From positions 1 through 46,300 of the forward strand of contig CAMDOH010000001.1 in assembly GCA_945903605.1 (NCBI GenBank): a stretch of 46,300 nucleotides of DNA, given 5' to 3'. Positions 1-46,300 of the stretch are shown piece by piece. This DNA comes from Akkermansia muciniphila. GTDB lineage: Bacteria; Verrucomicrobiota; Verrucomicrobiia; Limisphaerales; UBA1100. A model generated the notes under the pieces. That model ran no database searches. It was not told the origin of the DNA and was given only the letters and a program-made list of their open reading frames with translations. Both the position numbers and the translations under genes were made by a program. Every line of letters begins with the position of its first letter. Position 1 is the stretch's first letter.

Positions 1-1149
1 AATTGTCTGAATTCGGATTTGGCCCGGATTTATCTGCTGACTCAGTTCAATTCCGCATCGTTGCACCGGCATCTGACGCAGACGTTCAAGTTCGATTCCT
101 TTTCAAAGGGTTTCGTTCACATCCTTGCCGCGGAACAGACGATCACGGATACGTCGTGGTATCAGGGCACGGCCGATGCGGTGCGAAAGAATTTCATCCA
201 TCTGCTCAATCACCGGTTTGACTACATTTTAATTCTGAGCGGTGATCAGCTTTATAAAATGGATTTTCGCGATTTGCTGGCGCAGCACGTTGAATCGGGA
301 GCGGACGTGAGCATCGCAACCAAACCGATGCCAAAAGATGCTGCCGGTTCGCTCGGCATCATGCAGATTGATTCGAACCGTCAGATTGTTCGATTTGTCG
401 AGAAGCCGAAAGACCCGGAGGTGCTCGACTCCCTGAAGCTGGATCCGAATGCCATGAAAGAGTTGGGGATTTCAAATCCGCACGAGGAGTATCTGGCTTC
501 GATGGGGATTTACGTTTTCAATAGGAGCGTCCTGACGCAGCTGCTGGACAACGATCTGAAAGATTTTGGCAAACACATCATCCCGCTTGCGATTGATTCC
601 TGCAAAGTGTTCTCGCATGTCTATCAAGGTTACTGGGAGGATGTCGGAACGATTCGGTCTTTCTTCGATGCGAATCTGGACATCGTGAATGAGCTGCCCC
701 GGTTCAATTTTTTCGACATGGAAGCGCCGGTGTACACACGGCCGCGCTTTCTGCCCGCATCGAAAATAAATGGCGCGACCATCGACCACGCCGTCATCGC
801 CGATGGCTGCATCATCAATCGCGCGGAAATGATTTATTCTGTGTTGGGAATTCGCACGATTGTCGGAGAGCAGTCGCATCTTCGCCGGGTCGTCGCGCTG
901 GGGGCTGACTATTATGAGTCGGCCGATTCCATCATGAAGAATGTGGAGATCGGTCGGCCGCGGATTGGCATCGGATCAAACTGCCGGATTGAGAATGCGA
1001 TCATCGACAAGAATGCTCGGATTGGAAACAACTGCGTGATCACTCCCGATGGCAAACCTGAGCACGTCGATCACGCGCATTATTTCATTCGGGACGGCAT
1101 TGTGATCATTCCAAAGGGCGGTGTCGTCCCTCACAACACGGTGATTTGA
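1..1149 (+). CDS. glgC: Glucose-1-phosphate adenylyltransferase, 5' truncated by the window edge
   Basis: Frame is open from base 1 (NCLNSDLARIYLLTQFNSASLHRHL...), so the listed start at 19 is probably internal. ADP-glucose pyrophosphorylase signatures: nucleotidyltransferase core, FVEKP, YWEDVGTI, C-terminal left-handed beta-helix repeats. Confidence 0.95.
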   Translation, partial: NCLNSDLARIYLLTQFNSASLHRHLTQTFKFDSFSKGFVHILAAEQTITDTSWYQGTADAVRKNFIHLLNHRFDYILILSGDQLYKMDFRDLLAQHVESGADVSIATKPMPKDAAGSLGIMQIDSNRQIVRFVEKPKDPEVLDSLKLDPNAMKELGISNPHEEYLASMGIYVFNRSVLTQLLDNDLKDFGKHIIPLAIDSCKVFSHVYQGYWEDVGTIRSFFDANLDIVNELPRFNFFDMEAPVYTRPRFLPASKINGATIDHAVIADGCIINRAEMIYSVLGIRTIVGEQSHLRRVVALGADYYESADSIMKNVEIGRPRIGIGSNCRIENAIIDKNARIGNNCVITPDGKPEHVDHAHYFIRDGIVIIPKGGVVPHNTVI

Positions 1150-1155
1150 ACGGGA

Positions 1156-3240
1156 TCAGTTTTCACGGACGGTGCCAACCCGATCCGATTTATCCTTGTA
1201 CTGGCGCTGTTGGATTATCGGTGTTTTTTCCTGCACAAGCACAGGTGCTTTGTTCGGTTCGTTGAGTGCGGTGTACCGCACGCGTTGAGTTTCGATTGGC
1301 CGATTTAAGTCGTCGCGTTTCAAAATCAGACTGCCGTCTGCGGAAAACTCCTCCCTTTCAGCTCCGCGATTTCTCGTCCATCCGGTCAATTTGCCAATTG
1401 CGTCGTAGTGATATTCGTCCCGCCATCGCTTGGCAGCGAACAGAACTGGATCAACGTAATTGTCCCGCTTATCGGGATGATCATAGTCCATGATTTTGAT
1501 CGTGCCGTGGGCGTGATATTCGCGGTGCTCATTCTCGAGGGAATAGATGGAGACGAATCCCGGCGCGGAATAGTATTCTCCATTATGGACGAATGCGCCG
1601 ATGTCCACGCGGGTGGACTCGATGGATGCGCCGGGCAAGCTGGGCTTTCGTTCCTGCCAGGGCACGAGCAATTCGACTCGCGATCCTGCCGGATTGAGCT
1701 TGTTGATTTTGATGCGGTCCGCATCTCCGCGAAGCACTGACCAATGGAATGTGAGCGGTCTGCCGGTGATGTCTTTGCTCGACTCGGCGCTGATCACCAT
1801 GCGGCGAATCAATCGGGTGGAATGATGAACTCGTGCAATGGCACAAGGTGTGTCGAACAATCGTTCGCGTTCGGCCACGTCAAAATAATCGACGCCGAGA
1901 ATGGAAGAGTCTTCCTCGATTGCGCGAAGTTGAATCATGGGCGGGATGCTGTTGGTCGTGAAACTGTGCGCAAGTTTTACCATTCGCGGCACATCAAGAT
2001 TCTTGCTTTCGAAGACAGTCGGATGCGCTTTGCCAGTCAGATAATCCTCCGTTTTTGCGACTGGCTTGTTTGAATTGCGGAACACCATCTGGACAGCGGG
2101 CATCAACGTGCCTGTGCGTGCCAGCAGGGTTTTGACTTCAGGCCGAAATGCAGCCAACGCGCACGTGGTGGCGTCCATGAACGCGATGTCCGATCCAGAA
2201 GACCCTTGCGAGATGATCATGTAGGGCGAGTTGAACGGATACACATCGCCAAAACCGCCGTCCTTTGTTTCGGCGTTGGGCGGCTTGCCATTTCTACCAA
2301 GATCATGGTCGCGATGTTCTGGGTAAAAATAAAGTTGGTTAGCCGTGTATTGGGAATACAGAAACGGTGCGCGGCCGAGATTCAGATGAATGAATCGCGG
2401 TTGGCTGCGCCAGAATGGACCGCTGACCAGTGCGGTGGATGAATTGCCAATCGTGATTTGATTGAATAGCAGGTTGGCTTGCGCTCCGTGATGCAGCCGG
2501 GCTTCCAGCGCCTCTTTCGAATACTCGATCCGCGTGAGTTGCGGGAAACCAGCATAATCCATGTTCGAATGATCCGTGTCGTGATTGTCGTAAAAATCGC
2601 CGTGGTTGCCGGCCGCCGTTCCTTCCTTCTGCCATTGGCGCAACAAGTCGCCTGCCTCGCCTCGTCCTTTGATGATGGGGAGCGCTGCGTTGGTGCTGGC
2701 GGGAATCTGGAAGTAGATGCGGAAAATACCTTCGGGACTCCACATCGAGTTTGTCTCGGTGACGTGTGCCACTGCATTGGACACTGCACCGAGTGTGATG
2801 TTGAACTGGAGAGCCGGATTCGGCTTTGGTTTTTCCCTGGAACGATCGACGATCTTTTTAAATCGATCATCGTCACGCAGCTTCTCCCAATCGGGGTCAC
2901 GCAAAATGTGATCGGGATTGCTGAAGCCCAGTTCCACCGCTTTGGTCAGCCGTTCCAGTGCCAGCTCGGTCTTGCCCTGCAACGCCAGCATGCATGCAAG
3001 GTTGTAATGTGGAACGGGAAAATCTGGCATGAGCCGCACGGCTTCCTCACTCTTTTTTTCGGCCTCAGCAAACTTGCCCTGTTTGAAAAGCGCGCCCGCT
3101 TCGATTTGCAAGCGTTGGAGTTGCTGCTGGAGAATGGGAATTTGAAACACACCGGGTCGCGCCGGTTTCATCGCGATGTCATCGGCAATGGACAGGAGCG
3201 CGGCACAGATGCAGGCAACCAGAATTGCGCGAAACTTCAT
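1156..3240 (-). CDS. Secreted TPR-containing protein with a large uncharacterised C-terminal region
   Basis: 694 aa ORF with N-terminal hydrophobic signal, TPR-like segment (GALFKQGKFAEAEKKSEEAVRLMPDFPVPHYNLACMLALQGKTELALERLTKAVELG), and YD-repeat-like C-terminal motif (YDAIGKLTGWTRNRGAEREEF). ATGA overlap with the upstream gene. Confidence 0.8.
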   Translation of the reverse strand: MKFRAILVACICAALLSIADDIAMKPARPGVFQIPILQQQLQRLQIEAGALFKQGKFAEAEKKSEEAVRLMPDFPVPHYNLACMLALQGKTELALERLTKAVELGFSNPDHILRDPDWEKLRDDDRFKKIVDRSREKPKPNPALQFNITLGAVSNAVAHVTETNSMWSPEGIFRIYFQIPASTNAALPIIKGRGEAGDLLRQWQKEGTAAGNHGDFYDNHDTDHSNMDYAGFPQLTRIEYSKEALEARLHHGAQANLLFNQITIGNSSTALVSGPFWRSQPRFIHLNLGRAPFLYSQYTANQLYFYPEHRDHDLGRNGKPPNAETKDGGFGDVYPFNSPYMIISQGSSGSDIAFMDATTCALAAFRPEVKTLLARTGTLMPAVQMVFRNSNKPVAKTEDYLTGKAHPTVFESKNLDVPRMVKLAHSFTTNSIPPMIQLRAIEEDSSILGVDYFDVAERERLFDTPCAIARVHHSTRLIRRMVISAESSKDITGRPLTFHWSVLRGDADRIKINKLNPAGSRVELLVPWQERKPSLPGASIESTRVDIGAFVHNGEYYSAPGFVSIYSLENEHREYHAHGTIKIMDYDHPDKRDNYVDPVLFAAKRWRDEYHYDAIGKLTGWTRNRGAEREEFSADGSLILKRDDLNRPIETQRVRYTALNEPNKAPVLVQEKTPIIQQRQYKDKSDRVGTVREN

Positions 3241-4667
3241 GAGCCGACTGGGAGGATTTCCTTGATCGGCGTGCCGAATGGCAGGATGGACATGGGGCGG
3301 CCTTGATGGTCTGGGAATGTCATCTCTTGATCAATGCCGAGATGCTGATAAACGGTGGCCCAAAGATCATTCGGCGTGAAGGGGCGATCCACAGGATGTT
3401 CTCCTTTGCTATTGGTCGAGCCGATGACTTGTCCGGTGCGCATGCCGCCACCGGAAACGAGCAACGAAAATGCCTGCGGCCAGTGGTCGCGGCCGGGTTG
3501 GCCAATGGCAGTCTGCGTTCCCTGCTGAGTGTTCAACCGTGGTGTCCGGCCGAATTCGCCGGTGACAACCAACAGCACTTCCTTGTTCAGCCCGCGTGAA
3601 TGAAGATCCTCGATTAACGCTGTGACAGCTTGATCGTAGTAAGGAAAACGCCAGCGCGCGTCATCAAAGATGTGGCAATTCACCGCGTGCGAATCCCAAT
3701 TGTACGTGCAGTTGGTCGGCATCTTGCCACCGGGATTTTCCCAAACCATCGTGACAAATTTGCAACCGGCCTCAACGAGCCGACGCGCCATCAAGCCGCG
3801 TTGACCAAAGGCGTGCATTCCGTAGCGTTCACGAGTCTTCACCGGTTCGCGGCTCAGATCGAACGCCTCGCGAACCTTCGCGCTCGTCAACAGGCTGAAG
3901 GCGCGCTGGCTTTGTAAATCCATCGTCTCCATCAACCCGCTCTGATCGGCGTCGCGCCGGAGCCGGTCAACGCTCCTCATCAAATGCAATCGGTCGCCCA
4001 GTCGCGCCTCCATGTCGGGCGTGAGGCCGAGATTTTCCACTTTGAACGTGGGCGAGCTGGGGTCGCCAGCCACCATGAACGGGGTTTGCGATGATCCAAG
4101 GTAAGCCGCCCCAAGGCTGAACACGTCAATGCCCGCACGGCCACCATCGGCGCCAGCAACACAGGGCGGCATGCCGTTTCCAGCTTTCGATGAAAAATAT
4201 TTTGTGACGATCGACGTGACCGCCGGCGCATCGTTCACAAAATCCGTCGGCGTGGCAGGGATGCGGCCGGTCATGAATCGCTTGTGGCCGCCGCCATGAT
4301 CAGCGAAATCGTGGTGCATCGAACGGATGATGTTGAACTTGTCTGCGCATTTCGCGTGGAGAGGCAGCAGTTCGCAGACTTCCGTTCCGGGAACATTCGT
4401 CTTGATCGGATTGAAAATGCCACGGTATTCCGCCGGGGCATTCGGCTTCATATCGTACATCTCCATGTGCGGCGGGCCGCCGGGAAGCCAGACAAAGATC
4501 ACTGATTTATCGCCCAACTGTTTGCCAGCAGCTTTGGCGATGGCATCGATTTCCAAAAAACGGCTCAGCCCGAGTCCGCCAAGTGACAGCGCGCCAATCT
4601 CCAGAAAACTCCGTCGGCTCAAAGGCCCGGCGCAATTCTGTTTTCGCGTTCCGTTCATCCGAAACAA
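3237..4667 (-). CDS. DUF1501 family exported protein
   Basis: RRSFLEIGALSLGGLGLSRFL Tat-like leader; SVIFVWLPGGPPHMEMYDMKPNAPAEYRGIF and DHGGGHKRFMTGR typical of DUF1501. Confidence 0.92.
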   Translation of the reverse strand: MFRMNGTRKQNCAGPLSRRSFLEIGALSLGGLGLSRFLEIDAIAKAAGKQLGDKSVIFVWLPGGPPHMEMYDMKPNAPAEYRGIFNPIKTNVPGTEVCELLPLHAKCADKFNIIRSMHHDFADHGGGHKRFMTGRIPATPTDFVNDAPAVTSIVTKYFSSKAGNGMPPCVAGADGGRAGIDVFSLGAAYLGSSQTPFMVAGDPSSPTFKVENLGLTPDMEARLGDRLHLMRSVDRLRRDADQSGLMETMDLQSQRAFSLLTSAKVREAFDLSREPVKTRERYGMHAFGQRGLMARRLVEAGCKFVTMVWENPGGKMPTNCTYNWDSHAVNCHIFDDARWRFPYYDQAVTALIEDLHSRGLNKEVLLVVTGEFGRTPRLNTQQGTQTAIGQPGRDHWPQAFSLLVSGGGMRTGQVIGSTNSKGEHPVDRPFTPNDLWATVYQHLGIDQEMTFPDHQGRPMSILPFGTPIKEILPVGS

Positions 4668-4715
4668 AGACTGGCAGAGTTGCCAAATAATTCAAATCCG
4701 CAAAGGGGACCGAAG

Positions 4716-5648
4716 TCAGGATTTGCGCGGGCGCTGAATGCCTGCTTCGCGAAGTGCAGCAGCCATTTTCTCGTAGCTCGATTTGGCGGCGCGTACGGCA
4801 TCGTAGTCGGGTAATCGCGAAACCATGCTGCTGACCTCCACATTGATGTCGCCGCGATAGCCCCCTTTGGCGAGTTGCCGGAATAGCGCCGGATAATCCA
4901 CATTGCCCGACTCGCCCGGAAGGGTGAACACAGCCTTCCCATTTTCCATGCGTGCGTCTTTGACGTGCACGAACTTCGTGTGCGGAATCATTTTTTCGAG
5001 TGAGTCGCGCAGGGACTGATCGCGCAAAACGAAATGACTCGGATCAAAATTTAACTTCAGCCAAGGATTCTTGATCTGATCGAGCAGCCAGAGCGCTTGT
5101 TCGGCACTGTTGAATGTGCTCATTCGATGCGGCTTCACGAGCAGGATTGTCTTCGTGCTCGCAGCCGTCTTCGCCCACGCAGCAACGCGGTCGCGGATCA
5201 TTTCTTTGTCTTTCTCCCAATTCCCCGCGAGGCCTGTGTTGATGAACGGCGGCGCTTCCGGTGAGATGGAGTGTCCAAGATCGGCAGCGAGACGAATCTT
5301 TTCATTCATCTCCACCTGTTTCGTGGCATCCGCCGAATTCAGATTCTCGAGAAGTGAAGTGAGCTTGAGGGAAAGTCCCGCAAGCAATTTTCGCAGTTCC
5401 TGCCGCCGCGAAACTGCGACGGTTTCAGGTTTCAAATCGCCGCCGTCCTGAACAAAAAACTCAATCGAATCGTAACCCATCTTTGAGAGAGTGCTCAACG
5501 CATCTTCCGCTTTGAGTGACTTCATTCCGTACAGGCTGAATCCAAGCGTCCATGACGCATCCACTTTGCGATCTGCAGCCAGTGCCAATGGCATCGCTGC
5601 CATGACACCCAGTTGGGAAATGAATGCACGGCGGTTACTCAGGTTCAT
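4716..5648 (-). CDS. Sugar phosphate isomerase/epimerase-like TIM-barrel protein (exported)
   Basis: Xylose isomerase-like TIM-barrel features (LGFSLYGMKSL, GYDSIEFFV, LKLNFDPSHFV, HVKDARMENG) with N-terminal leader. Confidence 0.85.
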   Translation of the reverse strand: MNLSNRRAFISQLGVMAAMPLALAADRKVDASWTLGFSLYGMKSLKAEDALSTLSKMGYDSIEFFVQDGGDLKPETVAVSRRQELRKLLAGLSLKLTSLLENLNSADATKQVEMNEKIRLAADLGHSISPEAPPFINTGLAGNWEKDKEMIRDRVAAWAKTAASTKTILLVKPHRMSTFNSAEQALWLLDQIKNPWLKLNFDPSHFVLRDQSLRDSLEKMIPHTKFVHVKDARMENGKAVFTLPGESGNVDYPALFRQLAKGGYRGDINVEVSSMVSRLPDYDAVRAAKSSYEKMAAALREAGIQRPRKS

Positions 5649-5678
5649 TCTGGCAGATTAACAAACGATCTGCGGCCA

Positions 5679-5695
5679 GGCAACGCTGCGTTGCC
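5679..5695. repeat. Perfect inverted repeat in a divergent intergenic region
   Basis: GGCAACG-CTG-CGTTGCC; a second IR, GCAGAT-N9-ATCTGC, lies next to it at 5653..5673. Confidence 0.6.
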
Positions 5696-5725
5696 ACGCG
5701 CCGTGTTGTTTGAGACGATGGGCGC

Positions 5726-6562
5726 ATGAGAACCCCGTTGATGTTCGCACTCGTTGCTCTCCTATTTCAAACCATCCAAGCGGACGAACTCACTCTTGCG
5801 CGAGAAAAGAATTATCTGATCATTCAAGGCGCGCACATTCCCGGCGGAGAAATCCGCATCCATTATCTCGAGGCTTATTGCCGGGCCGGATCGACCGAAG
5901 CCGATTGGATCAAGCACACCGTCATCAAACATACCAACGAACTCATCTCAATCAGTGCCGATCGAAAGACGATGAAGCTGCGCGATGTGCTCGCCGACGG
6001 CGTGACGGTGGAGCACACCATCACGGCCAAGTCCGATGAAGTGTCGTTTCTGCTCAAGGCGCATAATCCCGGCAAGGTGCGTTCGGAGGCGCATTGGTCG
6101 CAGCCCTGCGTGCGATTAGGTGCGTTCACAGGCTTCAATGATTCTGCGAGCAAGAACATCGATGATTACTTGCCGAAGTGTTTTATCTTTCTTGACGGGA
6201 AACTCAAGCGGATGCCGACAGCTGATTGGGCCAAGGAGGCCCGCTACATTCCCGGTCAAGTCTGGTGTCCGAAAAATGTGCCGAGAAACGATGTCAATCC
6301 GCGACCGCTCTCGAAAAACGTCACGAGCAACGGACTCATCGGTTGCTTCAGCGGCGATGAAAAACTAATTTGGGCCAGCGCTTGGGAACCGTATCAGGAA
6401 TTATTTCAGGGAGTGGCGCGCTGTTTGCATTCCGACTTTCGGCTCGGTGGTTTGAATCCCGGACAACGACTTGATGTGCGCGGCAAAATCTACATCGTGC
6501 CCAACGATGTGCCCGCGTTGCTCAAGCGTTACCAGCGCGACTTTCCAGAACATCAACGATGA
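5726..6562 (+). CDS. Hypothetical secreted protein
   Basis: 278 aa ORF with signal peptide (MRTPLMFALVALLFQTIQA), co-directional with and 55 nt upstream of the creatininase-family gene. Confidence 0.75.
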   Translation: MRTPLMFALVALLFQTIQADELTLAREKNYLIIQGAHIPGGEIRIHYLEAYCRAGSTEADWIKHTVIKHTNELISISADRKTMKLRDVLADGVTVEHTITAKSDEVSFLLKAHNPGKVRSEAHWSQPCVRLGAFTGFNDSASKNIDDYLPKCFIFLDGKLKRMPTADWAKEARYIPGQVWCPKNVPRNDVNPRPLSKNVTSNGLIGCFSGDEKLIWASAWEPYQELFQGVARCLHSDFRLGGLNPGQRLDVRGKIYIVPNDVPALLKRYQRDFPEHQR

Positions 6563-6617
6563 TGCGGCGGGCATTCGCGCTTGTGCGGATTCGTCCAGTC
6601 GATTAAGACAACCGCGC

Positions 6618-7376
6618 ATGTACCTCGCCAACCTCAAGTGGACTGACCTTGCCGCGTTGAGCAAGGATACCCCCATCGTGTTTCCTGTGGCTGCGCTCGA
6701 ACAACATGGCCGCCACATGCCGCTCTTTACCGACAGCATGCTGTTGGGCGAGATCATTCGCCGGACAGAATCGCAATTGCACAAACGTGTCGTCTTCGCG
6801 CCGCTCCAGTGGCTCGGCAACTCCGATCATCACCTCGATTTTTCCGGCACGCTTTCAGCACCTCCGCGCGTTTATCTCGATCTCCTTTCGGGGCTGTTGG
6901 AAAACTTCATCCAGCACGGATTCAAGCGGCTGATTCTGGTCAACGGCCACGGCGGCAACGATGTGCCCGGCAAACAGACTGTGTTTGAAGTGCGTCAGCG
7001 ACACCGCCAGCGCAAGGATTTGCTTCTTCTGTTCACGACGTACTGGGGATTGGGCGGCAAGCCGCATGAAGTGAACCGAGCCATCAAACAGACGCACATG
7101 GGCCACGCTTGCGAATGGGAAACCTCCATGATGCTCCGTATCGCGCCTCAACTTGTGGGGGATCTCAAACGTGTCAAGCCAGTCGAATTTGGGAATCCTT
7201 TTGAGCCGGCAAGTCGCGGCTGGATCACCAAGGATCGAACTGCGCCCGGTCACATTGGCGACCCTCGGCACGCCACTGCCGAGAAAGGCGAAACACTTTT
7301 CAGCGTGTTTACCGATGATGTCGTTGACCTCCTCAATCGTACGCTTCGGTGGGATGGCAAAAGCTGGAACGGATGA
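6618..7376 (+). CDS. Creatininase family protein
   Basis: MYLANLKWTDLAALSKDTPIVFPVAALEQHGRHMPLFTD, NGHGGND and HMGHACEWETSMML metal-site motifs of the creatininase/MftE superfamily. The listed start (6471) overlaps the upstream gene; ATG at 6618 fits better. Confidence 0.9.
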   Translation: MYLANLKWTDLAALSKDTPIVFPVAALEQHGRHMPLFTDSMLLGEIIRRTESQLHKRVVFAPLQWLGNSDHHLDFSGTLSAPPRVYLDLLSGLLENFIQHGFKRLILVNGHGGNDVPGKQTVFEVRQRHRQRKDLLLLFTTYWGLGGKPHEVNRAIKQTHMGHACEWETSMMLRIAPQLVGDLKRVKPVEFGNPFEPASRGWITKDRTAPGHIGDPRHATAEKGETLFSVFTDDVVDLLNRTLRWDGKSWNG

Positions 7377-8662
7377 TCGGCTCGAAATCAACGCAGTCCA
7401 CGCCAGCACAGGCTTCGAGTTGGCGATGGTGGGTAAGCGGGTTGCTGCTCTTTGCCACCATGATCAACTACATGGACCGGCAAACTCTGGCCAATGTCGC
7501 TGTCCGGATCACCAACGAATACGGTCTCAATAACGAACAGTACGGCAGTTTGGAGACGCACTTTGGTTTGGCGTTTGCCTGCGGATCGATCGGATTCGGG
7601 TTTCTCGTGGATCATGTCAGCGTCCGCTGGCTGTATCCTTGCGTGCTCGCTTTGTGGTCTGCAGCCGGATTCATGACGGCGAGCACGACTTCATACGATG
7701 AACTTCTATTGTGTCGCACCGTGCTGGGTTTCTTCGAAGCAGGTCATTGGCCTTGCGCATTGAAGACCACTCAACGACTGCTCTCACGCGACGAACGCAC
7801 ACTGGGGAACAGTGTCCTGCAAAGTGGCGCGTCAATCGGTGCCATCGCCACGCCGCTCATCATGCAATGGATGCTTGCAGGCCATTCAGAACCCGGTGCG
7901 TGGAGGCAACCCTTTCAAGTGATCGCCGGCGTCGGAGCGATTTGGATCGTTTTTTGGATCTGGATGATGCGACGCGTGGAAATTGAACCTGAAAAAAATG
8001 CAGGCGTTGGGCCGGCTTCAAAATGGTCGCCGCACCATTTATTCGAAGCGATCTTCAGTCGGCGCTTCTTGGTGCTGCTCGTGGTGGTCGCCTGCATCAA
8101 TGTGTGCTGGCAATTGGTTCGCGCTTGGCTGCCAAAATTCCTCCAAGAAGGCCGTGGGTACACTGAATCACAAGCGCTCTATTTCAACTCGGTTTATTAT
8201 ATCGCCACCGATGTCGGTTGTCTCACAGCAGGCGCGGTGACGCTGTGGTTGGCAAGACGCGGATGGAGCATTCACGCTTCACGCTGTTGGGTATTTGGCG
8301 TCTGCGCGATCTTGACATCGTTGACGGTGCTCGTCTCCCAATTGCCGCACGGCACCGCGTTACTCGCCGTCCTGTTGATAGTCGCCGCTGGTTCACTGGG
8401 GCTTTTCCCTTGCTACTATTCGTTCATGCAAGAGTTGAGCATTTCCGACATGGGCAAAGTCACCGGATTGCTCGGTGCATTTGCGTGGATCGTTTCATCG
8501 CCGTTACAGAAACTTTTTGGCCGGCTCATCGATCAAACAAAATCCTACGATCTCGGCATCGCCTTGGTCGGCTGTGTTCCGCTAATCGGTTTGGCGGCGT
8601 TGCTCATTGGGTGGCGTCCATCGCGTCAGGCAAACTCTGAAATTCAAAATCAAATCCAATGA
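7373..8662 (+). CDS. MFS transporter (anion:cation symporter / hexuronate transporter-like)
   Basis: Multiple TM helices; [28 protein letters not shown] resembles ExuT/ACS family. Start ATG at 7373 overlaps the upstream TGA (ATGA). Confidence 0.9.
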
Positions 8663-10587
8663 TTGGCGAAGATATTTATCAACTGCGCACCAAGGCCACT
8701 GGGCCTTCCGGCAAGTTGCCGGTGAATGAGGACATCCTGCTGAACCAGCCCAGCGGCAATCTTTTTGGTTGGACGCAAAATGCAGGGATGGGCTGGGATC
8801 CCAGCGAATTCGGTCGCAAACAATTTCTGATTCTCAGCACGCAGGGCGGATTGCGCGCTCCTGATGGACAGCCCATCGCGCTTGGCTATCACACAGGCCA
8901 TTGGGAAATCGGCCTGCTGCTGGAAGCGGCGGCGCGCGAGTTTCGCAACCTGAAAACGATCCCGTTCGCTGCTTATTGTTCTGATCCTTGCGATGGCCGT
9001 ACGCAGGGCACGACAGGGATGTTTGATAGCCTGCCGTATCGTAACGACGCCGCGCAGTTGTTCCGCCGACTCATCCGATCGCTACCTGTTCGTTCGGGTG
9101 TGCTCGGAATTGCGACGTGCGACAAAGGGCTTCCGGCAATGATGATGGCATTGGCAGGGACGCCCAATCTTCCGTGCGTGCTCGTGCCCGGCGGCGTGAC
9201 GCTGCCGCCAATAAACGGCGAGGATGCAGGTGCAGTGCAGACTCTCGGCGCGAGATATTCGCATGGGTTGGTCACACTAGATGAGGCGGCTGATTTGGGC
9301 TGTCGCGCCTGCGGAACGCCGGGCGGCGGCTGCCAGTTTTTGGGGACGGCTGCGACTTCACAAGTCGTCGGCGAAGCACTGGGAATGTCGTTGCCACATT
9401 CAGCTTTGGCTCCATCGGGCGAGGCTGTTTGGATGGATATGGCGGTGCAATCTGCGCGCGCTGTTGTCGAGTTGGAACGACGTGGATTGAAGATGCGCGA
9501 TGTGTTGACGGACGCCGCGATTCACAATGCGATGGTTGTCCACGCAGCATTCGGTGGATCGACGAATCTGATTCTTCATGTCCCAGCCATAGCCCATGCT
9601 GCTGGGTTGCGCCGACCGACGGTTGAGGATTGGATCGATGTGAATGCAAAGGTGCCTCGAATTGTGAGCGTGTTGCCCAACGGACCGGTGCATCACCCGA
9701 CAGTGCGCGTGTTTCTCGCGGGCGGTGTGCCGGAAGTGATGCTGCATCTGCAAAAGTTGGGTCTGCTGAAACTGGACGTATTGACGGTCACGGGGCGGAC
9801 GTTGGGAGAGAATCTTGACGAATGGGAAAAGTCGGAGAGACGGGTTCGTTTCCGTGAGTTACTCAAGTTGAATGACGGCGTGGAAGCGGATGACGTGATC
9901 ATGTCGCCAGAGAAAGCCAAGATGCGAGGGATGACGAGTACGGTCGCATTTCCGCGCGGGAATATTTGTCCCGAGGGCGCGCTGATAAAGGGAACGGCGA
10001 TCGATTCCAGTGTGGTGGATTCCGATGGAGTTTATCGCAAGGTAGGATCGGCGCGAGTTTTCACCAGCGAGAAAGCGGCGATTCTGGCCATCAAAGAAAA
10101 GCGTATTCAGGCCGGCGATGTGATGGTGCTCGCTGGTATTGGCCCGATGGGGACTGGGATGGAAGAGACCTATCAGGTGACGAGTGCGCTCAAGCATTTG
10201 CCATTCGGAAAACATGTAGCGCTGATCACCGATGCGCGTTTCAGCGGAGTCTCCACCGGGGCTTGTATCGGGCATGTGGGGCCGGAGGCATTGGCCGGCG
10301 GACCTATTGGTAAATTACGCGATGGCGATGTGATTCAAATTGAAATTGATCGCAATGCAAACACGGGGCGTGTGAATTTTATAGGTGAGTCAGGCCAAAA
10401 GTTCAGTGCAGAGGAGGGTGCGCAAATTCTTGCCGCACGTCCTATGAGAGATGACCTCGCGGCCAATCCGAATTTGCCCAGCGACACGCGAATGTGGGCT
10501 GCGCTTCAGCAAATCAGCGGGGGAACTTGGGGCGGCTGCGTGTTCGATGCCGATGCGATTTGCAATCGGCTCGGGAAATCAGGCTAG
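8659..10587 (+). CDS. IlvD/Edd family dehydratase, YjhG/YagF (D-xylonate dehydratase) subgroup
   Basis: [100 protein letters not shown] closely match YjhG-type dehydratases from memory. ATGA overlap with the MFS gene. Confidence 0.92.
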
Positions 10588-11141
10588 TTCAATTCTTTTT
10601 CGCGGAATTGCACAGCGCGGCGTTTGCCTTCCACCACGAGGTCCGGAGTCAACAATAGTGCAAGCTGGTTCCGAGCTTCGACGTGTTCGGGTACTCCCTG
10701 TTCAGCGGCGAGGTGAAGCCATTTGAAAGACTCAAGCATATCGCGTGACACGCCGCTTCCTTCCTTATAGGAAAGGCCGAGCAGATACTGGGCATTGGCG
10801 TGGCCTTGGCGCGCCGCTTCCAAATACCATTTGACCGCCTCCATGTAATTCTGTGGGTGTCCCTGGCCGTTTTGGTGCATGCAACCCAAGGCAAACTGCG
10901 CTTCAGAATTGCCTTTGCTCGCTGCTTTTAGGAACAGTTCAGCCGCCCGTTTCTGGTTAAATTCAATCTCCTCGCCAAGGTAGTATTTATAGGCCAGCGA
11001 AAGCTGGCCTTCCACTTCCTGAGGGTCCAAATCAATGATGGCGGTTTTCTTTGGAGATTCGCAGCCGGAACAAAGTACCGCAAAAACAGCCACCGCAAGC
11101 CACATCAAAAAAGGTCGTGCCGATTCGCAATTCAATTTCAT
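10584..11141 (-). CDS. Sel1-repeat lipoprotein
   Basis: Lipobox-like signal ([17 protein letters not shown]); Sel1 repeats ([29 protein letters not shown]...); AAGGAGG Shine-Dalgarno upstream of ATG. Confidence 0.88.
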
Positions 11142-11173
11142 GACAATCTCCCTCCTTGTAAGGGAAGGTCATG
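11139..11173 (-). promoter_or_regulatory. Candidate RBS/start-codon-sequestering hairpin
   Basis: Minus strand CATGACCTTCCCTTACAAGGAGGGAGATTGTCATG: outer CATGAC/GTCATG arms, inner TCCC/GGGA, containing the AAGGAGG SD and the ATG. Confidence 0.4.
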
Positions 11174-11182
11174 CTGGCGGGA

Positions 11183-11212
11183 TGTGAATAAGTTGTCAAC
11201 AACTTATTCACA
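11183..11212. repeat. 30-bp palindrome with two inverted DnaA-box-like 9-mers
   Basis: TGTGAATAAGTTGT-CA-ACAACTTATTCACA: 14-bp perfect arms; each end is TTATTCACA (matches TTATNCACA) in opposite orientation. Confidence 0.85.
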
Positions 11213-11217
11213 GTTTT

Positions 11218-12798
11218 CTAGCGATATGTGAGTATCAGGGCAGAGGCGTCTTGCGCGGACTTGACGATGTCTTCGAAGGAACGGTTTTGTACCGGAATGC
11301 CCAAGGGAAGTTTGCCTGCAAGTTCCGGGATCGACTTGATGAATTCAGCGGCCAGCGCGCTTTTCAAAGCGTAGCTGACATTTTGAGGTAACGAGCCAGT
11401 GAGTTGGAATGTTTTGAGGTCGTCGAGGCGGAACGTGACGATGCCAATGACTTGGCCATGGTCATTTACCAGTGCGCCGCCCGAATTGCCGGGTTGCACA
11501 GGCACGCTGATTTGGAAATGGCGAGGGTCATCCAACATTCCGGAAAGCCCGTTGATCCGGCCATCGGTGAATTTCGGTTCCAGCCCTTGTACGGTCACAT
11601 TTGGGAATCCCACTGTGAAAACCTGATGGCCAAGTCGAATAGCCGTGCTATCACCCAGTGCGATTGGCTTATGTCGGCCTTCGATTTGCAAGACGGCGAG
11701 ATCGTTTGTCAGGCTCGACTTTACAACGCGGGCGACGACTCGGCCCGATTTTGTGAGCACCTCGCATCGCAGCGCGTCCGCTACGACGTGGTGGCTCGTG
11801 AGTAAATATCCGTCATCGGTAATGAAGACGCCTGTGCCTGTGGCCATCCCGCTCAGTTTTGTGGGCAGGCTCGGTTCGGCGCTTGTGATGTTGGGTTTGG
11901 TCGATTGGACTTGGCGGAACAGTTTGACTAGTTTTTGCGCCTCGGTTTTTTGCTCGGGTGTGAGTTTGGCTTCGACCGTGCGTTGATGCTGGAGAGCATC
12001 GGCGTGTTTTTGCGATGCGGCGAGATCCAGCCATTTGTAGGATTGAACCAGATCTTCAGCGATGCCGTAGCCAAAAAAGTAACTCACTCCGAGTAGAAAC
12101 TGTGCTTGAGCATAGCCAGTCTCAGCCGCTTTTTGATACCACTGCGCGGCTTCAACCATATTCTTGGGAATGCCGCGACCACTGGAGAGCATCATTCCAT
12201 ACGCGGTCTGCGATTGAGCGAATCCTTGTTGAGCGGAGCGTTTGTACCAAGCGGCCGCTTCAGTCGCGTTGGCACTCACGCCTCGGCCCGATTCGATGGC
12301 GGCAGCCAAATTGTGTTGTGCCGCAGCGTGGCCTTGTTCTGCGGCTTTGCGAAACAAGAGTGCTGCTTCGGGCGCATTCGTTTCGCCTCCGGTCCCATTG
12401 GCTAGCAGATTGCCCAAACTATACTGCGCGATGGCATCGTTTTTATCCGCTGCCTTTCGCAGCCACAGCGCTGCAGCGACGGGATCTTTCACGACTCCCT
12501 GTCCGGTGGCGAAACAAAGTCCGAGTAAACCTTGCGCCTTGGCATGGCCAGAATCGGCAGCGGAACTGAGCAGTTTGATGGCTTCGGCAAGTCTGAGGAG
12601 GTCGTGGCGGTTGACGTAATGGCTCAATGCCAATCGATAATTCAGATCCGGATCTTCTTGCGTCGCGAGCGGAGCGGGTTGTTGAAGCTGTCCAAAGCAA
12701 ATCAATGCTGCTGGAAAAAACAACGCAGCCGCCATCGCGATTCTGGATCGGGTCAACCTCACTTGTGCCACCGTGCTCACGGTAGTCTTCACTGACAT
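11218..12798 (-). CDS. Sel1-repeat protein fused to a trypsin-like (S1/HtrA-type) serine protease
   Basis: N-terminal Sel1 repeats (KDPVAAALWLRKAADKNDAIAQYSLG...), C-terminal triad motifs LTSHHVVADA, LTNDLAVLQI, VQPGNSGGALV. Confidence 0.92.
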   Translation of the reverse strand: MSVKTTVSTVAQVRLTRSRIAMAAALFFPAALICFGQLQQPAPLATQEDPDLNYRLALSHYVNRHDLLRLAEAIKLLSSAADSGHAKAQGLLGLCFATGQGVVKDPVAAALWLRKAADKNDAIAQYSLGNLLANGTGGETNAPEAALLFRKAAEQGHAAAQHNLAAAIESGRGVSANATEAAAWYKRSAQQGFAQSQTAYGMMLSSGRGIPKNMVEAAQWYQKAAETGYAQAQFLLGVSYFFGYGIAEDLVQSYKWLDLAASQKHADALQHQRTVEAKLTPEQKTEAQKLVKLFRQVQSTKPNITSAEPSLPTKLSGMATGTGVFITDDGYLLTSHHVVADALRCEVLTKSGRVVARVVKSSLTNDLAVLQIEGRHKPIALGDSTAIRLGHQVFTVGFPNVTVQGLEPKFTDGRINGLSGMLDDPRHFQISVPVQPGNSGGALVNDHGQVIGIVTFRLDDLKTFQLTGSLPQNVSYALKSALAAEFIKSIPELAGKLPLGIPVQNRSFEDIVKSAQDASALILTYR

Positions 12799-12885
12799 GC
12801 GGACAAGAGGGATTTATCCGCACATTGCTTCGCTCTTGCGGACAACCTTATCGGATGCCAGCCTTTAACAGTTCCACCATTCGCC

Positions 12886-13908
12886 ATGAATCCCAATTCT
12901 GATTTCCCAACATCATCGGGTGTTTCCAGACGCGCTGCGATCAGTTCGGCGTTGGCCGCCGCGGGAGGGGCAGCTGCATTTATCAATGCTGCGCCGGCCC
13001 AGATAAAACCCGGACTCGACGCTCGCCGCGCTTCACCGAAGCGGTTCGACATGAAGAAGTCGATCAACCAGTGGGCCTTTCCATATCCCGAACGAATGAA
13101 TCTGGAAGAATGCATGAAGCTTGCCAAAGCGGCGGGGTTTGATGGCATCGAGTTGAATTACGATTTGGACAATGACCTTTCGCCAAAGGCGGGTACCAAA
13201 GAGTTTGTCGCCATCCGCAAGATGGCCGACCGGATTGGGATTTCTATCAGCGGGCTGTGCTCGTTTCTGTTCTGGCCATATCCGTTGACAGCGAATGAAC
13301 CCGCTCGACGCGCCCGTGGAATTGAGTTGGCGGAGAAAATGACGCGCGCGGCGCATGACTTGGGTGTGGAAAATCTGCTGGTCGTTCCCGGAGCGGTTCA
13401 CATTCCTTGGCGGACGGATTATGAGCCGGTGCCGAACGACATTTGCGACAAGCGCGCCCGCGAAGCAGTTGGTAAATTACTGCCGACGGCCGAGAAACTC
13501 GGAGTCTCGCTCAACATCGAAAACATCTTTTTCAATGGGTACTTGATGACGCCGCAGGAAATGATTTCATTCGTGGATGGATTTCACAGCGACCGGCTGC
13601 GTGTTCATTTCGACACAGGCAACATCATGATGTTTCAGTTTCCCGAGCATTGGATATCGCAGCTCGGCAAGCGGATCAAAAATGTTCACCTGAAAGAGTT
13701 CACAAAAAAAGGAACCGATTACTCTTTGGAATCGTTCCGGCCGCTGCTCGACGGCACGACGAATTGGCCGGCGGTGATGGAGGCTTTCGACGCGATTGAT
13801 TATCGCGGTTACCTCACGTTCGAATACTTCCATCCCTACGCGCATTATCCCGAGGCACTGGTTCATCAGACTGCCGACTCGCTTAATCGGATGCTCGGCC
13901 GAGTTTAA
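12886..13908 (+). CDS. Sugar phosphate isomerase/epimerase (hydroxypyruvate isomerase-like), Tat-exported
   Basis: SRRAAISSALAAAGGAAAF leader; TIM-barrel motifs GFDGIELNYD, LNIENIFFNGY, VHFDTGNIMMF, NVHLKEF. Confidence 0.88.
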   Translation: MNPNSDFPTSSGVSRRAAISSALAAAGGAAAFINAAPAQIKPGLDARRASPKRFDMKKSINQWAFPYPERMNLEECMKLAKAAGFDGIELNYDLDNDLSPKAGTKEFVAIRKMADRIGISISGLCSFLFWPYPLTANEPARRARGIELAEKMTRAAHDLGVENLLVVPGAVHIPWRTDYEPVPNDICDKRAREAVGKLLPTAEKLGVSLNIENIFFNGYLMTPQEMISFVDGFHSDRLRVHFDTGNIMMFQFPEHWISQLGKRIKNVHLKEFTKKGTDYSLESFRPLLDGTTNWPAVMEAFDAIDYRGYLTFEYFHPYAHYPEALVHQTADSLNRMLGRV

Positions 13909-15266
13909 CGGCTGATCAATTCGCGCGGCTTGGTGAACATGAGTGTGGCGAAGTGCCAAAACTTTCGGGCAACAATCGCAGCCAGGATCAGCAACAGCAG
14001 CCCTCCCAGCATGGTCAATGGATGCTCGATATGAATGGGCATGTAGTGGATCCACGGCAGCTGAATGAGCGGTTGGTTGAAAAACCCGATGCCTGAAACA
14101 TGGTGCTTGAGGAATTCGGTGAGATAAATCTGGGCGATCAATCCAAACCAGATGAAGAAAAGCGCGATGCCCGAAGTGACACGGCCGACACGCGTTCCCA
14201 TCCACAGAACCAAACGCCAGCCAACATGCCGTTCAACAGGCGGAGCGGCGTGAAGCAGATTCAAACGTGAAAGCGTTTCCTGTTCGAACGGCGAAAGGTC
14301 TTTCTCAACCAAGTGCGAATCCGTCAACGCGCGCAACAGTCCGTGCGCATAGATTTTCGCCGCCACGATACGCAGGATGACATAAGCGGGTAATGCGTAA
14401 ATCGACCACCAGAAAAAATAGCTTTCCAAATACTTCTTCGCACCTTCGGGGGTTAATAATTCGGATTGGCCGGGATGGCCAACGAGGTACATCGGTGCCG
14501 ATTTCATGACTTGAATCGGAGACGCCAGTGCGAGGTAGCCGAGCGCAAGTGCCAGACACCAGAACCATTGTCCGCGCACAATGGTCCACACGACGCGGAA
14601 ATTGTAGAACGCCCGCCAATCGCCGCTCGCCGCCTGACGAGCTTGCGCCATCGGAATCAAAAACATCGCGGCGATAAAAAGAAAAATTCCAATCCAGGAA
14701 ATGGAGACGCCCACGAAGAATTCTTCGTAGCCTTTGTTGAAGGAGTTTTGCCAGCCATCGTACCAGCCGAACCACATGAGCAGTCCCGCAGGCAGGATGA
14801 ACACGGAAGTGTTGAAGATGCCAGTCAGGCCGGTCCAGAAATTCTGTCGCAAGGATCCGGTGAGTGACTTGAAAAAATTCCATGCGTGCTTTCCTTGACT
14901 CGTGCCTTCATCACGGCTGCGCCGACTCTTGAAATTTTGCGATAGGAACCAGTTGGGCCAATGGATGTGCCCGGCGGTAGCTTCCGATTCTGCGAGGAAA
15001 CTCGTAAAGCGTCCGCCGTTTCGCTGGTGACTGCTGCGTTTCCACCAATGATGGATCGCGAATCGTTGAGCGAGTCGATAAGTCCAGCCGATGAGCAGCA
15101 TGGCTCCGGTTGGAGACTGGCAAAAGATCATGCCGATCCAGTATTTCACGCACCACATGAAGGCGCGCCATGCCTTCGATGGCAGCGGATATGTTTTCGG
15201 CTTGGGTTGTGCCGATACAGGTTCCTGCGCCCGATCGACGAGCTCAGGAGGTGTGTTTGAAATCAT
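13905..15266 (-). CDS. Polytopic membrane protein of unknown function
   Basis: 453 aa, several hydrophobic segments (FWCLALALGYLALA, GIALFFIWFGLIAQIYL, LTMLGGLLLLILAAIVA); ATGA overlap with upstream gene. Confidence 0.8.
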   Translation of the reverse strand: MISNTPPELVDRAQEPVSAQPKPKTYPLPSKAWRAFMWCVKYWIGMIFCQSPTGAMLLIGWTYRLAQRFAIHHWWKRSSHQRNGGRFTSFLAESEATAGHIHWPNWFLSQNFKSRRSRDEGTSQGKHAWNFFKSLTGSLRQNFWTGLTGIFNTSVFILPAGLLMWFGWYDGWQNSFNKGYEEFFVGVSISWIGIFLFIAAMFLIPMAQARQAASGDWRAFYNFRVVWTIVRGQWFWCLALALGYLALASPIQVMKSAPMYLVGHPGQSELLTPEGAKKYLESYFFWWSIYALPAYVILRIVAAKIYAHGLLRALTDSHLVEKDLSPFEQETLSRLNLLHAAPPVERHVGWRLVLWMGTRVGRVTSGIALFFIWFGLIAQIYLTEFLKHHVSGIGFFNQPLIQLPWIHYMPIHIEHPLTMLGGLLLLILAAIVARKFWHFATLMFTKPRELISR

Positions 15267-16525
15267 GCGAATGCGGGTGCGAGCACGGTGTTTTCTGCGT
15301 GTTCGGATTTGAATCCCATGAGTTGGCCGACGGTGCTGGCAACCTGAATCTGATCAACGGCGCTTTTAATTAACTTGCCCTGTGCGACGAACCGTTTCGG
15401 GCCGGCGATGAGGCAGAAAATCTCGTGCGCCGCCTTTGTGTTGAAGTGGTGCTGGAAGGGCACGTCACAGAGCGAGTTATTGTCGCGACCGCAATCGGGC
15501 ACGACGACAAAAATGGTGTTGTCACGATATTCTTCGTCGGCATCGCAGGCGGCGACGATTTGTTTGAGTCCCTCGTCCATGATGGCCACTGCGCGCGTGT
15601 ACTGGCTGGCAATGCCCCAGTGCACGTAGTCGCAATCTTGAAAATTAATCATCATGAGTTTGGGCCGTATCTCTTTCATTGCGCGGATGGACAGTTCCGT
15701 GAGCAAGCGGTCACCGCGCGGGTTCACAAATCCTGTATCGCCGTAATAAGCGCGCCAGCGTTCCCAGAAACGTTTGAGTTCAGGAATCTGTCCCTGTGCT
15801 TCTTCGCGGCGGAAGTCGATCTTTTCAAGCTTCGCCAATTCCTGTTTTTTCTTTTCCAGTTCCTTGTCTTTCCATTTTCCCTCGGCGATCTTTTGGCGTA
15901 GCAGCCAGGTCTTGTACCGGTACAGGCTCAAGGCCTCGCATTTGTAGTCGATACCCCAACCGGCGTGCAGGCTGTACGTGTAGAATTCCTCGTTGTTGCG
16001 GTCTTCGCTATTGATGATGAGAGATTGATGCGAGGGAACATCAAACGACTTGCGGAAATACTCGAAGAAGTTGGGCACCTTTGATTCAAACCGGTCATCG
16101 AACAACTGCAAATCAACGGCGGGATGTTTCTTTTTGAAGTCCGGATCATGGCTCACCCCTTTGAGTTTTTCGTATTTGCCAGTGAGCAGATACATCGTTC
16201 CCTGTCCGTGACTGGTATCCACACCCACTGTCGGCGTGAACGAGTCGATCATCATGTTTTTGAAAAGCGTGCCGCGTTTGGCCAGCACATTGTAGAAATA
16301 GGGTGCGAAGTTTTTGTTCGGATCCGGATTGACAGCCTCGGCGGGTCTTGTTCCGCCGCCGAATCGAATGAGGATGACGTTTGGCCCGCGATATTGCGGT
16401 TTGGCTGCAGCCATCAAGGGGGATGATAGCCAATGGCTGCCTGCCACGCCGAGGGCACCTGCCGTCACACCTTTCAAAAATGACCGGCGATGTGTTGCGA
16501 GACTGGTTTGAGGGTTCATTCCCAT
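15263..16525 (-). CDS. Tat-exported alkaline phosphatase/sulfatase-superfamily-like protein
   Basis: THRRSFLKGVTAGALGVAGSHWL Tat leader; GPNVILIRFGGGTRP, DTSHGQGTMYLLTGKYE, VVVPDCGRDNN consistent with the alkaline phosphatase fold. Confidence 0.75.
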   Translation of the reverse strand: MGMNPQTSLATHRRSFLKGVTAGALGVAGSHWLSSPLMAAAKPQYRGPNVILIRFGGGTRPAEAVNPDPNKNFAPYFYNVLAKRGTLFKNMMIDSFTPTVGVDTSHGQGTMYLLTGKYEKLKGVSHDPDFKKKHPAVDLQLFDDRFESKVPNFFEYFRKSFDVPSHQSLIINSEDRNNEEFYTYSLHAGWGIDYKCEALSLYRYKTWLLRQKIAEGKWKDKELEKKKQELAKLEKIDFRREEAQGQIPELKRFWERWRAYYGDTGFVNPRGDRLLTELSIRAMKEIRPKLMMINFQDCDYVHWGIASQYTRAVAIMDEGLKQIVAACDADEEYRDNTIFVVVPDCGRDNNSLCDVPFQHHFNTKAAHEIFCLIAGPKRFVAQGKLIKSAVDQIQVASTVGQLMGFKSEHAENTVLAPAFA

Positions 16526-16569
16526 TTTTTTCCTTTTCAGAGTTTACTACAGGAAAGTTTTTGCAGCAA

Positions 16570-16983
16570 TTACCATGGGAGGCCAACTCCGCGACCTGCC
16601 AATTCCAAGATGACATAATTCCAGACGAGATAGCCAACAACAGCGATGATTGCGACAAGCAGAGTGATGTTGGTGACGCGAGTGCGTTGGCGGCGCGCTT
16701 CGTCAATCGTACAGATTCCTCGAGATCGGAAGTAAACCACAAGCCCGGCAACGACGAACACGCTGCTGATTCCGTAAAGGAAAAATCGGGCCGGGCCGTG
16801 ATAGAGTTTTTCCGACAATGCTGCTGCCGAAGTGACAGACGCCAAACCGAACAACACCAGAACCACACTCGGCAAACAGCACAAGCTCGCGACGACTGCG
16901 CCCGAAAAAGCCAATCCCACTAGCTTGCGCCAGTCGTCTTTTTGTGGCGCTGGATTTGGGTTGGCTGCGGTTGTTTCTGACAT
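16570..16983 (-). CDS. Small MerT-like membrane protein
   Basis: 137 aa, three hydrophobic helices, vicinal CC in TM1 (ASLCCLPSVVLVLFGLAS) and a loop cysteine (RSRGICTIDEARRQR), a MerT-like layout. Confidence 0.55.
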   Translation of the reverse strand: MSETTAANPNPAPQKDDWRKLVGLAFSGAVVASLCCLPSVVLVLFGLASVTSAAALSEKLYHGPARFFLYGISSVFVVAGLVVYFRSRGICTIDEARRQRTRVTNITLLVAIIAVVGYLVWNYVILELAGRGVGLPW

Positions 16984-17019
16984 GATTGCAAAAGAGGATA
17001 CGGCGCTTGACGTGAAAAG

Positions 17020-17349
17020 TTACACGATCGTGAGCGGGCCATCGAATGTGGTGAGGCTGATCACTTCAGTTCGGGCCACATGCGGTCCGTGCTGAACGCC
17101 TTTGGGTGCAAAAAACAAAGTGCCCGGCAAATGGGTTTGGCCATCCTCTGTCCATTCGCCGGAGAGCACAAACGCCCATTCGTTGGTGAGTGGATGAGTA
17201 TGTGCTGGCACGGAAGTTCCCGCCTTGAATTTTCTCAATACCGTCACTCCGCCAGTCTGCTCGTTTTTGTGCAACACCATCAACTCGACGCCTTCGTAAG
17301 GGCCGGCCTGCCATTGTCGGCCTTCACTCGTGGCGATGTGCGGATACAT
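17020..17349 (-). CDS. Cupin-domain protein (ChrR-like)
   Basis: MYPHIATSEGRQW...VLRKFKAGTSVPAHTHPLTNEWAFVLSGEWTEDGQTHLPGTLFFAPKGVQHGPH cupin motifs. Start trimmed to ATG at 17349; longer ORF overlaps miaE antisense. Confidence 0.82.
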   Translation of the reverse strand: MYPHIATSEGRQWQAGPYEGVELMVLHKNEQTGGVTVLRKFKAGTSVPAHTHPLTNEWAFVLSGEWTEDGQTHLPGTLFFAPKGVQHGPHVARTEVISLTTFDGPLTIV

Positions 17350-17407
17350 GATTTGATTAGAGCCGCATCCGAATTGGAATGCAAGAGAGCCACTTGCCTG
17401 TGTCGCT

Positions 17408-18010
17408 GTGTTGGGCAACTCTTCGCGCGCGATGTTGATGTTGCGCGAAAAAGTTTCGGCAGATTGGTTGCCACGAATGCTGGCGAATTTGCCGGCAGTG
17501 CTGGTCGACCACGCGCACTTGGAACGCAAGGCTGCCACCACGGCGTTGACGCTGGAAAAATATCGCGAGCTTTTTGGCTATGTGCGCGAATTGAACGCCA
17601 TTGCCATCGAAGAGCTTCAGCATTTCAATCTGGTGCTCGATCTCTTGCAGAAGCGTGGGATTCATTTCGGGCAGCCATATCCAAGTCCGTGGATCAGGTC
17701 CTTGATGCGCGCCATCCGTTCGGGAACTTGTTTTCAGGCGATCGATCATTTGATTTGTTGTGCGTTGATCGAGGGTCGTTCCTGTGAGAAATTTCAGATT
17801 CTCGCTGCGAGCGATGAGTTGCGGCGCACGGACGCGGAGTTGGCTGGGTTTTACGCCAGCCTTGTTGAGTCCGAGGGCAATCACTACGCAACGTATTGGC
17901 TCATGGCGCGGGAAATTGATGAAGCCGAAGCAGATCGGCGGCTGGATTTTTATTTGGACCTCGATGCGAAGTTGATGCGAGAGCCGCATCAATTTCTGAT
18001 CCTGCATTGA
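17408..18010 (+). CDS. miaE: tRNA-(ms2io6A)-hydroxylase
   Basis: LVDHAHLERKAATTALTL, AIEELQHFNLVL, SEGNHYATY carboxylate-bridged di-iron motifs as in MiaE. Start is GTG 17408 or ATG 17432. Confidence 0.88.
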   Translation: MLGNSSRAMLMLREKVSADWLPRMLANLPAVLVDHAHLERKAATTALTLEKYRELFGYVRELNAIAIEELQHFNLVLDLLQKRGIHFGQPYPSPWIRSLMRAIRSGTCFQAIDHLICCALIEGRSCEKFQILAASDELRRTDAELAGFYASLVESEGNHYATYWLMAREIDEAEADRRLDFYLDLDAKLMREPHQFLILH

Positions 18011-18035
18011 GCGCCGCTACATTGCGGCGGACACT

Positions 18036-19094
18036 TCAGGCCAGCTTTCGGAGTTTGGTGACGCGGCCGGTGGGAACCCACTCAACGACGTAGATATTTC
18101 CTTCGAGGTCGAAGCAAGCGTCGTGCGGATGAATGAACCGGCCCTTTTCCCAAAGCTGCGGCATCTGGCGCAGCTCAAAATTATTGGCGAGCACTTTCTT
18201 GGTCCATTCGGGATCATTGCCGAGATGGGCGATGACTTTGTTGTCCTTGTCGAACAAGGTAACTCGCGCATGAAGATCCGACACGAGCATCAGTTCGCCG
18301 CGAATGTCGATGTTTGCCGGGAAGCTGACGTCTTTCACCAAGCCGACATGCTTGCCATCGGGAGTGAAGTATTGGAGCCGGGCATTGGCGCGGTCGCACA
18401 CGGCGAGTGCGGGCTGGCGTCCTGGCCGATCATCGAGCCACAATCCATGGGGCGTTTTGAGTTGGCCCGGTTCGTTGCCGATTCCGCCCCATGAACGCAA
18501 CCATTTTGCGTCCTTGTCGTACTGATGGATGAAGTGCGAGCCGTAACCATCGGCGATGTAAAAGCCACCATCGGCTGCGAAGCCAATGTTGGTCGGGCTG
18601 TAAGCCGACTTCGGATCGTCGTACTTGCCGGTTTCGACGGGGCGTTTCTTTGCCCAGACCGACTCGCCTTTCAAAGTGGTTTTGGCGACGACTCCGTTTC
18701 GCGTGTCACTCAAGTAGAGGTGTTCGGCGTTGCCTTCTTTGCGGACATCGATGCCATGTCCTCCTCCGTGGAATTCTTTGCCGAAGGAACGGACATAATT
18801 TCCCTTGCCGTCAAAAATCACGATGGCATCCATCGGTTCGGGAGTGTGGGATCGGTGTTTAATGTAGACAAATCCCTGGCCGTCGATGGCCACGCCGTGG
18901 GTCTCACCCCATTTGATGTGCGCGGGTAATTGCCCCCAATCGTGCAGACATTCGTATTGGTGAGCGCCCTCGCCAATAATGGCATTGCGCGCGCCAGCTT
19001 TGTCTTGAGCGCGGAGAAATGCCGGCGCGACGCCCGCGAAGATCGCTGCTGTCCCAGTGGATTTCAGGAAGCGGCGCCGGTTGGTGTTCTTCAT
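18036..19094 (-). CDS. Tat-exported NHL-repeat / beta-propeller protein
   Basis: MKNTNRRRFLKSTGTAAIFAGVAPAFL leader; NHL-like repeats (HGIDVRKEGNAEHLYLSDTRNGVVAK, PHGLWLDDRPGRQPALAVCDRANARLQYF). Start trimmed to 19094 because the longer ORF reads through tRNA-Leu. Confidence 0.85.
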   Translation of the reverse strand: MKNTNRRRFLKSTGTAAIFAGVAPAFLRAQDKAGARNAIIGEGAHQYECLHDWGQLPAHIKWGETHGVAIDGQGFVYIKHRSHTPEPMDAIVIFDGKGNYVRSFGKEFHGGGHGIDVRKEGNAEHLYLSDTRNGVVAKTTLKGESVWAKKRPVETGKYDDPKSAYSPTNIGFAADGGFYIADGYGSHFIHQYDKDAKWLRSWGGIGNEPGQLKTPHGLWLDDRPGRQPALAVCDRANARLQYFTPDGKHVGLVKDVSFPANIDIRGELMLVSDLHARVTLFDKDNKVIAHLGNDPEWTKKVLANNFELRQMPQLWEKGRFIHPHDACFDLEGNIYVVEWVPTGRVTKLRKLA

Positions 19095-19121
19095 TTTGAA
19101 CAACGCGAACAAAGGAAAAAA

Positions 19122-19206
19122 TGGTGCGCTTGGCAGGACTCGAACCTGCACAGATTTCTCCACTACCACCTCAAGGTAGCGCGTCTGCCAATTCCGCCAC
19201 AAGCGC
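19122..19206 (-). tRNA. tRNA-Leu (anticodon GAG), CCA encoded
   Basis: Minus strand GCGCTTGTGGCGGAATTGGCAGACGCGCTACCTTGAGGTGGTAGTGGAGAAATCTGTGCAGGTTCGAGTCCTGCCAAGCGCACCA: acceptor GCGCTTG/CAAGCGC, anticodon loop TTGAGGT, GGTTCGAGTCC T-arm. Confidence 0.96.
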
Positions 19207-19315
19207 TGTGATTTGGATTCAAGCATGCACGGCACCATTGCGCCAAGCGGAATTTCGCGCGATGCGTTCAGAGATTGGTTCTGGTTATCGCAATCGGCTC
19301 GGCTATAACCACGCC

Positions 19316-20728
19316 ATGCTGGAGCGGGAACTGAATCAGATCGGGTTGGATTTGCATCAACAACATGACAAAGCCAAGGCCGCCGTTTCGAAGAAGAATA
19401 GCGAATATGCGATCCTGATTCTCATCGAGTTGTTAAAGAAGGAGTCGGGCTGTTTTGAGTCGCGCATGCTGCTGCGAGTCGCGCAATTCGAACGAGCCAA
19501 AACGAGAGCGCTTTTCGCCAGACTGCTTGGAGTGGTCGTTCACATCGTCGATCTCATCCAAGCCCACTACTATCTCCGAAAACAAAATTACATCCTGGCG
19601 ATGCAGCATGCCGAGGAGGTGCTCAATGAAAGCCCCGAAAATTCGATGTGTCATCGGATCATCGCCAATGCAGCCACACACCTGTATTTTCCGCGCACAG
19701 CCATTGCCTCGCTCCAGCTCCTGCGCAAGAAATCGCCGGGAGATAAAAAAACGTATTCGCAGCTCGCTGCCGCACTGGAGACGCTGGGTGATTATACGAT
19801 GGCTGAGGATGTGATGCGCAAAATGGTCGAGCTTCATCCCGACGACATGCAATTGCTGGACGAGTTCCGTGACATCTGCGCTCGTGCAACATTGGAACGC
19901 GGTGGCTACAGCGCCATCGCCCAAGGCAAAGGGACGTATCGCGATGCGCTTGCAGATCCTGAAACGACGAAGGCACTTGAACAGCAGGAAATGGTGGTCA
20001 AGCCCCCCGAAGTCATCGACCAAATGATCTCGCGCAAGGAAGCGGAGCTGCAAGCCGCGCCGGATAATCTCAAGATCGCGATGGACATTGCCAAGTTGTA
20101 TCTCGACCGAGGTGATGTCGATCGAGCCATCGAATATTATCAGTTCGTGAAGGCGAACAGTTTGGCAAAAGATCCGGCGGTGGATCGCGCGATGACGAAT
20201 GCGAATCTGACGCGGTTCGATCAACGCCGCGCGGGACTCGATTCTTCATCGCCGGAATATGCGGGGCAAGTCGCTGAACTCGATGCAGAGCAAAACGATT
20301 TCAGGGTGGCGGATATGGCCGAGCGTGTGCGCTCGTATCCGACAGATATGGAACTGCGTTATCAATACGGTGAGCTTTGTTTCAAAATGGGCGAGGTCGC
20401 CCATGCGATTGAATCCTTCCAGCGCACTCAGTCCAAGCCGAACCTGCGCATCCGCTCGTTGTGCTATCTGGGTCAGTGTTTCGCGCAGCAAGGCATGTTT
20501 GATCTCGCTGAAAGTTCGCTGGCTACGGGCATCGCCGAGAAACAAGTGTTCGACGAACTCAAAAAAGAAATGGTGTATCACCTGGGTTGCGTGCTCGAAA
20601 AGTTGGGTCGGCCGGACGACGCGCTGAAACAGTTCAAACACATTTATGAATTGGATGTCTCTTATCTGGACGTATCTGATCGAGTGCTTGCTTACTACAA
20701 TAAAAAGTCCCGTGGCGGGACGGTTTGA
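19316..20728 (+). CDS. TPR-repeat protein
   Basis: ATG at 19316 (MLERELNQIGLDLHQQHDKAKAAVSKK); TPR-like helical repeats throughout. N-terminus of the listed ORF (MVRLAGLEPAQISPLPP...) is translated tRNA. Confidence 0.85.
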   Translation: MLERELNQIGLDLHQQHDKAKAAVSKKNSEYAILILIELLKKESGCFESRMLLRVAQFERAKTRALFARLLGVVVHIVDLIQAHYYLRKQNYILAMQHAEEVLNESPENSMCHRIIANAATHLYFPRTAIASLQLLRKKSPGDKKTYSQLAAALETLGDYTMAEDVMRKMVELHPDDMQLLDEFRDICARATLERGGYSAIAQGKGTYRDALADPETTKALEQQEMVVKPPEVIDQMISRKEAELQAAPDNLKIAMDIAKLYLDRGDVDRAIEYYQFVKANSLAKDPAVDRAMTNANLTRFDQRRAGLDSSSPEYAGQVAELDAEQNDFRVADMAERVRSYPTDMELRYQYGELCFKMGEVAHAIESFQRTQSKPNLRIRSLCYLGQCFAQQGMFDLAESSLATGIAEKQVFDELKKEMVYHLGCVLEKLGRPDDALKQFKHIYELDVSYLDVSDRVLAYYNKKSRGGTV

Positions 20729-20761
20729 CACCGTCGCACAACTCCGTTAAACGCTTCGGTA

Positions 20762-21289
20762 ATGAAACGAATCCTGATGTCCGGTTTGACAGTTGCCATG
20801 TTGTCCATGAGCACAGTGGCGGACGAGCCAGCGAAATTTGAAGTGGGCGGACTGAAGTTTGCGCGACCGGTAAAATGGGAAGTGCAGGCCGCCGGCGGCA
20901 TGCGCAAAGCGCAATTCAAAGTCGCCGATGCCAAGACCGGAGCTGGCGCGGAAGTGGTGTTTTTCCACTTTGGGCCACAAGGCGGCGGCGGCGTGAAAGC
21001 GAATGTGGATCGTTGGCTCGGACAGTTTGTAGAAAAAGGAGCGGCGCTCAAATCCAAGTCCGATGAAGTGACCGTCGGTAAATCGAAGGTGCATTACGTG
21101 AGCGCGACAGGAACTTACATGGACGGCCCGCCATTGGGCGAGAAAACGGCGCGCGCGAACTACTCCTTGTTCGGCGCCATCATCGAAGCAGCCGACGGGA
21201 GCATTTTTGTGAAAATGACCGGGCCGGCGGCCTTGACCCAATCATCCATCCCCGCGTTCAAAGAGATGGTCGAAGGCGCGCTGAAGTAA
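20762..21289 (+). CDS. Hypothetical secreted protein
   Basis: 175 aa ORF with signal peptide (MKRILMSGLTVAMLSMSTVADE), followed by a terminator. Confidence 0.78.
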   Translation: MKRILMSGLTVAMLSMSTVADEPAKFEVGGLKFARPVKWEVQAAGGMRKAQFKVADAKTGAGAEVVFFHFGPQGGGGVKANVDRWLGQFVEKGAALKSKSDEVTVGKSKVHYVSATGTYMDGPPLGEKTARANYSLFGAIIEAADGSIFVKMTGPAALTQSSIPAFKEMVEGALK

Positions 21290-21392
21290 TCGGTTGGTCG
21301 CGCGCCCACCGTGGCAATGGAGGGGGAAGCGGGTTCACCGTGGCTCTAAAGCTGGAGAACTAGATTCGAGCCGCCTACTCATTTGATAAAGC

Positions 21393-21426
21393 AAAACCCC
21401 CGGCTGTTTTCAGCCGAGGGTTTTTT
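21393..21426. terminator. Bidirectional Rho-independent terminator between convergent genes
   Basis: AAAACCCCCGGCTG-TTTT-CAGCCGAGGGTTTTTT: about 12-bp stem with one mismatch, T-run on + and A-run (T-run on -). Confidence 0.9.
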
Positions 21427-21461
21427 GATTTTCGAATCAGTGTTTGAACCAACTCCGAGGG

Positions 21462-24400
21462 TCACTTCACTGTCAGGTTGAAGCTTTCTGAATGTGAGTT
21501 GAATTCGGGGGCGTACATGCTCTGGATTTCGGCGATGCCGGTCTGATATTGGCCGCGGTGCTGCACGCGCACGGAGTATTCAAACACGTAAATACCCTTG
21601 GCCAGATAATCCATGAAGTAGTGGCTGGCGGTGTCGCGCGTCGTCTCGTAGTAGCCCAGGCCGTCTTGATAACGGTAGCGCGAGAGGACATTGACTGGCT
21701 CCGTACCGGAACCGCGCTGGTCTTTGAGGTGCACGTATTCCATGTCGCGATCGGTGCGCAATTCGATGCGCACGACCAGTTCATCGCCCACGTTGACGAG
21801 TCCGTTTTTGACGGCTTCGAGCACGGGGCCTTTCTTCGTGTTGACCTTTGTGAAAAGCGTTTTCTTGAGCTTGAGCGGTGTGCCGTCGTGCGGGGTGACT
21901 TTGCTCATATCCTCGAAGTATTGCCAGTGAACGCTGCCCCAAGAGACGCCTTCGTCGACTTTCTTGACGGTGATCTTGCCCATCGTCGATTTGATGTCGA
22001 TGGGTGAAAAGCGTTTCTCGTAAAAGCCGGTGCCGGCCTCGACTTGTGCGGGCTTGATGGTCTGTCCGGCCAGAGCTACTTCGACGAGTGCGTCGGATGC
22101 CAGCAGGTTGTTTCCGCGCAGGAGCAGACCGTAGATGGCATCGGCGGTGGCTTTGGTGGTTTTCCAATCCTGAGTCTGCTTTTGTTTCAAGAGCCAGACT
22201 TTGCAATCTTCGACAGCCACACTGTCGCCCATCACTTCGTCAAATGCCTCAATCATCATCGCCTGCGTTTCGATCGGGGCGCGGTACCACCACCACGAGA
22301 GCTCGAGGTCGCGCCAGAACATCCCCATTTCCTCGTTGGAGACGGATCGTTCCTTGATGGAGGCCATGATGCCTTTCGGTGTTTCGAGGTCACCAAAGCG
22401 TTTGAGTGCGACGGCGATGTGTGCCTGCGACTGGCGATTGGCCAGTTGCAGCCAGTATTTCTTGGACTGACCGATGAAATAATCAACGGCCTCTTTGTGC
22501 GGCGCGGCAACGGGCTTGTCCTTCAAGAAGAAGCTGCGGCCGTAGAGATACAGCGCGATGGTCGGCGAAAGATGGTTCGCATCCTTATCTTTGCTGTAGC
22601 GCAGAATGTCGCGATAAGTTTTGTCGATCCACCCATCAAGTCGGGCGATGGATTTCACTGCCGAATCAACGGGGACATCCACACCCAGATGGCGCATGCG
22701 GCCAAATCCTGTGGTGATGTAGAGCGTGATGTAGTCATTGGCCGGTCCGCCGGGGAACCACGGCCATGCGCCGTCGCCCAACTGCATCTGCGCGAGCTTT
22801 TGCAGGTTGCGCGTGGTCTCGTCGTTGAGCCGGTTGCCGTCAAACAGAATGCCGACGTTTTTGCGCGCCTGACTTTCAGCCTGAGCTTGTCGAAGCCAAG
22901 GAGTCTCCTCGAGCATCACCGATTTCAGATCCTGATTTTTTTCCAGCGGACTATCGAGTGCCGGTGTGCCTTTCCAGAGATCAAACACGTGCCGGATTTT
23001 TGGATCGGAATTGGCGATGTGCCGCGCGAGTGCGTTGGCATACAGCCGGCTGAAGATCTGTTCCGAGCATTCATGGGGATATTCCATCAGGTAGGGCAGG
23101 GCCATGATGCCGTACCAAGCCGGCTGCGAGACCATTTGCACGGACATGTTTTGGTGCTTGAGCGTCTTCGAGTTGGCTGACTGGCTTAGTTTGAGGAAAT
23201 CAAACTGCTTCGTCTGCTTGCCACGAATGGGCAGCGGCAGAGATTCGGTGACGAGGATGCGGCGCGAGAGGACGGGCAGATGACCTTCCTCGCCGTCTGA
23301 AAGCCGACCTGTGGATGCGACGGCTTTGTAGGTGAGGAATCCAGTTTCGTCGGGAACTTTCAACCGCCACGAATACGTGCGCGACTCTTTCGAAGGCACA
23401 TCGAATGCGATGGTAGGCGAGGTATTGCCCAGCGCCTTGTCTGCCGATCCATTGTTGAACGCCTCAGCCAATTGCAACGCGACTTTGCCGGTCTGTCGGC
23501 CAGCGGATTGGTTGGAGACTTTGACGGTGAATTCGAGTTGATCGCCCTCGCGCAGGAATCGCGGCGGATTCGGCTGCACCATGATTTCCTTGGCAGTGAC
23601 CACGCTGTCTTGCAGCAGGCCGCCTCGCAGATTTTTGTCGTGAGAGAAGCCCATGAATTTCCATTCCGTGAGCGCCTCGGGCATGGTGAATTGCATTTTT
23701 ACGACGCCATTGGTGTCCGAGATCAGATGAGGGAAGAAGAAGGCCGTCTCGTTGAGGTTTTTGCGGGCGGAGACTTTGCCGAGATCCGGCGCATTGCCGC
23801 CGCCGCCGCCGGAATTCTCCCGTTCGCCGTCGCTTTGTTTGTCGGACAACGCACGACGTTTCTCGCTACCGGCAGACTTGGCGTCGCTGCGATTTTGCGC
23901 GCCATTCTGCTGCATTTCCATCGCCATGCCGGGCGCCATAGCAGCAGAGGCTTCAGGAAATCCATCTCCCTTTCGTAATGCGCCACCGGGGCCGCCACCC
24001 ATGCCGCCACCTCTGCCGAAATATTGGTAGCCCCAATAGTTGCCGATGATGTCCTGCGGGAAGGAACGGTATGAGTAGCTGGTATCGCGGTAACTTGACG
24101 GGAAATTACCGAGGATGTGTTGCAGTCCTTTCACACTATTTTCAAACTGGGAATTGCGCCGGGAATGATCCGAACGGAACACTCCAAAGCCACCCATGAA
24201 ATGATGGGGGGCAAAAGCGTCGAGCGATTTGTCATAAAGCGCGGCAACAACTTCAGCGACGGATTTCTTGCCATCGTGACCGGTGATGACAGCCGTCCAG
24301 GTTTCTTTCTGTGCTGGCTCGAGTTTCGAGACGAAGTGTTCCCATTTGATGGTCAGATTTTTGTTGTTCCAAGGCACGGCAACGGAATGCGAATTGATGT

Positions 24401-27400
24401 AGGCACGGTTCTCGCGCACCATGGTGACGTGGAGAGTGAATCCGCCGCGCATGGCTTCGGTGACGGCTTGCTTGATGGCAATTTGAGTGTCGGCTGGCCG
24501 TGTCCAGAATTTTTGTAGGATTTGGCCGCGATGCTCGATTTCGATGAAGGCGCGCGCGCGGTCGTAACCCGATCCCCAAAGCGCCATGAATTCTTTGCCG
24601 GGTTCAGTGGACCAATCGGGCGCGTTGAGAAGGTGCGGGATTTTGATGCCGAGTTTGTTTGCAGCGGGCTTGAGCACTTGCACGGGCAATCGAGTGGTGA
24701 CTTTTTTGCCGAAGCGATCTTGCGATTCGACGATCACTCGATAGGCGCCTTCAGCCAACTTGAAGTTGAAGACGAGTTTGCCGGTGGCATCGGTGGTCCA
24801 TCCTTTCGTTTCGGCCACAGCGCCCAATTCCCATGAATTGACGTTGGACGGATCAGCGGCAGGAGTGGGGGAGATGAGGATGCCGCCTTTGCCGCGTCGT
24901 GGTTGCGGGTTGTAATTATAATTGCCGCCGAGTTTGGCGCGTTCCACTTTCGCGGGTTCCTTGAGTTTGTAAACTTTCAGCGAGCCTTCGGCTTTTTGCG
25001 GTTCGCCATCGAGGGTCACCGTGCTGAGTGTGATCGAAACCGCTTTTTCATCGGTCTGCCAGTCGGTGGCAGTGAGGTTTGCCTGCAATGCCGTGTAGCC
25101 GACATTGACGCTGGAACTGCCCGATCGTGTCTCACCGGTGTTGTCTGTCACATCGGCGTTGATGCTGTAGTGGAAGGTTGGCTCGTCTTTTTCGGGCACA
25201 GATAAATCGGGTTTGGCTTCAAACTCGATGGTGAATGTTCCGTCGGTGCCGGTCTTGGCAGTGCCATGCGCAATTTCCTGACTGGGACTTTGCGGGAACG
25301 GCCGCCACCAATAATGCCAGCCCCACCACGCGGGATATCGGACTTGTCGTGTGACGCGCCATTGCACTTTCGCGCCATCGATCACCGCGCCGGTGTAGGC
25401 CGTTGCGGTGCCTTTCAGCGAAACTTTGTCATCCAATCGCGCCGCTGTTTTCGGAGCGGCGAGGGCGACTTGGAATTTGGGGCGTTTGTACTCCTCGACA
25501 TTCACGGCGGTGCTGCCCGCGGGGCCGTCTTGTGTGAAGATGCTCATCCGACCCATGAGTCGGTCGCGCGGCGCGGTGAAACTTCCGCTGAAGGAACCGT
25601 AATCGTTGGAACGAACTTTCTGTCGGGTGATTTCTTTGTTGTTGGGGTCGCTGAATACCACTGTCAAATCGCGGTTGGCTACGATCTGATAATCGTCCTT
25701 GTCGGAATCGACGTGGATGCAGATGCCCTTGTACGAGACAGTCTGGCCGGGACGATAGAGTGCGCGGTCGGTGAAGAACACCGTGCGGTCGTACGGGCGC
25801 TGCGTATAATTGTTTTGATACATCCAATACTCGTTCTGCGAGGAGAGCTGCTGATTTTGGTGTTTGGCAAATACGAGGATACCGCGCTGTTGAACGCCCT
25901 CGATCTTGAACAGGCCGGACTCATCGGTCTTGCGCGCGGGTAGTGCCTCGAGTTGATTGTTGTTGGTGCGCTGCCACGAGGAGATCTCGGCGCCATCAAT
26001 CGGGTCGCCAGTGATGGCATTGAGCACGAATCCCTCCAGCCGTCCTTCTCCATGAAGTGTGCGCATGACGATGGCCAGATCGCTGACCCAAAAGTCGGAG
26101 AAGGAGACGATGTTGTTGGCTTCGCTGAATTCCTTGTTATGGCTCGAAATGATGTAGTACGAGCCGGGCTTGATGTCTTCGGGCGAAGTGAGGGATTCGA
26201 CACGGCCGTGATAATCGGGCGTTGGCGGCAATTGGGCTGACCATTCGAATTCGGCTTTCTTGGCCAGAAGCGCTTTGCGTTCGTTGTTGTCGAGCCATTC
26301 CGGGCGACGATTGCGTTTGACGAGCATGTCGTTCCAATCGTAGGCGACAACCCGGAAGTGAACCTCGGTGAGGTTGCGATAGTTGACATCAATTTTCGGG
26401 CGCGGATTGTTCCAAACGCGCTCGGTCTGGATGCTGGAAGTCTTCGATTCAATCTGCTGAATGATGTTGAAACACATGTTGCCGCCGATGCTGTTGGGAT
26501 GAGCGCCAATGCCCCGTTTGGCCAGTTTGTGTGCCTCGACCAAATCGCCTTCCTGTTGCAGGACGCTTGCCCAATAGGCCAGCGCGCGAGCGGAAAGTTC
26601 GTGATCAGCCCAGCGGTCGACACTCACTTTGAGTGCCGCCTTGTAGAGCTTGTTTTTGTCTTCACCAAAGGCGGTGTTTTGTCCGTAAACCAATCGAGCG
26701 AGATCCGCATCGATGAACGCCGTGTTGTCCGCGTCCTTCTCATGGAACCGAAGCAGGTCTTGCAGGAGCCGGATTGCTTTGACCTGTTTGGAGTCCGTAT
26801 CGGTGATGGCGTCCAGTTTCCACGCCATGAATTTATCAGCCGCGGCAAAAATCGGGCTGGTTGCCAACAGGACAAAAGCGTCTTCGGCCTTGGCGCCTGC
26901 TTGTTCGCCGGAGGAGTAAAACTTCAACGCTTCGTGTGCGAGGAAATCAAACATCGTCGGGCGATAGCTATCGGGCAATGTGCCTTTTTGAAGGAGGTCG
27001 TTGTACGTGGCGATGGGAATGGTCTTGAGAACTTTTTCCGCCGAGAGTGCTTTCGTGAATTGCTTGTCGATTTCCGCCATGATACGGGGCAAATCCCATG
27101 TGGTGAAATCTTTGCCCGGCGCCTCGGCCGTTTGTGTGCGCTGCATGAAGCGCCAGCGATTCTGTTGGAAAAAGTGCCAGTACCAATTCGCCAGAACGGT
27201 GTCCAAAACCGGCACAATTTCTTTCGGCGCCTTGGCAATCTCGGCCTCCAGTCGAAGAATCTTTTCCTCCGGCTTGTTGCCTTGGATATTACCTTCAAGA
27301 GTGATTCGGCGCGCGATGGCCTTCACCACTTCAGGATAAGCCTTGTCTTTGAGTGCGCCTTCGATGATCGGCACCAGATTCGTGATGGCCGTTTTGGGCA

Positions 27401-27524
27401 GACCTTTACTGATGGCTTCATCGACCGCTTTCCATTGGGCATCGCGAGGGCCTGCTTTCAATGCCTGAACCAATCCGGTGCTGATGACTGCTGCCAGTAG
27501 GGGAACTAGTAGGAACTTGCGCAT
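21462..27524 (-). CDS. Alpha-2-macroglobulin family protein with CxEQ thioester motif
   Basis: MRKFLLVPLLAAVISTGLVQA signal; MG domains (YRPGQTVSYKGI...), A2M domain ARKNLNETAFFFPHLISDTNGVVKMQFTMPEALTEWKFMGFSHD, thioester-like YPHECSEQIFSR. Start set at ATG 27524. Confidence 0.93.
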   Translation of the reverse strand: MRKFLLVPLLAAVISTGLVQALKAGPRDAQWKAVDEAISKGLPKTAITNLVPIIEGALKDKAYPEVVKAIARRITLEGNIQGNKPEEKILRLEAEIAKAPKEIVPVLDTVLANWYWHFFQQNRWRFMQRTQTAEAPGKDFTTWDLPRIMAEIDKQFTKALSAEKVLKTIPIATYNDLLQKGTLPDSYRPTMFDFLAHEALKFYSSGEQAGAKAEDAFVLLATSPIFAAADKFMAWKLDAITDTDSKQVKAIRLLQDLLRFHEKDADNTAFIDADLARLVYGQNTAFGEDKNKLYKAALKVSVDRWADHELSARALAYWASVLQQEGDLVEAHKLAKRGIGAHPNSIGGNMCFNIIQQIESKTSSIQTERVWNNPRPKIDVNYRNLTEVHFRVVAYDWNDMLVKRNRRPEWLDNNERKALLAKKAEFEWSAQLPPTPDYHGRVESLTSPEDIKPGSYYIISSHNKEFSEANNIVSFSDFWVSDLAIVMRTLHGEGRLEGFVLNAITGDPIDGAEISSWQRTNNNQLEALPARKTDESGLFKIEGVQQRGILVFAKHQNQQLSSQNEYWMYQNNYTQRPYDRTVFFTDRALYRPGQTVSYKGICIHVDSDKDDYQIVANRDLTVVFSDPNNKEITRQKVRSNDYGSFSGSFTAPRDRLMGRMSIFTQDGPAGSTAVNVEEYKRPKFQVALAAPKTAARLDDKVSLKGTATAYTGAVIDGAKVQWRVTRQVRYPAWWGWHYWWRPFPQSPSQEIAHGTAKTGTDGTFTIEFEAKPDLSVPEKDEPTFHYSINADVTDNTGETRSGSSSVNVGYTALQANLTATDWQTDEKAVSITLSTVTLDGEPQKAEGSLKVYKLKEPAKVERAKLGGNYNYNPQPRRGKGGILISPTPAADPSNVNSWELGAVAETKGWTTDATGKLVFNFKLAEGAYRVIVESQDRFGKKVTTRLPVQVLKPAANKLGIKIPHLLNAPDWSTEPGKEFMALWGSGYDRARAFIEIEHRGQILQKFWTRPADTQIAIKQAVTEAMRGGFTLHVTMVRENRAYINSHSVAVPWNNKNLTIKWEHFVSKLEPAQKETWTAVITGHDGKKSVAEVVAALYDKSLDAFAPHHFMGGFGVFRSDHSRRNSQFENSVKGLQHILGNFPSSYRDTSYSYRSFPQDIIGNYWGYQYFGRGGGMGGGPGGALRKGDGFPEASAAMAPGMAMEMQQNGAQNRSDAKSAGSEKRRALSDKQSDGERENSGGGGGNAPDLGKVSARKNLNETAFFFPHLISDTNGVVKMQFTMPEALTEWKFMGFSHDKNLRGGLLQDSVVTAKEIMVQPNPPRFLREGDQLEFTVKVSNQSAGRQTGKVALQLAEAFNNGSADKALGNTSPTIAFDVPSKESRTYSWRLKVPDETGFLTYKAVASTGRLSDGEEGHLPVLSRRILVTESLPLPIRGKQTKQFDFLKLSQSANSKTLKHQNMSVQMVSQPAWYGIMALPYLMEYPHECSEQIFSRLYANALARHIANSDPKIRHVFDLWKGTPALDSPLEKNQDLKSVMLEETPWLRQAQAESQARKNVGILFDGNRLNDETTRNLQKLAQMQLGDGAWPWFPGGPANDYITLYITTGFGRMRHLGVDVPVDSAVKSIARLDGWIDKTYRDILRYSKDKDANHLSPTIALYLYGRSFFLKDKPVAAPHKEAVDYFIGQSKKYWLQLANRQSQAHIAVALKRFGDLETPKGIMASIKERSVSNEEMGMFWRDLELSWWWYRAPIETQAMMIEAFDEVMGDSVAVEDCKVWLLKQKQTQDWKTTKATADAIYGLLLRGNNLLASDALVEVALAGQTIKPAQVEAGTGFYEKRFSPIDIKSTMGKITVKKVDEGVSWGSVHWQYFEDMSKVTPHDGTPLKLKKTLFTKVNTKKGPVLEAVKNGLVNVGDELVVRIELRTDRDMEYVHLKDQRGSGTEPVNVLSRYRYQDGLGYYETTRDTASHYFMDYLAKGIYVFEYSVRVQHRGQYQTGIAEIQSMYAPEFNSHSESFNLTVK

Positions 27525-27690
27525 AGGTTTTTCGATTCGTCCGTTGGTGGGGTGTGACGGTTTTTGGCTGGGATTACTCCAAGCAAAATTGGGCAATGGC
27601 ATCACCGAGCCAGAATGCCTCAGCATTCAAACCGTTGCAAGCTGCCAACTTCAATCTGGCAACGACTTTGACCGGAAGCGCAAAGCCCCT

Positions 27691-28437
27691 TCAGCTTAAA
27701 GCCAGCTTTCGTTCAGTCTCAGTGAGGTTTTTCCAATCGCCTTGCTTCAACTCGCCCAACTCGAGCTTGCCAATGCGAACCCGAAGCAATCGCAAAGTCG
27801 GGTGGCCAACAGCAGCCGTCATCCGGCGCACCTGCCTGTTTTTGCCCTCAATAAGTTCGAGGCCGATCCAGTAATCGGACACATTCTTACGAAACCGGAT
27901 TGGCGGGACTCGAGGCGAAATCTGCGGTTGTGGCTCAAGCAACCACGCGCGGCTTGGAAGTGTTTTCCGGCCTTGGATCAACAATCCACTGGCCAACTTC
28001 TCCAACGCTGCAGTCGTCGGCACGCGCTCAACCTGCACCCAATACTCGCGTTCGTGGGAATTCTGCGGGTGCAACAACCGTTCGTTCAACTGCGGCTCAT
28101 CGCTCAACAGCAACAATCCTTCGCTGTCACCATCGAGCCTGCCGATGGGATAAACATCCTTTGGAAAACCGAACTCAGCCAGCGTGCGAAGTGTTGATCC
28201 CGCTTCTGTCGTGAACTGGCTGAGCACCCCGAATGGTTTGTGGAAGGCGATCAACACCAGCGCCGACGTTGATGCCGCCGCCTCCGCCGCAGCAAGTGAA
28301 AACTCATTTGAACGATAGACCGTTTTTGTCCAACCCCTCCAGCTACCGTGATCGCGTATGAAAACAAATGACCAACAGCTCCAACTCGGGTTCAACAACC
28401 AACGCAACATCACCTCGCCGCGGTCTGCCACTGGCAT
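27691..28437 (-). CDS. rluE: Pseudouridine synthase, RluE/RsuA-like; true start probably internal (for example GTG at 28257)
   Basis: FHKPFGVLSQF, YPIGRLDGDSEGLLLLSDE, EGKNRQVRRMTAAVGHPTLRLLRVRIG; no S4 domain before the catalytic domain. Confidence 0.85.
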   Translation of the reverse strand: MPVADRGEVMLRWLLNPSWSCWSFVFIRDHGSWRGWTKTVYRSNEFSLAAAEAAASTSALVLIAFHKPFGVLSQFTTEAGSTLRTLAEFGFPKDVYPIGRLDGDSEGLLLLSDEPQLNERLLHPQNSHEREYWVQVERVPTTAALEKLASGLLIQGRKTLPSRAWLLEPQPQISPRVPPIRFRKNVSDYWIGLELIEGKNRQVRRMTAAVGHPTLRLLRVRIGKLELGELKQGDWKNLTETERKLALS

Positions 28438-28558
28438 GGATCGCGCTCGGCTTTGGTTCGCGCATATCCAGCAGGCGATTGATCAAGCCGTGGGCGAGCC
28501 GTTGCCCGAGCCGCCGCCAGTTCAAAGCTGGTTCAAACTCGCGCGCGGCCAACGGTGA
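28358..28558 (+). CDS. Possible small protein (66 aa)
   Basis: MKTNDQQLQLGFNNQRNITSPRSATGMDRARLWFAHIQQAIDQAVGEPLPEPPPVQSWFKLARGQR; in the region upstream of rluE's likely true start; composition plausible. Confidence 0.45.
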   Translation: MKTNDQQLQLGFNNQRNITSPRSATGMDRARLWFAHIQQAIDQAVGEPLPEPPPVQSWFKLARGQR

Positions 28559-28631
28559 TTCGCATCGCCTATTAGCGTTTGCCTCGGCGAGGGATTTGAC
28601 CTAATAAGTCCTTCCCCGATGGTGGGGCAAG

Positions 28632-30188
28632 ATGGAATCGCACGTTGAAATCTACGACACAACCCTGCGCGATGGGTCGCAGGGCGAGGGCATCAACTTC
28701 TCGGTGGCAGACAAGCTGCGCATCGCCGAGCGGCTTGACGCTTTCGGTGTGCATTTCATCGAGGGTGGCTGGCCGGGTAGCAATCCGAAGGACATCGAGT
28801 TTTTCGCACAGGCCAAAAGGAAAAAGTTCAAACACGCCAAACTCGCTGCCTTTGGATCCACACGTCGGAAACGCGTGCCTGTCGAGAATGATGAACAAGT
28901 GCGATTGCTCATCGAAGCCCAAACGCCCGTCGTCACCATTTACGGCAAGACGTGGCAGTTGCACGTGAAAGAGGTGCTGCGTTGTTCTCCCGAGGAAAAT
29001 CTCGCGATGATCAGCGATACGGTGCGCTTTCTCAAAGATCACGGGAAATTTGTCATATACGATGCCGAGCACGGCTTTGATGGCTTCAAGGATGATGCAG
29101 ATTATGCGTTGGCCACTTGGGTCGCCGCCGAAAAAGCCGGTGCGGACATCGTGACTCTGTGCGATACGAATGGGGGTTGTTTGCCCATCGAGATTGCAGC
29201 CATCACGAAAGTCGCCATTGGCAAATTGAACAGCCGGATCGGCATTCACACGCATAACGACATCGGATTGGGCGCAGCCAACGCCATCGCGGCGCTGGAA
29301 GTTGGCGCCTCGCACGTGCAAGGCACCATCAACGGCTACGGCGAACGCACGGGTAATTGCAATCTGACCAGCCTCATTCCGTGCATCGCCATCAAGATGA
29401 AGCGGAGTTGCGTGAAGCCGTCGTCATTGCCGAAGCTCAAAGAACTTTCTCAATTCGTCGATGAGGTCGCGAATATCCGGCACGATCCGCGCCAGCCGTG
29501 GGTCGGTTCGGCCTGTTTCGCTCACAAGGGTGGAACGCATGTGAACGCAGTTCAGAAAATTGCGCGCAGTTACGAGCACATCGATCCCGCTCTTGTCGGC
29601 AATGCGCGCAATGTGCTCATCAGCGATCTGGCTGGACGCAGCAACATCGTCATCAAAGCGCAACAACTCGGTTTTAAGATCACGAACGACACGCCAGAAC
29701 TGAAACCCATCCTTTCGCGCATCAAGGATCTCGAACATCTGGGCTACGAATTTGAAGCAGCCGAAGGATCGCTGTCGTTGTTGCTCAAGCGCATTCTTGA
29801 GCACAAAGAATTGCCATTCGCTGTGGATGCTTATCACGTTTCGATGCGCGGCGATGGCAAAGGTTCTGTCTGCGAAGCGACGGTGCGGGTGCGAGTGGGC
29901 AGCGAGATTTCGCACACAGTCGCCGAGGGTGATGGCCCGGTGAACGCACTCGATGGTGCGTTGCGCGCGGCACTGGCGCGGTTTTTCCCCAAGCTGAAAA
30001 ATATCCGGCTCACCGACTACAAGGTGCGCATTATCAATTCATCCACCGGCACGGCGGCCAAAACGCGCGTGCTCATCCAATCCACGAACGGTCAGCGCGA
30101 GTGGGGCACGGTGGGTGTGAGTGAGAACATCATTGAAGCCTCGTTGCAGGCGTTGGTGGACTCGATGGAATTCGCTTTGACACGATAA
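28632..30188 (+). CDS. cimA: (R)-citramalate synthase
   Basis: DRE-TIM motifs: EIYDTTLRDGSQGEGINFSVADKLRIAERLD, GIHTHNDIGLGAANAIAALEVGASHVQGTINGYGERTGNCNL, C-terminal LeuA-type regulatory domain. Confidence 0.95.
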   Translation: MESHVEIYDTTLRDGSQGEGINFSVADKLRIAERLDAFGVHFIEGGWPGSNPKDIEFFAQAKRKKFKHAKLAAFGSTRRKRVPVENDEQVRLLIEAQTPVVTIYGKTWQLHVKEVLRCSPEENLAMISDTVRFLKDHGKFVIYDAEHGFDGFKDDADYALATWVAAEKAGADIVTLCDTNGGCLPIEIAAITKVAIGKLNSRIGIHTHNDIGLGAANAIAALEVGASHVQGTINGYGERTGNCNLTSLIPCIAIKMKRSCVKPSSLPKLKELSQFVDEVANIRHDPRQPWVGSACFAHKGGTHVNAVQKIARSYEHIDPALVGNARNVLISDLAGRSNIVIKAQQLGFKITNDTPELKPILSRIKDLEHLGYEFEAAEGSLSLLLKRILEHKELPFAVDAYHVSMRGDGKGSVCEATVRVRVGSEISHTVAEGDGPVNALDGALRAALARFFPKLKNIRLTDYKVRIINSSTGTAAKTRVLIQSTNGQREWGTVGVSENIIEASLQALVDSMEFALTR

Positions 30189-30211
30189 TAAACCGCATCA
30201 ACCAACACACT

Positions 30212-31264
30212 ATGATGAAAACATGGATCCGCACGGTCGCATCGATTGCCCTGTTATCCGCCCTCGCAGTTTCCGCTGCCGATTGGGTCGTTTACGAAGG
30301 CAAAGAAGGCGCGGGCAAAGGCAAGCACATCGTCCTAATTTCCGGCGATGAAGAATATCGGAGCGAGGAAGGGTTGCCGCAATTGGGCAAAATCCTCGCG
30401 CAACGACACGGCTTCAAATGCACCGTACTTTTCGCGGTCGACTCCGTGAACGGAGATATTAATCCGAATAACGGCAAAAATATTCCCGGCACAGCAGCGC
30501 TCAAATCAGCCGACTTGATGATCATCCTCACTCGCTACCGGAATCTTCCGGATGATCAGATGAAACCGATCGACGACTATCTCAAGTCGGGCAAGCCAGT
30601 CATTGGCCTGCGTACTTCGACTCATGCCTTCAACGGAATGAAAGGCACCTACGAGCATTACAACGATGGTTATCGCGGCGAGAAAAAAGAATGGCTCGAA
30701 GGGTTTGGCCGTTTCGTTCTCGGCGAAAAATGGATATCGCATCACGGCGGACACAAAACCGAATCCACTCGTGGCTTGTTCGCGCCGAACATGAAGGGCA
30801 ATGCGCTTTTGAGCGGCATTAATGACGGAGAGATTTGGGGCGGGACGGATGTTTATGGTGTGCGCTTGCCGTTGCCCGGCGATTCCAAACCCGTCGTCCT
30901 CGGCCAAGTGCTCAAACGAAAAGGACCGGCAATCAAAGACGACGCCGATTTCGGATTGCGATCCACGGACAATGAGCCGGTCGAAGGCAAAAAGAACGAT
31001 CCGATGATGCCTGTCGCTTGGACGAAGAGTTATCAGTTGCCCGATGGAAAGCCCGGTAAATCGTTTTGCTCGACGATGGGATCATCAACGGACTTGGCGA
31101 ACGAAGCGTTGCGCCGCTTGGTCATCAACGCCGCTCATCAACTCGTCGGATTGAAAGTGCCAGCCAAGGCAAACGTGGATATCGTTGGCGAATACAAACC
31201 GACTGCGTACGGTTTTGGCAGCTACAAGAAAGGCGTGAAACCCGCCGATCACGAATTGAAATAG
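30212..31264 (+). CDS. ThuA-like (type 1 glutamine amidotransferase-like) secreted protein
   Basis: Signal peptide; HIVLISGDEEYRSEEGLPQLGKILAQRHGFKCTVLF, LMIILTRYRNLPDDQMKPIDDYLKSGKPVIGLRTSTHAF. Confidence 0.85.
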   Translation: MMKTWIRTVASIALLSALAVSAADWVVYEGKEGAGKGKHIVLISGDEEYRSEEGLPQLGKILAQRHGFKCTVLFAVDSVNGDINPNNGKNIPGTAALKSADLMIILTRYRNLPDDQMKPIDDYLKSGKPVIGLRTSTHAFNGMKGTYEHYNDGYRGEKKEWLEGFGRFVLGEKWISHHGGHKTESTRGLFAPNMKGNALLSGINDGEIWGGTDVYGVRLPLPGDSKPVVLGQVLKRKGPAIKDDADFGLRSTDNEPVEGKKNDPMMPVAWTKSYQLPDGKPGKSFCSTMGSSTDLANEALRRLVINAAHQLVGLKVPAKANVDIVGEYKPTAYGFGSYKKGVKPADHELK

Positions 31265-31270
31265 TTGCCG

Positions 31271-33940
31271 ATGCCAGAAATCCCAAAAGCCTACGAGCCG
31301 CAGGCGGTCGAGGAGAAGTGGTACCAGTTCTGGCTGGAGCAGGGTTGCTTCAGTGCCGATCCCGCGCGCGTTTCCACGACTCGTCCGGCCTATTCCATCG
31401 TCATCCCGCCGCCCAATGTCACGGGCGTGCTCACGCTCGGTCACGTTCTTAACAACACCATTCAGGACATTCTCGCCCGCAAGGCGCGCATGGATGGCAA
31501 GGAAGTTCTCTGGCTGCCGGGCACCGATCACGCGGGCATCGCTACGCAGACGGTCGTGGAGCGCACGCTCAAAAAGGAGAAGGTCATCCGGCATCGCGAC
31601 GATCTGGGCCGCGATAAGTTTTTGGAGAAGGTCTGGGCTTGGAAGGAGAAACACGGCGGCATCATCATCGAACAGCTCAAGAAACTCGGCTGCTCCTGCG
31701 ACTGGTCGCGCGAACGCTTCACGATGGATGCGGGATATTCGCGCTGCGTGCAGCAAGTCTTCGTCGAGCTTTACAAGAAGGGTCGCATCTATCGCGGCAA
31801 ACGGATGGTGAGTTGGTGCCCCGCCTCACTCACGGCACTCTCTGATGAGGAAGTGGTGATGAAGGAGCAGAGGGGGTTCATGTACCACTTCAATGTGGAA
31901 GTGGCCGAGGCACCCGGCACATGGCTCACCATCGCCACCACGCGACCTGAAACGATTCCCGGCGACACCGCCATCGCAGTGAATCCGAAAGACCCGCGCT
32001 ACGCGCATCTCATCGGCCAGCACGCCGTGCGTCCGTTGCCGGTGGAATTGCCGCGCGAACAAAAACTCATCCCGATCATTGGCGATGCGCATGTGGATTT
32101 TGAGTTCGGCACCGGCGTGCTGAAGGTCACGCCCGCGCATGACAAGGCCGATTTTGAGATTGGCGCGCGCCACAAGCTCGCGGCCATCGACATCATGAAT
32201 CCGGACGGCACGATGAACAATCTGGCCGGCGTGGACTTAGTGGGACTCGATCGTTTCAAGGCGCGCAAAGTGGCGGTGGAAAAGCTGGGCGAACTGGGCG
32301 CGATGGTGAAGGAAGAACCGTATGCCAACAACGTCGGCTACAGCGAACGCGCCGATGTGCCCATCGAACCGCGCTTGAGCGAGCAGTGGTTTTTGAAATA
32401 TCCGGGCGTGGAGGCAAGCGCGAAGTGCGTGGCCGAGGGGCGGTTGAAATTTTATCCCGAGCGCTGGGCCAAGGTGTACGACCATTGGATGGGCAACATC
32501 CAGGACTGGTGCATCAGCCGCCAGCTTTGGTGGGGACACCGCGTGCCGGTGTGGTATCGCGGCGCTGAAGTTTATTGCGGACTCGAGGCGCCGCAGGGTG
32601 AAGATTGGATTCAAGACCCCGACGTGCTCGACACGTGGTTCAGCTCGTGGCTCTGGCCCTTTGCCACGATGGGCTGGCCGGAGCAGACCGACACGCTGAA
32701 GAAGTTTTATCCCACGACCGATCTTGTCACGGGGCCGGACATCATTTTTTTCTGGGTCGCGCGCATGATCATGGCCGGGCACGAGTTCATGGGCGAGATG
32801 CCCTTTTGCAACGTCTATTTCACCGGCATCATCCGCGACAAACAGGGGCGCAAGATGTCCAAGAGCTTGGGCAACTCGCCCGACCCGCTCGATCTCATTT
32901 CCAAATATGGCGCCGACGCGCTGCGCTTTGGCGTGATGCGTGCCGCGCCGATTGGGCAGGATATTTTGTTTGATGAGCAAGCGGTGGAACTGGGCCGCAA
33001 CTTCTGCAATAAACTCTGGAACGCTTGCCGCTTTCGCCAGATGCAGGGCGGCGAAACGGAAGGCGAGATCGCGCCCGCGCTACTCACAAGCGACGACAAA
33101 TGGATTTTGCTTCGTCTGGACCAAGCCATCACTGAAGTGACGGCCGCTTTTGCCGGGTATAAATTCAGCGATGCCACCGCCACGCTCTACCGGTTTTTCT
33201 GGAGCGAATATTGCGACTGGTATGTCGAGGCGAGCAAAGCGGTTTTCTTTGGCAGCGACGCCGCGCGCAAAGCCAATACGCTCGCCGTGATTGATTTTGT
33301 CCTCGGCCACACGCTGCGGCTTTTCCACCCGTTCCTGCCGTTCATCACCGAGGAACTATGGAATGGAATGGGATTTGCCACGGACATGCCGCTGGAGCAA
33401 GGCGGCAAAACCATCATGACGGCCTGCTGGCCAAAACCGCTGGGCGATGAATTCAAGAGCAACTATGGATTGGATGTGACGGACGAACAATTTGTCGCCA
33501 CCAAACACGAGTTCGTCACGCTCGGCCGCAATCTCAAGACGCAGTTTAATCTCTCCTCCAAGCGCGTCGCCTTTTTATTCCGTCCCGAAGGCACATTGCC
33601 GCCGCATGAACTGGAAGTACTGCGCCTCCTGCTCGGTGCCGAAAAAATCGACTGCATCACCGACGCGCCCGACAAAGGCACACCCGCCGTGCGCAACGCG
33701 CTGGGTGAACTTTTTCTACCGCTCGAAGGCGTGGTGGACATGACGGCCGAACGCACGCGCCTGGGCAAAGAGCTGGAAAAGATTGCCGCCGAGATTGAAA
33801 AAGTGCAGGCCAAGCTGGCCAACCCCGGCTTCACCGAAAAAGTCCCCGCGGCCGTTCTGGCCGAACATCAAACCCGCCTCGCCGACTGGCAATCCAAGCG
33901 TGATCGACTTCAGACCGCGTTGGGAAATCTGGTCTCCTGA
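31271..33940 (+). CDS. valS: Valyl-tRNA synthetase
   Basis: PPPNVTGVLTLGHVLNNTIQDILAR (HIGH-type), GRKMSKSLGNSPDPLD (KMSKS), C-terminal coiled coil. ATG at 31271 preferred over TTG 31265. Confidence 0.97.
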   Translation: MPEIPKAYEPQAVEEKWYQFWLEQGCFSADPARVSTTRPAYSIVIPPPNVTGVLTLGHVLNNTIQDILARKARMDGKEVLWLPGTDHAGIATQTVVERTLKKEKVIRHRDDLGRDKFLEKVWAWKEKHGGIIIEQLKKLGCSCDWSRERFTMDAGYSRCVQQVFVELYKKGRIYRGKRMVSWCPASLTALSDEEVVMKEQRGFMYHFNVEVAEAPGTWLTIATTRPETIPGDTAIAVNPKDPRYAHLIGQHAVRPLPVELPREQKLIPIIGDAHVDFEFGTGVLKVTPAHDKADFEIGARHKLAAIDIMNPDGTMNNLAGVDLVGLDRFKARKVAVEKLGELGAMVKEEPYANNVGYSERADVPIEPRLSEQWFLKYPGVEASAKCVAEGRLKFYPERWAKVYDHWMGNIQDWCISRQLWWGHRVPVWYRGAEVYCGLEAPQGEDWIQDPDVLDTWFSSWLWPFATMGWPEQTDTLKKFYPTTDLVTGPDIIFFWVARMIMAGHEFMGEMPFCNVYFTGIIRDKQGRKMSKSLGNSPDPLDLISKYGADALRFGVMRAAPIGQDILFDEQAVELGRNFCNKLWNACRFRQMQGGETEGEIAPALLTSDDKWILLRLDQAITEVTAAFAGYKFSDATATLYRFFWSEYCDWYVEASKAVFFGSDAARKANTLAVIDFVLGHTLRLFHPFLPFITEELWNGMGFATDMPLEQGGKTIMTACWPKPLGDEFKSNYGLDVTDEQFVATKHEFVTLGRNLKTQFNLSSKRVAFLFRPEGTLPPHELEVLRLLLGAEKIDCITDAPDKGTPAVRNALGELFLPLEGVVDMTAERTRLGKELEKIAAEIEKVQAKLANPGFTEKVPAAVLAEHQTRLADWQSKRDRLQTALGNLVS

Positions 33941-33997
33941 ACAGGGTTTTGGTTGTCAGAATCGGTCGGCGTGCCATTCTCGATCGTCACCCAATCC

Positions 33998-35104
33998 ATG
34001 AACCGCTCATCCATCGCACTCACGATTTCACTCGCGTTCGCTGTTCCAATGTCAGTGTTTGCCGCTGCATCAGTTCCTTGCTGGCAATCACGCGAACTGG
34101 CAGGCGACCCGCTTTTCTTTGTGACATCTGCTGGCGATACGCTGGCAAAGGCATCACTGCTGCGAGTGCCGGAGAAGGCGCCGGTTCTGAAAAGTGCTTC
34201 GGGCGAAATTGTCTATGAACTCGGACGCGACTTCACTTGGAAGCCGGGTTCACGACTGATCGTGCTCACCCAAAACTCGCGCATGCCGTTCAAGACACTT
34301 GCCGAGTTGCATCCTCCACCAGGTTCGCCCAACGCCTATAAATCAACGGTGGATGGCAAATCGTGGTTGCTCTACAGTCAGGGAAGATTTTTTCACGATT
34401 TGCAATGCGCGGCCAGTTACACGGCGCGCGATGATTGGATGCCTCCGCGCGTCCCTGTTGCCCCGATTGTACAACTGCAGAAGATCCGTGCGCGTCTGGC
34501 CGCGAAGCAACCCATCAAACTCGTCGTGCTCGGCGACAGTATTTCGACCGGACTCAATGCCTCGATGACTGGGAATGCGCCGCCGAAACAGCCCGGATAT
34601 CCCGGATTGGTTGCGCAGGGATTGGAGCAGAGGTTCGGTTCGAAGGTCACACTCGTCAATCTGTCGGTCAGCGGCATGTCTGCGTCGTGGGGATTGTCCC
34701 AAGCGGATGCGGTGATCAAAGAAACCCCCGATCTTTTTCTGTGCGCCTTCGGAATGAACGATGCATCCGGTAAAATTCATCCTGAACTGTTCGCGAACAC
34801 CCTTCGCGCCTTGGTCGATAAAGTCCGTGCCGCTCATCCGGGATGCGCTGCCATCGTAGTTTCTTCGATGACCGCCAATCCAGAATGGATTCATGCCACA
34901 CCGCCCCTCTACCCCGCATACGCCGCCGCACTCGAAAAGTTGACGGGTCCGGGCATCGCCGCTGCGAATGTGACGTCGGTTTGGATGGCGCTTTTGGAAC
35001 GCAAGCAAGTGCTCGACTTCACTGGCAACGGGCTGAATCACCCGAATGATTTTGGCCATCGGATTTATGCCGATGTGATTCTGGGCGTCATCGGCGACAA
35101 CTAG
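33998..35104 (+). CDS. Secreted SGNH/GDSL hydrolase
   Basis: Signal peptide at ATG 33998; VVLGDSISTGLNASM (block I GDS), FGMNDASG, C-terminal NHPNDFGHRIYAD (block V). Confidence 0.88.
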   Translation: MNRSSIALTISLAFAVPMSVFAAASVPCWQSRELAGDPLFFVTSAGDTLAKASLLRVPEKAPVLKSASGEIVYELGRDFTWKPGSRLIVLTQNSRMPFKTLAELHPPPGSPNAYKSTVDGKSWLLYSQGRFFHDLQCAASYTARDDWMPPRVPVAPIVQLQKIRARLAAKQPIKLVVLGDSISTGLNASMTGNAPPKQPGYPGLVAQGLEQRFGSKVTLVNLSVSGMSASWGLSQADAVIKETPDLFLCAFGMNDASGKIHPELFANTLRALVDKVRAAHPGCAAIVVSSMTANPEWIHATPPLYPAYAAALEKLTGPGIAAANVTSVWMALLERKQVLDFTGNGLNHPNDFGHRIYADVILGVIGDN

Positions 35105-35107
35105 TTT

Positions 35108-36481
35108 ATGAACACAACAACGATGGCTCAAATGATTCTCAGCAGATTGTCGGTGAGCGTCGTTGCCGTTCTCTGCAGCGTGACGTTGCTCGTTGCCAAA
35201 GAATTGGCTGCGGACGTGAATCGGCTGGTCGGAGTTTCGCAGATTGATATCACGCCCGATTATCCAGTGAGGTTGACGGGTTATGGCAGCCGGCGCGAGG
35301 AAGCTTCAAAGGTCGAGCAACGGCTCCGTGCGAAAGCGCTCGCCTTTGGCAGCGACGCAGAAGGCCCGGCGGTGTTGGTGACGGTGGACAATCTCGGCGT
35401 GCCCGCATCGATGCGCACGGAGGTATTGCGCCGCGTTGCCACTCAATCGAAACTGCAGTCGGAGCGTTTCACCATCTCATCCAGCCACACTCATTGCGCG
35501 CCGATGCTGCTGGGTTTGGCTCCAAACATTTTCAGCATGGATATTCCGGCGGAACATTTGCCCGCCATTGAGCGCTACACCCGCGAGCTGACGGATAAGC
35601 TGGAGCAAGTGATTCTCGCCGCGCTGGCCAATCGAAAGCCAGCGCGATTGCATTGGGGGATCGGTAAAGTCGGTTTCGCGGCCAATCGGCGCAGCTTTCC
35701 CATCAAGCCTGTGGATCACGATCTGCCGGTGTTGCGTATCACAAATCCGAACGGCGACGTACGCGGAATTCTCACTGGCTACGCCTGTCATTGCACCACG
35801 CTTTCATCCAACTTCTTTCACGCGGACTGGGCTGGCAGCGCGCAATTGGCGCTCGAACGCGAGTTTCCCGGCGCGATCGCGTTGACGGCAATCGGCTGCG
35901 GTGCTGATCAAAATCCCGCGCCGCGCAGCACATTGGAGTTGGTCACTCAACACGGCGAAGCGTTGGCAAAAGAAGCGAAGCGGCTCGTCAACGAAAAGCT
36001 CACACCGGTGAATGGCGCGTTGGTTTGTCGGACAAAAAACATCGAGCTGGCCTACTCCAAACTGCCCACTCGCGAAGAATGGCAAGCCATCGCTGATGGA
36101 AAATCGGGTGGCGTTTATCATGCGAAGAAGAATCTCGCGCGACTTGACCGTGGAGAAAAACTGCCCACGAAACTTCCGTATCTCGTGCAGACATGGTCCT
36201 TCGGCAACGAACTGGCGATGGTCTTTCTCCCCGGCGAAGTGGTGGTGGACTATTCGCTGCGATTGAAACACGAATTCGATCGCACGCGACTTTGGGTCAA
36301 TGGCTATTCCAACGACGTGCCGTGTTACATTCCATCCAAACGCGTGCTGGACGAAGGCGGCTACGAAGGCGGTGGTGCCATGATTTACTTTGACCGGCCA
36401 ACAAAATTCGCGGGCGATGTCGAAGATCGCATCATCAAGGCCGTGCACGAGTTGATGCCAAAAGGATTCCTCGCCAAGTGA
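35108..36481 (+). CDS. Neutral/alkaline ceramidase-like secreted protein
   Basis: GVSQIDITPDYPVRLTGYGSRREEASKVEQRLRAKALAF, ISSSHTHCAPML, TAIGCGADQNPAPR: neutral/alkaline non-lysosomal ceramidase N-terminal domain features. Confidence 0.85.
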   Translation: MNTTTMAQMILSRLSVSVVAVLCSVTLLVAKELAADVNRLVGVSQIDITPDYPVRLTGYGSRREEASKVEQRLRAKALAFGSDAEGPAVLVTVDNLGVPASMRTEVLRRVATQSKLQSERFTISSSHTHCAPMLLGLAPNIFSMDIPAEHLPAIERYTRELTDKLEQVILAALANRKPARLHWGIGKVGFAANRRSFPIKPVDHDLPVLRITNPNGDVRGILTGYACHCTTLSSNFFHADWAGSAQLALEREFPGAIALTAIGCGADQNPAPRSTLELVTQHGEALAKEAKRLVNEKLTPVNGALVCRTKNIELAYSKLPTREEWQAIADGKSGGVYHAKKNLARLDRGEKLPTKLPYLVQTWSFGNELAMVFLPGEVVVDYSLRLKHEFDRTRLWVNGYSNDVPCYIPSKRVLDEGGYEGGGAMIYFDRPTKFAGDVEDRIIKAVHELMPKGFLAK

Positions 36482-37563
36482 CCGCAAAATCCACAGCCAT
36501 GAATCTGCACAACCCATCGCGCCGCCTGTTCATCAAGTCAACATTCGCCGCGAGCGTGTCGCTTTCGGTCTCGTCGCAGCTGTTGGGAGCAGATGTTGCA
36601 TTGTCGATGGTTCGCATCGGCAATCCTGTGGGCGGACACATTCATCCCGCAGCTTGTGTGAGTGCGAAAGGCACCATTGTCGTCACGTACGGACACACCA
36701 ATCATCGCGACCTTCGCATCACGCGCTCGCCCGACGGCGGCACGATTTGGAGCGAGCCAAAACCGTTCGCGCCCACAGTTGGCAGATCTTATTATCCCGG
36801 TTCACTCACGACGTTGCGGGATGGCCGACTGTTGCACGCGTGGAATCGTTGGAGCGAACCGACCAACGAAAAAGAGCCGCGCTCGGTCCTGTATTCGCTT
36901 TCGAGTGACGATGGAATGACGTGGTCTGAGCCAAAACCATTTCCACGCGACGAAACTAAGCCGAGCATCATCCGTCATCCCATCGTGGAACTCGCAGCGA
37001 ATCAGTGGCTGCTCCCGTTGAGCGACAAGACGCAAGTATTCGACCCCACGACGGGCGCGAGCCAGCCATTCGGGGATGCGCGCGCGCACGGATTGGTGCC
37101 GCTCGTTCGCACCCCGAAAGGCACATTCATCAGTGGAGCCGGATTGAGGTCAATCGATGCCGGGAAAACCTGGCAGCCCATCGCGCAATTCCCGAACGTG
37201 AAGGAACAAGGATGGCGTCACGAGATGGTCTGCCTCGCCAACGGTTGGTTGTTGGCGTCGGAGATTCTCGGGCCGGGTGTCGGAGGCGAACGCATTCGTT
37301 ACGTGATTTCGCGCGATGACGGCATCCGGTGGGACGACGTGTTCGAATATTACAATCCCGGCCGTGCGATTGGCGGCCGCGCTTGTCCTCGCACGATTCA
37401 ACTCAATGCGGACAATATCGGAGTCGTATTCTACGACGTCGATTCTAAGCAAGTCGGTGGCTCGGGTTTGTTCTTTATGAAAATACCGGTTGCCAAAATT
37501 GACCGCGGCTCGGTGAAACGCGAGTCGCACAGCACTCCACTCAGAGACTCAATCCCAAAATGA
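36478..37563 (+). CDS. Exported sialidase/BNR-repeat protein
   Basis: SRRLFIKSTFAASVSLSVSSQLLGA leader; BNR/Asp-box-like repeats (ITRSPDGGTIWSEPKPF, LSSDDGMTWSEPKPF, SIDAGKTWQPIAQFP). GTG 36478 overlaps upstream TGA; ATG 36499 is an alternative start. Confidence 0.87.
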   Translation: MTAKSTAMNLHNPSRRLFIKSTFAASVSLSVSSQLLGADVALSMVRIGNPVGGHIHPAACVSAKGTIVVTYGHTNHRDLRITRSPDGGTIWSEPKPFAPTVGRSYYPGSLTTLRDGRLLHAWNRWSEPTNEKEPRSVLYSLSSDDGMTWSEPKPFPRDETKPSIIRHPIVELAANQWLLPLSDKTQVFDPTTGASQPFGDARAHGLVPLVRTPKGTFISGAGLRSIDAGKTWQPIAQFPNVKEQGWRHEMVCLANGWLLASEILGPGVGGERIRYVISRDDGIRWDDVFEYYNPGRAIGGRACPRTIQLNADNIGVVFYDVDSKQVGGSGLFFMKIPVAKIDRGSVKRESHSTPLRDSIPK

Positions 37564-39692
37564 AACCCGTCATTGTTCTTGGTCTATTGCTCATCGCTGC
37601 GACGCCGCTGCATGCGGAGTTCAAGGCTGGAGCTGCCGTGTTGGATGTCACACCAACCCAATTGCCCGTGTTCATCAATGGCGGAATGCTCAGCCGATCT
37701 TTGGAGAAAATCAAAACGCGCGTCCATGCGCGGGCCATCGTCTTGGCCGACGACAAAAGTCAGCTTGCGATGGTGGTCGTGGACAGTTGCATGATCGGTC
37801 GCGTGTTGATCGACGAGGCCAAAACAATTGCGGCCACTCGCACGGGCATCCCAACCAATCGCATCCTCATCTCCGCCACACATTCGCACAGTGCGCCGGC
37901 CTCGATGGGCTGCCTCGGCACCGATGCCGATCCTGCGTACGTGCCCGTGCTGCGGCAAAAACTCGTCGATGTCATTGCCGCTGCTCAGGCAAATCTGGAG
38001 CCTGCACGAATCGGATTCGCCAAGGCCGACGCCGCAGGATTCACGGCGTTGCGACAATGGATTCGCCGGCCCGACCGCCTGGAGATGGATCCGTTTGGAA
38101 ACAAGACAGTGCGCGCCAACATGCACGCAGGGCGTGTGTGGGATGATGTCACGGGTGAAGCGGGGCCTGAAGATCCGGATCTTTCGCTTATCTCAATTCA
38201 ATCACGTGATGGGCGCCCCATCTCGGTGATGGGCAATTTTTCGATGCACTACTTCGGCGACTCAGATATCAGCGCAGATTATTTTGGGCTTTTCTCCGAA
38301 GGATTGATGACTCGCATTGCTCCAAAACCTGTCGCTGGCAAGCAAGCATTCGTCGGAATTCTTTCGCACGGTTGCAGCGGCGACATCTGGCGGATGGACT
38401 ACACGATCCCAGAAAAAGATCGACCCAAGCCGACGATCGACGAGTACACAAATGGCCTGCTCGATATTGCCGTGAAAGCCTACTCCGGAATCCAATATCG
38501 CGCGGATGCAGATATCGCGATGGCCGAGCAGCGAGTGACTTTGAAATATCGGGTGCCGGACAAACAGCGGCTCGAGTGGGCGCAGCGAACACTCGCTGAC
38601 ATGGGCGATCGCGCTTTGAAAAGCACCGCCGAGGTGTATGCGCGCGAGGCAATCCTGCTTCACGAACGGCAGCAAACCGAAATTGTCGTGCAGGCATTGC
38701 GCATTGGCGACATCGGTATCGCCACGACTCCGTGCGAGACTTACGCTGTCACTGGATTGAAAATCAAAGCGGCCAGTCCGCTGCCACACAACATGGTCAT
38801 CGAGCTGGCCAATGGTGGCGATGGTTACATTCCGCCACCGGAACAATATCCATTTGGCGGTTACAACACTTGGCCGGCACGCTCTGCGGGTCTCGAAGTG
38901 TTGGCCGAGCCGATCATCGCCGGTGCCGCCATAAACCTGCTCGAGAAAGTTTCTGGCAAACCGCGTCGCGAATGGAAACTCAGCGAAGGTACTGCCGCGC
39001 GCGCCGTTCTCGACGCCAAGCCCGCAGCGTATTGGCGGATGAACGAATTCACAGGTCCGCATGCCGCCGACGCCACCGGTCACGGGCTGCACGCCACTTA
39101 TGAATCCGGGATCACTTACTATCTCGAAGGGCCGCAGTCGGCATCGTTTTGCAAAGCGGATGAAAAGAATCGCGCGCCGCATTTTGTCGGTGGCCGACTG
39201 AGCGCACGCGTGGCGAACCTCGGAAATCGATATTCCGTTTCACTCTGGCTTTGGAATGGGATGCCGAACGACGGGCGCGATGTCAGCGGCTGGTTGTTTT
39301 CCCGTGATCACAATCACGGTCTTGGAAACTTGGGCGATCATCTCGGTATCGGCGGCAAGAGCGCTCACACGGGCAAGTTGATTTATTTCAATGGAGGCAA
39401 TCCACAGGCGGTTGTCGCCGGCAAATCCGAGATTCCGCGCTGGCAATGGAGACAAGTCACCTTTGTGCGCGATCGCCAATCGATTCGCATTTATCTGAAT
39501 GGTCAGCTTGAAATTGAAACAAAGATCGTGGCGGATTTCCCAGCTGGGTTTGATCAGTGTTTCTTTGGCGGTCGTAGCGACAACCAATCCAACTGGGAAG
39601 GAAGGCTCGACGAAATCGCTGTTTTCAATCGCGCACTGAGCGAAGCTGAGATTCTAAAACTTCAGGCAAAATCTGTCCCAGCGCAAAAGTGA
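37560..39692 (+). CDS. Neutral ceramidase-like protein with C-terminal LamG/concanavalin-like domain
   Basis: N-terminus AGAAVLDVTPTQLPVFINGGMLSRS, ISATHSHSAPASMGCLG, ILSHGCSGDIWRMDY; C-terminus KPAAYWRMNEFTGPHAADATGHGLHATY...LYLNGQ-type LamG features. ATGA overlap with the sialidase gene. Confidence 0.87.
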   Translation: MKPVIVLGLLLIAATPLHAEFKAGAAVLDVTPTQLPVFINGGMLSRSLEKIKTRVHARAIVLADDKSQLAMVVVDSCMIGRVLIDEAKTIAATRTGIPTNRILISATHSHSAPASMGCLGTDADPAYVPVLRQKLVDVIAAAQANLEPARIGFAKADAAGFTALRQWIRRPDRLEMDPFGNKTVRANMHAGRVWDDVTGEAGPEDPDLSLISIQSRDGRPISVMGNFSMHYFGDSDISADYFGLFSEGLMTRIAPKPVAGKQAFVGILSHGCSGDIWRMDYTIPEKDRPKPTIDEYTNGLLDIAVKAYSGIQYRADADIAMAEQRVTLKYRVPDKQRLEWAQRTLADMGDRALKSTAEVYAREAILLHERQQTEIVVQALRIGDIGIATTPCETYAVTGLKIKAASPLPHNMVIELANGGDGYIPPPEQYPFGGYNTWPARSAGLEVLAEPIIAGAAINLLEKVSGKPRREWKLSEGTAARAVLDAKPAAYWRMNEFTGPHAADATGHGLHATYESGITYYLEGPQSASFCKADEKNRAPHFVGGRLSARVANLGNRYSVSLWLWNGMPNDGRDVSGWLFSRDHNHGLGNLGDHLGIGGKSAHTGKLIYFNGGNPQAVVAGKSEIPRWQWRQVTFVRDRQSIRIYLNGQLEIETKIVADFPAGFDQCFFGGRSDNQSNWEGRLDEIAVFNRALSEAEILKLQAKSVPAQK

Positions 39693-39769
39693 ATCCGAAG
39701 TCTGCCTGCAGATTCTTGAGTGTGGCGATGCTTGAGAAAAGTCTGTAGCTACGCTAGTGTCTCGACCCG

Positions 39770-40576
39770 ATGCCGAGTTCCGCTGGTGAGTTTGTCAATC
39801 AACTGGTCGCGCCGCTCTCAATCATCTGGATGGGATTGTTGGTGGGCGCGGTTTGGCAAGTGCGCGCGCGTCGCTGGCGTGTGGCGTGGCTATTCGGCGG
39901 GCTTTTTTTTCTACTGACAATCTTTGGCAATACACAATTGCCCGCTTGGCTATTATCACGACTCGAAGCGCCGTATGCGAATCAGCAGATGGACACAATT
40001 CTGGAAGCCGAAGCGATATTGGTTTTGGGAGGCGGGATAATCAGTTCGACTCAATCACCGCATGGTTTTGAAGCAAAGGATGCTATCGATCGCTTTCTAG
40101 CTGGTATCGACTTGATCAAGCGCGGCAAAGCAAAGGTGCTGGTATTTGGCGGGGGGGCTACCGGGCGCGACATGAAGCAGTCTGAATCACAGTTGTACAT
40201 GGACTTGATCAAGCGTTGGCAGCTCACCGACTTCGAAGTGCTTTCGCTTGGCATTTGTGCCAATACTCATGAAGAAGCAAATCAGCTCAAGCAATTGAAG
40301 TCGGAACGAGGTTGGAAGAAAATCATACTGGTCACATCGGCCAACCACCTGCGTCGGAGCGAAGGCGTCTTTCGAACGGCTGGCATCGACGTCATTCCAA
40401 TCGGTTGTGATTTTCAGGGAACAGCAGCTATGCAAAATGGTCGTGTGCTAAAACTTTTCCCCGCGTCGGAAGGATTTCAAATGGCATTTTCCTGGCTTCA
40501 TGAAGTCATCGGTTGGCGTTATTATCGCTTGCGCGGTTGGATTTCCGATGACGCCGCGCACGTCGTTTCCCGTTGA
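39770..40576 (+). CDS. YdcF/ElyC family (DUF218) membrane protein
   Basis: Two N-terminal TMs; AILVLGGGI, KVLVFGGGATGRDMKQSES, ANTHEEANQLK, ILVTSANHLRRSEGVFRTAG. Confidence 0.88.
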   Translation: MPSSAGEFVNQLVAPLSIIWMGLLVGAVWQVRARRWRVAWLFGGLFFLLTIFGNTQLPAWLLSRLEAPYANQQMDTILEAEAILVLGGGIISSTQSPHGFEAKDAIDRFLAGIDLIKRGKAKVLVFGGGATGRDMKQSESQLYMDLIKRWQLTDFEVLSLGICANTHEEANQLKQLKSERGWKKIILVTSANHLRRSEGVFRTAGIDVIPIGCDFQGTAAMQNGRVLKLFPASEGFQMAFSWLHEVIGWRYYRLRGWISDDAAHVVSR

Positions 40577-40580
40577 GATA

Positions 40581-41366
40581 ATGAACATCAAAGAAAAACG
40601 CCGCGCATTGATTGTCGCCGTCAAAGCCGCCCGAGCTGCGGGAACATTGATGCGCCGGCATCTGCACAAAACAAAGGCGATTAATTCGCAGACGCGGTTC
40701 GACATCAAACTGGAATTGGATGTGCGCGCGCAGCGATTGATTGAGCGACAACTCAGCGCCGCATTTCCCGATGTGCCAGTGCTCGGTGAAGAGGGTGATA
40801 CGGGTGACTTCAATTCCGATTTGCGTTGGGTGGTCGATCCGATTGACGGCACGGTGAATTTCTCGCACGGGATTCCGCACGCCTGTGTCTCCATCGCGTT
40901 GCAGCAGAAATCGAACTCTGATTATGAAACGCTGATCGGTGTGATCTTCGATCCGTTTCTGAACGAGATGTGGACGGCTGTTCGTGGCCAATCCTCAAAG
41001 TTGAACGGAGTGCCTGTCCATGTCAGCGCACGCCGGCGGCTGAGTGATTGCATTTTGACACTCGGTTTTTCGAAGGACGCAGTGACTCTCCGTCATGCCT
41101 TGCCCGTGTTCAACCGCATCGTATACCGCGTGCGCAAGGTTCGGATGATGGGTTCTGCCGCGCTCGGTTTGGCTTGGGTGGCTGCGGGCAGGCTCGATGC
41201 GTATCGCGAGGATACGATACGGCTGTGGGATTTTGCTGCGGGTGGATTATTGGTGGAATGTGCCGGCGGAGAATTCTGGCATCGTCCGAAGAAGGGCGTG
41301 CATACTTACGAAATGCTCGCGCACAACGGTCATCTTCGGCGCCAGATCGAAGCGTGTTATCGCTGA
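40581..41366 (+). CDS. Inositol monophosphatase family protein
   Basis: GEEGDTGDF, WVVDPIDGTVNFSHGIPHACVSIAL, LWDFAAGGLLVECAGGEF. ATG at 40581 preferred over 40500. Confidence 0.93.
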   Translation: MNIKEKRRALIVAVKAARAAGTLMRRHLHKTKAINSQTRFDIKLELDVRAQRLIERQLSAAFPDVPVLGEEGDTGDFNSDLRWVVDPIDGTVNFSHGIPHACVSIALQQKSNSDYETLIGVIFDPFLNEMWTAVRGQSSKLNGVPVHVSARRRLSDCILTLGFSKDAVTLRHALPVFNRIVYRVRKVRMMGSAALGLAWVAAGRLDAYREDTIRLWDFAAGGLLVECAGGEFWHRPKKGVHTYEMLAHNGHLRRQIEACYR

Positions 41367-42124
41367 GCGTCGTTTGCAGATGACGCGTTGACGAACGCCT
41401 CGAACAGTTTCAGAAACTCCACGTGCTTTTCGAAGAGTCGTTCCGGATGAAACTGCACGCCCAGTAGAAATGGCGAGATGGCTTCATCTTCCGGTTTCAA
41501 TTCGACCGCCTCGATGATGCCATCGTCAGTTCGAGCGGTCGCGTGCAGAGCGGCTGCGATCCGCCCGATGGCCTGATGATGTGCGCTGTTCACTCGCAGC
41601 CGGCGAGCGCCGAAGATTCGATGCATGATCGTGTGCGGATTCACATTCACTTCTTGAACGGTGTCCGTCGATGCATCTTGCCGGCGATGCTCCATCGAAC
41701 GGGGCGCTTCAGTCGCAATGTCGGTGATCAACGAGCCGCCCAATGCGACATTGAGCACTTGATGGCCACGGCAAATCGCCAGCAACGGTTTGCCCTGTCG
41801 CAGCGATTGGTCGATCAACTCCATCTCGAACAAGTCGCGCAATGGATCGGCGCCGATCACTTTTTTGCGCAGCGATTCGGGGAGTTTCGTGTCGTACAAA
41901 TCCGGCTGCAAATCGTCACCACCGGTGAGCATGACGCCGTCGCATCGAGCCACGCTTGCGGCGATCACGCGCGGGTTGTCCGTGACGGGCGTGATGACGG
42001 GCAGGCCACCTGCAGCGATGACGGCGCGGCAGTAGTAGTTCGATAAACTCAAAGAATGATCCGCAAATTCAATGCCGCGTTTCTGTGTGCTGGGTGCGAC
42101 GAGGATCAGCGGCGGGCGGGTCAT
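41357..42124 (-). CDS. Class I glutamine amidotransferase, PuuD-like gamma-glutamyl hydrolase
   Basis: VMLTGGDDLQPDLYD, KPLLAICRGHQVLNVALGGSLITDI, GVQFHPERLFEK. Confidence 0.92.
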   Translation of the reverse strand: MTRPPLILVAPSTQKRGIEFADHSLSLSNYYCRAVIAAGGLPVITPVTDNPRVIAASVARCDGVMLTGGDDLQPDLYDTKLPESLRKKVIGADPLRDLFEMELIDQSLRQGKPLLAICRGHQVLNVALGGSLITDIATEAPRSMEHRRQDASTDTVQEVNVNPHTIMHRIFGARRLRVNSAHHQAIGRIAAALHATARTDDGIIEAVELKPEDEAISPFLLGVQFHPERLFEKHVEFLKLFEAFVNASSANDAQR

Positions 42125-42393
42125 AATTCCGTGCCTGGAAATCGGTGCTGGATGACTTTGCGAATCCGGTCTTCCTCTTCGGGTCGAGTTTTCCCGCGCT
42201 TGATGCGGCGTTTCACCGCATCGAACAATTCCAACCAGTCTTCCAGCAGCGGCACTTCGAGTGTGTTCCAGTTATCATAGCGCCGATCACGTTCGAAAAA
42301 ACACCAGCGATTGCCCACGTGTTTGGCGTACACTTCACGTCGCGTGCCGTCTTCGCGTCGCACTGTCCATCCGATCTCACCTTTGGTCTGCAT
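42121..42393 (-). CDS. Small conserved-looking protein (90 aa)
   Basis: MQTKGEIGWTVRREDGTRREVYAKHVGNRWCFFERDRRYDNWNTLEVPLLEDWLELFDAVKRRIKRG...; ATGA overlap with downstream GATase and 3-nt gap after ispF. Confidence 0.75.
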   Translation of the reverse strand: MQTKGEIGWTVRREDGTRREVYAKHVGNRWCFFERDRRYDNWNTLEVPLLEDWLELFDAVKRRIKRGKTRPEEEDRIRKVIQHRFPGTEL

Positions 42394-42396
42394 ACT

Positions 42397-42873
42397 TCAG
42401 GGCACATCCACAGCGGCAACGGCCATCGCGGCAATTCCTTCGCCGCGGCCGACAAATCCGAGCAACTCGTTCGTTGTCGCTTTGATTCCAATCTGACTCG
42501 TATTGACGCCCAGCGCCGATGCGATGTTGGATTTCATGGCAGCGGCAAATGGCATCAACTTGGGTTCCTGCGCGATGATGGTGGCGTCCACATTCGAGAT
42601 GGTTGCCCCGCGCGATTTTACCTGCCGCGCAGCTTCTTCCAGAAAAACGCGGCTGGGCGCGCCTTTCCAGCGTGGGTCGGTGTTGGGGAAAAACTGGCCG
42701 ATGTCGCCGCAACCGATCGCGCCGAGCACCGCGTCGCAAACGGCGTGCATGAGCGCATCGGCATCGGAATGTCCGTCGAGTCCTTTATCGTGCGGGATTT
42801 CTGCGCCACCGAGAATCAGTTTTCGCCCGGACTTGAGTTGATGGACATCGTAACCGATTCCGACGCGAATCAT
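42397..42873 (-). CDS. ispF: 2-C-methyl-D-erythritol 2,4-cyclodiphosphate synthase
   Basis: [71 protein letters not shown]: full IspF signature. ATG at 42873; longer ORF runs into tRNA-Pro. Confidence 0.97.
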
Positions 42874-42878
42874 AGTAG

Positions 42879-42955
42879 TGGTCGGAGCGACAGGATTTGA
42901 ACCTGCGACGGCTTGGTCCCAAACCAAGTGCTCTACCAGGCTGAGCTACGCTCCG
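42879..42955 (-). tRNA. tRNA-Pro (anticodon TGG), CCA encoded
   Basis: Minus strand CGGAGCGTAGCTCAGCCTGGTAGAGCACTTGGTTTGGGACCAAGCCGTCGCAGGTTCAAATCCTGTCGCTCCGACCA: acceptor CGGAGCG/CGCTCCG, anticodon stem CTTGG/CCAAG with TTTGGGA loop. Confidence 0.97.
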
Positions 42956-43045
42956 ACACCGCGCGAAGGTATTCCACCAGCTCTCATAAACTCAAACACG
43001 AAATTATTGCAAACGAACTGGAATGCTGGCCTAGTGTGCCGCGCT

Positions 43046-44287
43046 ATGCCGTTTGCCATGCTGGATCTTTCCAAGCCCGTCCTTGAAGGTGTCAAGGCGA
43101 TGGGCTATGTCGACCCGACCCCAATCCAGTTGCGTGCCATTCCACTGGTTCTGCAAGGACGCGATCTGATCGGCAGCGCACAAACGGGCACCGGCAAGAC
43201 GGCTGCGTTCGCGCTGCCCATCCTCACCCAACTGGAAAAGCACAAGCAAGGCGCACCCCGCGCACTCATCCTCGAGCCGACACGCGAGCTGGCCGCCCAA
43301 GTGGAAACAGCATTTCGCGATTACGCGCGATTCACCGACATCAAGGTGGCCGTGGTTTTCGGTGGCGTTGGTTATGGCGCACAAACCGAGGCGCTTTCTG
43401 GCGGAGCGGATATCATCGTGGCGACTCCCGGCCGATTGCTCGATCACATGGAGCGGGGCCATTGTCGGCTCGACCAAATCAGTCATCTCGTGTTGGACGA
43501 GGCCGATCGCATGCTCGACATGGGCTTCCTGCCTGATGTGCGCCGCATCATCCAGAAATGTCCGGGCAAACGACACACGTCACTTTTTTCTGCGACCATT
43601 CCCGCACAAATCGAGACGCTGATCAAATGGGCGCTTCAAGACCCGGAGACCGTCGAGATTGGCGCGCGCCGTTCGCCAGCCGAGACCGTGCGTCACATCA
43701 TCTATCCCGTGGCCGAAGCGCAGAAGACAGATCTTTTATTGGAACTGTTGAATCGAGTGAACTACGATTCCGTGATCGTGTTTTGCAGGACAAAATACGG
43801 CGCTGATCGCATCGCCAGCTTGCTCAAGTCCGCCAATCACGCCGTGGCCGTGCTTCATTCCAATCGAACCCAGCGCGAAAGAGAGCAGGCTCTTCAAGGA
43901 TTTCGCGACGGCAAATTTGAAGTGCTCGTTGCCACCGACATCGCTGCGCGGGGATTGGACATTGCCGATGTCAGTCACGTCATCAACTTCGATGTTCCGC
44001 AGCACCCCGAGGATTACGTGCATCGCATCGGGCGCACAGGCCGCGCTCAATCCAGCGGCGATGCGCTCACCATCATGGTCGCCGAAGATGCCGTGCATGT
44101 GTACGACATTGAGCGCTACATCAGCCAGAAAGTACCCCGACAGAAACTGGAGAATTTCAATTATCGCTACACCGCGATCTTTGAGGCCGACAAACCCGGT
44201 GGTCCGACTCCGCACGAAAAGAAATACAAGGCCGTGCGCGTCCGAGGCGGTTATATGTTTGGATCCGTCGGTCGCCGTCGGCGCTGA
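43046..44287 (+). CDS. DEAD-box ATP-dependent RNA helicase (RhlE-like)
   Basis: AQTGTGKTAAF, PTRELAAQV, VLDEADRMLDMGF, SATIP, ATDIAARGLDIADVSHVINFDVP, HRIGRTGRA. Start trimmed to ATG 43046; upstream ORF part is tRNA-Pro antisense. Confidence 0.94.
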   Translation: MPFAMLDLSKPVLEGVKAMGYVDPTPIQLRAIPLVLQGRDLIGSAQTGTGKTAAFALPILTQLEKHKQGAPRALILEPTRELAAQVETAFRDYARFTDIKVAVVFGGVGYGAQTEALSGGADIIVATPGRLLDHMERGHCRLDQISHLVLDEADRMLDMGFLPDVRRIIQKCPGKRHTSLFSATIPAQIETLIKWALQDPETVEIGARRSPAETVRHIIYPVAEAQKTDLLLELLNRVNYDSVIVFCRTKYGADRIASLLKSANHAVAVLHSNRTQREREQALQGFRDGKFEVLVATDIAARGLDIADVSHVINFDVPQHPEDYVHRIGRTGRAQSSGDALTIMVAEDAVHVYDIERYISQKVPRQKLENFNYRYTAIFEADKPGGPTPHEKKYKAVRVRGGYMFGSVGRRRR

Positions 44288-44288
44288 T

Positions 44289-45990
44289 TCACTTCGGCTG
44301 CATCAATTCATTGGCCCGCGCGTAAGCCTCCGTCAGGTCGCCGCAGACATTGGTTTGCCCGACCTTTTCGATGAACCCCGCCTTGCTCATCATGAGCAGC
44401 GGCTGCGCGTGCGGCCCGACCAGCAGCAAGTGCCGGCCCTTTTTGAGAAGTTTGTCATGCAGGTCCTCCAGCGCAATCCAGTCCGGAGGCATCCATCGCC
44501 AGCACTTGACGCATGCGCAGGACGAGCACACGGGGTTCCTGTTGTACTTGAGCCAACGCCGTCTCCAGCTTGTCCACCGCGCCAAAAAAGAAGGCTCCGA
44601 AAACGCTGAAGACGATCACCCCATCAGGGGCTTTGACACCGGCAGCGCGGTCTTCTGGCTCGTCGAAATGCGCCTCGGCCATTTTTGAGATCTGTGTCGT
44701 TTCGGAGACACGTTTGACAAAGAGGAGCGCGGCAAGCACGAGTCCGACTTCGACAGCGACTGTCAGATCCGCCAGAACCGTCAGTGAAAAAGCGGCGAGA
44801 AAAACTACCGCGTCGCTCTTCGGCCATTTCCACAATCGGGTGAACTGATGCCATTCACCCATCCGCGCCGCGATGTACACCAGCACGCCTGCCAGCACCG
44901 CCAGTGGAATGTGCTTCGCCCACGGCGCCGCGATCAACACGATGGCCAGCAGGGTGAGCGCGTGGATGATTCCGGCGACGGGCGTGCGCGCGCCACTGCG
45001 TACGTTGGTGGCCGTGCGGGCAATCGCGCCGGTGGCCGGGATGCCGCCAATCATCGCGCTGCCGATATTCGCCACGCCTTGAGCGACCAACTCCGTGTTC
45101 GAATCGTGACGTTCATCGGTCATCCCATCGGCCACCACGCAACACAAAAGCGATTCGATGGCTGCGAGCAGGGCAATGGTGAATGCTGGGCGGATCAATT
45201 CTTTCAGTTGTGAGAAATCAAATTCCGGCAAATGAGGGGTCGGCAAGTTGCGGGGAATTTCTCCAAAGCGCGTGCCGATGGTTTCCACGTCCAACTGAAA
45301 AACTGCTGCCACTGCCGTGCCGGCCAGCACGGCGACAATCGAAGCCGGCACGCGCCTGGCCCATTTATCCGGCCACCAAACAAGCAATGCCAGTACACCG
45401 ATGGCCATTGCCAGGGCTTGTCCATTGATCGAGGGCAGGGACTTGGCGAGCGCGATCATTTTCAGCACAAAATCCGACGGCACATTTTCCAATGTCAGTC
45501 CGAGAAAATCTTTCACCTGTGTGCTGAAGAGAATGATGGCGATGCCGGTGGTGAATCCGGTGGTGACAGGGAAGGGGATGAATTTGATCATCGATCCCAT
45601 CCGGGCCACACCCATGAAGATGAGCATGACGCCTGCCATCAGCGTGCAGATGAGGAGATTGGCAAATCCATAAGTGGCCGCTGTGGCAAATACGATGCCG
45701 ACAAATGCGCCCGTTGGTCCGCCGATCGCCACGCGCGAACCGCCGAGCAATGAGATGAGAAATCCAGCGATGATCGCCGTGTAGAGTCCAATGGCCGGTG
45801 GACTCGGCCATTCCGGCCCGAGTTTGTCCGCTGGAATGGAAGCGATGCCGAGCGCCAGCGCCAATGGCAACGCAACGATGCCGACCGTCACACCCGCACC
45901 CAAGTCGGCAGTGAAATCGTGCGTGGTGTATTTTCGAAGCGCCGTAAAAAGTTTCGGGCGAAAGAACGAGAAACACTTTTCGAGGTTCAC
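44289..45990 (-). pseudogene. SulP family sulfate/anion transporter with apparent +1 frameshift in the STAS domain (44455..45990 plus 44289..~44480)
   Basis: 45990..44455 encodes SulP TM core and STAS start ending LRMRQVLAMDASGLDCAGGPA*; the STAS remainder continues in another frame (ALEDLHDKLLKKGRHLLLVGPHAQPLLMMSKAGFIEKVGQTNVCGDLTEAYARANELMQPK). Confidence 0.82.
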
Positions 45991-46055
45991 TGCGGCAACA
46001 ATCTAATAGAAAACTGGCACGAGTCAATTCGTGCGCGGTTGGGCGCCACGCCCAA

Positions 46056-46300
46056 TCATGTGATGTATCCCGCCTGGCGCATTCCGGTGAGCGAGGCCGC
46101 CGTCAATCGCGCCAGCTCTGCAAAGAGCGCTTCGTCCACAGTCTTGAAATTGAAACAGGACTTGCCCTGCATGCGCGCCTTTAATTCTTTGCTGTGTTCA
46201 TCCATGAGCTTCGGTTGACCATAAACTCCCATGAGGTGAAAGCTCACGTAGGCTTTGCTGATTTGAACCCAGGCGACAGGCATTGTTGGGCTGCGCATTT
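46056..46300 (-). CDS. DUF1801/YdhG-like protein, probably 5' truncated by the window edge
   Basis: AWVQISKAYVSFHLMGVYGQPKLMDEHSKELKARMQGKSCFNFKTVDEALFAELARLTAASL resembles the C-terminal part of DUF1801-like proteins. Confidence 0.65.
   Translation of the reverse strand, partial: MRSPTMPVAWVQISKAYVSFHLMGVYGQPKLMDEHSKELKARMQGKSCFNFKTVDEALFAELARLTAASLTGMRQAGYIT

Follow-up and report, generated by a model that had tools for sequence, protein, structure and literature searches.

Four adjacent genes in the window (the whole 46,300-nucleotide stretch of DNA analysed here) form a compact operon of secreted proteins, with known folds in an unusual combination; export and co-transcription are predicted. 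From the observed folds, conserved residues, operon layout and family neighbourhoods, we infer, with confidence balanced evenly for and against, that the genes make up one unit of extracytoplasmic hydrolases, whose predicted activities would digest an acylated glycan or glycolipid.

All four genes lie on the plus strand. The first encodes an SGNH/GDSL-2 esterase (SGNH; 33998-35104, 368 aa) with an N-terminal extension of ~130 aa. It is followed by CER1 (35108-36481, 457 aa), a zinc hydrolase of the neutral-ceramidase superfamily; BNR (36478-37563, 361 aa), a sialidase-fold propeller protein; and CER2 (37560-39692, 710 aa), a second zinc hydrolase of the neutral-ceramidase superfamily with an added LamG domain. 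In the list of open reading frames, valS (31265-33940) is the upstream neighbour of SGNH, and a DUF218 gene begins at 39770, downstream of CER2. Read directly, the SGNH/CER1 junction is TAG-TTT-ATG, a 3-nt gap, and the CER1/BNR and BNR/CER2 junctions are GTGA and ATGA overlaps, respectively. BNR begins with GTG, with an ATG 7 codons further in, and an alternative upstream TTG start at 33953 is possible for SGNH. The GC content by codon position indicates that all four ORFs are coding. Just 57 nt separate the end of valS from the start of SGNH and, given this spacing, the operon transcript may start further upstream, on the valS side. A promoter and terminator scan gave no excess of promoter-like sites over shuffles and no convincing site at either end of the operon.

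Pfam assigned Lipase_GDSL_2 to SGNH (8e-19), BNR_2 to BNR (1.3e-11) and Laminin_G_3 to CER2 (1.2e-17). Ceramidase_alk matched both CER1 (3.9e-15) and CER2 (1.6e-9), in each case along just the N-terminal portion of the model, which is a known trait of PF04734 (PMC4443539). Judged by eye, SGNH, CER1 and CER2 carry Sec-like leaders and BNR a Tat-like leader with an SRRLFIKS motif; the BNR relatives in family f26, by contrast, have Sec-like leaders. An earlier sequence-only reading had described this gene order, these domains, the 3-nt, GTGA and ATGA junctions and four exported proteins. Order, domains and junctions are confirmed at 33998-39692, and all four proteins have export signals, as predicted by eye. 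The cluster itself contains no classical glycoside hydrolase and no sugar transporter that we could find.

The two ceramidase-like proteins were analysed through profiles built from 21 aligned relatives of CER1 (A2) and 20 of CER2 (A3), each compared with solved structures. We take the zinc ligands of the Pseudomonas neutral ceramidase (PaCD) to be His97, His204, Glu411 and Tyr448, and its catalytic residues to be His99, Arg160 and Tyr460. CER1 His127, His228, Glu377 and Tyr407 align to these ligands, and His129, Arg194/195 and Tyr419 to the catalytic residues, all of them invariant (21/21). In CER2, the counterparts are His108, His230, Glu393 and Tyr423 for zinc and His110, Arg165 and Tyr435 for catalysis, again invariant (20/20); Tyr423 and Tyr435 were assigned via motif and spacing, the other residues via alignment. 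The human counterparts of the PaCD catalytic residues have been described (PMC6952831). A structure model of CER1 (pLDDT 89), searched against the PDB with Foldseek, gave confident matches to 2zws, 2zxc and 4wgk only, all neutral ceramidases (probability 1.00, E 1e-23 to 1e-25, TM 0.69-0.71); the fold of CER2 was assigned from its sequence profile only. By their aligned zinc and catalytic residues and the modelled fold of CER1, CER1 and CER2 are thus assigned to the neutral-ceramidase superfamily. This bears out the proposal of two distinct neutral-ceramidase-like enzymes, one with LamG, with conserved active-site residues.

Two marks of ceramidases are missing. The serine of the amidase motif GDVSPN (human Ser354) is replaced by Asn269 in CER1, as seen in the profile alignment, and by Trp277 in CER2, as seen in the motif alignment. 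In human neutral ceramidase, this serine stabilises the catalytic arginine (PMC6952831); on the alignments, its loss is to be read as a change, not as proof of inactivity. Neither protein has a Pfam match to the C-terminal Ig-like domain, and CER1 is short compared with the 646-688 aa of neutral ceramidases. CER2 comprises the catalytic domain and a C-terminal LamG/ConA-like domain at about residues 553-698. Because the amidase-motif serine is replaced and the Ig domain missing, superfamily membership does not imply ceramide as substrate, and ceramide itself as the natural substrate is not supported. Judging by its residues, the conserved zinc site would be compatible with lipid substrates too. 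In the literature available for searching, no paper on PVC Ceramidase_alk proteins turned up.

For BNR, too, fold and function have to be separated. Its AlphaFold model (pLDDT 78.5) is a sialidase-type propeller, and Asp boxes are present. The best Foldseek match is 5hx0 (E 1.2e-12), with GH33 sialidases also among the best. Glu249 corresponds to the conserved sialidase glutamate and is invariant in 14/14 aligned sequences. In the profile alignment with PG_0352, however, the arginine of the FRIP motif is absent, with Ile55 of GHIHP in its place, as is the second triad arginine, 16 residues past the glutamate, where BNR has Leu264. NanH of T. forsythia has the matching 16-residue spacing (Glu407-Arg423) and loses activity upon mutation of one triad arginine (PMC9472817). 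The region of the catalytic tyrosine falls outside the PDB alignments; there, BNR has Ala302-Cys303 versus Tyr-Ser in the distant cousins L162 and L163, at 29-36% identity. NanE, the one gene searched for in the window genome, whose assembly is ~92% complete, had no match there. Since the FRIP and second triad arginines are missing and NanE is unmatched, sialidase activity of BNR is unlikely; we reject the function and keep the label for the fold.

The sequence-only reading saw an extracellular pathway that takes acyl, sialic or other glycosyl and amide-linked groups off a complex glycolipid or decorated glycan; in its ganglioside form, an esterase, a sialidase and two true ceramidases would dismantle a ganglioside-like glycolipid. 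The family-level Pfam annotation, the zinc site conserved in CER1 and CER2 and the sialidase-like fold of BNR are what such a pathway would predict, but it would also have to accommodate two unmet triad arginines, a genome with no NanE match, replacement of the amidase-motif serine in both CERs, an unmatched C-terminal Ig domain and sialidase-like and ceramidase-like genes that are not conserved together as a set. We consider it very improbable. The secreted hydrolase operon with its two ceramidase-superfamily enzymes, the ceramidase residues and the propeller fold survive from that proposal; the removal of sialic acid and ceramide as the natural substrate find no support.

The SGNH esterase points towards carbohydrates. 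Ser181 (block I), Gly226 (block II), Asn254 (block III) and His348 (block V) are invariant in 14/14 family members, and the block V aspartate (DxxH, three residues before the histidine) is missing in all 14 aligned. CE2 esterases often lack this aspartate as well, and its absence is tolerated (PMC9487903). Among solved structures, the nearest to the family is RiCE17 (6hfz), which acts as a mannan 2-O-acetylesterase (PMC9487903). Membership of CE2 itself was rejected, as the CE2 N-terminal domain is unmatched in 14/14 members at E 0.1.

These features also bear on a lipid-directed alternative, in which CER1 and CER2 act as N-acyl hydrolases on non-ceramide lipids (for example, ornithine or N-acyl amino lipids), with the propeller and SGNH as accessories. 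The sole solved relatives of the CERs are lipid amidases, and lysophospholipases occur among SGNH proteins; glycans are favoured, however, by the LamG domain on CER2, by the relationship of SGNH to a carbohydrate esterase and by the SASA, 3-keto and Gfo/Idh neighbours of BNR and CER2 in another genome (G174, below). We regard the lipid-directed alternative as rather unlikely.

We searched 320 genomes of the order for the four proteins, with the window genome included in all counts. CER1 was found in 65/320 (E ≤ 1e-140), CER2 in 33/320 (E ≤ 1e-225), BNR in 13/320 (E ≤ 1e-20) and SGNH in 11/320 (E ≤ 1e-40). The best identities to relatives in other genomes were 68%, 77%, 83% and 55%, respectively. 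All four genes, or any three, share a contig in the window genome alone, although many of the 320 genomes are fragmented and the absence of linkage is not absolute. Direct reading of ~20 CER1 and nearly 60 CER2 neighbourhoods revealed no further operon member. Conserved synteny of the quartet is rejected, there being no second instance across the 320 genomes. The support for a functional link of CER1 and SGNH to the rest comes from one genome, because the quartet is not conserved.

Only two other genomes, G171 and G174, both from one genus of another family, carry BNR and CER2 on the same contig. In G174, the run comprises 3keto-disac_hyd, Gfo/Idh, FAD oxidoreductase, SASA, BNR, BNR_2-like, PD40, CER2 and GDSL genes; G171 has BNR, a PD40-type gene, CER2 and a GDSL gene, identified by similarity to G174. 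CER2 identity in these two genomes is 77-78%. As read from sequence, these neighbours would be carbohydrate-catabolism company. In G165, a CER1-like gene (39%) lies downstream of BNR, and in G168 BNR is, by sequence reading, flanked on either side by SASA-type genes. Ceramidase-like genes occur within about 5 kb of BNR at 4/14 other BNR loci, compared with ~0.5 expected at an approximate genome-wide frequency of 15 such genes per 6 Mb. CER2 is present in 11/13 genomes with BNR and in 22/307 others (Fisher p 1.7e-10, uncorrected for kinship). The lack of co-conservation that the sequence-only reading named as counting against it is thus largely borne out, with the quartet seen in this genome alone; a weaker functional link between BNR and CER2, with other esterases adjoining, survives on this evidence.

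Synteny in relatives suggests how the cluster arose. In the sister-genus genome G001, valS and the IMPase and helicase genes keep the same order, with the quartet absent, and CER2 (72%) lies elsewhere, adjoining the helicase gene. Because of this, the quartet seems to have been put together within this lineage from Verrucomicrobiota surface-hydrolase modules, which occur dispersed in relatives. Identity to f26 is 76-84% for BNR and 70-78% for CER2. Acquisition of the operon by transfer from a donor resembling f26 is a possibility that these figures do not establish, as valS is about 60-82% identical there too and the codon composition is not clearly foreign.

The same comparison would suit four unrelated secreted proteins, brought together by chance insertions in the valS-IMPase interval and co-transcribed with no common substrate, as would the location of the four orthologues on separate contigs in nearly all other genomes. 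Since genes of the neutral-ceramidase superfamily abound in these genomes, their entry into a growing operon by chance is conceivable. The tight GTGA and ATGA overlaps, the proximity of BNR to CER2 in another family and the excess of ceramidase-like genes near BNR argue against this account, which we judge distinctly unlikely.

In the preferred reading of one glycan- or glycolipid-digesting unit, SGNH would take off O-acyl groups, probably acetyl. CER1 and CER2 would be Zn-dependent and cleave an amide bond, or perhaps an ester bond, of a non-ceramide substrate, using a zinc-held water, oxyanion support by Arg and Tyr and proton shuttling by His and Tyr, as in the metal site of neutral ceramidases. 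The LamG domain could keep CER2 near the glycan, and the BNR propeller may bind or cleave a non-sialic sugar via an active site of its own, formed by a conserved His/Arg/Glu cluster.

Relatives in other genomes extend this picture. Three CER1-family and three CER2-family proteins, all Pfam-tested, are fusion proteins that also contain DUF7133, HEAT repeats and cytochrome c. About half of the CER1 matches at E ≤ 1e-140 lie in open frames of at least 800 aa, of which only Pfam-tested proteins count as confirmed fusions. DUF7133 is matched 26 times in the window genome, never in the operon. A further-reaching but doubtful reading is that the many 'neutral ceramidases' in Verrucomicrobiota and Planctomycetota, rather than being ceramidases, serve as zinc amidases or esterases in extracellular glycan machinery, coupled to surface oxidation by the DUF7133-HEAT-cytochrome c fusions, with BNR as a new, non-sialidase propeller enzyme acting alongside.

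Many PVC proteins are called 'ceramidase' or 'sialidase' on fold alone. Here the labels diverge: the ceramidase-type zinc site is real and the ceramide-specific marks are absent, while two defining residues speak against the sialidase label. The fusions of both ceramidase-like clades with a cytochrome c dehydrogenase-like architecture, together with the carbohydrate-esterase company, suggest acylated glycans or glycolipids as a substrate class that can be tested for a large uncharacterised enzyme group.

Each component can be set against a known system. With P. aeruginosa neutral ceramidase (2zws/2zxc) and human ASAH2 (4wgk), the CERs share the catalytic fold, four zinc ligands and the catalytic His/Arg/Tyr; they differ in Asn269 and Trp277 in place of serine, the missing Ig-like domain, ~19% identity, the LamG domain of CER2 and the DUF7133-HEAT-cytochrome c fusions of their relatives. 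BNR resembles the GH33 sialidases P. gingivalis PG_0352 (8feb/8t26/8gn6) and T. forsythia NanH in its propeller, Asp boxes and conserved glutamate, but not at the two triad arginines. Its best structural match, 5hx0 (Dfer_1899 of Dyadobacter fermentans), shares 19% identity with it and has no function on record. SGNH shares blocks I, II, III and V with CE17/CE2 carbohydrate esterases such as RiCE17, whereas its N-terminal extension matches no CE2 or CBM domain and RiCE17 retains the block V aspartate (PMC13276840). Finally, the PF06439, Gfo/Idh and oxidoreductase genes adjoining BNR and CER2 in G174 recall 3-keto-glycoside pathway loci (DUF1080/PF06439), for example, BT2157 and the Caulobacter lactose genes (PMC9007349), in contrast to the window operon, which contains SGNH, two CERs and BNR and none of those genes.

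The propeller with a sialidase fold encoded in the operon, BNR, has distant cousins (L163:9500-10450 and L162) that retain Tyr-Ser at the position of its Ala302-Cys303; at L162, a ceramidase-like gene lies ~5 kb from the BNR cousin. DUF7133-HEAT-cytochrome c fusions are present in both ceramidase-like clades, that of CER1 and that of CER2 (L028, L032, L034, L093, L126 and L134). In G174, a genome of the same order and another family, CER2 belongs to a nine-gene run (L153:4351-16163) that also contains 3-keto-glycoside-type genes, SASA and GDSL esterases and three propellers.

Within the window, a dihydroxy-acid dehydratase-type gene (8659-10587) and a LeuA/citramalate-synthase-type gene (28632-30188) were identified, the latter followed directly downstream by a ThuA-like gene and valS. 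A bacterial alpha-2-macroglobulin of 2054 aa with MG2, A2M and bMG10 domains is encoded at 21462-27626 (-). For the helicase ORF, the start as listed overlaps a tRNA-Pro (tgg; 42879-42955, minus strand), and the true start probably lies downstream. A DUF1501 gene (3237-4667, -) and a sugar-isomerase-type gene (AP_endonuc_2; 4716-5648, -) form company typical of PVC surface catabolism.
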